NCBI GenBank assembly: GCA_946699065.1
Contig: CAMPDV010001990.1
Location: 1 to 64,000, forward strand
Source: Loxodes magnus
Lineage: Eukaryota; Ciliophora; Karyorelictea; Loxodida; Loxodidae
DNA length: 64,000 bases
Direction of reading: 5' to 3'
Shown here: positions 1-64,000 of the stretch, in pieces
Layout of the letters: each line of letters opens with the position of its first letter
How positions within the stretch are numbered: the stretch's first letter is position 1
Notes under the pieces: generated by a model
What the model saw: only the letters and a program-made list of their open reading frames with translations
What the model was told of the DNA's origin: nothing
Databases searched by the model: none
Made by a program: the position numbers and the translations under genes

Positions 1-831
1 ATTTTACCGCTTTAATAAATAAAATATACTTCAAAGATAGTTTTAATCAGACTCTTACATTTCTAAATAAAATTTAAGAAAGATAGAGATAGAACTTCTC
101 TAAGTAATTTTATCTAACAAATCCAAAAATTATATTTAGAACCTTTAACGATTAAAAGAAAAGAATCTACCATAAATACATTGACGAAGAGTCAAAAAGT
201 AGTTTAAGATAAAAAAGGAAACAAAATATTTCTTATTTGTTCTAGAGAATAGAAAATGATAAATATTAGAGAATAGCTTTACTTATACTAATACTCATAT
301 TATTTAGAAGACAAGAGTAAATTTATTAAAATATTCAACTTATGGAACTACAAATTGATAGGTATAATTTAGTATTAGTTTAATGCAGGTGTAAATATGA
401 ATAAAGGCTCAATTAAATTTAGGGAAAAGTAAATTAATCAAGTATAAAAGTCTGCTTAATATCCAAAATACAAGAAATTATAGATAAAGTAAAGTGAACA
501 TCGAAAAAATGACCTTATGAGTTGGAATCTAGAGCTCTAAAACGTTACGAATGACAAAGAAAAAGCATAATATTTAAAGATTCTTTAATTTGTGGTAGTT
601 TAGTAAAAGCACATAAAATAACTTAAGAAAGCTATGATGAAACTAAAGGTAGCAGATTGTCATTCTCAAAGCTTAGCCATCTATTATTTATAGCTACAAG
701 TTGATATTAACAAGAAGCTTAAATAAAGAAATCCATTTGCTAAGTATTTTAATGCAAGTAGGCTAAGAAGATTATTGCTTCAGTCTTTTTCTTTATAAAA
801 GAGTTAATAAGAAGCTAAATCTTCTAGCTGA
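1..831 (+). CDS. C-terminal part of an unknown protein entering from the left edge
   Basis: A frame runs in from the window edge to a TGA at 829-831 and reads as well-mixed, charged, helical protein when TAA/TAG are Gln, for example LKVADCHSQSLAIYYLQ followed by KKLKQRNPFAKYF near the end. No TGA occurs earlier in the frame. I recognise no domain. The start lies outside the window, so only about 276 residues are visible. The next gene on the same strand (TPR gene 1) starts about 1.5 kb downstream. Because few codons stop translation in this genome, the call rests on composition only; a non-coding origin cannot be excluded. Confidence 0.4.
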
Positions 832-2346
832 TATTTTGCTATATTAAAGGTAAGAGGATAAATCTTCAATTAACTATCTTAAATAAATTTTCCTTAATTT
901 AAGGTAAAAATTATAGGCTTTAAGTCAAGGATAAAAAGGCTCTTTTATTTGCGATAAAGTAAATATGACTAAAAGTAATTTTTGAATAAAAGTTACTTTA
1001 TATTGCTTTTTATATCAAACTTGCAAATAGAATCAATTCATTTAAGTCTCCCTCTTTAGAGTATGCACAAGTATTTATTAAAAAAGTCCATTTCTTACTA
1101 TTCTTAAAATAAATAGAAATCCCTTACTTCTTGAAAAATAACAACTGTCTAATAGTTTGCATTCTAAAAAGGTAATTTATAAGCTAAATGACTTGAAATA
1201 AATTTCCTTTATTATATTGGTTCAAAGACTTACTAGAAGATACATCACAAAGGATAATTTTTAATTTGGATTGAATTAATTGCTAAATATCTTGCTATCT
1301 TTAGCTAATGTCTATCATTAGTGTACTTTACTTTCGTATATTCTATATTACGCTTATAGTTGTAATTATCACTAAGTGCTTTTAAGCCTTTGACTTATTA
1401 AGAATATAGATAAAGATAAACTAAGTGTAATGTATAAGTATAATCTACTTAGAGAAACTCCTATTATCAGTATCCTCGCTACAATTACTAAAATTAGCAG
1501 ACTAAATTGTAAAGAGAATAATGCTCTAATGATGTCTAAGAATGAATTAGAGAAGTATAATAGTGAGAAAATGTCTAACTTTGTTTAAGATAATTATCAT
1601 ATTATCCAAGGAAATTAATTTTGGGTATAAGGAAATTATACAGATGAGTATCTCCTAGGTAAATAACATATAAGCCTCCCTTTCATTTAAGATAAGCTAT
1701 TGCATCATTCCTAAAACCAAAACTTATTTTAAATTTATTATTTTGTAAGTTGCTTGCACATAATGACCAATTAGATCATATAATGACTAGTCTCATACTT
1801 AGGCATTATAGCATTATATTTAATCTTAATACTCATAAATATGCTTAAATCCATTAATTTAGCCTTAAGACTTACTTTGCTTATACTTCTCTTAATTTAT
1901 AAATAGCTTTTCAAAATGCTTTAAGTTAAGAACTTGGCTATTAATTACATTATAGCTTACATATTTAATCAAATAATCCAACCTAAAACAGCAACATAAA
2001 TTTGTTATTTTATTCAAAGCTAAAACTCTTAAATTATATCAGAGAAAAATAATTCCAAACTTAAATAAGCAGACAATCTCTTACTTGCCTTGTAAAGATA
2101 GTTATCTATATCAGTATAATTATCTAGATATAGCAAGAAAGCTAATTTAAATAAGAGTTAGTTTAATTTAAATGCTATTAAGCTAAGATAATAGCATCCC
2201 TATTAATAATAGCCTTTATATAGAAATAAAGGAATCAAATAGCAAGTACTAATTACTTTGCTTTAAATCACTTTAAAATTAAATAATTACAAAGAGTCTC
2301 TTAAATCTAACCTATTTAAGCTAAATTAAATTAATATTTAATCAAT
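832..2346. other. Intergenic stretch; right half is a duplicated upstream flank
   Basis: AT-rich DNA unusually full of TAAG/CTTA and AGCTTA words. About 1740-2346, just upstream of TPR gene 1, matches in inverted orientation the DNA upstream of TPR gene 3 (28165-28800): both carry the same order of blocks, including the CTATTAATAATAG-like and GATATAGATAACTAT-like segments. The duplication that made the TPR paralogues therefore took along more than 600 bp of 5' flank, presumably with promoter sequence. Confidence 0.5.
1430..1786 (+). CDS. Possible small gene or gene remnant, unknown
   Basis: Within the intergenic stretch one frame from an ATG at 1430 to a TGA at 1784-1786 (118 residues) begins with protein-like sequence such as NELEKYNSEKMSNFVQD and GNQFWVQGNYTDEYLLGK. 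The protein-like quality starts slightly upstream of the ATG and fades after about 1660, and the 3' part overlaps the duplicated TPR upstream flank. It could be a relic exon rather than a gene. No family recognised. Confidence 0.2.
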
Positions 2347-4392
2347 ATGGATCAATCTATCCCTCTAACTCGCTCTTAATAGTTATACCAATAAGGTAAT
2401 TACCTCTATCAAAATAACAACTACCAAAACGCTATTCAATGCTATAACACTGCGTTATAGCTTTATCCCTAAAACTATAAAGCTCTTTTTAGTAAGGGAA
2501 ACATTCTTAAGGATATGAAAGATTATAATGAAGCTATTAAGTGCTACGATGAAGCATTATAATATGCTCCTAACGAAGCTTCTATTCATTTCAATAAGGG
2601 AAATACACTGTAAATATAAGGCAAATTTAATGAAGCTATTCAATGCTACGTGATAGCTATAAAAAATAACCCTAAAGAAAGAAAGTTTTACATCAATCAA
2701 GGGACTGCACTAAGAGCATTGAATAGACATTAAGAAGCTATTTAGAGCTACGACAAGGCGATTGAAATTAATTCACAAGATCCTTTACCCTTGACTAACA
2801 AAGGAAATGCTCTTTTCGCATTTAATAGAATTGAAGAAGCTATTCAATGTTATGAAGCAGCAATATAAAAAGATCCTAATTTTGCTGAGGCTTATTATCA
2901 TAAAGGAGTAGCGTTAAAAGCTTAAAACAAAGAGGATTAAGCCTTATAATATTTTAATATTGCTATACAAAAGAATCCTAAAAGCATCTTAAGTTAGTGT
3001 AATAGAGCTATGCTTTACTTAAAGCTTCAAAGCAAAACTTAAACATTAGAGGATTTAAACAAGGCATAGTAATTAGCATAAGATGAAAGCAATTTGGTAG
3101 TCCTTAATTAGCAAAATATTGCTTATGTAAACAAAATTTTAAACAAAGAAGCAAGGAAACTAATTGAGGAAATTGCGAGTTTATAAGAAGTTTCTAAAGA
3201 AATAGAGCTAAAGATGAAAACAACTCAAGAATAAAATTAGAATGCAGTCGATCAGTCAATTCAAAATCAATATTAGGATTTGTTAATTAAGTAAAACGCT
3301 TCAGTAAAGAAAGGTTTTGAAGTTTTGAATAAAGAATCAAGCGAGTAAGAAATAGCTTAACTAAAAAATTAAATTGAACAATTGAAGAATCAATTAATAG
3401 ACTTTTAATCTAAAATAAATGAAAAAGTAGATATAGGACAAATAGAATTATTAGCGCTCAAAGTGACTGAAGAAATAGAGTAAAATCAGAACATTAAGAG
3501 TTATTTTGATGCATTATATAATAAAATGTATTTAGCTATTAAAGAAGCTGAAGTAATATGCTCGGGTGGAAAGTTGCAACTGAATAAAGAGAATAATTAT
3601 GTTTAAGTTTTGACATTAGCTCTAACTTACATACCTTTCGTAGGAAATTTAGTAAGTTCTGGTACTAAAGGTGCTTAAAGCCAATATAAAACTAATATAA
3701 CTAAAGAAGATGCAGCAAAGATGATTACAAGTTTGCATACGAATCCCTAGACTAGAGAAGAAATTATAAAGAAAACAGCAGAGAAAATTACTTTAAGCAA
3801 GTAAAATTAAATATTAAATGCAGCTTAAGATCCAGAAGTTTTAAAATGGAAAGAAAAAGGATGAATTAAGAAGTGCAAAGACTTTTTAGTAAAAAATACC
3901 AACTAGTAAATATACGAGCCCGATGTTCAAATTTTAGCTTGCATAGATGCTCTCAAAATAATATACGCAATAAGCTCAAGTTAATTTATTAAATCTAACA
4001 ATGTAGAAGAGATTATCATAATTTTAGCTTCTGTTCCAGAATAATTTACTTTTAAAGGTGGAGAAAATATAAAACCAATAGTATAACAAACAAATTTTTA
4101 ATTTACTAGTTCTATAAATTAAGATTGAACAGTAGCAAATCCTAATTAAATAACTCTTGATTAATAAAAAAGAAACAGATTTTCTTGTTGTTGCCTTATC
4201 TACTCACTTCACGATATTCAATTCTCAAACCCCTTACTTAATAATGTACATCTTCAGAAATAGTTAAGTGCAATGACTAAGCTATCATTAAGTAAAGTGT
4301 TGAAACACAGTTTCAAACTACAAGAGATGGGATTCAACATAAATGATATTGACTTAGAATCAGCAGCATGTTTAATAAACAGTTTAGATTGA
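2347..4392 (+). CDS. TPR protein 1 (tetratricopeptide repeats, coiled coil, conserved C-terminal domain)
   Basis: 681 residues if TAA/TAG are Gln and two internal TGA codons (3862, 4126) are Trp. Residues 10-270 hold about seven TPR units of the NEAIKCYDEAL and NKGN type, a fold that binds partner proteins. A Gln/Glu-rich coiled coil follows (about 275-400), then a hydrophobic Gly-containing segment (LALTYIPFVGNLVSSG), a KG[W]IKKCK site and a C-terminal region ending LESAACLINSLD. TPR 2 and 3 share the same order. The TGA at 3862 aligns with TGG in TPR 2 and with TGA in TPR 3. The final TGA is a true stop: it is shared by all three copies, and the aligned downstream DNA carries an indel that would break the frame. 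The start ATG is shared with the paralogues (MDQS). Partner and process are unknown. Confidence 0.85.
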
Positions 4393-4619
4393 ACTAAGAC
4401 TTTTAAGTATTTTTTAATTTATTTAATATATTTAAAATAATAAATTTCTTAAGAATGGATTTATTATAGCTAAGTAATTAATGGATATTAATCTAATGTC
4501 AAAATGTTTAGTTTATTTTTTAGACAAAGTATACTTGGTATTTTATAAGTGTATGGAGAGTTAATAAGAGTATGGAATTAAATAAAGAAAAGATTCCTTT
4601 TTATTTAAATAGTTATTTA

Positions 4620-6018
4620 TCATTGAATTTCTAAGCATTTTATTGAATAAGAAATAACTTCCCTGCAATTTTCTTTTTTCTATTGAGAGATTCAAATCGT
4701 AGTACTCCATAAATTTTAACACTTATAACAATAATAAACTTATATTCGAACATTGAACTGAAACTCTTCCATTTTAGATGTAGCTATTAGCCATTTTACC
4801 TCTTTAAATAACAATATCTTTCTGTTTTATATAAATTACTTTTATTTATATTTTAATGCTTGTTATAGTTATAACTGTAGACATTAAGTGTGTAATTATT
4901 ATTATAAATTCTTTTTAAAATCTTCACATTTTTTGGAACTCTAATTAGTTGTTGTTCTCTTCCTGTTTTGTCTGTAATTGAAATTTTCTGAATTCTACTA
5001 AATTTAAATTTCTCCAAAAGAATGTCAATTTTCTAGAATTTTAGTATTAACCTTACTCATTATAATGAAGGATTCTGTTCGAATATCCTCTTACTAATCT
5101 ATTAAATTTTCCTATTCTATAGTTCCAAATAAGTTTACTTTTATCAGAACTACATGCTGCTATTCGTCTATAGCTTCTTAATAAAGCTACTAATAAGAAG
5201 TAAATGGAATATAAATACAAAATTCTTTGCAAATTACCAATCATCAAGTTCCTTATCTAAACCATATTATCATAATATCCCTACACAGTTCCATTCTGAT
5301 CACATGATATTGTAAAAATGCAATAGAAGCTTCGTGATTTCTCTATAAACTCCTTAACACATTATATTCTATATCTCATATAAATTCTTTATATAATTTC
5401 CTGGTAATTTGATTTATCTATTGTCATTTACTATTGACTCTGAAATTACATACTAGATATATCCTTTTAATACTAAATCTAAATAATTATATTTATCTTT
5501 TTATTTTTAGTTTTATCGTTGCTTTACTTCATTCTGTTATCTTCTAATATAAAAAAATTTATATTTCTAGTGTTTATATTATTAAACCTGACTCTCTTTC
5601 CCTTATATTTGCTATATGCTCTATATAATTTTTAATGATTGAAGATTTTAATCTTTCCATTTGTAATTTTATAAGTATTCTTTCATAACCTATTTATACT
5701 TTTAGGAATGCTTTCTTTTTATTATTTTTGCCTCCTTGATATTAAAATCAAACATTATATCTTTTTAAGGAAATTTTTCTCTGCTATTTCCGAATTTATT
5801 GTTCCTAAAGATGATACGTCCAGGGTCTTACTGAATCTGGATTTGATAGGTTTAATTTCTAGAGGTTTGCTGTGTAAGATATCATAAAATTACTTAGATT
5901 AAAAATATTTATATTTAAGATTCTATAATGACGAACCAAAATCTGTTATATTTGCTTTTACATTATTATTCTATGGTATTTTAGTAATAAGCATATTTCT
6001 ATGATTGACTCTATTCAT
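4620..6018 (-). CDS. Unknown protein with one tiny intron
   Basis: From an ATG at 6018 the reverse strand reads MNRVNHRNMLITKIPQNNNV and continues as mixed, charged sequence. The frame is kept if a 19-nt GT-AG intron at 5735-5753 is removed (a 22-nt version of the same intron also keeps frame). It then runs as helical, Gln/Lys-rich protein to a TGA at 4622-4620, 459 residues. No domain recognised. It is convergent with TPR gene 1, leaving about 230 bp between stops. The intron is predicted from the frame change and its GT-AG ends only. The 3' half is less convincing than the 5' half. Confidence 0.4.
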
Positions 6019-6945
6019 ATGAATATACTCCAGTTAAGCACTATTTCAAAACTTATTTAATATCCCACTTACTAAAATAACTTAAACTTTTGTTCATGTA
6101 TTGATTGAAATAAAATTATGAATCACAAATTTAATAATAAGATTTAGAAGTGAAAGCTAATATCTATAAGCCTATGCTATTTCGGAAATTTCTTTTTTAA
6201 TATCTCAATTATATCCTAATCAAAATATTTTAAGTACTAGCATTCATATTTTAATAGTATAACTCTTCAATCGCTATTTTTATTTCTTCTTTCTATGCTT
6301 ACTTCCACTTAAACTACCTACTATTAATGAATTATTATGCTTAATAATATAACTATCACCCTAGTAAGCACACACTACTATATAATGCTAGCTGATATTA
6401 TTTTATTATTAGAAAGCATCAAATTTAAGTATCATGAATCTATCTTAATATATCAATTATCTCATTTAGTATTCCTAAGAATACTTACTTCTTGCCTAAA
6501 TTAAAACTATCTCATATATCTACTTCTAAAATAACTAATATACTCTCTAATATTTATACCTTAAACTCCCTTTTCATTTAAGTATCTAACATTATAAGTA
6601 TCTATAAATCTTCTAAATAGATAATTAAATTACAATAGCCTAATAACTAAAATAGCTTGCTAGTAGAGGAATAAAAACTAAATTCAAAATAATACTAAAA
6701 TGTTATTTAAAAGTAACTAGACTAATTTTTAAAATAATGCTACCAATACTATTTAAATCTGCTATTTCTAAATAATACATAAGTATAGATATATAGTAAC
6801 TAATTATTAAATACCTAAATACCTTATGTATAATCATTCTTATAACACTAATATAATCATAGTCTCATTATACATATACTTACCTTATGTTTAAGCTATA
6901 TACATTTTATTTCTTTAGTTTAGTTTAATTCACAATATAATCAAG
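6019..6945. other. Intergenic region between divergent genes
   Basis: TAAG/CTTA-rich AT-rich DNA with no recognisable gene. It lies between the starts of the reverse gene ending at 6018 and the forward RING-Ubl gene at 6946, so it should contain both promoters. I see no motif I can name. Confidence 0.4.
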
Positions 6946-9900
6946 ATGGGGCTATCTCAAAGCTGTATCTAATGCTGACGATATTTCAATAGTTAAATCA
7001 TCATTTCCGTTACTCTTCCCTGTGGACATCAGAAGTGCTAAAATTGTGCTTATGAAGAATACTTAAAAGACGGGTCCAACCGGTGCCCAAAAAAAGAATG
7101 CTAAAAATTGTATTTAAAGGATTAAAAAAATTGAATAGATCAAAAAGCTTAATAAAGTGAAAAGGAATACAAATAGCTTCATGTTAAAGAAACTAAAAAG
7201 GAGATACTTTTATAAAAAGTTCCTAAAGAAATAAAAGTTTAGATTTTAACTTAAAATTAATAAAAAATTAGCTTATCAGCAGCAGAAGGAGAAACAATTG
7301 AATAACTGAAATAAAAAATAGAAAGGTTAGAAGGAATCGATCCTGATCTTTATGAGCTTTATAAAGAATCATAAAAATTAGATAGAAAAAAGCAAATAAA
7401 GGAAATAGTGGATTAATAAGAAGTTTAGCTAGACTTAAGGATGAAATAATGTAACTGATATAATAATTTAGGAGGTAAGAAAATAAAATATAGATGGTAA
7501 AAAATAAAGATAGAAAGTAATGATTAATATAATTAGTTTTTGATTAAATAAGACAATAATATGGTAAATAATACAAGAATAGAAAGTAAAGTATTATCAT
7601 AATTAGAGAGTAAATAAATAATCTAAAGAAGGAGAAAGTAATAAATTTAAAGAAGGTTAAAATGAAATAAAGCAAAGTTAAGAATAAATATATAGGAAGT
7701 AACTTATAAAATAGTATGTAATATATTTAATAAAGTGAGTAAGAACTTAAAGTTAGAAAGTAATTAATTTTAATTTTAAGAATGTAAAATAATATAAAAA
7801 CAGATCGTAAAAATATCTAAGAAAGGAAGTAAAAATTAAAATTAGAATGTAAAATATAAAGAAGATTGTAAAGTCATAATTCAAAGATGGTAATATATAA
7901 AGCAAAGAAAGTAAAGTACTTAATTATAGCGAGTAATGTTAATAAATTAAGGAGGTAAAAAATAAAATAAGAGGGTATAATGCTTAACATAGAATGTAAG
8001 ACATTTAAAATATTAATAGATTGTAATATATTTAAATATTAATAGGGAGTAAGACATTTTTAATATTTATAGGAAGTAAGATTATTTAAATAATTATAGC
8101 TTGTAAAGCATTTAAAATATTTATAGATGGTAAAATATTTTAAAATTTATAGTTTGTAAGGCTTTAGAAAATTTGCAGGGAGTAAGATATTTAAAAATGA
8201 TAAAGAAAGTAAGATATTTGAAATGATTATAGACTGTAAGATATTTAAATATTTATAGAATGTAAGATATTTAAGATATTTATAGATGGTAATGTATTTT
8301 AAATATTAATAGTAAGTAAGATACTTTAAATAATTATAGATGGCAACATTTTTAAATATTTAGAGAGTAAGATTATTTAAATTTTTACAGATAGTAACAT
8401 TCATTAAATAACTATAGAGAGCAAGCTGTTTTCAAGGGTTATAGATGGTACGATATTTTAACAGTTATAGAATGTAAGATTAATTAAATATTTATAGGAG
8501 GAAAGATATTTTAAGCATTTCTAGAGCGTAAGATAGTTTAAATGCTTATAGTTGGTAAGATATTTTAAAACTTAAAGAAGGTAAGATAGTTTAATGATTT
8601 ATAAGGAGGTAAGATACTTTAAATATTTACAGACAGTAAGATGTTTTAAATATTTATAGGGAGTAAGTTTTTAAATGAAAATAGTTTGTAAGATATTTTA
8701 AATGATTAAAGATGGTAAGAAATTAAAATGCTTATAAGGAGGTAATATATTTAAAGATATAGGAAGTAAGATATTTTAAATATTTATAGGAAGTAAGATA
8801 ATTTGAATATCAAAAGCTTGCAAGATTAATTAAATGATTATAGACGGTAAAACACTTTAACTGTTTACAGATTGTAAGAAATGATAAATGCTTATAGGAG
8901 GTAAGGTATTAAGCTAATTATAGATTGTAAGATATTTTAATAATTTATAGATTGTAAGATATTATGAATTATATAGGGTGTAGGATACATTAAATATTTT
9001 AGTTGGTAAGATACTTTAATTATTTATAGATGGTAAAGTATTTTAAATATTTATAGAGAGTAAGATATTTTAAATATCTACAGTCAGTAATATCCTTTAA
9101 ATTATTATAGTTCGTAAGCTATCTTTAATATTATTAGGGAGTAAGGGATATTAAAGACTTATAGATGGTAAGATAGTTTAACTGTTTACAGATTGTAAGA
9201 AATGATAAATATTTATAGGAAGTAAGATATTTAAATGACTATAGATTGTGATATATTTTAAATATTTAAAGGTAGTAAGATAATTTACAATATATTAGGA
9301 GGTAAGATATATTAAATATTTATAGAAGGTAAGATATTTTAAGCATTTATAGAGTGTAAAATAATGAAAGTATTTATAGGGAGTAAGATATTTAAATATT
9401 TATAGACTGTTAGATATTTAAATATTTATAGTTTGTAAGATATTTTAAAAATTATAGATAGTAAGATTTCTAATATTTATAGAGAGTAAGATATTTTAAA
9501 TCTTTATAGAGTGTAATATATTTACAATATTTATAGATAGTAAGATATATTAAATGATTTAGCTTGCAAGATATTTTAACTGATTATAGGGAGTAAGTTT
9601 ATTAAATATTTGTAGGAAGTAAGATATCTAAAGTATTTTAGAAGGTAAGATATTTTAAATCTTTATAGCGAGTTAGATATTTATAATATTTATAGTAGGT
9701 AAAGTATTTAAAATATTTGCAGAGAATAAGATATTTTAATACTTATAGAATGCTAGATATTTTAAGCTTTTATAGATTGTAATATTTTAAATATTATTAG
9801 GGAGTAAGGAAATTTAAAGATTTATAGAATGTAAGATATTTTAAGCTTTATAGACTGTGAAAAGATTTAAATATTTATAGAGAGTAAAATATTTTAATAC

Positions 9901-10431
9901 TTATAGATGGTAAGATATTTTAGTTATTTATAGGAAGTAAGATATTTAGAATCTTATAGGAGGTAAAATATTTAGACATTTATAGATTGTAAAAGAATAA
10001 TTGTTCTTATAGTTTGTATTCTATAAAACGCTATAGTTGGTATCCTTTTACTATTATTAGATGGTATAAATTACCTCAGGCGGTAAATTTCTACTTCAGG
10101 TATCTTTTTAATTTTTGATTGTAAAAATTAATTTTTAGATGGTTTGCTTTTTATTAAGCTTGTATTTATTTATATTAGTGTGTAAGCTTTAAGTATAGTC
10201 AGTAAATATAACTAAGAAGAATGTAATATAATTAATTTTGTATAGGGGGTATTTATTTGATTAAAGAAAGTAAATAACTAATATCAGGTAATTACTCATC
10301 TAAGAATGTTATTTGTAATAATTTTATATTTACTAGATCTTTATACTAGGTTGTTATTTATCTATTTACAGGATGTAAAACATTTTATATAAAGTAAGCT
10401 TTTTATATAGAGTGTCAGCTTTTTAATAAAG
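6946..10431 (+). CDS. RING finger / ubiquitin-like protein whose 3' part is split into about 105-110 micro-exons
   Basis: Exon 1 (6946-7450, 505 nt) encodes 168 codons plus one base. A C3HC4 RING lies at the start: C7, C10, C26, H28 (in PCGHQKC), C31, C34, C47, C52, the zinc site by which RING E3 ligases bind E2 enzymes. A ubiquitin-like fold follows at about 97-166: GETIEQLKQKIERLEGIDPD aligns with the ubiquitin [20 protein letters not shown] segment, and VQLDLRM with its last strand. After 7450 the sequence becomes a chain of GT-AG units of 15-25 nt separated by 3-nt exons, plus a few exons of 9, 21, 24 and 27 nt, all multiples of three. Phase 1 set by exon 1 is kept throughout and gives a Trp/Tyr/Asp/Glu-rich tail of roughly 130 residues (for example REEYWRTYVWKNQ). 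The last exon after 10431 and the stop are not resolved. Exon 1 is firm; splicing of the array is inference. Confidence 0.7.
7451..10431 (+). repeat. Tandem mini-intron / single-codon-exon array (about 105-110 units)
   Basis: Each unit begins GTAAG or GTAA, ends ATAG, TTAG, ACAG or AAAG, and is followed by 3 variable bases before the next GT. First units: intron 7451-7471, exon GAG 7472-7474, intron 7475-7493, exon ATG 7494-7496, intron 7497-7513, exon AAA 7514-7516. From about 7960 to 9990 units share a consensus (GTAAGATATT at the start, ATTTATAG at the end, mostly 22-25 nt, giving a period near 27). In the outer parts units are shorter (15-21 nt) and unlike each other except for their ends. 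Variant starts are few: five GC, one GA and one AT. Interiors and lengths vary, yet the ends and the 3-nt gap persist, which is what splicing would preserve. A degenerate minisatellite is the alternative. Confidence 0.85.
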
Positions 10432-11300
10432 TTGAGAATGAAAAAAACAATTAACTCTTATAAAGTTTTATCTTAATTTTGTTTGTTATTTTATTTATTA
10501 TTTATATATTTATTTGTTATTTTAGAGTTATTAATCAGATTATTTTTCTATTTATAGATATATATTAAATAATTTCCTATTATTTAACTTATGTTCATGA
10601 AAGGAGTAGATTCCTTTTAGCAAATAAATTTGATTTGGTATTTAATGGTTTACTTTTATAATTAGACTTGCTATTAGTAATCTATTAGATTTCTTTGTTA
10701 TTTTTAATTATTTTTAAATATTTTAAAAATATAATTTCTATAAATTCTTTAAGTATACAGAATAATCTTACTTTTCAGAAGAATTATTTATTATTACCTA
10801 ATTTTTTTTCTATTAAGTTTTTATTAAATTTAATACTAAAATTCTAAATCTAAATTAAAGTAAAATTGCTTAGTTCTTAGTCTGCTTTATTTTATATTTT
10901 GCAAACAATTGGAAATATCATATGATTAGGTTAATTTACTCCATATATAATTTATAATAGCTTTATTTCCTGTAAGTAAATTGATTTAGTATAAAGTACT
11001 TGCTTTATATATTACTGCTTTACATATATTTTAAAGTAAATTATTTGCATTATTCTTTAAGAGTAGCATCCTGTTGCTTTTTATTTATCTCTGAGAACTA
11101 CAATTTAAAATAGATAAAAAGTAAAATACTTGGTTAGTTAAATGGGATAAAGATACAGTTATTAGATTATAAAAGAAGTAAATTTATATTGTAAAGGACT
11201 ATTGCTAAACTAGTAATTAGTGTATTTACTCCCTATTTATATTAACTACCTTATCAAACTATACTATATTATTTTAATATATAAAACATTATAATATTTA
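10432..11300. other. AT-rich region after the array; terminal exon may lie here
   Basis: T-rich DNA with scattered GT...AG intervals but no regular 3-nt spacing that I can follow. The final exon and stop of the RING-Ubl gene should be near its start. Nothing else is recognisable. Confidence 0.3.
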
Positions 11301-11309
11301 TTAATTAAT

Positions 11310-11585
11310 TGGGAGGAGCAATACTACAACTGAGTTTACTTAAGATCTAGTACCCATGGGCGAAGAACCGAACAAAAATCTTGGTAGGAGCCGAGAGAAG
11401 ATAGGACTGAAAGACATCAAGTAGCATCAATGATGAAAGATGTAAGATACTAAAGTCTCTTTAGGGAGCATTCCGATCACAGTCCCATAGAAGACAAGAC
11501 TCACAAAGGAATGCAAGCACTATGGAAATAATTTTTTAACTTTAATAATCTTTATTAAATAGCTACGCGCCATTGAAGTATTATG
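11310..11585. other. GC-rich island of unknown nature
   Basis: An abrupt GC-richer block (about 11310-11520, with words such as CCATGGGCGAAGAACCG) stands in very AT-rich surroundings, followed by AGCTACGCGCC at 11571. The 9-mer GCTACGCGC recurs inside the hairpin at 44728-44761. It may be a structured RNA gene or the end of a short mobile element. I cannot fold it into a known RNA and see no protein in it. Confidence 0.4.
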
Positions 11586-12179
11586 AGTTCTAATTTTATT
11601 TTTTTATTACTAGGTAAGCTAAATAGCATATCTATAAAAGAATGATTTTATTAGAAGTAAGCTATTCTATAAATAAATTAATGGTTTGAATTTCTATACA
11701 ATAAGATTAGATTAATGATTGTTTTAGATAGTTATTTATTTATCCTAGTATTATAATTATACATTTATAATTATTTCTATCTTATATATTTCAAATTATC
11801 TCTGTCTTATCTATTAACTTTTTCTTACTTCCTTCAAATTATATAAAACTATTATTTCTAGTAAATTTATAATTTACCATAGATTTGGAGTGAAATCTTT
11901 ATGATTGAACATAAAATTAAGAATTGCTTTAAATAATACTTGGTAAGCATTATTTTACTACTTTAAGTATATTTTTAGAATCTTAATTAAAAACTCTAAT
12001 CATTATTATGCTGCTACCATACTATCTTGCATTAACAGGTTATGAAAATGTAGCAATCCTAATTATACTCCAAATAATTATTTATGCTACCTATAAGCTA
12101 AATTATCAAAATAAACAACTAATAAACGCACTTATCAAATAATTTAATCATAAATGCAAATGCAAATACAAAATTTTAG
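11586..12179. other. AT-rich intergenic stretch
   Basis: No gene, RNA or repeat that I can recognise. It separates the GC-rich island from the zinc-knuckle sequence on the reverse strand. Confidence 0.3.
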
Positions 12180-13048
12180 ACATTCTTGGAGGTATTTCAA
12201 CCTCTTTCCCGACAACTCTAGATTACTCTAGAGACTAAATATAAAAGTTTAAATGTCTCTACAACTCTTCTCCTTGCTATGCATACTGTCACTGAGGTAT
12301 CCATTCGCCTAGATAATGATTGGTATCTTTGATCTTGCATATTTTTCAAAATTTGTTGCAGTATAATTTTTCTCTTTCTCTTTTAACTTTTAGTAGTTGC
12401 TTTATCTTTTTTCTATTCTCCAATTTCTTCTAGTAGTTTCAGTATTCTTGTTTAAAACATTTAAATTTCTAGCATCTTTTCCACAGATACGTTCGAGAGT
12501 TACAATAATAGCATTTTTGCCTCTTGTATAGGTCTAAATCTTGAGTTATCTTACCCTTCAATTATCATTGGATCATTTCCTTATTTTTGTAGGTCCATTT
12601 AACGCTGCAATTTATGCTGGTTTTCTTCTATTTTTCTATTTTGTTGAACAGTTCTTTCTACTTCTTTTATTAGTGTTATAATTAGTTTTTCAAGTTTTGT
12701 GAAATATTTAAAAGTGCATGAAGGTCTCTTTTTTAGGTAATGAGTCTAGATTCTATGTCCTCTGCAAGTTCAAGCTTTTCCATTAACTTCTTATTATCTT
12801 TCTTCAACTTTTTGACCTCTTCCTGGAAATGCAGCACTAATTTAATCAACTAACCGTAGTTTATTTACTATTATGTGGTGAGATTCGAGACTTCCGAGTG
12901 CATTATATTTTTAGTCTATTTCCTAGGCTTTTATTCAGAGGTGAGAGACTCATCCTGATAATGACCTTTTTGGTACACTTTTCCTGGTCCTAGCCTTTCT
13001 AGGATGTCGTTAATTCCTGCCTTTTGGAGCCGTGAAGAATCCTGACAT
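12180..13048 (-). mobile_element. Gag-like zinc-knuckle sequence I (possible retroelement relic)
   Basis: Reverse strand from an ATG at 13048 (MSGFFTAPKGRN): a basic, GC-richer N-terminus, a Lys/Glu-rich coiled coil in the middle (KKDNKKLMEKLELAEDIE), then a degenerate zinc knuckle QKCYYC...RC near 12500-12520 in which the histidine is replaced, then a basic tail. Two relatives occur at 16.1 and 29.9 kb. Coiled coil followed by a C-terminal CCHC knuckle is typical of Gag and of some LINE ORF1 proteins, but no reverse transcriptase or terminal repeats are visible, so a host gene family is possible. It does not look whole; roughly one or two breaks. Confidence 0.4.
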
Positions 13049-13334
13049 TTTTTTAATTTTTGCTAGTTTAATAATTACTACTAATCTTAAATAAAATAAA
13101 AAGGAAAAACAGAAAGGAATACTTAAAGGTTTCTTTACTTCAAAAAAGTAGGAATAATCGGCATCATAAAGTCTCTAGGATAAGGAAAGCAGAATTAGAT
13201 TTAGAAAAGTTAATAAAATTCTTAAAGATAAAGATAAAATCTACTTAGAATAAAATTATTCTTAGAAGTTATTAGAAATATTAACTTTAATAGAAATAAA
13301 TGTAAATAGTCGGAAGATTAAATTAACAAATCAA

Positions 13335-14279
13335 ATGGTTTTTCAAATGAAATGTTTGAATAAAAAAATAGAATAAAATAAATAAAACATAGTAATTAAT
13401 TAAAGCATTTATTAAATAAATATAATATAGCAAACTAGAAGAGTTTCTGGAACTGCAATTGTAAATGTTAATAGCTTACTCTTATATTATAATGAAGGAT
13501 TAAAAAATTAAAAAATTACTATATCTAAGATAGTTAATGTCATATGTTTAATTAACACTGCAAAGGAGTAATTAAGACACGAAATTGAAAAATTAAGCTC
13601 ATTAAATTTTAGAATTTTAACTTTATTAAAGAAAATAACTTCTAAAGTACTTAGAACTTGGCAAGCTTCCCATAAAATTTTTACAGCTGAAATGTTTGAA
13701 AAGAAAAAGGGATAAGTAAATCAATTTTTTCCAAACGTTGAAGGGATTTTATAATTTCTAGTTTAAAATGATCTTTGAAAAATAAAGCAGTTATAATTTT
13801 TCTTGATATCTGATCTCTTAAAACTAAACTTACTATAACAAATATATAAATTAAAATTAGAAATTGAAACGTCAATTAATCAACTTAAATATAATACCTA
13901 GAAAAACTTAATTCAAAAGTTTTTATCATTAGTGAAAAACGAAATCTATATCTAAGAATAAAAAATAAAATCAGAGAATTTCATTAAAAAAATCACTTTT
14001 AGCATTAAACTAAAAATTTTTAGATTCGCTTAAGAATAAATAAGCAAAGCCTAGTTATCAGGAGAAAAAGTTATCGAAATGAAATCATGCCACTAATTTT
14101 CTGAAAATAAAACGAAATAAAAAATTAGAAATAAAAAAAATTAGAAAATCAAGGACCAAAAGTTATTCCAAATAGAAATAACATTGAATAAAACTATATT
14201 ATTCAAAAATAAAAAAAATTAGAATAAAAAATTGAATTATTAGAAGGGGATTAGTGGGAACTACACTAAAAAGCAATAA
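13335..14279 (+). CDS. Possible unknown helical protein
   Basis: One frame reads as plausible protein for about 315 codons from an ATG at 13335, with stretches such as SGTAIVNVNSLLLYYNEGLK, SKVLRTWQASHKIFTAEMFE and QKFLSLVKNEIYIQEQK. It has no TGA except one read as Trp (NDLWKIK). Protein-like quality may begin earlier (about 13200) and fades after 14279, where a TAA could act as stop. No domain recognised; mostly helical, Lys/Gln/Ile-rich. The call rests on composition only. Confidence 0.35.
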
Positions 14280-16132
14280 AATTTTAAAACAAACATCAAT
14301 ATCTTAAATTTTATTCATTCTAACTAAAACTTAAATCTATAATAATTTAATTTGGTAAATAAACTTCATTTGTCTTTCAGTTAGATATAATTAAATTTGA
14401 AGTTATATAAATTTTCTTTTATTTCTCAAATAAAGATTAATTTATTAAAGAGATATCTATTATAATAATTTAATTTGCATATGCATTTAATAGATCTAAT
14501 TTAGTAAATCCATTTAATATTTTAATTATTATTTTAATTTTATTTATGAATATTAAATTTAAATATCTAGTTATTATGTGCTTTTTATTTTATTTAGACT
14601 TTAACTTTTAAAAGACTTCTATTATGGAAAAATTACAATATAACTATTTATTCTTTTCAAAGAAATTTAAAATTTTAAAGGTTATATAATTACCTCATAT
14701 CTTGGCTTTAGGATATGAATTAAGATAGTTCAAATAAAAAAAACATATTACTATATACCTTCTATTTAATATTTCTTTCAGCCAGTTTGGTTTCAATTTT
14801 GAATTGCTTCAGTCCTAAAACTCTATTCTAGAATGCTAGCTTAAAAAAGTTCTATATTAAATAATTTAACTCTTAAGTAGAAGCCAGAAGCAAAATTAAA
14901 GTTTTAAATAAATAATGAAATATTAAATCAGATAACTTGATATTTGAACTTAAGATATAAATTAGATAAGAAAGAATAAAAACAAAAGTTTATTTACTTT
15001 TATTACATTTTACTATCTTTATTTTAATATTTTATAACTTCTAATAAATTTAGTTTTAAGGATTTATTCTAATATAAGGTAATTTCTTAAGCAAGTTATA
15101 AAGAAATTGTTTTTAATTAAATTTTAGTTTTAGTTTAATTATTTAAATTCCTTTTGAATTAAGTAGAAACTTTTGGATGTAAATCTTAATAGAATAATAA
15201 TAAATTAAAAAATTTTAGAGGCTAGAAGATAGAATTGATAAAAAAGTAGTTAAGCATTTCTTTAAATAATCTACTATAATATTTTAACTTAAGCAAATAA
15301 ATAGAAAAATTAGGCTTAAGAAATTTAAATAAAGATATATAAAAATAATTTTCTTCTTGATATTCTAATGAATGATTTTCTAAAATATATAAGCATATTA
15401 AAATTTTTCAAATAGAAAGATAGTAAAAGCTAAAGAATGTTTATTTGTTGAAATCATTTCTCTTAATTTTTACCTTTATCAAAATAAATTAAAAGCTGTC
15501 TTTGCTTCTATAACTTTAATAAAATTATTAAAATGCTACTCATAACTCAAATTATTCTGGTTATTTTTAAACTAAAATTGCTAAACTAAAAATGAAAAAA
15601 TTAGATAATTATGGATAAAGCTTCTTTTATGGGTTGCGATTATTTCAATTAAGATATTAAGCATTTTATTCTTTTTTATTTTCTAAAATATAAAAAATGA
15701 AGAACAAAACAACTAAGATTATTTTAAAAAATATTAGACTGGAAGAAAATAATATAAAAAGATAAATAATCAATTATAAAATATTAAATAGGATTTAACT
15801 TATCCCATAGTTAGAAAATTAGAACTAAATACTATAACTTTTGAAATAATAGCAGCATAAAATAAACTTTTGTAGTTAATAAAGAGCTTCTCTTAATTGG
15901 TAAAAAATCTATAGACATTTTTTTTAATTGGCAACATTGCTAATAGGAGCTTAAATTTTAAATAATTTTAAACTAATTTTCTTTATAATTATGAATTTTA
16001 TAAATAGATAACTACTAAAATAAATTAAATAGAATTTTAAATAAATTATCTAATATACCTAAACAATTTTTATTAGCTGAAAAATAAATAAACTTTTTTA
16101 TAAATATAACTATCTTTAGTATATAAAAAAAG
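14280..16132. other. Gene-poor A/T-run-rich region
   Basis: Long runs of A and T and repeated AAAAATTAG-like words. The texture differs from the TAAG-rich spacers elsewhere. No gene or RNA that I can support. Confidence 0.35.
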
Positions 16133-16790
16133 ATGGAGAGTTGGAACAAAGGTTTTCTTATCGAAAAGATTACTCGTAATACTACTGATCAATCTTTCTA
16201 AAATTAACAAACACCAACTAAGATTTAAAAGAAAAAATATTGCTAAATATCAGAAGAAAAATAACTACCTGCAAAAATTCCTAAAAAGGGGCATACATTT
16301 AATCAACTAATGAATTTAGACAAGGAATAACTCATGGAGATTATTTTCGACTACACTGATAAAGTCGAGAATCTCGAGCATTATGTTATCAGTTTATAAC
16401 AAGATTTATAAGATCATGTGGACGATGAGAAACCACACACTGAATTTGCTTCAAAAATAGGAAATTAATAACAAATATCAAAGAATCAGAATGCGATATT
16501 GTTTGACTAGATGAATAAATGGGAAAAGACTTTTAAAAATATGAAAATGCCTTTTAGCAAGTTAAAGAAATTATGCAAAGGTTAGAGAAATTAGAGCTAA
16601 TAGACATAAAAAATCTAGATTCAATGATAATAGAAGAACAACCCATGACTTAAGAAAAATACTTCAAAAAAAAGTGCTACATATGTGGCAGTCAATATCA
16701 TCTTTGAAGAAGATACTAGGGAAATAAGGAAATTAGAAAAAAGATTTGAAATGAATTGACCATGTTTTATCCTTCCTCGGATGGTTAATT
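16133..16790 (+). mobile_element. Gag-like zinc-knuckle sequence II (possible retroelement relic)
   Basis: Forward ATG at 16133 (MESWNKGFLIEKITRNTTD), then a Gln/Lys linker, a Leu/Glu-rich stretch (DKEQLMEIIFDYTDKVENLE), a coiled coil and a degenerate knuckle KKKCYICGSQYHLWRR at about 16670-16715 that has the C-x2-C-x4-H spacing but lacks the last cysteine. Same order of parts as the copies at 12-13 kb and 29.7-30.2 kb. Either an old retroelement Gag-like gene or a decayed host family member. It looks broken, about one break. No RT, integrase or LTR is visible. Confidence 0.4.
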
Positions 16791-16930
16791 ATGACGTAAG
16801 AAGATAACTCCAAGACCGTTCGGAAAGCTCGGAAGTGAACTTGGGTGGAGACACCGGGGAGTCCGAGACCCTGCAAAAGGTAATACAGGGGATTATGGAT
16901 CTTTTAAGGGAACACTCCATTAACCTTAAA
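16745..16930. other. GC-rich island next to the zinc-knuckle sequence
   Basis: A block far richer in G and C than its surroundings (for example CTCGGAAGTGAACTTGGG near 16830 and CCGGGGAGTCCGAGACCC near 16855) overlaps the end of the zinc-knuckle sequence and abuts a truncated Ala/Lys/Pro-rich gene. The level of GC suggests a structured RNA, a recently acquired sequence or debris of a highly expressed gene. I could not assign it to a known RNA. Confidence 0.4.
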
Positions 16931-16943
16931 ATTTTTAAAATAA

Positions 16944-17051
16944 CTTCTTCTTTACTGGGGCTCCCTTAGCTGGTGCAGCTTCCTTCTTGGGGGCGAACTT
17001 CTTCTTAGCTGGTGCTCCTTTAGCGGGTGCAGCTTCTTTCTTGGGTGCCAT
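16944..17051 (-). pseudogene. 5' fragment of an Ala/Lys/Pro-rich protein gene
   Basis: The reverse strand from an ATG at 17051 reads MAPKKEAAPAKGAPAKKK and then nearly repeats it (FAPKKEAAPAKGAPVKKK) before similarity to anything protein-like stops near 16944. Codons are GC-rich (GCC, AAG, CCC), unlike neighbouring genes, as in very highly expressed genes. Such basic Ala/Pro tails start several ribosomal proteins and linker histones, but the body of the protein is missing, so no identity is possible. It appears to be a truncated copy fused to the GC-rich island; an intron directly after the tail is the alternative. Confidence 0.5.
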
Positions 17052-17491
17052 TTATTTGATTATTAATTTAATATGAAAATGATTTTGTTAAGAGTGTATC
17101 TATTTAAAATATAATATGGAAGACTTTTAATTATTTTAAATAAATAATTTAATATTCTTTCTTACATTCAATTGATATAATGCTTTATAGATTAAATTTA
17201 TATTTGGTACTGAATATTATCAAATATTCTATATATATTCCTTTTAAACTAGCTATCTATATTAAGCTTTACTATTTCATTTTAATAATCATTATACAAG
17301 TAATTTATTTACAAAAGTGATAGTTAAGCCATTTGTTATGTAAATAAAGTAGTAAAGGGATAATAATATTAGAGAGTTGTATAATTTTAAATAATAATAT
17401 AAAAGAAAAATAGATATTGTTATTATACATTTATAATTTCATTATATAACAGTTTATATTTATTTAAAGGATTCAGAAAAATATATTATAA

Positions 17492-17564
17492 GCCGGTTTA
17501 GCTCAGTCGGTAGAGCGCCAGCCTTTTAAGCTGGTGGTCAAGGGTTAAAGTCCCTTAATGTGCG
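17492..17564 (+). tRNA. tRNA-Lys(UUU), partly decayed
   Basis: A 73-nt cloverleaf: acceptor GCCGGTT, D arm GCTC...GAGC, anticodon arm CCAGC/GCTGG with loop CTTTTAA (anticodon TTT, Lys), T arm AAGGG/CCCTT, then a T run as Pol III terminator. The 3' acceptor strand AATGTGC leaves two mismatches with the 5' strand, and the T loop reads TTAAAGT where TTCAAAT-like is normal (C56 lost, B box damaged). It is probably a pseudogene or a tRNA-derived repeat rather than a working tRNA. Confidence 0.75.
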
Positions 17565-17626
17565 TTTTTATTAGAAATATTATATTAAATTATAATTTAA
17601 TCACTCATAAAACTAATTTTCCTACA

Positions 17627-17884
17627 ATATGTTTCCCTTATTAAAATAAATAGGAGCTTTCTTAGGAGCGAGTAGTAATGCTTCTTCGTAGCACTTTAAA
17701 GCTTCATTTCAATTAGTCAAATCTTTAAGGATGTTTCCCTTACTAAAAAGAGCATTATAGCTTTGAGGATCAAACTATAACGCAGTGTTATAACATTCAA
17801 TAGCTTTTTGGTAGTCCTTGCTTTGATAGAACTAGTTGCCTTATTGGCATAGCTCTTAAGAGGTAGCTAATTAGATTGAGCCAT
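17627..17884 (-). pseudogene. Truncated TPR gene fragment
   Basis: The first 260 or so bases of the TPR family, starting ATGGCTCAATCT at 17884, match TPR 2 and 3 closely at the DNA level (TPR units 1-3). A 4-base deletion near the start shifts the frame, and the similarity stops at about 17627, shortly after the second TPR unit. It is a dead fragment, in the same orientation as TPR 2 and 3, and lies 60 bp from the decayed tRNA-Lys. Confidence 0.8.
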
Positions 17885-20460
17885 ATTTATAACTTGTTAT
17901 TAAATTAAGTTTAAATAGGTTGTTCTAACGGAAAGTTTACTATTATTGAGTTTTATCTCTCTTTAAAGTATAGAAGCTAATTCTTTGGTTTAGCTGGTTG
18001 ATTTGTATTATAAGTTTAAATGATGCCCTTAGCTTAGTTTAATTTAGATTGAATTAGGTTAGGTATGTTATTAGCTGGTCTTATTTAAATAAGATAGTTG
18101 AGGGCTTTTTGTTTGTACTATAGCAATGTTCTTTAAAGTTATATTTAGATTAGTTAGATAAAATGACTTAGAAAGGTGTATACATTTATCTTTCTTAATT
18201 ATTATTAAATATAAGAGTTTAATTAAAACTTAAATAGCTATCTTAGAAGTATCTTTATCTATTTAACCCGGTAAAGTAATGATATTCTATATCTAATAAT
18301 TTTGACTAAGTAAAAAGAAAGTAGTAGCAAATATATAGAACTAGCTAGTACTAAATAGTTATCTAATCATTAGTTGTATAGTATAAGCAGTTTATGATTA
18401 ATCAAGATAAAACCTTTAGTAAATAGAAGTTATTACTAATATCTAGAAATTTTAATACCTTTATTCTTATCTCAACTATAAAGTTAGATAAGATTAAAAT
18501 AATATCTAAGTAATCAAGCATAGCTATAGTCATTTTATGCTATATCTTCTATAATTCATTCAAACTATAATTATTAAATTTCCCGCTATTTTTAAATCTT
18601 CTGCTTATAATTTAAAAATAGAACTAATAATAACTAAAGAGTTATTAATAAGATAATAGTACTAGTAAGTAAAGGTAGAACTATATAATACAGTTTAAAA
18701 TTATTTAGTAAACATATTTAATAAAGGAATATAAATGTATAATACTTAACACTTTATCTTAACAATCTCTTTACTAAGACCAACCTCAAAACCAACTTAT
18801 TCATAATACTTTTCAATTATCTAACCATAAAACCACCTTTATTTTTGCCTTTTGCTAGTAGACAAATATGCATAATCATTAATAAGAGAACCTGCTTAAA
18901 CCTTACTAATTATTAAAAACACTTTAAGTAAATATGCCACTTGTAGATAGCAAGGTTAATAAGAGATATAATAAGTACAGTTGCCAACTAAATGTTTTTA
19001 TATGATCAAGCTTTTAAGTTTGCTATTTCTAGTCTTTCTTTGCCCTAATACTAAGCTATTTTTATCTTTTTATCTTTTTATATATTTTTTAATCTCAGCA
19101 TCAAATTAGTATGATTTTATCCACCTGCATTTTATTCCGTAGCTTATTTTAGCTTTAATAAAATAAATATTCTTTCCTAGAAGTTTTCTCAAATTTCTCA
19201 AGCACTAAGATTTAAATATTGCCAATTAACTATAATCTTAGTTTATTCCATATTTCATATTCTTTCTTCTTTAGAACTTAACTTTATTTAATTGTGCAGT
19301 ATTTGCTAATATGTTAATAAACATCATGATATTCTCTATTATCTATAAGTTTGTTTTTCAACTTCTTCTTTATAAATAAATACTCTTCCTTTCGCTTGAA
19401 ACTATCATTCTACTATAACTAAATTAACTCTTTGATAGCCTCTAAAATTTGTTCTGATACTGTTACTTAAATATTAGCTTAACAACAGTTTTGATCAGTT
19501 TTAATTTCGTCAATCTAGACTTCCTTTTTATTTCCAGCTTACTTTAGATAGTTTTGTTGTAGCATAGTTTCTAAATTCTGTTGATTATATTTTCTTCTAA
19601 GATTAAAGTGAAAGAAATCTATAAAATATGAGTAGATAGTTACTCTGAATTCTTAATAGTTAAGTTTATTTTCGCTATACTGGTCTTTTATTTGTTAAGT
19701 TCAATATTTCTTTAATTTCTAAAATCTTTAAAAATTTATAAAAAGTAAAAATAAGCTTAATCTTCTATTCTACATCATTAGATCAAGATTAAATGAATGA
19801 TTATTTTATAAACTTCATACTTGCAAATATTCTTAAAGCATATCAATCTATTGAACTATACTTAGACCTTATTTATAAGAGATATATACATAAATAGAAT
19901 AATTAAAATATGTCATTATAGCATAGTTTAAAAGTAAGCTAACTAAATGAGATTTAGTTTTATATTTTTATAGTTAAAGTAGCTTAAGTTGCTACCTTTA
20001 TTTAAGTCTAATAAGAGTTTATATAAGATATCCTTGTAAAATTTAATCAAGTCAATTATAAAGAAAATGTAAAAGTAGACTGATTTTCACTATTATATCC
20101 ACTATATCTCAAATAGATTACAGCGATTTAATAGAAAACTAGAAAATAACAGGATAGATAATTCTTACTTCATTATAGTGTCTAGGAGTTCAATGCTTAA
20201 TAGCTAAACAAGCAAAAAATAAGAAATTATCTCTATATTCATTTCTCTGCTTTTTTTAACTCTCCATACATTTATAAAAAACACCATGGATATTAAATCT
20301 AATCCTAAGATAATTGAACTAATGATTATTTCATCTTTTAGCATTATATTAATAATTATTGATTACTTAGATATAACAAAATCATTCATAAGGGAATTTA
20401 TTATTTTAAATATATTTACTTAAATAACTTAAGATGGAATAGTTAAAAGTCTTAGTTCCT
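17885..20460. other. Intergenic stretch with duplicated TPR 3' flank at its right end
   Basis: TAAG/CTTA-rich spacer DNA without a recognisable gene. About 20290-20460, directly downstream of the TPR 2 stop, matches 26110-26286 downstream of TPR 3 (shared blocks such as TAATAATTATTGATTACTTA), showing that the duplicated unit includes at least 170 bp of 3' flank. Confidence 0.5.
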
Positions 20461-22500
20461 TCAATCTAAACTGATTATTAAACATGCTGCTGATTATAAG
20501 TCAAGGTCTGATATATTATATCCCATCTCTTGTAATCTGAAACTGTTCTTCAACACTTTACTTATTGTTAGTTTAGTCATAGCGCTTAACTATTTCTGAA
20601 GATATACGCTATTAAGTAAGGGGTTTGAGTATACAATATCATAATGTGAATATATAAGGCAACAACAAGGAAATTTGTTTCTTCTTTATTATTAATTAAT
20701 GGTTACATTAGTATTCTATGCTACCTAGTTTTAATTTTAAGAGTTAGTAGATTATTAGCTTTTCGCTTTTTCTATTAGTTCTATATTATCCTAGCCTTTA
20801 AAAGTAAATTATTCTGGCACAGAAGTTAAAACTTAGATTTTCTATTCAAAATTGTTAGATTTATTTAATAAGCCTGAGCTTATTGCATGTACGATCTTCA
20901 TAGCATCAATACAAGCTAGAATTTATACTTCAGAACTGTATAATTACTAATTTGAATCTTTTATTAAGCAATCCTTGCACTTTGTTAGCCATCCTTTATC
21001 TTTCCATTTTAATACTTCAGAGTCTTATGCTGCATTTAGTATTGATTTTTACTTATTTAAAGTTATTTTTTCTGCTGTTTTCTTTATAAGTCCTTCTCTT
21101 TCCTAGGGATTCATATACAAATTTTTAATAATCTAAGCTGCATCTTGTTTAGTTTTATTAACTTCGTATGTTTTTAATGTACCTTCAACTCCAGCACTTA
21201 CTAAATTTCCTACAATAGGTATAAAATTCAAAGCTTATGACAGAAACGAAACTCCTATATTTCCTTTGCTAACTTCTAACTTTTCACCGCATACTAAGCA
21301 TGCTTCTTAAACAGCTTAATGTAATTTATTATAAAGTGCGTCAAAATAATTTTTTAGGTTCTCATTTTACTCTATTTCTTGAGAAACTTTAAAAGCTACT
21401 ATTTCTATTTCACTTTTGTTTGCTTTTTTACTAATTTAAGAACTTTATTGTTAAATTTACTTTTTTAATTCTATCATGTCAGTTTTCAATTAAGCTATCT
21501 CTTATTGATCTGATTCCTTAATAATTACTTCCAAAGTTTATTTCACTGCTTCACTTAACTATAATTTAAAATTTTACAAAAGGTTTCTACCAGGAGTCTC
21601 ACCTGTTTTCTCATTTTATTAAGATGATTACAGTTTTTGTTCGATTTTCAGAGCAGATTATTATAAGCTAACGACTTCTCCAATAAGCTTTATTTTTTCT
21701 TCGTTTATAGCTTTATTTACATAAGCAACATTTTATTCATTTAGGGATGCTAAATTGCTTTCATCTTATGCCAGCTAATATGCTTTGTTTAAATCATCTA
21801 ATGCACTAGTCTCATTTTGAATTTTCAAGTAAAGCATGGCTCTATTGCAATAACTCAAGATATTTTTAGGATTCTTTTGTATAGCGATATTAAAGCAATC
21901 TAATGCTTAGTCATTTTTATTCTAGGCTTTTAACGCGACTCCTTTATGAGAATAAGCGTCAGCATAATTAGGGTTCTTTTATATAGCTGCTTCATAACAT
22001 TGAATAGCTTCTTCAATTCTATTCAAGGCGAAAAGAGCATTCCCTTTGTTATTTATAGGTAATGGATCTTGAGGATTAATTTAGATTGCCTTGTCATAAC
22101 ACTAAATAGCTTCTTCATTTCTATTAATTGCTCTTAGAATATTCCCTTTATTTATGTAAAACTTCCTTTCTTTAGGGTTATTCTTTATAGCTATCTCATA
22201 ACATTATAAGGCTTCATTAAATTTGCCTTAGACTTACAGGGTATTTCCTTTATTAAAATAAATAGAAGCTTCGTTAGGAGCATACTACAAAGCTTCATCG
22301 TAGCACTCAATAGCTTCATTATAATTCTACATCTCTTTGAGAATGTTCCCCTTACTAAAAAGAGCTTTATAGTTTTGAGAATCAAGCTATAAAGCAGTGT
22401 TATAACATTCAATAGCCTATTGGTAGTCCTTGCTTTGATAGAACTAGTTGCCTTATTGATATAGCTCTTAAGAGGTAGCTAGGTTATTAGATTGATCCAT
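20461..22500 (-). CDS. TPR protein 2 (tetratricopeptide repeats, coiled coil, conserved C-terminal domain)
   Basis: 679 residues, ATG at 22500, TGA stop at 20463-20461. About seven TPR units (residues 10-270; YNEAIECYDEAL, FNEALQCYEIAI, ANKGN-like turns), a coiled coil of about 130 residues, a hydrophobic Gly-rich segment (LNFIPIVGNLVSAGVEG), the site KDKGWLTKCKDCL with TGG for Trp, and a C-terminal CCC plus LQSAACLIISLD end. This copy has no internal TGA, so it is the reference for showing that the TGA codons in TPR 1 and 3 sit at sense positions. Likely a cytosolic scaffold; the hydrophobic hairpin might contact a membrane (inference). Confidence 0.88.
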
Positions 22501-23992
22501 ATTATAACTTAATAATTCTAGCCTAGTTTAAATAGGTTAGATTTAACAGAATCTTTCGTATTATTAAAGTTTGACTAATTTAAACTATAATAACTAAAAT
22601 TTATGGTTCAGTTCCTTTATTTCTACATAAAAGCTGCTTTTAGTAATGATGGTACTATATTAACTTAAAAGTATAAGGTTTTAATATCTTTACTCTTGCT
22701 TTAGCATTAGCTTTCTTACTTATCTAGCTGTTTACTATCTTATTCATCTAGCTAAGCCAATAAAGCTATAGAGAGGATATTTTGCTTTACTTAGCTTCTG
22801 ATCTCTTTTTCTTTAAATAGAGGTCTAGAATTTTAAATTTGGTGCTCTTAAGGTAATTTAAGTTCTCTAAGTTACTCTTAGTTAATTGATAGAAATGCAA
22901 TGATAATATATTTTTTAACAATCAGCAATTTCCTTTAGATAGTACAACCATTTTGGAGAAGATAGCATAATTTAAGAAAAGCTTAGCAGGGAAAATATTA
23001 AGGCTAATATACAAGGATTTTAAGCTGTTTTATTACACTAAGATAAGACTAAGAATCTTATTGCTATAGGGTTAATTTAAAACTGGGACTAATAGAAAGT
23101 AATCTCTGAATATCTTAGTAATTTACTTAAAAGGATAATCAAAATTAGTAACAGAGGAAGAATAAATAGTAAGCTAAGTAATAAAACAGCATGACAGTGT
23201 AATTAAATGCCTAAGAGATATTGGAGCAAACTCTTATATTTATCACTTCTTCAAGATACCTAAAAAGTGAATAGTTAATAAACTAAGAATTTACAATTAA
23301 GATAAAGAAATAAAATAACTATAAGCAAAGCAGTCTAACTTCATAGTTTATTCAAGTTATGAAAGAAACGAGAACAAATAATCAAGATAAATGAATAAGA
23401 TGAAGCTATAAAACTGAATTAAGCAAAAGATACAACATGTAATTATTATATTTTAATAAACAGTAGAAATAGCTCAAAAGAAGCTTAGTTGAGGATATAA
23501 TTTTAATTGGTTTAATTAAATTAAATAGTTATAAGCTATATAAATAAAAAGTCTTTATAGTAACAAAGAGATCTTAAATCAAGAGTCTCAGATACTAAAG
23601 TATTTTAATTATAGTAATAGATGAAAATCCTTTATTTATGCTATATAAATAATTTAAACCTTAAAAGCTACATAGCTATATGATATTTAAGATTAAGAAT
23701 ATAGGAGCTAGTTATTTATTACCTATTAGGTATAATTAAGAGAGAATAAAGAAAAGTCTTAAATAATAGTTATTTAATTGATACAAAGCAATTGTATCTT
23801 TTTGTTTTGTCAAGTGAGAAAAGAAAAGTAGTTGCTCTTCAACTGATTTAGCAAATATAAAAAAATACTGAAGTTAAGGAAATTTGAGATATTTATTTTT
23901 ACTAAAAAATAGCAAAATAAGCAAATTTAGGTTTGAAGTGAAAAATATTTCTTTAGATATTTGTCTTTCAATAGATCTTTACGCAAAATAAT
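22501..23992. other. Intergenic stretch upstream of TPR 2
   Basis: No recognisable gene. Only a weak trace of the upstream flank shared by TPR 1 and TPR 3 is visible here, so TPR 2 may carry a different or more diverged promoter. Confidence 0.35.
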
Positions 23993-24838
23993 TCAATAAG
24001 GCTTATTTAAATTTTGATAAAGTTGAATCATTAAAATATGAAAATATTCAAAAAATTTGAAGGAGAAGTGCTTTTTGGCTGCTAAATGAATTTTATCTAT
24101 CATAAGGAAGTTAAAAATAGAAAATCTAAACTTTCCAAAAAATCAAAAGCGGTATTTATTATAATATTTGCAAGATGATCATGAAAAAATATTATGAAAA
24201 TTTGACTAAAAGCAACTCCATTTAATACAATCAAAATTTTCTGAGATTTAAAGGAGAAATCTCTAATTATGAATCAGTTATAGTGTATATGATAAAACTT
24301 AATTAATAGAAGATTTTCCTTCGATTATATCTGTTTTATTTCTGCTTAAATTTATTAAATGAACCTTAATTTCTTAAAATGAGACTTCAAAGTTTTCAAA
24401 TAATTCAAGGTTGCTTTTTGAATAATCATTTCTGTTTATTCATGATTGAATAAATTTTTTTATATTTAGCTTAATCTATTTTTTCTTATGTAGCTCATGT
24501 GTTTTTTCATGGCCAACTTTATTGAATAATGATGATGATTTTCTTAAACTTCATCTTTTTAAATCATACCACTTTAGAATTAACCCTTCTTCTTTTAATA
24601 TTTTTAAATATAACTTAAGATTAATCTCTTGCTCTCTAATTTTTTCATCATACTAAAGCTATTTACTTGGTTTAGTTTTCTTCTACACAAGTTTCTTCAA
24701 TTTAATGGATATTTACTATCTGCATAATATTATTTCTATCAAGTTGAAGTCTCACTCAAGTGTACTTTAATCTATTTTGCAGTTTACTGTTAAGCAATAT
24801 AAATTTTTCCTTAGTTAGGTTAATTTTTGGTAAATCAT
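23993..24838 (-). CDS. Possible unknown protein
   Basis: One reverse frame ending at TGA 23995-23993 reads as plausible protein (for example QYDEKIREQEINLKLYLKIL, KVGHEKTHELHKKKQIKLNI, NLELFENFEVSFQEIKVHL). The ATG at 24838 is in frame, but protein-like sequence seems to continue upstream to about 25050, partly in other frames, so introns or decay are likely. A neighbouring frame contains ITFLGYFFENYINDLP, which faintly recalls the end of LINE reverse transcriptases; this is too weak to call. Composition-based only. Confidence 0.3.
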
Positions 24839-26286
24839 TTATATAATTCTCGAAGAAATAACCAAGAAAAGTAATGCTAATTTATCAATAATAAGTACAG
24901 GCTATATCTTCCTTATTGTAGTTAAGGATTTATTTTTTACTCCTATGAATTAGAGATTCTGATAAGTTAATTTATGGGTTAGTTCTATATAATGATTATA
25001 GAGTACTTTCTCATTTTATTTTTTTATACTTTAACTAAATTTGAAAGAATTTGTCAAATCTTACAATAAACATCTTTAAAGTATCCTAAATCTGTTTTTA
25101 AACCGCTAAATTTAAAACTAATAGACTAGCTTAAATAAATATAAAAGGATTTATTTATAAGAAAAGGAAACAAACAGCAAGAACCTAGAAAATATAAAAG
25201 CTTTATTATCTAAGTAACTACCAACTTATACAATTTATATACCTTTAGTAGATTATAAAACCCACCTAGCAGTCCAGAGTATAAATATGCTTATTAATAT
25301 CCTTTTATTAGCATATAGGGTATGAAGGTGAGTAAGCTTTAATTAGATTCAAAGTGATAAGTTATCTATATTACTATAGTAAACTAAGTACCCTAGAGAT
25401 TCAATTTTATTTGATAACTAAATTGAACCATGGTATTAAGAATTTCCCGCTTTTAAAAAAGGTTTTATTAATAATTTAAAAATATAACTAAGCAGTATAA
25501 AAATAATAACAATAGAGCATATTAATATAATTATAGTACTAGTAAGTAAAGATAGCTAGCTAAGATAGTAATCTAATAGTATCTATAACTTATAATCATT
25601 TATTTTACTCATGAGGATCTTTATTTGTATATTAGTTAAGGATTAATTAAATAACTTTTAACTTGTATAATACAAATTAAATATAACCATTTATTAAAGA
25701 GTCTTAGCATTCTTAAATATAAGAGGTTTTAATAGCCAAGAATCATTAGAATGATTTAAGCTGAATAATATAATTTGAATTACATCTTCTTTTATATTAT
25801 CTTACTATAATTTAAGTGAATTTAATGCTTATTCATCACTTTTTAATAAAGGATAAAGAGAGATAGTATAAGATAATTACTATAGCGGCTAAGTATTGGA
25901 TAATAGCTTAAGATTGTTAAATATCATACTTATGAAGCTAAAATATTTAGAGCACTTGTGATTTTAAGTCTCCTTGAAATTATAAGCTAACCATAAATTA
26001 AGAGAAATATATTTCTCATTTCATCTTGACAGTAAAAATCCATAATAAAAATCAATTAAAATTAGCTAATTTTTCTTGCATATCTTCTCGTGAATTTTAA
26101 ATCTCCATACAATCTAAGGATTTTAAGTCAATCCTAAGATAATTAAACTAATGATTATTTAATCTTTTAACATTAAATTAATAATTATTAATTACTTAGA
26201 TATAACAAAACCATTCATATGGGGATTTATTATTTTAAATATATTTACTTAAATAACTTAAGAAATAGTTATAAGTCTTAGTTCCT
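24839..26286. other. Intergenic stretch; right end is the duplicated TPR 3' flank
   Basis: No gene that I can support. 26110-26286 repeats the 3' flank of TPR 2 (20290-20460). Confidence 0.4.
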
Positions 26287-28164
26287 TCAATCTAAACTGA
26301 TTACTAAACACGCTGTTGATTCTAAGTCAAGGTCTGATATGTTATATCCCATTTCTTGTAGTTTGAAGCTGTACTTCAACACTTTACTTATTGTTAGTTT
26401 AGTCATAGCGCTTAACTATTTCTGAAGATGTATATTATTAAGTAAGGGGTTTTAATACTAAATTCTATGAAGAGAATAAATGAAGCAACTGCTTTGAGTT
26501 GATATATTTTCTTTTTATTTTACTTTTTCTCCTCCTTAAAATGTAAATTAATCTGGAATTTAAGACAATTTATCAATTTTCTCTTGCTCTTCATCAGGCA
26601 TTTCGAATTAATCTGAACTTAAAGCGTAGATTATTTTGAGAGCATCAATACAGACTAGAATTTCTACATCAGTTTAATACATTTACTGGTTTATATTTTT
26701 TATAAAAAAGTTTTTGCATTTCTTAATTCATCCTTTTTCTTTCCATTTTAATACATCAGAATCTTATGCTGCATTCATTATTTCATTTTTCTTTTTTAAA
26801 GTAACTTCCTCTGCTATCATCTTTAGAATTTCTTATCTAATAATAGGATTTTTTCCCAATCTTAAAATCATTTTTACTGCATTTACTTTAATTGTATTAG
26901 CTTTGTATTGGTTTCAAACACCTTTAGTACCAGAACTTACTAAATTTCCTACCAAAGGTATGTAAGACAACGCTAATGTCAAAGCTTAAACATAGTGATT
27001 CTCTTAATTCAATTGTAATTTTCCAGTTGAGCTTATTATTTCAGCTTCGTGGACTGCAAGGTATAGCTAATTATGCAACGCATCATTATAATTCTTAAGA
27101 TCAACATTATCCTTTATTTCTTTACGAACTTTGAGAGCTAATAATTATATTTGGTCTATATCCACTTTTTAATTTACTTAAGATTACATTTCTTAAATTT
27201 GTCTCTTCAACTGTTAATTCTCATCTTCTAAATACGCTAGTTTCTACAAAATAAATTCTTAATTTGAAATTTGTGAACATTTCTTAACTTAATCTCTTTA
27301 TATTTTCAAATCCTAGATTTGATTGTTAATTTGAAGATAACCTGAAATTTATCTTTGCTACTGAGATTAGATAAAGTTTTCTTTTATTTTTGTAGAAACT
27401 TCTTGTAAGCTCTCAATTTCTTCAGTTAGTTTCCTTTCTTCTTCAATTATATCTTTGCTCACATAAGCTTTATTTTGATTTTTAAAGGAAGCTAGATTGT
27501 ATACACTCTATTCCAACTACTATACTTATTCTATGTTATTTTATATAGCCACATTAAAGCATTCCAATGCCTAATCTTTTTTGTTTTGTTCTATTAATGC
27601 TATTCCTTTATGGGTATGCGCCAAAGCAAAATTAGGGTTCTTTTATATAGCTAAATCATAGCATTTGATAGCTTCTTTAATCCTATTTAAGGCGAAAAGA
27701 ACGATTCCTTTGTTACTCAAGGATAACGGATCTTGAGGACTAAATTCAATTGCCTTGTCATAACACTAAATAGCTTCTTCATTTCTATTAATTGCTCTTA
27801 GAATATTCCCTTTATTTATGTAAAATTTCTTTTCTTTAGGGTTATTCTTTATAGCTATCTCATAACATTACAAGGCTTCATTAAATTTTCCTTAAGTTAT
27901 CAATGTATTTCCTTTATTAAAATAAATAGAAGCTTCGTTAGGAGCATACTACAAAGCTTCATCGTAGCACTTAATAACTTCATTATAATTCTACATCTCT
28001 TTGAGAATGTTTCCCTTACAAAAAAGAGCTTTATAGTTTTGAGGATCATGTTATAAAGCAGTGCTATAACAATTAATAGCCTCTTGGTAGTTCTTGCTTT
28101 GATAGAACTAATTGCCTTATTGATATAGTTCTTAGGAGCGAGCTAGGTTATTAGATTGATCCAT
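26287..28164 (-). CDS. TPR protein 3 (tetratricopeptide repeats, coiled coil, conserved C-terminal domain)
   Basis: 625 residues with ATG at 28164 and TGA stop at 26289-26287. Same plan as TPR 1 and 2: seven TPR units, coiled coil, hydrophobic segment LALSYIPLVGNLVSSGTKG, and C-terminus ending LESTACLVISLD, but a shorter coiled coil and C-terminal linker. Two internal TGA codons: 26916 (aligned with a Gln/TAA codon of TPR 1) and 26730 (aligned with the conserved KGW Trp, TGG in TPR 2, TGA in TPR 1). With TGA read as Trp the gene is intact and without frameshifts. It shares both flanks with its paralogues, so it is a recent duplicate. Confidence 0.85.
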
Positions 28165-29679
28165 ATTTATTATGATATTAATTTAATTTAGCTTAAATAT
28201 AGTAGACCTAAGAGATCCTTTGGTATGATTTAATTTAAATATCTTTTTAAGGAAAACAATTGGGGTTAGTCGTTTAGATAATTAATTTCTATATAAAGGG
28301 TATTATTAATAGGGATGGTATTATCTTAGTTTAATGGTATGAAATATAATTAAGGTAAATCTTATTTTAAATTAGCTTTCTTGCTATATCCAGATAATTA
28401 TGATGATATAGATAACTATTTTTGGAAGACTAGAAAGTAGATTATTTGCTTATTTAATTTTTGAATTATTTTTCTCTGCCATAATTTAAGAATTTTAGGT
28501 TTGAATAAAATAGGAAATTTAAGTATTTGATTTAGATTGGATTATATGATGAAATATCTAAGCTATAATGTAATTAATAGGCAAATTTTCTTAACTCAAA
28601 GCATTTTGTAAGGTATTGATAAATTAAGAGAAGTATAATTAGATTAATCCTTAAGGCTAAATTAATAGGATTAAAGCTGATTTATGAGTATTAAGATTAA
28701 ATGATGTGCTATAATGCCTAATTATGAGACTAATCATTATATTATTTAACTGGTCATTGCAGTTAAGCCACTTTAGATTAGAACTAATTGTAAGCTAAAT
28801 TAGTTTTATTCCTTGTTATAGAAATAATGGTATAGCTTATCTTAAATGAAAAAATACTTATATGATGCTTACCTAGGATATTCCACTATTAAGATTTTTC
28901 CTTATACTTTAAAGTTTTATCCTTATTTATATATTACCAATCTTTAGCAATGCCAGGCTTATTCCTTTAATAAGTATCTCTATATTATTCTTAGCTTTTC
29001 AGTTTATTCTTGATATAGTTTCTTCTACTAACTTTAAATAAAGCAATGAAGATATGATAATAGGAATTTCTTAATTTGATTAATCCTTATACATTAAGCT
29101 AAGTTATCTATAATCTTACCAGCATCATAGAAATAATTAGACAGAAAAGCTCAAAATACTAATCAACTATTTTATGAAGCTTTTAATTAAGTTTCTTCTT
29201 AAAGATATTAATAACTTATTAAGCTAGATAAAACAAACATTACTCGATTATCAACCAAAACTTACTATAAAAACATTTAATTACTCTAAATAGGATACTT
29301 AAAGAAAGAGAAATCAACCATTCCTTTTAAATATGTAGAGTCAATCAAGTAACTCTCATTTATAACTTTCTCCAGTTTCTTAGCGTCTACTAAATATGGC
29401 TAATATATTTAAAAATAGTAGGAATTCTAGAATATTAATGCTTAATAGCTATGTATAATAGAGTTATTCAATTATTCCTAAAATAATAAAATGCTTATAG
29501 TCTTCTACCTTGGGAAATTCTATCTATCTTCTGGTTTAAAAGACAAAAGCTATAATTTAGCATTTTTATTGCTTCTTTCAAAAAGTCTCTTTATAGAAGA
29601 ATTCATCCAAACTACGATCAGTAAACAATACTTTAAGACCTCAAAATTATGCAATAAGAAAATTTTAAACCTTTAAGAC
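28165..29679. other. Intergenic stretch; left part is the TPR upstream duplication
   Basis: 28165-28800 matches 1740-2346 in inverted orientation. The remainder is TAAG/CTTA-rich with no gene that I can support. Confidence 0.45.
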
Positions 29680-30192
29680 AAGTATAAAAGCTGGAAGAAA
29701 AATTGAATACCTGATGATTAATACAAATATACAAAAAACTTAAAATAAGTAGGCAGCGAAAATCAGAATCGATTAATTGGAAACAAAATTCAACCAATAC
29801 AAAGATCTAAATGAAAGTATATTTCTCTAGAAGAAACCGATGAATAATCCGATGGATGTGGGATAACAACCTGCGATAAATATATTTCCTATCGGAAAAT
29901 AATTAGATGCTGATATTGCAAGAGGTCAGGACACAAAGTGCGAAATTGTTTTCAATTTAGACTAAAAGAAAAGAGAATCATAGAAAATTAATGAGAACAT
30001 TTATTCAGACTATAATGCAACTAAGAAGGCAAAATTTACAGGAAAAAAATACTTCAACTAAACAAAGAAGCTCCATATATCTATGCAGTTAATTCAATAA
30101 GAAATGAATGGAAATCGACTTATCGGAAACTATTAGAAAGAACAACCTAAAAATCATCAAAACTTATGAAAGATATGATAAAGCAAATTTGA
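29680..30192 (+). mobile_element. Gag-like zinc-knuckle sequence III
   Basis: One forward frame contains a perfect CCHC zinc knuckle, CWYCKRSGHKVRNC (29908-29949), with the aromatic second residue and the Gly before His that define retroviral-type knuckles; its Trp is a TGA codon. A Lys/Arg-rich tail follows to a TGA at 30190-30192. Upstream sequence in frame is polar (RSKWKYISLEETDEQSDGCG). The start is not clear. It is the best preserved knuckle of the three relatives, but a competing frame also reads well (QLDADIARGQDTKCEIVF). Retroelement Gag relic or host RNA-binding gene cannot be separated; no RT or LTR seen. Confidence 0.4.
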
Positions 30193-33100
30193 AGTTAATG
30201 CTTTTATTCAACATTAAACTTTTAATTCGTGAACCAAATATAGGTGAAATTACTCTAATTAATAATAATTATTATATCAATTTTTTATTATTTTAAACTG
30301 TAAATTTTTACATTTTAATCTTGATCAATCATTTTATAAATTGATTATTAGTACATAGAGAACCATTAGCTTTTCACTTAATTTTAAATTATTTTATATC
30401 TTACAATCAATTTTTTTCTAGTAATATACCTTCAAACTTAGCTTTTTAATTAATCACATATAAACCAGATCGAAATAAATTAAAATTACTTTTTTGCAAG
30501 AAATTAAATATAGCTTCTCCTTCTTAAACTCAATTGAATACCCCATAATATTAAGACTCATCATTAAGTTATTATCTTAAGACAATAAAATATGATCCTT
30601 TAATTTTATGCTAATTAAAAAACTTCAAAATTAATTTTATTTTCTTTATTTTATTTTAAACTAAAAATCAACACATTAAGCATATAAACTTTTAATTAAG
30701 CAAACTTTACTAAATTTATTTATACATTTATCTTAAATTCTTTTAACTTAATCAAGAGCAAAATATGTTTGCTCGCTTTTAGATACTTTCTTAACTATTT
30801 CTATAATAATTTCAAAAAGTAAGTACTTATAGAATTATCTAGATTTAAGCAATTATTTTAATACTTCCTAAATCTTTTTTATCTAAGTTTATTTATAATT
30901 CTTATAGGAAATTGCTTAAATAGGAATTATTTCGCAATTTTTTAATATGTTGACTTTTTTTAACGAAATTTTTCTAAATTTTTTTGTGTTATAATAGGAT
31001 AGACGATTATATCTCAATTCCTTAAATTCAAAATACTTCGTGAGAAAACTAACTTTTTCTCTCTTTTTTAGATATTAAAAAGAAAAACAAATTTTGGAAT
31101 ACTTATTGATTTTGTGATTTCATAATATTAAAAACAAAAAAGGCTTTTCATAAGAAAGTATCCCAAAGGTTCTACATTTTTAGTCGTATTATTATAATTT
31201 AAAAAGCTCGATTTAAAAACTTGCTTATAATGGATGAAAAATGCTTTTTTAAACTTATTTATACTCAATTTGTGAACATGTCGAGCCATATTATTTTCTA
31301 GTATCAGTTAAACGAAATTTCATTACCACCAAAGCTTTTTAATATTTTACAATTTTCAAATTTGTGTAAGTTTATTATATCCATATCTCTAATTAATGCT
31401 AGCTTGATAGGAGAAGAAATTAAGACTCATAACTTCCTTTTTTTCTATATTTTTTGCTTTTAATCCAAGTAAGTTTTTCTAATTATTTTCCAATCTAAAT
31501 TAGAAGATTTAAAAGCATAAAAATGACAAACTTTTATAGATTTTTATGATCTTTATCTTTCTAATTTCATGATAATCCGTTAGATATAAGTTTAAAATTT
31601 CTAAACTCAAGCTAATGAAATGAATGCGCTGATTTAATTTTTAGCAAAGTGTTTACTTTTTTAGTCATAGATTTATTATTTTACTATTACATTAACTTTT
31701 TTTTTTAATGAACCAATTTGCAAAAATAGCATATCATTAAAAATCTTGTTAAAAATGACAGTTTCGACTATCAATTTCTATTAAGTTTAGAAAATAAAAG
31801 AAAAATAGAAATTTTAATTTTTGCATAAAAATGAAAAAAGCATCAAATTATTTTTTATCTAATACTCTATTTATATTTCATTAATACCATATCAATGTAA
31901 TACTTTTTTATTTTTGCTATTTTGATTACATTTTATCATTTTAATTCCTCAAAGTTTATACTTTATTTATTTAAAATAACTTTAAGCTGAGCTTGTCACT
32001 CTATTCCTGTAATATTTTGATTCTATTGAAGTTTTTTTAGATTCTTAAACTTAGGATGTTCAATTCATTAATCGCATTTTATTGATTATGTTCCCTTACT
32101 TGAGAAAAATGATAAGATAGATCAAAAGGTTAATAATTTATAGCAAGTTGAAATGTTTATTTTTTAGGCTTATGCTTAAACTTACTCATTTTTACCTTTT
32201 GCTTATAGTTGTGAAAATCATAAAAATGAAGCATTCAATGATTTGATAGCAAATTCGTTTAAACTAAATAGCCATCTGTTAAGAAGCTCGTTTTTTGTAT
32301 ACTTGCTTAAATTTTATCGCTGTTGTTCAAATAAATCTTAACAAAACACATTCTAATTTGTCATGAATTTCAAATTTAAAAATCTTACTTTATTATTAAT
32401 TGCTTAAAAAAGAGAATAATGGGATATGAAGGTTAAAAATTTAAGATTTATTTTTATACTGTATAAAAATAGTAAAATTGTATCAAATTTTCCCAAAAAA
32501 TAGATTATAATCTTAGTTTATAAAGTAGCCATTACTTCATAAAAATGAGAAAATGCTATTTTATATTGGAAGAAAAAGCAGGTTACTATCTTTCATATTA
32601 TGCGAAAGAAATGCAAATAAATTAAATTAGTTTTAAAATATGATAAAATCTGAAGTAAAATGATAATCAAATTTAGTAATTTGAATAACAAAAGTTAAAG
32701 CAAAATTTCTGAAAACAATTTAAATCTAATTATATTATAGAACAAAATATAAACTAAAACTACTTATATAATTACTATCTTTTTAAATACTAAAATAAAA
32801 TAAAAAAAAAGATAGATATTTAGATTTTAAGATTTAAAAGCTTTCTCTTATAGAATTTTAACTCAAAAATTATAAATAAAACCAAAATACTAAATATTAA
32901 AAATAGCTATTTAATATAAAGGGTTTAATATTTTATAATTTTGAATACAAATCTGATCAATTTTTAGAATAAAAAATAGATTTTTAATTTATGAAAATTT
33001 AATTATTTAGAATTTAAAAAAATAATTTTTTCGATTTTTTCTAAAAAAATAAATTTAAAAAATTGACAATTTTTTATTAAGTAAATTTAGTAAAAAATTG

Positions 33101-33957
33101 AACTATTATAGTAAAAGTATTATAACAAAATACTTATGAGCATAAAAATATAAAAGTAATATTAAGAAATACTAAATTTTTAAAAATATATCCAGATTAA
33201 AAAAATCTAAGCAAAACAATCTAGTGACATATTATAATAAATTTAATAAATAAATAAATATACATTTTTATATATTTTACTTTTTTAATTACTTTAAATC
33301 AAATAAAACTGCTGAAAAAATTATTATACTAATGGTATATTTACAAAAATAATATTTAATACTTTTTTCTATAAAATTTAAATAAAATGTATGTATTTTA
33401 TATAAATTTTAAATCATCTAATTCTCTTTAGATTAGCTATAAAAAAATTTATCAATAAGTTTATTTGTGAAATATTTTCTGATTAATAATGGATATTTCT
33501 GATATTAATTTTTTTAACTTAATTTCCTTTTTTATATAAAAAGCTAAAGTTTTTTGATAAAAATTGCAAGATAAGTATCTAAAATTAGATTAAGAATCTT
33601 AAAATAAATAATTAATATGTCGAGCCTCAAATACTGAATGCTTTATCTTGAAGAGCACTTATTTAAGTTCGTTCAATACTTGGACAAATTTCAATGAACG
33701 TAAAATAATAAATGAGAGGTAATAATAATTGTATAACTAAACTACCTTCTAGTTATCTAAGATTACTAAATGTAAACAAACAAATACTTGTTAAGGAATT
33801 TTTTTAACGAGAAAATGGTTTATTCACTCAATTACGAAAATATTAATAGTGATATGAATCTTCAGATTTCTTATTTTCATGATTCTATTTTTTTGTTGAT
33901 AGTTAGTCATTATAATTTTTGTAGTCAGCTGAAACAACTTATACCTATTAGAAACTT
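30193..33957. other. Long gene-poor region with A/T runs
   Basis: About 3.7 kb of extremely AT-rich DNA full of T and A runs and the recurring word CATAAAAATGA and relatives (near 31520, 32220, 32540). Its word usage differs from the TAAG-rich spacers around the TPR genes and resembles 48068-49282. No protein or RNA that I can support. Confidence 0.4.
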
Positions 33958-34209
33958 TCACACTATTTTAAACTATAAAACTTTTTTATATTAATCAACT
34001 TTAAAAAGATTGCTATTAGTATTAAATCTAAAGAAAGCCTTGATTTTGATTAAAATTATTATCTATTTAATAATAAAAAATAAATTGGTTTACTTGATTA
34101 TTTAACCTCTATCGCTTTCTAATATATTAGCTAATATACTTCTTTTAGAATTATTAATTATTTATTCAGTCATTTTATCACGTTCTTCATCTTAAAAATA
34201 ATAATTCAT
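33958..34209 (-). CDS. Possible small or partial protein, unknown
   Basis: The reverse frame from ATG 34209 to TGA 33960-33958 (83 residues) begins MNYYFQDEERDKMTEQIINN and continues SKRSILANILESDRGQIIK, a balanced acidic/basic mix. The same frame continues upstream with a hydrophobic stretch (ELIFIFWIAVLYINLSLA) that would make a membrane segment, so the true start may lie at about 34500. No family recognised. Confidence 0.3.
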
Positions 34210-36914
34210 TGCTAAACTAAGGTTGATATATAAAACTGCTATCCAAAAAATAAATATAAGCTCTATTCTATAATCTAGATTTATAGTATTTAACTTATAA
34301 ATAAAAGATATTAATGAAGATATTTAAATTAGGAATTAGATTTGTATCCATTCAAAAATTTATGCATCAGCTTTAAGTTCTTTCTGCTTATTTTGATTTA
34401 AAACTAACTTTCTACGATTTATTTTTGGTTAATTATTCTATCATTAATTGAAACTTTAAGCTACTTTTTTAAATTTTTGTTTCAGGAAATTAAATAAATT
34501 AGTTTATTCTAATAAGCCTGAATAAGTATTTAGCTTTTAACTAATACTATTTATAAATTAGGAATTTTGAATACTTAAGAAAAACCAAAAGTATAAAGTC
34601 AAATATTTTTAAGAAGTTACCAGTTAAAAATACTCATATTCATCTATCTTATAACTTCTTCCTATTAATACAATTTGATGCTTTATCTTAATAATCCAAA
34701 ATGATAAATTACAAGTTAAAGGTTTTTAATAAACGAAATAAAAGAAAATAGTGAATTCTATTATTCAATTCAAATTATCTATAATTAAGTATCAACAAAA
34801 AACAGATGCTATATTAAGAGCAGAATAGACTTATTTATATAAAAGATTATGAAGTAAAAGACACACTAAATTAGTAGTTAATGGGAAGCTTATTTCTATC
34901 ATAAAATTATAAATTCTAAATACTGCTTATTTATCCTTTTTAATAGATTAACTAAGTTTTTATATTATAAATAGATAGAAAATTAAAGTAAGTATAATAA
35001 CTAAATAAATGGAAAATTATTAAAAGGGCATTGAAAGGGAATTTTACTAGTCATTTTTTGTTAACAATAGCAATAGTAATAGAAAAATGATACTATAATT
35101 GAATATTATAAGACTAGAGATGGGTTTAAATAGTTTAAAATAAAAGGATTGGATTAACAAATCTAGGAAATATGAAAATATAATTAAAGTGCATTTTTTT
35201 TAATTTTTGTAATAGAAAAAATTCAAATACTACAGCTCTTTTTTAGAGAAATAAATAAAACTAAAAAATAAGAAATATTACTATAATATTAAATTAAAAC
35301 TCTTATAATCAAATATTATTTCACTAGTTAGATATAAGCAAACTATAGAAATGCTCAAAGCAACTAGTTTTATTTAAAACTAATTTCAACTAAGATTAAG
35401 GAAAATAGCAGTCATTTACTTAGTCAAAATAAAAATCTTAATATAATTCTAAATCTCATCATTTTCCTAGCCTTTACTTAATCTAATCTGATCTTCTTAT
35501 AGCAGCAAAAAACTGATTAGTATGCTCCATTTAGAAAATCCAATAAACTCCCAATATTTTATTACTTTTCTATAATATTTTATTATATTTTTGCCTCATA
35601 AATAAATAATCAAATCACAACCAAATCCATTGGTATATTTAAAAATATTACTACTTTGACATTAAATAGCTATGAGCTTGAAAGCTTAAAGGAGTTCATA
35701 GTATAAGATAAATAATTTAAGATACTCTTTTATTAAAATGAAAGCTAAATGTTTAGATATCAAAAACTAGTATAAAGCAAATAACCAAATAACACTAAGT
35801 ATGTATTATGGCTCTAAGAGATAAGTCTTACACTAAATCCTATTACTTATATATATAAGTAGTTATAATGGATATAGAGCTATTATAGTTCATCTAGATT
35901 GCTAAAGATATATAGATTAAATACCTTACATCCTATGTCTTTTAGTTCTATTACATAAATTCCATTAAATTAACAGGGAGAAACTAAACTAAAATAGGAC
36001 AATGGATTAGACTAGCAGATTAATTGCCTTTTAAAGGCGATAAATCCATAATATATCATTAAGAAGCTACTTCAACTAGATTAGTATTAGAGATAGGCCA
36101 TATTTTAAAATAATAACTAGAAATTAATTATCTAGCTAATTTAAAGCTTTAAGGATAAATATCAACTTGTTTATTTATCTATCTAGAGTACTTCTAGTTA
36201 TATTTTTGCTTAGAAGTATATTAAATAAATCTAAGATGAAATTAATGCAAATATTATGATATTAGATCTTAATTGCATTTATCATTTTTCTAAACTAAAT
36301 AATCATTATGTAAGTAGTTTTAAATAAATAGAACCACAAATTTAGAGTTATACTAATATTTATTAACTTATTCATCTCTATCTATATTCATAAATATTAG
36401 TTAACTCTTAATCTTCTTATGAATTATTCTTTCATAAATATTATGATTCAATTAAGTATTAGAAACTAAACTTTATCATTCAATTCTTTATTAAAAGATT
36501 CTCCCCATTTTTGATAAAGCAAACCTTTTTATCTATTTTTTCTTATATTTCCCTTGGAATAGTTAATTGAGTTTAGATTACAGAAATGTAAAAAAGGAAG
36601 AATTTATTCTTAGAATACTAAGGAAATACCTTAAATTTATTTAACTATGTAACTAATAATTCGTTTATTGCTTAAGAGTAGGATTAGCATGTGATATTGC
36701 TAATAAGCTTTAATTTCTAAAAAATAATAGTTATGCTTTGTATAAGCAGTTATCAGAGCTTAGATTCTATATCTATTTTTTAAAGCATTAAGAATGTGAT
36801 ATGTTGATATTTTAACCATAGATCTAGAATATAGATTTTAGATAATAAGATTGCTTAGTTGATCTATGTGTTCTGGCTTAAGAATTATTTAGTGTATTAA
36901 TTTAAAATAGATTT
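34210..36914. other. Intergenic stretch downstream of the kelch gene
   Basis: TAAG/AGCT-rich spacer. Apart from the possible upstream extension of the small gene (to about 34500) I see no gene, RNA or repeat. Confidence 0.35.
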
Positions 36915-37871
36915 TCACTTTATAAATATCCATTTTTCCTTTTTTAAGTCATAGCAGAGTAATTCACTATCATAGTTAAATTGAAAAACATTGCTTTAGC
37001 CTAAAACTGGCTGGGTATAATCACATCCATATGATTGATTGATTGGATATCTTTCTCCTTTAACTCTGATTGCTTTAAAATCGAATATTTAAGTATCAAT
37101 TTCTAATCGATTTGCGTAGATAAGAAAATATTTTAGCCAAGGGATATAAATTGCTTAAGTTCATACTTTCTGTGTTATTTTCTCATCACTTAGAACTCAG
37201 CTATCTAACTTACAATCATAAATTTAAATCTAATCCCAATGCTTAGATTAAGCTAAATTAAAACCTCCGAATGTATATATATTTTTATCAGCCTAATCAC
37301 ATCCAAAATAATAAACTGGAGATATAATTTATTTAATAGTCTTAAAAGTTTTCGATTACATGTTAAATACTTCGCACTCTCTATTTTTTAATTACTGATT
37401 TGATTGGCAAATAATTCCTGAAATAACATAGATTAGCTTATTCCTATCATATTTAGTTTTATGTCAGTATCTCTTATATTGCAAAGTATATTCTTCTATT
37501 TCTTTTAGTTTGTAGATTGTGAAATCTAAATTTTTTCCTTAGACTCTTCCAGATATAATAAGAACTTGGTTTTTGATTTGCTCTATTTGAGTGTTATTAT
37601 GATCTATATTTTGAATGTTTATACTCTATTCTTTTAATTATTTTGTCTTTACTGAATAAGCTAGTTCAATGGATGTTCCTCTTTTAACTGTGCATAAGTT
37701 TACTAAAATTCTTGAATCTTTAATATTAGAGCAAATTTCATATTTAACCACTCCAATTCCTAGTCTACCAAATAATCTAGTACCAGAAAAATTATTTTAG
37801 CTTCTAATAATCTTTCTGAGAAACATTATTTAAGCAACGCTTTTAGTTGCGTTTTCTTCCATTTTATCCAT
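36915..37871 (-). CDS. Kelch-like beta-propeller protein
   Basis: 318 residues from ATG 37871 (MDKMEENATK; a second in-frame ATG lies 9 bases downstream) to TGA 36917-36915. Repeats of the kelch type are visible: VLIISGRVQGKNLDFTIYKL, RNKLIYVISGIICQ...CEVFNMQSKTF and KNIYTFGGFNLAQ...WDQIQIYDCKLDSW, each with hydrophobic strand, Gly pair and aromatic strand. Kelch units form propellers that bind partner proteins. Internal TGA codons fall at typical kelch Trp positions (DSWVLSD). The repeats resemble the C-terminal part of the kinase fusion at 39950-41791, so this may be a relative without the kinase domain. The stop is assigned after KWIFIK; the frame stays open beyond it. Confidence 0.7.
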
Positions 37872-39949
37872 AATTCTTAAAAGTAAATTTAGCTATAAAT
37901 AAATGCTAAAATTCTTATATTTTAGCAAGTTTAAAGGTTAAGCGAATGAAGCTTCTCAAATATTTTTAGTTGACTTAAGCATTATTAAAGAGTCTAATCC
38001 AATTACTTTATTTTAAAATTAGCAAAGGAACAGAAAAAAGCGAAAGATGAAGTAAGAGTAAATAGCAAAGATTTAGAGATATTTAGATATATATATAAGT
38101 TATAAAAAGCCTTTTATGGTTCTTTACAGTAAAGAGATACCTGAGTATAAGTTGAGTTTTAAACTTCAGTGTCCCTTTTAAAGTTCTTTAAACTTTAGTA
38201 ACTATGAAAAATAATAATCTTTATAAATATCTATATAAAATTATGATATAATGATTAAGGAATTTATTTTAATTACACTTAAAGCTAAACTCTTAATTTT
38301 GGAAAAAGTAATTAATGTGGAAGTTAAATTTTTCAAATGATTATGATAAATAAATTTAAGAAAATTCCACTTAGAGAAAAGTTAAATTCAAAAGTAAATT
38401 TGAACTGTCTTAAATAATAATCCAAAATAAAAGGAAATTCATATCATGTCAGTTTATTTTTAATGTAAATAGAAAAATAAAATTGATAATATTTGAGTAA
38501 ATAAGATACCTTTTAGATAAAATTGGATAAAAAGGATATATCTAACATCAAGAAATTAGAATTTTAACTAACTAATAATTATTTGTTAAATCACTAAGCT
38601 TTTAATAGAAAAAAACACTTAATAAATTCTCAATTTTAGTTTTAATATATATACAGTGTTTTATAATAGCATGTTTATCGTTCTTTAGTATAAATAGTAA
38701 ACGTTAAAAGAAGCTTATGAGCTTTAAGAGTAAATTTAAAGGTAATTTTTGCCTAAACTCTAAGGAGATACTTATTTTTTAAATAAGAATGTTGATTTAT
38801 TATTATCTTCTTTATATTAAACTTTAGCATAATTTCTATTTATTTTTTTAATATTCCATTATTCTTAAGTTATTCATTGAAGATTCTTTATCTTCTTAAT
38901 CTTTCAAATTTAAAGAAACTTAATTTGGTTTACTAGCATGTGATGCTTTATTTTTTATTTCCAACATATTTAAACATTTTATAAGTAAACCAATTTAAAT
39001 TTATTAAGCGGACGGTGTTAAGATTCATATCCTAATTTTTAATAACTCAAAGCATTGGTATTTTCATCTTATTACCCTAAAGCTGAGGTTATTGATATAG
39101 CTTACGTAAGATTTGATTATAAGCCTAAAAGGAGGAAAAGATGTATTAAAATAGGTTTAGTTAGGTTTTAAAATAAATAAAAGATTTATTTAATTAGGAT
39201 TTGTTTAAGTTTAAATTAATAAAAGTGATGTAGCTTATAAACTTACTAACTACTAAACTTTATTTAGCTTATAGTTGAATTGTATTGCAAGGCTATGTAA
39301 AGCTTATTTAATTTATTTGTTTGGTTGTTTAAATTAAATCTTTATTAATTATTTAAAGTTCAGATCAGAATCTTCATAATAGAAGCTATCAAAGCATATT
39401 CTAAGTCTTTATTGCATTTGAATTTTTCCTGTTAATTATTTAACTTACACTCAATATGATAAAATTAAAACTTCTATTTTAATAGTTCTTCTATAATGTA
39501 AATTTAGCAATCACACTAACACTTATAAATTTAAACTTTAACACTTTAAAACTAAAATTATTTAAGTATTCAAATTAGCTTTTTTGGCTTAAGAAAGTAT
39601 ATCTATTTAGCAAATTAAGATTAGTAAATATCCTTTTTGTATATTGATTGTGTCTAGCATCAGATTTAAATTTATATCCTAAGAGTGTTACTTTTAATAC
39701 TAGATAAGCAGGTTATTGTAAGTCAAAATTTAGAAATAATTATTAAACTATAAAGTTATTTTAATTTATTGGTTATGTAAATTCTTTTAAATGTAATACT
39801 TATCAATACTTTAGCTTTCAATTTCCTAAGTTTATCCATTTTAGTTATTTTATTTTTTAATTCTTCATACAAAAAATTATTTTACAGCTTAATCTTATTT
39901 ATATAGCTATTTAGCTATTTCTATGAAGAACTAAGGATATATGGAATAA
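37872..39949. other. Intergenic stretch between kelch gene and kinase gene
   Basis: About 2 kb of AT-rich DNA. It contains the upstream region of the kelch gene and the downstream region of the kinase gene, both on the reverse strand. No gene that I can support. Confidence 0.35.
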
Positions 39950-41791
39950 TCAAAATTAATAAATCATTTCTTTTTTTAACTTCAATTTCCTTTAATTAAA
40001 ATATTTAACTTTAGGTTCTTTCTCAACTCAGACCTCGTAGATTAAGTACCAATATTTATGTTTTAGGTCATAGGTGTAGATTTATTTTCCATCATATGCA
40101 TATATTTTATCTTAGTATATAATTGGAATTTAGTTACAAGCTTATCCTCGATAAGTCTATGTATTATTTTATTCCTCTGAAACAATTTAGAATTCTAGTT
40201 TATTTTGCTTCCACTTCAGCTAGTAAACTCCATCGAGATATTCACCAAACATAAATATTCTTTTCGTCTCGAAGTCTCTTGCCAAACTTATTGAAGAGCA
40301 ACTAGGTAGTTATTCAGATATCATTCATCAGAACTTTTAGTTGAAGTCATAAAATTAGCCATGAAACAGGAATATATTTGGTTTGCTTATTCCCCCTAGT
40401 ACTAAAATGTTATTATCTATATCTATACATCCAAAATTTCTTCCACTATATACTATATCCTCAAATGCAAAGCACTTGTTTTAGTTAAAATCATAATACT
40501 CGCAAGTTTCTTAATTGGTTCCATCTTATTTGCATCCTGAAATAAGATAAACATATTTATTGCCTTACTACTTTATAAGAACCATTCCATGTCCACTTCT
40601 AGAATAATTCATTTAGCACTGCTTTATTACCTTAAGAGGATTTTTTTAGATAATTTAGAAATTATTTTAGCAGTTATTGCTTAATCCTCCTGAAACATAG
40701 ATGTATTTACTAGTATAGTAGATTGAGCTTCCTTCGTCTACCTAAATTCCAATGTCGTTTATTTTATATTCTTAGAATTATGTAAGATTCAACTCTAAGA
40801 ATGTAGTTGAGTCTTTCAAGAAAGATATATCGGATACTCTTGGAACATTTGGATCATATTTTTCTATAATTTCCTGAATTTTAGTTCTAAATTCTTAAAT
40901 ATTTGGTCTGTCATTTTTATTATAACTAAATGATTTCTATAGAAGTTAAGTTAAATCCTTATCTCTTCTAATTTCGATTCCAAAGTCAGGAATTTAGTTA
41001 TATTTGCATATATTTTCCTAAATTTAATTGTTACTCATGTTTGGAAATGGAAGAGTTTCATTGAATATTTCGATTGCCACACAAGCAAGAGCTCATATAT
41101 CACTTTATGTGCCTACTTGCAAATTAAATACTTCAGGAGCCATTCATTAAACTGTTCCTTTTAGTTTTGAAGTTAAATCTTCTTTCTGTTGTCCTGCCAA
41201 ACCTAAATCAGATACTTTAGGAGCATCATTTTCATCAATCAAAACATTTAGAGATTTTATATCTCTATGAAATAATCCTGCTGAATGAATTGCATTAATT
41301 CCCTCAGCTATTTATCCTAATAATTTTAGCTTTCTATAGAATCTTTATTATGGAGTATCTGGATAATCCCTAAATAACTGCCTTGATTCTATAAGTTCAA
41401 ACAGACTTCCCTTTTATTAATAATTAGTATAATGGCACAGCTTAAAGTTATCTACTTAGGAAGTATCAATACATACTCCTAAAAGTCTTAAAACTCTTGG
41501 ATGATTAACAGATAGTAAAGATTTGCATTCATTATAAAATTCATTGATTATCTATTATTACTGTAGCCCTTTTTTCTATAGCATTATTTTAAGTGCATAC
41601 TAAATCCCATCTAGATTTATAACGTACACTTCTCCTTATCCTCCTTTTCCTATTTTTTTGTTATCTTATGATTTCTACTCTAACTCCTTATAATCTCAAA
41701 TTCTTATTTAGGATTGGGGTTAATTTCCTGCTCCATTACTTGATAGTAGATTCATAATAGCTTCAATTGTATGATTTATCTTTTCAAGCAT
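39950..41791 (-). CDS. Protein kinase fused to kelch-like repeats
   Basis: 613 residues, no intron needed. Kinase domain about 40-310: glycine loop GKGGQGEV (48-55), catalytic Lys in YALKIM (K68), HRDIKSLNVL (175-184), DLG at 195-197 in place of DFG, activation segment GTVQWMAPE (Trp 216 encoded by TGA at 41146-41144) and SDIWALAC (Trp 233, TGA at 41095-41093). The C-terminal 250 residues hold kelch-type repeats (KYIYVSGGLSNN, KYVYLISGCKQDG, NNILVLGGISKP). Probably a Ser/Thr or TKL-type kinase with a propeller for substrate docking. The ATG at 41791 precedes the domain by about 45 residues. An earlier TGA (40030) may be Trp or the stop; I chose the later one at 39952 because the tail between them is charged and protein-like. 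Confidence 0.88.
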
Positions 41792-41829
41792 TGAATATAA
41801 TTATAAGATTGGTTTGATTAAGAATTATT

Positions 41830-42440
41830 ATATTAAATTAACTGTAAAATGTCATGCTTTATTGGATATTTCTATTAGAAGTTTTTAGTTATAGTAACTC
41901 TTATCTAACTATTTACTTTATTAAAACTATTTATTATTTCCTTCTAAAGAAAGTCATCACTATCTTAGTGCATTTCCTGCTTATACTTATACTGTGTCAT
42001 TTTCATTTAGCAAGTATGTTTTTAGATTTTATGCTCCTATAAAGCATTTTAGCGTTATGAATTACTTAAATTCCTTCAGCTGTTTAACTAAATAAATTTA
42101 GCTTTTAAAGAATATTTGTTTTTGATCCTTCTGCTAATCCAAGAATAAAGATTTCTATTTTATCAGGTTGTATAAATTTCCTTTCTATTGGTAGTTAGTC
42201 AGTAAGTAGAAAAAAATCATCTTGTTAAGATATATCGATAGAAATTCCAGTAAGCCTCAGCAATCTTTCATGATTGGTACATAAAAGTGATTAGCAGTAG
42301 TTATAAAAATCTTCGATTACAGCTTGCTAAGTTTTTTGCTTTTGCTTAGTGAATATTTGAAGAACTTGGTCGATTCCATTTTTCTATTTATCAAATAACT
42401 ATTAAATGAGCTTTAAGTTTCCAACCTTTTTAAACTACTT
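41830..42440 (-). pseudogene. Kinase relic 1 (N-lobe region)
   Basis: Reverse-strand sequence with recognisable kinase pieces related to the intact kinase next door: EDFYNYCQSLLCTNHERLLR LTGISIDIS corresponds to its NEFYNECKSLLSVNHPRVLR LLGVCIDTS. Only the N-lobe and the start of the C-lobe are visible and frames change along it. It is a degraded tandem copy directly upstream of the living gene. Confidence 0.65.
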
Positions 42441-42799
42441 AAATATTTAGAGTTTGGAATCATCTCTTCATATTCTCATATTCTAATTTAGGTTCTTTAA
42501 TCTTTATTTGCCCCTTTTTCAATTTAGAACTGTCAAATCTTAATTTGGCTTTATTATACTACTACACTCTGATTACTGAAGAAGCTTATAACATTATTTT
42601 ATGGATTTAAATTATCTTGACCATATTGGTTATGTTACTATAAGGATTTTAATAATTGGCTTTGATAGATAGAATTTCATTTTTATTTTATTTAATCTAA
42701 GCATTCTCTAAAGTATATGATGTTAGACCTTTTCACTGGATTTATATTAAAGCAATTTTTCAGCAGATTCACTAACATTTTCTATTAGTTATTTCTTAG

Positions 42800-43480
42800 C
42801 GAAACATTGGAATTTATTAGCGTTTTTAAGATTCAATTTTAAACCTGTCAAAGCTTTTTAAGTGAGATATGAAAGAGACTCATTAAATATTTCGGACTAT
42901 GCAAGCTAAAGACCATATATCACTTTTAAATGCAATATGGTCGAATAACTCAGAATAATTTCATTGTGTTGATTGATTTTCTATCAGATCTATTAAAGGA
43001 ATGAAGCATTCTACTCATTTACCAAACTTAGATCTGTTATCTTTGGAGTATCAATATCATCCATGAAAATATTCTATGATTTTAAGTTTTTATGCATTAT
43101 TCCACATTATAAAATCACGATATCCTCAGCAATCTAACTCAATAGCTTTATCTTTAGGATAAATCTTTTTATCGAACTTTAATTTGAATCTGAAAATAAA
43201 CGTTAGATACGAATAAGATATCATAACGATCCTTTTTACTAGAAGTTAGTGTAATAACAAAAGTGATATTAATTTTCATTCTCAGTATTTATAGCTACTC
43301 CCAGTATTTTTGAAACGCTTGGATGATTTATTTGTAATCTTGCTCTGCCCTCGTTATAAAAATTTTCAATCGAAACAGATTTTTATTCTCCTATCTCTTA
43401 ATTAATTACTTTGGGAGTATAGTCAATACCTTCAATGTTAATCAAATAAAGATTATCTGCATAGTAGTCTCTGGAATTCC
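42800..43480 (-). pseudogene. Kinase relic 2 (most of a kinase domain)
   Basis: Pieces in N to C order: NEGRARLQINHPSVSKILGV, YHFCYYTNFQQKGSLW, DIDTPKITDLSLVNE (DFG region), SDIWSLACIV (Trp as TGG). Frames shift several times and the HRD motif is not intact. Related to the intact kinase at 39950-41791; a dead tandem copy. Confidence 0.65.
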
Positions 43481-43880
43481 ATTTTATTTAAGAACATAAT
43501 TTCTAATCTCTTTCGCTTTATGAAGATTTGGATAAGGAATTGTTTCATTAAAAATCCCTATTGTCACGAAAGCAAGAAAATCATATTTCATTTTTGAAAC
43601 TTACTGCATATCTAAAAATTTCAGGTGCCGTTCATTTAGCAGTTCCTCTTCTTTACTAAGTATTCGTAATATCAGATTCACTAGCAAGTCCCAGATCAGC
43701 TATTTTTTGAATCGTCGTTCTCATCTAGTGAAATATTAAGAGATTAAATATCTCTAACTCTACTGCGCGAATTGCTTAAATTCCTCCAGCCTTCTATTCT
43801 AGATGCTTTATCTTCTTGAAAAATCATTCTTTCGATCATTTAAGATACTCCTGAAACTGTCTTTTCTTAATATTTGATAA
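43481..43880 (-). pseudogene. Kinase relic 3 (C-lobe region)
   Basis: Fragments of a kinase C-lobe: SLNISLDENDDS (after the HRD position), GTAKWTAPEIFRYAV with the APE Trp encoded by TGA, and IGIFNETIPYPNLHKAKEI. The frame is disrupted between them. Third decayed copy of the same kinase family in a row. Confidence 0.6.
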
Positions 43881-44289
43881 TACATTATAGTTACATATTT
43901 ATTTTCTTAATTTTCAAGAATATATTGAGATTCAAGGCTCACTATTTAAATTACTCTAATTTGCTTAGATTTTTTGTTTTAATTTAAATTAAAAAATTTT
44001 AGTTTACTTACTGAAACTATAATTCAGACTTAATTACATTTATTTTGAATATAAACATGGTAAAAGAATGAATCTAATTAAAGAACTTAATTCATTCATA
44101 CTTACATTTTTTTAAAGCTAGAGTTGTATTTACAGATTAAGATTTATTTTGCTTTTGAATTTCTTATAGATATTTTCTTCATACTTAAGCTATAAAAATA
44201 TAACTATACAGCTAGTTATGTAATATAGTCTAAGTTATCCTTTTATTATCTTTATTATATATAATTTTTAAAACCGCCATAGTTGTTTG

Positions 44290-44600
44290 AAGGTGAACAA
44301 CAAAGTCATCTTCATCAGAGGTTGGGGAAGTTAAGTACCCATAATCGACTTATGTCTTCCTCTGCTTTGGTTTGGCCTCGAGACATAAGATCCTTAGACC
44401 TTCGACGTTGGCTTGACTTGGATTCGTTTATTCTTAATACTGGAGCAAAAAAGAAATAATATTGCGAGCTTCATCAGAGGTGGGGAATTTAAGTACCCAT
44501 AATTGACACATGTCGTCCTCTGCTTTGGTGATTCAATGAGACACAATCCTGCCATGTCCTTGGATCTCCAGCAAGTATTAAAGATTACGAGTATTCTAAA
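44290..44600. repeat. Two tandem GC-rich units of about 159 bp
   Basis: CATCAGAGGTTGGGGAAGTT (44313) and TCATCAGAGGTGGGGAATTT (44471) begin two diverged copies that run in parallel through GTACCCATAAT and CCTCTGCTTTGG. Within each copy CAGAGG and CCTCTG can pair, giving a hairpin of about 50 nt. GC content is well above the surroundings. It might be a tandem small-RNA gene or a SINE-like element; no A/B boxes that I can assign with confidence. Confidence 0.55.
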
Positions 44601-44604
44601 ATTA

Positions 44605-44716
44605 TATCAGTATTGAACATTTTTATCAGTACTGAATAATTATACCAGTATTGAACAAGGTTTATCAGTATCTGATAATTTTATCAGTAACAAACATTCT
44701 TGTCAGTATGAAACAT
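44605..44716. repeat. Six short tandem repeats of about 20 bp
   Basis: Copies of ATCAGTATTGAACATTTTT and variants (ATCAGTACTGAATAATTAT, ACCAGTATTGAACAAGG, ATCAGTATCTGATAATTTT, ATCAGTAACAAACATTC, GTCAGTATGAAACA). They sit between the GC-rich units and the hairpin at 44728. Confidence 0.75.
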
Positions 44717-44727
44717 TTTTTTTTTAA

Positions 44728-44761
44728 AGAGCTGCGCACCAACGAGAGTGCTACGCGCTCT
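44728..44761. other. GC-rich hairpin
   Basis: AGAGC-T-GCG-CAC, an 8-base loop, then GTG-CTA-CGC-GCTCT: eleven base pairs with two bulges, flanked by a T run and an AT tail. The part GCTACGCGC recurs at 11572 after another GC-rich island, so it may be the 3' end of a repeat family. Terminator or element end; function unknown. Confidence 0.5.
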
Positions 44762-44832
44762 ATAATCAAATTTATTTATTTATTTATATTTAAAATTCTA
44801 CACTACCTTATGCTCTGTTGAGGTGTTTAACT

Positions 44833-45930
44833 TCAGTTATATTAAATATTGATTCTAAGGAATACTACAGACAAAACAATCTAATTTTTTATTTCTTTGC
44901 TTTAATATGCTTCTCTCATAAAATAAATATAACAATCTACTAAAGTTTTTAACTAATATGCTCTTTAAGGCTCTTAATTCTGTTTTTACTTTAGTTTTGT
45001 TAGAGTGATTTTGAAAATAATTCTTAGTATTTTTTTCAAAATTAAAAAGAAGATAACATGCAATGAGATTTGCTTCAAGATATCCTCTGATTATAGTTAT
45101 GTAATGTTTAAGCATTTATTAATAAATATGGAGCCAAAGGGAAATGGTTAAAGGAGACAAACTCCAAGTTATTATTTTGGTTATTTTGCTCTTTAAATCG
45201 TTTCGCATGGTAACTTGCCTATTTAATTATTCCGGGAAGATAAAGCTAAGATAAAGACGATGTATTTGAATTATTTTAAATGTCTATATTGATTTGGAGA
45301 GTATTTAGTGAATTAGCATTACCATAGGATTAGATGAAGAAGATAAATTCTCAAACATAGCTTCTTGTGAGAATATAATTTAAAAGAATGAATGTAAATA
45401 TATTTCAAAAGATATTAGACTAATTAACGAAATTTCATTATTATATTTTACTATACAAGAACTTCCAAAAGTTCTATTTATAGCAGCATTAGAGTTTAAG
45501 TATTTTTGTAATAAATAGACTTTAAATACTTTCTAAATTCTAGAATTATATAACAAGTTGATATAAGCTACCTATAAACTAAAGTCTTAGTTCTGTCTTT
45601 ATTTCTCTTTTGTTAAATTTCTAATTTTATTATACCTTATGTTGAGTTTAAGTCTTATTCTCTAAATATAATCAGATAATTTAAAAGAAAATATATATGT
45701 TTAATTAAGAGATTTGTGGATATATTTACCTTAAGTGCTCTTTGGTTTATGAATATAATAAATCTTCCTAAAATCTTTCACTATAAATTCTTCATTAAAG
45801 TACAACTTTTAGCTTAGGTCTCAATAGTTATATCTTTTTCAGAATCCTTATAATAAGGAGTCTCTTTAGTTTCATCCAAAATACTAAGAAATTTAATTTT
45901 TTTAAGATAGAATGTAATATTTTAATCCAT
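44833..45930 (-). CDS. Possible unknown helical protein
   Basis: One reverse frame runs from ATG 45930 (MDQNITFYLKKIKFLSILDE) to TGA 44835-44833, 365 residues without intron, with one internal TGA read as Trp. Predominantly hydrophobic/basic helices (EDILKQISLHVIFFLILKK), no domain recognised. It follows the next reverse gene head to tail with 152 bp between them. A second frame also reads fairly well in the 3' part, so the exact product is uncertain. Confidence 0.4.
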
Positions 45931-46082
45931 TATTTAAATTGATTTATCAATTTTGGGCATATTGAAAAATAGCATGAAGTTTGTCAATTATTATTATTTT
46001 TGTTCATATGCTAGTCATTTAATTATTTTTAATCTATATTTAGAAATTTTCAATTTTCTTCTACTTTGATTTGATTGTTCAT

Positions 46083-48067
46083 TCATTATTTTAGTTGCCA
46101 TCTGTTATTTATGAATGCCTTTATTATAACTCTTCATTCTTCTACTCTATTTACTCCATTATATCTTTATTAAATTACTTTTTTTATTAATCCTTTAATT
46201 TCTAAAAATTCCTTATTTAATCTTTCTTTTTATCCTTTTAGGCTTAAGGATAGTAAAAGATATCCTTTAACTCTTAAATACTTTATGTTCCACCTTATGT
46301 TTCAAATTTAAATAATTTCTCTTGTTATTTCAAATTTTTTCTCTTAATTCATATACCAAAAATTTCTCAGTCTTAGTAACTATTAATCTAGCAACTGTGT
46401 ATCTTATGTATGATAAGATGCAAATCTTTTACCTGAAATGTCCATTTGCGTATATTTTCATACTTACATTTAGCTTTAAACTAGTTCCTATAATCTTATA
46501 TATGTCATTATTTAAATCTTCAGTTAGGCTATATTTTTCTTATTTTTAAATTCTTTTACCAAACCTATTGCACCAAGAAAAGCCTTTCGCTACCAATTAT
46601 ACTTAGATATATAGCTTATAAGTAATGAAGCCTTTCCCTTAATTGAGACTCTTAAAGTCTTTTGTACCTTTTTCTTATAAATTCCAATAAGTGATTAAGT
46701 GATCATTTATAGTCTCTTTTACAGTTAGGATATACCAGCTCAATTATTAGTTAATTTGATTCTTATTTTGCTACTATGATGTATAAAGGTACTATTATAC
46801 AAAATACTATATGAAAGGTACATCTAAGAGATTAGACTTTAAGCTTATATTACATTAGCACGAACTTTAAGATAAATCTTTTATTTATAGGTAAATTAAT
46901 CAAAGCTGCTTCTATTAAGAGATACTTTCTAAATAAATTATCATAAATTTTAATTTTCTAGCTGCTAGAATTTCAAGTTCAAATACTTTTTCATATTCTA
47001 ATGTATCTTACTAAATTAAGCATATTACTCTTTATAATATTGAAGTTTCATTTTCTTATACCAAATAATGATTTGAAACCTTTAAATCGCAGGAGGTGCT
47101 AGAAATTAAATTTTTTACCTGCCATCGAAAATGACTTTTGATATTAGTATTCAATGGAATGCTTTCATTTAATTAGCTTATTTAAAGTTTGATTAAGACT
47201 ATTCATATAGTTACTGTTCTGTAATCAAATTGTTTTAGATTAATTGCCGTCTTAATATCAGTAGTTCGTTGTTTTAGTCATCTATATTATTCATAAGTTC
47301 TCTGATTTTTTCTCCTTGATTATAAATAACTTCCTCATAATTAGATATTTACTTCCTCATTTTTTGTAGTAGATCTTACAGTTGTGGGTCATTGTCAGAT
47401 TTAGATTCATTCATTTCAACTGTTCCGATCATAATTTTTCCTTCAAGTGAAGAACTTGAATGCTCTTTCTTTAGTTATTTTTTCAATAATTCTCTAGTGG
47501 CTTTCTTTTTAGCGTTTTTAATTTGGTTTCTTGAAAGTCGAATGTTTTGCTCCATTTTTTCCAGTTTTCAGTTAGAAAAATTATATCTTTCTATTTTAAT
47601 CTACAGTAAGAATAGAGAAAGCACTCGAACTAAAGCTAAAGCCAAATACTAAGAAACAAGCTTAAAGGAAAAGACATTTAGGCTATATAACTTAATAGCT
47701 TAAAATAAAATAGGCATAGTTATCGAAAAATCTTCTTAGAAATGGTTTATGCAATTAAGCGATAAGAATTTGATATAGTGATTATAGAAAATAGCTATGC
47801 TATAGTAGTAAGATGATCAATAGATCTAGTAAATATCTTTACCATTATCATAATTTTGTATGTCTAAAGCTAGTAGATTAATATCATTTGAATTATAGTT
47901 AACAGAGATCGTAATGGAATAGTTTCACCCTCAAAATTGAAAGCTTCCAAATAGTTTTGATGTTTAGTATTAACTGCGAACTTCCGCTTGCTCAAATATG
48001 CATTAACGGAGTCTACAGTCAATTTCCAGCTGAACTCCATTTTTATAATATTTAATTCATAGCTCAT
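46083..48067 (-). CDS. Unknown protein with coiled coil and three tiny introns
   Basis: From ATG 48067 the reverse strand reads MSYELNIIKMEFSWKLTVDS and stays in frame to TGA 46085-46083 (644 residues) if three GT-AG introns of 14, 16 and 20 nt (47591-47604, 47199-47214, 47099-47118) are removed. The middle is a Lys/Glu-rich coiled coil (KKKATRELLKKQLKKEHSSS, QDLLQKMRKQISNYEEVIYN); the C-terminal 300 residues are helical and basic. The N-terminal part resembles the C-terminal part of the gene at 61596-63186 (TRSIDHLTTIAQLFSIITIS against TRSIDPHIVTTCLLSIITTS), with several third-position differences that support this frame. A second possible ATG lies at 47555. No known domain. Confidence 0.5.
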
Positions 48068-49282
48068 AACTAAATTAGTTGGGTATTAAGCTTCTTTCTA
48101 GTTTAACTTGTTTAGTCTTTTGCAACAGCTTATTAAGGTCGATTATTCGAAGCCTATTTTTGTAAAATTTACTTTTTTTGGATTTTATTAGTATTGATAA
48201 AAGTAACTAAAATAACCTATATCAAATAATTTTAATAGGATCACCAAAAAATATTAAAATCATAATTAGATATATAACTTGAAAAGTTGACGTGACTATT
48301 TGAATCTTTTATAATAACAAATAGATGAGACTTCACAAATACAGTTAGAAGGAAAGTCAAATAAATTAGTATATAAAGTATAGCAAATAAAAGAGATAAG
48401 GCAAATTAATCGGTAACCTTTATAATAAATCTCACTTTTGTCAAAAATAAAAAAGGAATGAAAAATGAATTCTTTTTACTGATTTTATAACTCTAAAAGC
48501 AAATAAACTTAGAGAAATTAAAATAAAGAAAGTAGAAATTGAATGATGTAAATAGAAATTTAAGCTTCAATAAAGAAAATTAGAATTTAGTGTAATAATA
48601 TTAATGAAAATAACTAATATTCTCAACCTTAAAGTGTGAAGCATGATGTTTAAATAAATATGACGTTATTAAAAGGATAGAACTAAATGAATCTTAAAGC
48701 ATGATAGTCTAAAAATTTGCAATTGTATGCTGATTTGACTTTATGATCTCAAACCTTGCTTTAAACTTTTAGAGTATAGTTGATTAAGTTTGAAAAGATA
48801 AAGGTTAGTAAAAAATGTTGATTTGTAAAAACTGAAGGATTTTAAATGTGATTAATAGTCTAAGGTTAAAAATTTAATTTAGATTATTTTTAAATTATAA
48901 TATAAACATGCATAAGTTTAAAGAAAAAAAAAGGATTTGGAAGAATGCACTTTGCTTCATATTTTCTTCAGGCGAAAATAGATAAAAAAATGATCAGTTA
49001 AAGTGAAAAATAAATAAATACTTTAGCGATAAAGACTTGAAATTTTTAACTGTTTATATGATAAAAATTAATGAAAAAGACAAAAGAAAAGCGTTTTGTG
49101 AACAAAGGATTTATGGTAATAGTTTACTTATATGTGAAGCTAATTAAATAAATATTAAAATTTGAAAAAAAATTGTAAATCTAAAGTTATAGAATTAAAT
49201 TATTTTATTTTTTAATTTTAGATAAAATTATAAAGATTAAGAATAAATACTTAATTATTGAGTAAAAAATAAAGTTTTAATT
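48068..49282. other. A/T-run-rich intergenic stretch
   Basis: Very AT-rich, A-run-rich DNA similar in texture to 30.2-33.9 kb (recurrent AAAAATGA words). No gene that I can support. It contains the short 3' end of the RING/B-box gene. Confidence 0.35.
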
Positions 49283-52200
49283 TTAATTATTGGATCGTCT
49301 AAATCTAAATGACATAAATAATGTAGACTAATTTTATATTCCATAATCAGCCACACTAAGAGAGGATCTTAATGGTCCAAATCCTAAATTTAAGCCAAAA
49401 TCTTAAACTCCTGTTTTTAAATATATTTAAAATTCTAATTCTTTGATTATTGTTTACGCAGAAACATTACAGACTAATGTTTAACCATCTAAATTTGCTA
49501 CAAAAATTTAAAAATCCTCATTATAATGCAAATTAATATTACTTTTCAATTTAAAATATGTTTCCATCTAAATTTAATAATCTTATAAAGAAAGTTCATC
49601 TTCAAGAATATTATTATTATTCCAAAGACTACAAAACTCAACAAATTAAAATTGGCTCTCTATTCTTCTTTTAATACTTTTTATAGAATCTTAATAATCA
49701 GCATTTATTTAAATATCTTTTCCTTTAGGTAAATTAATTCAGATTTTTATTTTATTATCAAAACGAATTTTTAAATCAATCTCAGAATTATCTTCAATAT
49801 TGTATTATTATAAAATATTCTCATCCAAGAGTTCGTTTTGGTAATAAAATAGTTTTTAAAACTTAGGTATAATTCCTATTTCTTAACAAATTTTCTTTTT
49901 TAGGCTTTTAATTTTTTAGTGCTGATATATATCTATAACAAAATGATTTCCACAAACAGGCATTATTTTAATTTTTATATATTCTAATTATTCTATTTTC
50001 TATATAGCAAATTACTCTAGTTAAGTTTAATTTTTTTTATTTTAGCATAATTAGTCTCAAAAATCAAAAAAGAGCGTCTCATCATTAATTTAATTTCCAT
50101 CATAAGATATTTTAAACTATTTAAGTTATTTGTTCTCTTATTTTAATTTAGATTTAATCTCTTTAAAACTATCGAAATTAAATACCCTTATGTTGTATGT
50201 AGAAACTTGAATATGAGTCTTTACACTTACAAACAATATTGAATGAGATTTAAAATCATAATCTGAAAAACAATTATTATCATTTAGCTTCACTCCATCA
50301 AAGGGTAAATATAAGTCTACTTCTACTTTTTAAAATCGATTAAAAAATTAAGAAATTTATTCTTTAAATTCTTTTATTTTCTATTAAGAGTTTAAAGTAC
50401 AAAGAATATATCTATAAGGATATATATAAATTTTCACTTAAAATTAACCAGAACTTTTTAATTACTAATCAAAATAACCTGAAAATAGTTCTTTTTCATT
50501 CTAGATAACTTTTTGATTCTAATTTGTTAAATAACTTTATAATTTCTCAAATTTTAATAAAAGTTAACTTTATTCCAATATTTTTTATCTTTTTGAAAGT
50601 TCTTCTTAGTGAGACTAATTTTATAATATTGAAAGTTATTTCATATTACTCTCTTATTAACATAAATCATTATTTGAATTTTGGAGATCAAAAATTTTTT
50701 AATTTAACTAATCTTCTTACAATTTATATATCTCAATTTCATCCAAGAGCTTTTAATTATTATTCTAAATATCTTCTTTTTATTTGATATGCTTTTCCAC
50801 TTCCTTTTAAAGACTGAAAACATAATTTTGCAAATGTGAAATTTAAATTTTTTAATATCCATCCTAATTTTAAATATTTTGATTCTTATTTTCACTATTT
50901 TAATTTTGCTAGTTATCTTATTCTAATTATTCTTATAATTAGGTTATATTATTTTTTAAGTTTTAAATTTAGTTTTATTAGTTTTCTATATCATTCTATA
51001 ATTATTAAATCTAGCTTTTTAAATATTATTCTTCCTCCTTCAACTGGGTTTCGACATTTTATAACTTTTAGATTTAAATTGATTTTCTTGCTGAATCACT
51101 CTGTGATTACTTAAGTTAACTTTCCAGTTATTTAACTTGCTCCTTAAGTTATGTTTCATAATCTTATAATGCTTAGACTTACATTGATTAATTCTCAATA
51201 TCATTATTTGATTATTAAAGACAACTTTCCAGTTATTATACTTGCTCCTTCAGTTAGATTTCTTTATCTTGTAACTAATAGATTAGGCTTTTTTTAATCT
51301 CAGAATCCCTATTTGACTAATTAAGTTAACTTTCCAGTTACTTTACATGCTCCTTCAGCTAATTTTCTTTATCTTATAAAATTTAGATTTAAATTTATTT
51401 ATTTAAAGTGTCTCCTTATAATTAAAAATTATAACTTTATAAATATTTTACTTGCTCCTTAAGTTAGGTTTCGTTTTCTCGTAACTCATAGATTTCGGTT
51501 TATTTATTCTCAATATCACCAATTGATTACTTAAGTTAATTTTCTAGTTGTTTTACTTGCTCCTTCAGCTAGTTTTCAGAGGTTTATAATTTTAAGATTT
51601 CTTTTTATTTTGTCTCTGTATTATTCTATGATTACTTAAGTTAAACTTCCAGTTACTTTATTTTTTTGTTTAACTATATTTCATTATTTTATAACTTTTA
51701 GATTTAATTTCCGTATTACTTTTTATCATTATTTGATTACTCAAGTTAATTTTCCAGTTCTATTACTTTTTAATTCAGCTAGTTTTCAGAGGTTTATAAC
51801 TTTAAGATTTCTTTTTATTTTGTCTCTGTATCACTCTATGATTACTTAAGTTAATTTTCCAGTTCTATTACTATTTAATTCAACTAGGTCTCAGAGGTTT
51901 ATAACTTTAAGATTTCTTTTTATTTTGTCTCTGCATCACTCTATGATTACTCAAGTTAATTTTCCAGTTCTATTACTATGTAATTCAACTAGGTTTCAGA
52001 GGTTTATAACTTTTAGATTTCTTTTTATTTTGTCTCTATATTACTCTATGATTACTTAATCTAATTTTCCAGTTACTTTATTTTTTTATTTAACTATATT
52101 TCATTATTTTATAACTTTTAGATTTAATTTCCGTATTACTTTTTATCATTATTTGATTACTCAAGTTAATTTTCCAGTTCTATTACTATTTAATTCAGTT

Positions 52201-54166
52201 AGGTTTCAGAGGTTTATAACTTTAAGATTTCTTTTTATTTTGTCTCTGTATTACTCTATGATTACTTAAGCTAATTTTCCAGTTCTATTACTTTTTAATT
52301 CAGTTAGGTTTCAGAGGTTTATAACTTTAAGATTTCTTTTTATTTTGTCTCTGTATTATTCTATGATTACTTAAGTTAAACTTCCAGTTACTTTATTTTT
52401 TTATTTAACTATATTTCATTATTTTATAACTTTTTGATTTAATTTCCGTATTACTTTTTATCATTATTTGATTACTCAAGTTAATTTTCCAGTTCTATTA
52501 CTTTTTAATTCAGTTAGGTTTCAGAGGTTTATAACTTTAAGATTTCTTTTTATTTTGTCTCTGTGATACTCTATGATTACTTAAGTTAATTTTCCAGTTC
52601 TATTACTATTTAATTCAACTAGGTTTCAGAGGTTTATAACTTTAAGATTTCTTTTTATTTTGTCTCTGTGATACTCTATGATTACTTAAGCTAATTTTCC
52701 AGTTCTATTACTATTTAATTCAACTAGGTTTCAGAGGTTTATAACTTTAAGATTTCTTTTTATTTTGTCTCTGTGATACTCTATGATTACTTAAGTTAAT
52801 TTTCCAGTTCTATTACTATTTAATTCAACTAGGTTTCAGAGGTTTATAACTTTAAGATTTCTTTTTATTTTGTCTCTGTATTATTCTATGATTACTTAAG
52901 TTAACCTTCCATTTCTATTACTTTTTAATTCAGGTAGGTTTCAGAGGTTTATAACTTTTAGATTATTGCTTGATTTTCTGATACAGTAATTTTTATTTGT
53001 TATAGCTCTATTTTCAATTCTTTATTCTTTTGCTTTTTAATTCATAAGCTTTAAGCTTCTTATTAAGATTTATTCTAAAATTCTTTTTCTTGCTTATTCA
53101 TTTAGTCTTATAAACTTATTATATTACTCTACATTTCGGTTATTTCTTATTCCTTTTATACGTATAAATCTTATTTTTATAAGAAGGTTTTAATGTTAAA
53201 AAGCTCTATATCATTAACTAATTCTTTTAAAATAATTTCGCTAAGTTCTTATTTATATAAGTAGTTTAAATTTTAACTAGGTATAGTTCAAGTTTATTAA
53301 CCCACACTTTAAATTAAACTTTGACACAACTCAGCTTTGTTTTTAAATTCTTCATAGTGCATTTCTTAATTTGCTTAAAATTTTTGGAGACATGAAATTG
53401 TTTCTATTAGTTTAAGTAAATTTTCTTCAAATAGAGATGAAATTCCTTAAAATTTCTGGGTTTACTCATATAATTTTCTTTTTGCTATGCTTATAACTCT
53501 CTTAATGAGACTTTTAATGACTTCTTCTATCTCTTTTTATTGTTTTTCTTTAAGTAATTAAGTTAGTTTAAAGCATGTATTCATCTTTTCAATCTTTTAA
53601 TTTAAATCCCCTTGGTGACTTTATAGTTCTTACATTTTCTACTGTTTAATGCTTTATACAAATTATTCGTATTCTGGTACTTTTAGAATTTTGCATTTTC
53701 TATGGTTTTCAGATATGCATTTTGTACAAAATATCAATAAATTATCTTAGCAAATCGTTTCAATTTACTCGTTCTGAGTGTCACACTAAGTTATAGGTAC
53801 TTTTTTGTACATTTCTTCATTCTTCGTATTTGTTTTTACTCTTGATCAGTCTATTTTGTAACTATTCTCAGCACCACAAATAGCACATGTAAAGGTTTAT
53901 TCGTGAAGGGATTTATTGATAAGACATGGATAGCAAGAAAGATGACCGCATTATTGAGTCAGAGGAATTCGCTCTGAGTCATAAGGATTATAGCAAATCT
54001 GGCAAATGTATTCAAGGATTACATCTTCATAGCAGGTATTTTCAGGGGAGACATATGCGGAGGAGTAATTTTCAGAGGAGGTATTTGAAATAGAGGTATT
54101 TTCAGGTGGGATAACATTAGGTGGGGAAACTTTAGGAAAGTCATCTTTAGGTGAGCTATTTCCCAT
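49283..54166 (-). CDS. RING / B-box / coiled-coil protein with four C-terminal ubiquitin-like domains
   Basis: About 1627 residues in one frame, no intron. After a Pro/Ser-rich tail: RING C55, C58, C73, H75 (QCGHLSC), C78, C81, C94, C97; B-box-like zinc site C139, C147, C150, H155, C158; coiled coil from about 170; then about 18 repeats of 35 residues (TETKQKEILKLQTSETQLNQ...), five heptads each. The end holds four ubiquitin-like folds: TYNIRVFNFDSFKEIKSKLK; GNHFVIDIYQHQKIKSLKKK; GKDIQINADYQDSIKSIKRR; and FQIFVANLDGQTLVCNVSAQ...SVADYGIQNQSTLFMSFRFR, which follows ubiquitin (MQIFVKTLTGK...LSDYNIQKESTLHLVLRLR) closely. RING-B-box-coiled-coil is the TRIM E3 ligase plan. No in-frame TGA follows the last fold; the TAA at 49285 is the likely stop. 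Confidence 0.9.
51040..52960 (-). repeat. 105-bp coding tandem repeat, about 18 units
   Basis: Units of 105 bp (35 codons, five heptads) inside the RING/B-box gene. Copies from about 51680 to 52960 are nearly identical, those toward 51040 diverged. A variant unit (with TTTCCGTATTACTTTTTATC on the forward strand) recurs at about 51700, 52130 and 52445, so blocks of three and four units have been duplicated as higher-order repeats. The frame is kept in every unit. Confidence 0.9.
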
Positions 54167-57100
54167 TTTTAATATAAATTAAACATCATAATTTAAATGA
54201 ATTTATAAAATAAATTTTTTACTTTAAATCGAAAATAAAAATCGCTTAAAACGAGATTTTTAGAGTTTTCATACACTCGAAAAAAGATAAAACTTATAAA
54301 TCCATTATAAAAAAATAGAATCTAACCGCCTATAAATAATATAGCTGAATGTACTAGCCTAAGTTTCGAGAAAACGTTGAAAGAAAAATTACATTGTAAT
54401 TTTAAAATTCAGTAAACCTATTAAACGCATAACGTTTAAGATGAAATTCATAAATTTCATTGTAATTATTTTAAAGTATAAATGCTTATAAATTTCATTT
54501 GTTTAAAGATGTGAAAAACAACTTTATATAACTCTTTTAAGTTCTATTGTAGCTTGTTATCTCAATATAGTTACAGATGACTGCTACTAAATTTTGGTTT
54601 TGCTTTGCTTAAATAATTTAGAACCTTTAGCAGAGGAACTTTTCTTCCTTTTTTAGATTATCTAGGTATATATTTTGATTAATCATTCATGTTGTCTAAG
54701 AGAGCACGAAATAACTTTTTTTTCTTTCTTAAATAGCAAGCGAAACTCAGAGTTTGATGTTTAGCAAAATGAGTGATTTCTATCATTGGAAATATCTAAT
54801 AGCAGCAGCTTAAACTTAGATTTATTGAAAAAGCCTGCGAAAATAATAAATTTACATCTTCTAATAATTTCGCTTTTCAAAGCAACTAAATAAAACTGTA
54901 AGGATGAGATTCAAAAATTAAGCTCTATGCAACTCTTAAGATTAAATTCAAATTATTAGCTTAGCTGCAGATCATCGGACTTCTTAAATATATTTTGGTT
55001 TAACTGGAAAAATTCTAATTTTTGGAAATAGAGCTACATTAAGAAAATTCTAGATTAGGTAAAGAAGAAAAAAACTTAATTTAGAGAATGCAAAAATTGA
55101 CTATCTCATTACAAGTTAATTTCCTAATGAAATAGCAATTTAATCTGAGATTGACGGTCTGGAGCTTTTCTAAAGTTGAGAAATAAAAGTAACAAGGAAA
55201 GACTGTGAGTCAAACGATTAATTTTAAATTTCCAAGCGTGGAATAGGAAAAGCTAAAAAGGCTTATTCGATGTTTGAATTGATGAACATCTAATCCAGGA
55301 AAAAGAGTAATGAGCTATTTATAATAAAAGCAAATGTGCTTAGCTGAACTATCATTTAATTAGAATAAGCGATACTGAAATGAAAATTTACTCTACCTTC
55401 TGAAAGATAGCACTTCTTAAAGCTAAACACTTTCAGTATAAATTTAGAAGGAAAGCAAGGGAATAAAAAAATAAACCAATATATCTCCAAGACTTCTATA
55501 GAGTATGCTAAAAGGTATCTTCCATTTATTTAATAAGCTTTGAAGAATTAAAATTGTAGTTAAAGGTTTCTTAAACATAATACCTAGAAAAATAGGTGAT
55601 TTAATAATAATTTCATTTGTTATGAAATATATATAATAAGAATTAAAAATTTTATCTAAGCTTTTATATTATATAAAAAAGAACTTCAAAAATACTTTAG
55701 AGGAAAACAAAAAAGTAAATCCTAGGTAACTTTTACCTCATATCTGAAAAAATATACAGCATTGATGTTCATTTCAATTAGATCCAATTTATTACATACT
55801 ACCAGCTTTTAAATCTAGCTTTCATTTTAATATATTTAAAGAGCTTAAATAAGCTAAAGTTTGTATTTACCTTCTTTTTATACACTTAAAGTGTTGTTAT
55901 AATTACTCTACTCTAAAATCTATTTGAACTACTTATTATAATAATTTAAGTCTTTTAACTCTATAATTAAGAGAACTAAGTACAAGCAAAGGAAATAAAT
56001 ACTAAGTGTAAAATCTCATACTGCTTTGAAATAAACTCTAAGCTCTATCTTTACTAAAAGTTATTTTAACGTAAGTTTGTTTAATTAGATTAAGGCTATA
56101 AAGCTTCTTAGGTATGTCTCCTTTATCATAATGTTCAGTTAGATTATTTATTGATTATTGACTTAATACATGCACCCGATACTTTCCTAATATTACCTTA
56201 TTCAGACAATATCAACTTATTTCCTTCCAAACTTAAAACTAAGTTTCTTGTTCTAACAACTTAAAATCCAAATATACTTAGATTAAACTGAACAAATCTT
56301 AAGCTTAGTTTAATAATGCTAGACATAGGAAATTATTTTTTATGAATATGCTAAACAGATGAGAAATAAGACCTAATCTCATTACTTTTATATCAAGTAT
56401 AAGCTTAAGAATCTTTGCTTAAAAGCATTTAAGTTATAAATATATACTGAAATTTAAGGATATAATCTCTTAAAACTCTGACTATCTTACCAGTTTAATG
56501 ATATTAATATATAAAATAGATTCTAAGAGATTATACTAATAATAGTACGTATCTTAGAATGCTTTAGCAAGTTAGTCTTTGAATTCGCTTATATCAATCT
56601 AATCTATTTGTTTCTTAGTTCTATCCCTATCATCTTTCTTTCTTTCTTTCCTTCCTTCTATTTAATTTATCTATTTTCCTTTTAAGTAAACATCTTATAA
56701 AATATGCTTAATATCTAGTTATAGATTTATAAGACTGTAATACTAAGAATTTGGTAGACTTCTTGGATAAAGCCTATCAAAAAGATAGGAATGTAGTTTC
56801 CAGACTTAGCAGTGTATCTCTTCAAGACAAGCTAAATATTTAATTTCCTAGGTTATCCTTCATACTTGCATATTTATCTTGTTATAAGCTAAACTCTCAT
56901 AGTTATAGCTCCATATATTCTATACTGCTTCCCTCTCTTAATCTCTGTTGCTTTAATATCATTGAAGCCTATTTTTCCTTATACTTGATAGCTACTTTTT
57001 TGCCTAAGTTTGCTATTAATGCTATCAAAACCCCAAATTTCTTTTGCTATTTTTTTCTTTAGTTAAAGAAGTTTTCGGATATGGATAACTAGAGATAATT

Positions 57101-57561
57101 ATTAGAACTCTAAAGATTGAGGATAGAAAGCTGACAAAGAAAATAAATGGTTTAATGGAGATAATAGCTAAGTAATGATATACTGAAAGAAGACTGTATA
57201 TAGAGATGTAAATATCAAGACTAAGAATAAGTGAAAAGACTAGCAAAACTAGATTAGACGGTAAGATTATAAAATAAAGGAAAGTAAATACTAAGGAAAG
57301 ATAGATTGATATCTAGAAGCTGCTTTATACTAAAGAGACAAAAGAAAATACTTGCTAAGGTAAAATTTAATTGTATTAACCTATGAAAGATAAGATAAGA
57401 TAAGAACATAGAGTAAAGGAGTGCTTTAATTATTGCATTTAAAGCTGGTTTAGTACTAGTATAATAATCATAGAATTAGGTAATAGAAAAAAACAAATTC
57501 TAAATCCAGAGATGGAAATAAACTATCAACACTAAGACAATTGATTAAAAAATACAAGGAT
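54167..57561. other. Intergenic region with an unresolved coding-like stretch
   Basis: 54167-54690 is the upstream region of the RING/B-box gene. 54690-55450 on the forward strand reads as protein-like in more than one frame (for example LENAKIDYLITSQFPNEIAI, or QLEKFQFLEIELHQENSRLG), so a gene or relic is possible but I cannot choose a frame. 55450-57560 is TAAG-rich spacer with a TTTC/TTCC microsatellite at about 56631-56667. A GT-AG interval of 21 nt near 57461 may be an intron of the next gene. Confidence 0.3.
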
Positions 57562-58061
57562 ATGAGTCAAAGATTAATAGGAAGTATAATGGAAATGCGT
57601 ATAAAGCGGGATAAAGACCAACACTTTCATAAGCAGCTGGAAATTAAGAAGTAAGAAAACAGTTAATTGAATAAATAGAGTTTAAGAGCTCTTTATTATC
57701 TGGCATAGGATTATTTTTAATCCATAAAAATCAAAGTTTTAGTTAGACATAAATAAGAGTCTTGAATACATAAAAACTAAATAACTTAATTTTTTCAGTC
57801 ATTAATAAATTAATAAAAAGCAGTTTGGAAGAAGTTAATTTAAACAAAATAGAAATATAAGCAAATAAAATAAAATCAGAAGAAAATTACTCTTTAAATT
57901 AGTGTAAAAAAGTTGTATGATATAATCATAAGTTTAATCCAATATCAGAAGGATCAAAGATTCATGTAAAACTAACTGAAGATAAAAATGTATTTAATTT
58001 AATAAACTTCTTAATAATATGCCTTTTGCTTATTTTATTATATATTCATTTATCAAAATGA
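57562..58061 (+). CDS. Tail-anchored coiled-coil protein
   Basis: Forward frame MSQRLIGSIMEMRIKRDKDQ from 57562, a 29-nt GT-AG intron at 57680-57708 that restores frame, then a helical region (LIKSSLEEVNLNKIEIQANK) and a C-terminal hydrophobic helix FNLINFLIICLLLILLYIHL ending at TGA 58059-58061; 156 residues from this ATG, though protein-like sequence extends upstream to about 57480. One membrane helix at the very C-terminus after coiled coil is the plan of SNARE-like and other tail-anchored proteins, but no SNARE layer pattern can be assigned. Its stop lies 32 bp from the stop of the convergent receptor kinase. Confidence 0.45.
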
Positions 58062-58093
58062 AGCCCATTGATAGGTATAAGCTATTTGCACTT

Positions 58094-60493
<2,400 letters not shown>

Positions 60494-61595
60494 TAAAATA
60501 ACTTCTTTATTACTTTACTTTTTAGCCTTATTATAATAGAATGATTCCTTTAAGTAACCAACTTAATAGCTCCTTTAAATGTACTTTTAATAATAAAACC
60601 TTTCTAGTTATTAGTCTTAGAATTTAGTTAGTTTTACACATAGAGAAACTTGTTACCTTAGAAATGATTAAGACTGTTTGATGTAAATAACTTAATAGAT
60701 TTGTAGATTTGAAGGATATGACTGAGACTTTAATCTTCTCACAAGCAATTTTAGTTCTAAGCTAATAACTTGATATTTACCATTGCTTGTCCTTCTTATT
60801 TTATAACAATAACTAGAGTTAAAATTACTCTAGTTATATGAAGATTTGCTCATTAAGGAGCTAAATTAGAGCCTGTATGAAATCCTAACGATAGGTAAAA
60901 TTAAAGCTAATAAGCTTATTTCGTTTCTTATCTTCCTACTTTATTTGCATTTATTCTAATCTAGTTCTATTTTAGTTCTACCTTTTGATAATTTAGGCTT
61001 TAATATACTTTTTAGCTTACCTTTAAATCATTTGCAAATAGGCTATTAAAGTTGATTATAATATCCTTTAAAATAAAGCATTTTAGATTATAAATTTAGC
61101 TGTATTATAATTAGAGTTAGAAGGATAAAGTTGGCTAACTATAATTGATGAAGGTACAAATAAAAGTATTTTTGTATACTTTTGATAGACGCATCTAGAT
61201 ATGAATACACAAGAGTAAAAGCTACTTAGATATGAATCCCAATATCTCTAAGTAAAGTATTTTATGCAATAATGGATTAGATAGCAAGAGTATCTTACAT
61301 TAAGTTAAATAAACATAAGTATTAGAAAAGCTTTTTTACATAATTAAATAACTAGATAATTATCTTGATAAGAGAGTAGGATTAATTACTAACACTTCAA
61401 GCTTATCTTTGGATTTAGCATATTAAGGACTTTAATAAGATACTTTATAAAGATAATATGATAGCTGTATTTCTGTAGTCTAAGAGTAAAATAGAAAATT
61501 AATTAACTTTAATTTTAGCTATCAGTGTATATAAGCTCTTTAACTTAATTAACTATATAACAACTAAGAAACAAAATATGAAGGAAAAGCGAGTT
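60494..61595. other. Intergenic stretch upstream of the receptor kinase
   Basis: TAAG/AGCT-rich spacer. It contains the receptor-kinase promoter region and the 3' end of the next reverse gene. No gene or RNA that I can support. Confidence 0.35.
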
Positions 61596-63186
61596 TCACA
61601 ATATAACTTACTAGCTTCGAGAAGCAAAATTAGATAAACAGAGTCCTTGAAGAATCTTCATAGAAACAGTTTATATAGTGAAGAAATAAGAGTTGGATGT
61701 AGTGATTATAGAAAGTAAGCAAGTTGTAACAATATGAGGGTCAATTGATCTAGTAGCCTACTTTAATTAAAGTCTCTAGTTAATCTTAAATACTTCTCTA
61801 TCATCTACTGTCATCTGATGCGTCTAAGAAAAAATGTTGCTATTAGAGGCATTCAGATGTTCTATTAATTGAAGCTCAAATTTTTCTTAAAATTCATTAA
61901 CCTTTTCTAATCATTAAGCTAAAGGGCATTCTAACTAGATGACTATCTTATAGACTAATATATAATAATATATTAGATATAAAGAAAAGGTATAAGTATA
62001 AATAAGTCTAAGCTATTAAACTAGTCAGTGTTAGGTAAAAAAGGAAGAAGCAAGTTTCATAAGTAAAGGCTTTATTAAGAAAATTGAAGAAAATTTATAT
62101 GCAAGAGAGAATAAACAGACTAATATAATTTAAATGGAGACTAGCTATGCAAAATATTATTATAAAGCTAATTTTTTAAAAGATATAGAAATAATCGATA
62201 GATGATGAATAAGCATTTCAATGCATTTTTAAACAGCTATATAAGAAACAATTGGTAATCTTAATTAGGATCTACATTTATAGTAATGAAATTATATCAA
62301 CTATAATATCAATAATTAGTGACTACCCTTAGATATCTCATCTACTTTAAGTATTTTATTATTTATTCCTGATGATCTTTTCTATTTAGTTATTTATTTA
62401 ACTTGAAAGCATTAGAGTGCTAAAGTATTTTCTACGTTTAGGTTTTTATTAAATAACAATAGTAGAAATTAGGTAGGATTATAATATTGACTATGCAAAG
62501 CCTGAGAATAAGCTTTTTATATAGTCTTAAATATATGATTTTGTATAATTTGGAATTGGCTTCTTTATACTTTTCCTCTGAGTTTCATGGAGTGCTTTTG
62601 GTGAAAGTCTTATAAAGTATTTTTTATTCTGGAGTCTTCTTTGAATCCTTGATATCTTGGATATAAAGCTATTTCTAAGTATAATGATATATTATTTTTG
62701 CAAGCTGTTCATATTTATCCTTTAAAGTTTGAGTTATAATACCTGCTAAGAAACTTGCGTAATAATAGTAATTAGGATTTGTTTGCTTCCTCTTAATTTT
62801 TTCCTGTTGAAAAATATGGCTTATATTGATATCTAGCAGTCAAACTAGCTTTAATAAAAGCGAAAAGCAAAGTAGAATTTTGTATGCTTACTATCTTCAG
62901 CTTGTAATAGTAAGTTTTAAAAAATACATCCTAATTTTTCCTTTCCAATCAACTTCTGATTCTGCCTGCAAACTTCTTTGTGTTTCCCTTCTTTATTTCC
63001 TTCTATAGGATTCCATTTTCTTAGATTCTATCCTTTGAACATATCACGGTCAACACCTAAGATAACTTATAACGCTTTAAAACTAACTATCAGTTATGAA
63101 ATTTCCTTAATAAAGAGCCTTCATCTTCGCTCTTTTAAAGCATCTCTATTACTCTTACACTTAGATAGGTATAAACTGACTCTCAT
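61596..63186 (-). CDS. Unknown protein, partly related to the gene at 46083-48067
   Basis: From ATG 63186 the reverse strand reads MRVSLYLSKCKSNRDALKER and NLRKWNPIEGNKEGKHKEVC; removal of a 13-nt GT-AG interval (GTTTGACTGCTAG) leads into KPYFSTGKNQEEANKSQLLL and on to a TGA at 61598-61596, 525 residues with internal TGA read as Trp. The last 110 residues (VNEFQEKFELQLIEHLNASN, TRSIDPHIVTTCLLSIITTS) align with the N-terminal part of the gene at 46-48 kb. 13 nt would be extremely short for an intron, so a 1-base error or decay is an alternative. No domain recognised. Confidence 0.4.
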
Positions 63187-64000
63187 TACTTATATAGACT
63201 AATTATGCTGAATTAAGCTCATTAAACTTCTATACCTAGCTTATGAAATTCTTTGGAGAGAGCATGATTCTTATAAGCCTACTTCGCTCAAAGAAGGAAG
63301 GAAAATAATACTTTAAAGCAATAAGTAAAGAGAACTAGATGTTGAGTAGATGGCTCAATTTACTTGCTTTCATAAGCATGAAATAGAGATATAGTAAGAG
63401 TACCTAAGATAAGAGTTAAATAGGTATATAGATCCAGTATTTGAAGGGTAATAGTTATACTGATAACTTAGTATATAGAGTGTAAATGATTGTAAGTATT
63501 ATAAATATATTAAGTTTGAGAAACTTAGAAGAAGCATATCAAGTGAATATCACTAAGAGAGGCTATAAAACTACTTCTAAGACACATTTACTACAGATCT
63601 AAAAAGCAAAGCTTGAACATATCTCTTAAAGTATCAAATCAGCCACAAAAGCGATAAACATCCATGTTCACTTATTCATACTTAAGCAGAAAAACCTTAA
63701 AGACTTAAGAAAAACGATAATTTTATACTCATTTATTTTGAAAGGCTATTTTATATGCTTATTTAAAGAAAGCTTAGATTGAGAAAGACTCTATACTTAG
63801 ATCTTAAGCATTATCTTAATTTTATATCCCTCTTTCAGAAATTCTCTTCACCTTGCTTAAGTATGAAGAAATTTAGTAGCAGGTATATTAAGAACACATT
63901 TTAAGAGTATTCTTGTTGACTGATTTACATCCTTAAATCGCTTATATATTCTCTTGCGTCACTAGTTTCTTAATGATGGCTAGGTTATCATAGTAATTAA
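63187..64000. other. Intergenic stretch to the right edge
   Basis: TAAG/CTTA-rich spacer; nothing recognised. Confidence 0.3.

Follow-up and report, generated by a model that had tools for sequence, protein, structure and literature searches.

Can a protein-coding gene be interrupted by an intron after nearly every codon, a hundred times or so in succession? The question is raised by a locus on the forward strand of the window, a stretch of 64,000 nucleotides from the ciliate Loxodes magnus, in which a preliminary description had proposed a run of GT..AG units 3 nt apart starting directly after an exon with RING and ubiquitin-like (Ubl) domains. This first exon (6946..7450) comprises 168 codons plus one base, with TAA and TAG read as Gln and TGA as Trp. 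The Pfam ubiquitin model (PF00240) matched residues 99-166 of 168 with 28.0 bits, against a cut-off of 25.4, and was found at E up to 0.01 in all eight paralogs; in further loci it scored 38.8 (L029), 30.1 (L030) and 27.4 bits (L031), above the cut-off, and 20.2 bits (L032), below it. The C3HC4 ligands (C7, C10, C26, H28, C31, C34, C47 and C52) are invariant across the eight paralogs. The commoner Pfam RING models matched five to six of the eight at E up to 0.01, and stayed under the curated Pfam cut-offs in the window copy. A protein search with exon 1 as query returned no relatives among 21 candidates. The family products are putative ubiquitin ligases.

The region 7431-10470 was parsed for splice sites with a program that requires AG and rewards 3-nt exons. 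The parse produced 116 units of 15-25 nt, 110 of them preceded by exactly 3 nt, so that both the count and the start given earlier for the run hold; the donors were GT in 108 units, GC in six, GA in one and AT in one. Since the parser favours 3-nt exons and demands AG, its result was weighed against two independent checks. Chains of strict GT..AG units spaced 3 nt apart reached 28 and 27 units in the array; among 200 first-order Markov sequences modelled on this region, none had a chain of more than 4. An alignment of the 75 middle units that was blind to ends and triplet recovered AG in 72 of them and GT in 66. The longer gaps had also been described as multiples of three, which is true overall (27 nt at 7537-7563 in the 5' part; 21 nt at 10100-10120 and 27 nt at 10288-10314 in the 3' part) but fails at two places: a 4-nt exon, for which an alternative and preferred parse makes a 21-nt exon at 7656-7676, and a stretch of 16 nt at 10337-10352. 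From about 10337 onward the exon limits are uncertain.

The array falls into three parts. Its 5' part (7451..7995) holds about 24 mini-introns separated by single-codon exons, and its 3' part (10013..10431) is likewise built of mini-introns and single-codon exons and encodes the conserved motif FKWESNY. In both, the units have diverse interiors and are not copies of one repeat. Between them, the middle (7996..10012) consists of 76 units, mostly an intron of 23-24 nt plus one variable codon, with the consensus GTAAGATATTTTAAATATTTATAG plus NNN; in this 27-nt tandem repeat the information content is 0.17-0.43 bits at the triplet columns and 0.56-1.9 bits at the intron columns. The preliminary description had not separated this middle repeat from the two ends.

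The unit lengths match those of ordinary L. magnus introns, for which a mean of 19.3, a mode of 17 and a share of 93% at most 25 bp have been published (PMC11441545). Ordinary L. magnus introns are also depleted in lengths divisible by three, unlike the window array (66 of 116 units, no depletion), a difference from a trend and not from a splicing requirement. The corresponding counts are 1 of 26 for L031 and 7 of 23 for L030, two relatives in which most units measure 26-29 nt. Internal AG is not avoided in the introns (266 observed, 257 expected), so splice-site choice must be positional. Where a middle unit has lost its donor T, the replacement is C in five of six cases; at nine T columns of the interior, C accounts for 33 of 137 changes (Fisher p 0.005). 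Introns with GC-AG ends are a known splice variant.

A tandem repeat in the middle of the array brings in the alternative that the whole is a non-coding minisatellite, placed in the 3' UTR of a RING-Ubl gene ending at TGA, or downstream of that gene, with GT and AG there by accident. A TGA does follow the Ubl directly in both the unspliced and the spliced reading, and this code uses TGA close to the 3' end as a stop (PMC11441545). Moreover, when the window was compared with its paralog L021, whose middle units align with it one by one, triplets (0.81/0.72/0.75 by position) were no more conserved than interiors (0.765) over all 103 unit pairs, and in the middle this is what a minisatellite would give. 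Against this stand the two ends, whose diverse units nevertheless keep GT, AG and the 3-nt spacing, and the 5' block, which we compared in nine paralogs. Near-duplicates (L001-L010, L016, L018, L022, L024, L026-L028), copies with a frameshifted exon 1 (L013, L014, L015), one truncated copy (L019) and distant relatives (L029-L031) were excluded from these counts. Throughout the 15 homologous units of the nine paralogs the exons are 3 nt long, and the triplets read RVLKKYWKYFETREE in the frame of exon 1. Position by position, these triplets show identities of 0.84/0.80/0.89; for the interiors of orthologous introns the value is 0.71, and 51% of these interiors are unchanged in length. The ratio pN/pS in the 5' block is 0.45 in exon 1's frame and 0.67 and 0.65 in the others; for window and L021 it is 0.64 against 0.84 and 0.72, with three overlapping intervals. 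Codon usage of the triplets, compared with that of the window's TPR genes through a translation with one duplicated codon, picked no phase.

The 5' part of the array is supported both by this unit-by-unit homology and by the protein in phase 1, the phase named in the preliminary description; this protein carries on from exon 1 and is conserved among paralogs. The test proposed there, for conserved triplets amid drifting interiors in relatives, was borne out in the 5' block of the nine paralogs and not over the whole array in the comparison of window and L021. Protein motifs are conserved across junctions, which again argues against a minisatellite: one Trp that spans a junction is written TGA in L009, whereas L021 and L023 have TGG. 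In this cross-junction comparison, irregular exons of 4-5 nt shift the frame in the window, L012, L020 and L025; the 5'-block counts are unaffected. The motifs are kept into the probable last exon, whose limits in the window copy are provisional and whose stop codon was not located there; its probable start (10432..10481) reads TINSYKVLSQ, and paralogs have TINSFK or FNSFKYLSQI there.

If all positions of a unit drifted alike, as in a minisatellite, GT and AG would decay with the interiors. We followed the ends in an alignment blind to them. In nine loci with an intact exon 1, AG was kept in 0.84-1.0 and GT in 0.76-1.0 of units, against 0.61-0.90 for the squared interior value. In the broken copy L033 the corresponding values were 0.63, 0.54 and 0.57, and in L014, whose exon 1 is frameshifted, decay of the ends was intermediate, AG being still present in 0.86 of units. 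Decay of the ends along with the interiors, which had been named beforehand as the refuting case, is seen in the broken copy, in part in L014, and not in intact copies. As judged by these alignments, GT and AG are demonstrably under selection in intact copies, and so, in the end blocks, are triplets and frame demonstrably conserved. Together with the genome-wide excess of the 3-nt spacing reported below, this makes a minisatellite very unlikely.

We strongly infer that the array is spliced from RNA. Excision of the intervening sequences from DNA might be considered because the host is a ciliate; the units, however, occur in an assembly that agrees in size with the macronuclear one, their GT..AG ends tolerate GC as splicing does, and the account of L. 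magnus in PMC11441545 describes no classical eliminated sequences, which leaves this reading hardly credible. Another reading accepts splicing and takes the array for an alternative-splicing device that is often removed whole or in blocks, single-codon exons appearing in some isoforms only. Since all introns of an array share one phase, any donor could join any acceptor in frame, and the outermost ends are likewise GT and AG. The codons of the 5' block are nonetheless conserved one by one, from which they would regularly be in the product, and we regard this device as improbable.

The locus was described as one gene with single-codon exons. The structure is supported; the gene, however, belongs to a large family, and its middle codons differ between near-identical copies. 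The RING-Ubl exon has 150 matches in the genome assembly, with an array in nearly every relative retrieved. Among further loci picked from these matches, all 16 had the array, each with a recognisable KRVLKKYWKYFETRDE-like stretch in exon 1's frame (irregular exons are needed for this reading in L046, L047 and L039). A whole-genome search with GTAA N11-19 AG NNN GTAA N11-19 AG NNN GTAA gave 17,972 + 19,009 = 36,981 hits, whereas the reversed pattern gave 453 + 400. At 4-nt spacing there were 295 + 211 hits (506) against 149 + 147 reversed, and at 6-nt spacing 91 + 258 (349) against 181 + 136. Introners, which are transposing introns, would be expected as near-identical insertions in many unrelated genes; the array loci read from the genome-wide hits were six (C4, C5, C6, C10 twice and C12), all after a Ubl exon, which is broken in C6. 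One pattern match in C11 (L034) turned out on inspection to contain no array. The comparison of loci establishes that the array is spread over the family, in which one normal exon is followed by dozens to more than 100 near-consecutive codons that each appear to be an exon of their own. By tblastn, no contiguous intronless copy of the spliced L011 tail was found among 12 candidates (an empty answer of this kind being little proof), a protein search with a spliced L021 tail found no homologue outside (one candidate), Pfam searches of the spliced tail, read in three frames, returned no credible match, and a scan of viral contigs with a TPR protein gave no match.

Our literature searches turned up no account of a gene of this kind. 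In its main text on ordinary genes, PMC11441545 makes no mention of ubiquitin, RING or microexon; that work masked tandem repeats from 1 kb upward, which would probably hide arrays like this one. Such masking, combined with short-read splice mapping, would hide these genes largely from standard annotation. Spliceosomes are known to cope with exons as short as 3 bp in Drosophila homothorax (PMC7392893) and 1 nt in Fusarium CYP621A (PMC12940212), but these are lone tiny exons in genes that are otherwise normal. The micro-exon genes of Schistosoma mansoni, with exons of 3-81 bp and introns up to 5 kbp (PMC10526429), form a superfamily in which very short exons, some of only 3 bp, follow one another. 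The present array shares the largely very short coding exons (110 of 116 units) and lacks the long introns (15-25 nt in the window). It differs in having dozens to more than 100 consecutive, mostly one-codon exons with tandem introns of mostly 16-29 nt, and codons that differ between near-identical copies, the likeness considered here being one of architecture. Gall aphid bicycle genes are also a fast-evolving family whose relatives are sought by gene structure, but they are insect effector genes (PMC9168663). In Cryptococcus, expansion of DNA repeats is a source of new introns, without a run of single-codon exons in what is described (PMC2395259). If true, about 100 introns between consecutive codons would be a new extreme of gene structure. 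Introns 3 nt apart are presumably too close for simultaneous spliceosomes, which would call for ordered or recursive removal.

How the middle codons come to differ was examined in six loci with near-identical flanks: their 5' 600 bp are 98.3-100% identical, and the 3' flanks, compared in four of the six, are 100% identical. Between these flanks the middle codons, 32-73 in number, nevertheless form different strings. In six of the 15 pairs, more 5-codon words were shared than in any shuffle (values 8-35); eight pairs had none in common, and one had two, no more than the shuffle. Codons were linked to the adjacent intron variant, with mutual information of 1.00 and 1.16 bits; shuffling gave 0.43 and 0.47, and 0 of 500 shuffles reached the observed values; AGT, for example, goes with the ..AAAG intron in 19 of 31 cases. 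This evidence comes from a long-read assembly of near-identical repeats, in which alleles are indistinguishable from loci, and consensus mixing or assembly error could exaggerate the shuffling. One may go further and suppose that splicing is true but the middle strings differ by assembly artefact, the arrays being stable in copies. The genome is rich in low-complexity repeats and its assembly is of long reads (PMC11441545), three loci (L039, L043, L049) have identical middles, and several copies sit equally far from contig starts, with no telomere repeats in the eight starts read, as expected of redundant contigs. The strings, however, have codon words and codon-intron linkage in common, unlike noise, and the flanking units of the same contigs are identical or nearly so. 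We hold a pure artefact to be rather unlikely.

It is also conceivable that codons of young arrays are altered in place, by targeted mutation or strong selection on triplets, the units themselves not moving. Two pairs of loci fit this: L038 and L050, whose middle introns are 98% identical with only 2 of 10 triplets the same, and L057 and L058, which have the rare intron GTAATATA.. at the same unit, beside ATG in one and AAT in the other. The association of codons with intron variants across the six loci goes the other way, and we think in-place change unlikely. Recombination or gene conversion between near-identical introns is the likeliest cause of the differing middles, since it would add, remove or swap whole codons with the frame unbroken.

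Taken together, we consider it highly probable that the locus belongs to a RING-Ubl gene family whose tail is encoded in spliced single-codon exons and whose middle codons are recombined between near-identical introns. The RING-Ubl exon would be followed by a C-terminal region of about 110-130 codons, nearly each its own exon, and then by the last exon; all array introns would be in phase 1, and the spliceosome that removes them would be the ordinary one of this ciliate, whose introns measure 16-25 nt. The intron plus codon would be a unit of evolution as well. In young copies, with near-identical middle introns, codons would move with particular intron variants, so that their order, number and identity differ, and old arrays like that of the window, with diverged introns, would look frozen. 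A function offered by the introns may be to keep codon-level recombination in frame.

The product would join a constant RING-Ubl part and constant ends to a hypervariable segment rich in Trp, Tyr, Asn, Lys and Asp, which, from its architecture and composition, perhaps binds varied partners. More tentatively, and with somewhat less than even confidence, we suggest that this is a system of codon cassettes, in which recombination of single codons between near-identical introns, without frameshift, generates a repertoire of RING-Ubl proteins with varied aromatic-rich binding segments; alternative inclusion of exons of one phase could possibly add further diversity. Such a system would resemble the diversification of antibodies or variable receptors in logic, not in machinery, and would work at the resolution of a single codon. 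If shuffling is true, it would be a new route to a protein repertoire. The aromatic content was counted in eight loci: Trp and Tyr account for 111 of 462 codons in phase 1, against 84.5 +/- 5.1 when the order of the triplets is shuffled, and for 55 and 51 in the other two phases.

When the DNA at 7431-10470 was parsed with AG required and 3-nt exons rewarded, it resolved into 116 units, each measuring 15-25 nt. The donor is GT in 108, GC in six, and GA and AT in one each; an exon of exactly 3 nt precedes 110 of the units. The longest strict chain ran to 28 units, as against at most 4 among 200 Markov sequences. The run of mini-introns put forward in the preliminary description is thus confirmed, as is their intron-like size of 15-25 nt; L. 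magnus introns have a published mean of 19.3 and mode of 17, with 93% at or below 25 bp and a negligible share below 16 (PMC11441545). Diverse units make up a 5' block (7451-7995) and a second, 3' block (10013-10431), on either side of a tandem repeat with 76 units of 27 nt (7996-10012). The parse gives each of the 76 exons of this middle repeat a length of 3 nt, so that no AG needed skipping. Its triplet positions are nearly random and its interior positions variable, and an alignment of the middle units blind to their ends recovered AG in 72 and GT in 66 of 75. AG depletion within the array introns was looked for and is absent, lengths divisible by three are not depleted in the window's array, and codon usage of the triplets does not pick a frame. 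At the 3' end of this array, which holds a 16-nt stretch (10337-10352), no stop codon was found. Searches of the open-licence PMC literature turned up isolated 3-bp and 1-nt exons as well as micro-exon genes, and found no description of a run of single-codon exons.

Exon 1 (6946-7450, + strand) codes for a RING, whose C3HC4 ligands are invariant, and for a ubiquitin-like (Ubl) domain, whose Pfam ubiquitin match reaches residue 166 of 168, directly ahead of the array. Triplets joined in phase 1, as had been proposed, carry on the frame of exon 1, and the 5'-block protein so read is conserved. In the spliced reading the first joined codon is TGA, and the unspliced frame also meets a TGA three codons further. 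The TGA that straddles the first junction (T before it, GA after), right after the Ubl, was seen in the window and the other in-frame main-family copies read, and in 14 of 16 chosen loci (L046 and L047 were parsed differently). According to PMC11441545, TGA is Trp when far enough from the poly-A tail; the junction codon might be a conditional stop. The 64-kb window also holds three paralogous TPR-repeat proteins (1648-3864, +; 20461-22743, -; 26914-28998, -). These read TAA and TAG as Gln, and one Trp position is TGG in one and TGA in the other two, which fits the karyorelict code, table 27, as set out in that paper.

Conservation was compared over 15 homologous 5'-block units following a 21-nt exon, with 3-nt exons throughout, in nine distinct paralogs. 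Triplet identity by position was 0.837, 0.800 and 0.893, as against 0.707 for orthologous intron interiors (shifted control, 0.561), and 51% of these introns have the same length. Conservation is lowest at the third position of codons read in phase 1, pN/pS is 0.45 in exon 1's frame versus 0.67 and 0.65 in the others, and the RVLKKYWKYFETREE protein is recognisable in all nine. In the 3' block, most paralogs read carry KWESNYLLENV or near variants, and the last exon continues as EIEITINSFK, SFKYLSQI or, in the window, TINSYKVLSQ. Between the window and its relative L021, 103 units could be aligned one by one from the introns alone, giving triplet identities of 0.806, 0.718 and 0.748 beside 0.765 for interiors; whole-array triplets are therefore not conserved above introns. 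Conserved triplets with drifting interiors, named in the preliminary description as what would support it, thus hold for the 5' block and fail for the array as a whole. In the window-L021 pair the second codon position shows the highest conservation and exon 1 has a pN/pS of 0.53, and the pN/pS intervals of the array's frames overlap.

Damaged copies offered a natural control, in an alignment of units to the repeat consensus that gave no score to splice ends or triplet. In the nine loci whose exon 1 is intact, AG is kept by a fraction of 0.84-1.0 of the units and GT by 0.76-1.0 (squared interior match, 0.61-0.90); L014, with a frameshift in exon 1, has AG 0.86 and GT 0.71 (0.67). Decay of the ends like the interiors was found only in the broken copy L033 (AG 0.63, GT 0.54; 0.57). 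Lost donors favour GC (5 of 6; at nine interior T columns, 33 of the 137 changes are from T to C). The array is real, and it is marked by selection in the way of a spliced coding sequence.

The array belongs to a large gene family. A DNA search of the genome with exon 1 gave at least 43 matches (385 first-look candidates, 40 scored), and one at the protein level, with L032's exon as query, at least 150 (150 of 150 scored, 2495 first-look candidates), including L032's own locus and redundant contigs. A long array was present in 19 of the 20 first-taken loci (L009-L028) and in all 16 further loci chosen from the 150; among the former, L013 is interrupted, L014 and L015 are less regular, and in L019 no more than the first 7 units remain. 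In L013 (C224:457000-464711) exon 1 is frameshifted and several hundred bases of other sequence break the array. The window's gene recurs, together with its near flanks, in seven more copies on other contigs; identity is 99.6-99.7% across 3951 bases, a span that takes in about half of the array. Since one contig (C930) holds two copies separated by 82 kb, redundant contigs do not account for all of them.

Across the genome, two introns around a 3-nt exon gave 36,981 pattern hits, overlapping within arrays and with few inspected singly, versus 853 for the reversed pattern; spacings of 4 nt (506 versus 296) and 6 nt (349 versus 317) were also counted. Four arrays from this list (L029-L032) again lie 3' of Ubl exons. 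L029, L030 and L031 exceed the Pfam ubiquitin cut-off; L032 falls below it and is nonetheless clearly a RING-Ubl relative. No RING match was found in L030 or L031, which share EWGLLWE in phase 1. These two Ubl genes (C12:963800-966400 and C5:19400-22200) have shorter arrays of 23 and 26 units and longer introns, and in L031 only 1 of 26 intron lengths is a multiple of three, as in ordinary introns. The fifth array, L033, has lost RING ligands (CGD instead of CGH, last Cys pair absent) and is frameshifted within the Ubl. L034 was a single pattern hit and was rejected as an array.

The window's array is old, with an interior match of 0.84. The young arrays L038 and L050 are 100% identical across a 598-bp span (exon tail plus 5' array) and 98% identical in their middle introns, but only 2 of 10 middle triplets match. 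L037-L044 behave alike, but L039, L043 and L049 have identical middles. In L051-L056 (L051 and L052 being the L038 and L050 loci), the first 600 bp are 98.3-100% identical, and 304-668 bp 3' of the array are 100% identical in the four that cover them. Their middles hold 32-73 exons that differ between loci (the L053 stretch ends within its middle). In 6 of 15 pairs the number of shared 5-codon words (8-35) was higher than in any shuffle, part of the sharing being at common ends (first 22 units of L051-L055, last 17 of L052-L056); eight pairs had none, and one had two, a number reached by a shuffle. Codons are linked to adjacent intron variants (mutual information 1.00 and 1.16 bits versus 0.43 and 0.47 shuffled; 299 codons, 0 of 500 shuffles reaching the observed values), AGT standing beside an ..AAAG intron in 19 of 31 cases, so units seem to move as wholes. 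This further supports codon shuffling between young copies, which the sequences make probable; assembly mixing is the main doubt. In places unchanged introns flank a differing codon, for which short-tract conversion or change in place may be responsible. In phase 1 the L051-L058 middles hold 111 Trp and Tyr among 462 codons, versus 84.5 +/- 5.1 in shuffled order (0 of 1000 reach this, repeated words making codons non-independent) and 55 and 51 in the other phases. We hypothesize a binding function for the RING-Ubl tail proteins.

Splicing by intron definition suits introns this small, and neighbours 3 nt apart would have to be removed in turn. Near-identical introns are good substrates for unequal exchange or conversion, each such exchange leaving whole codons. 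Young and old arrays differ in this respect, from which we infer that shuffling would go on as long as the introns of an array are alike and that the array would freeze as they drift; the window's copy would be a frozen array.

Elsewhere in the window, at 49800-54200 (-), lies another RING-like gene (MGNSSPKDDFPKV..CQICYNPYDSERIPL, read by eye), with 105-nt coding repeats in the long Gln-rich region that comes after its RING-like part. The one feature of the window to reach an Rfam cut-off is a tRNA for Lys (17492-17564). A GC-richer stretch downstream of the array (11310-11530) looks structured. Beside the arrays of L020, L029 and L033 another GC-rich element recurs, which differs from that stretch, is a few hundred bases long and is possibly a SINE.
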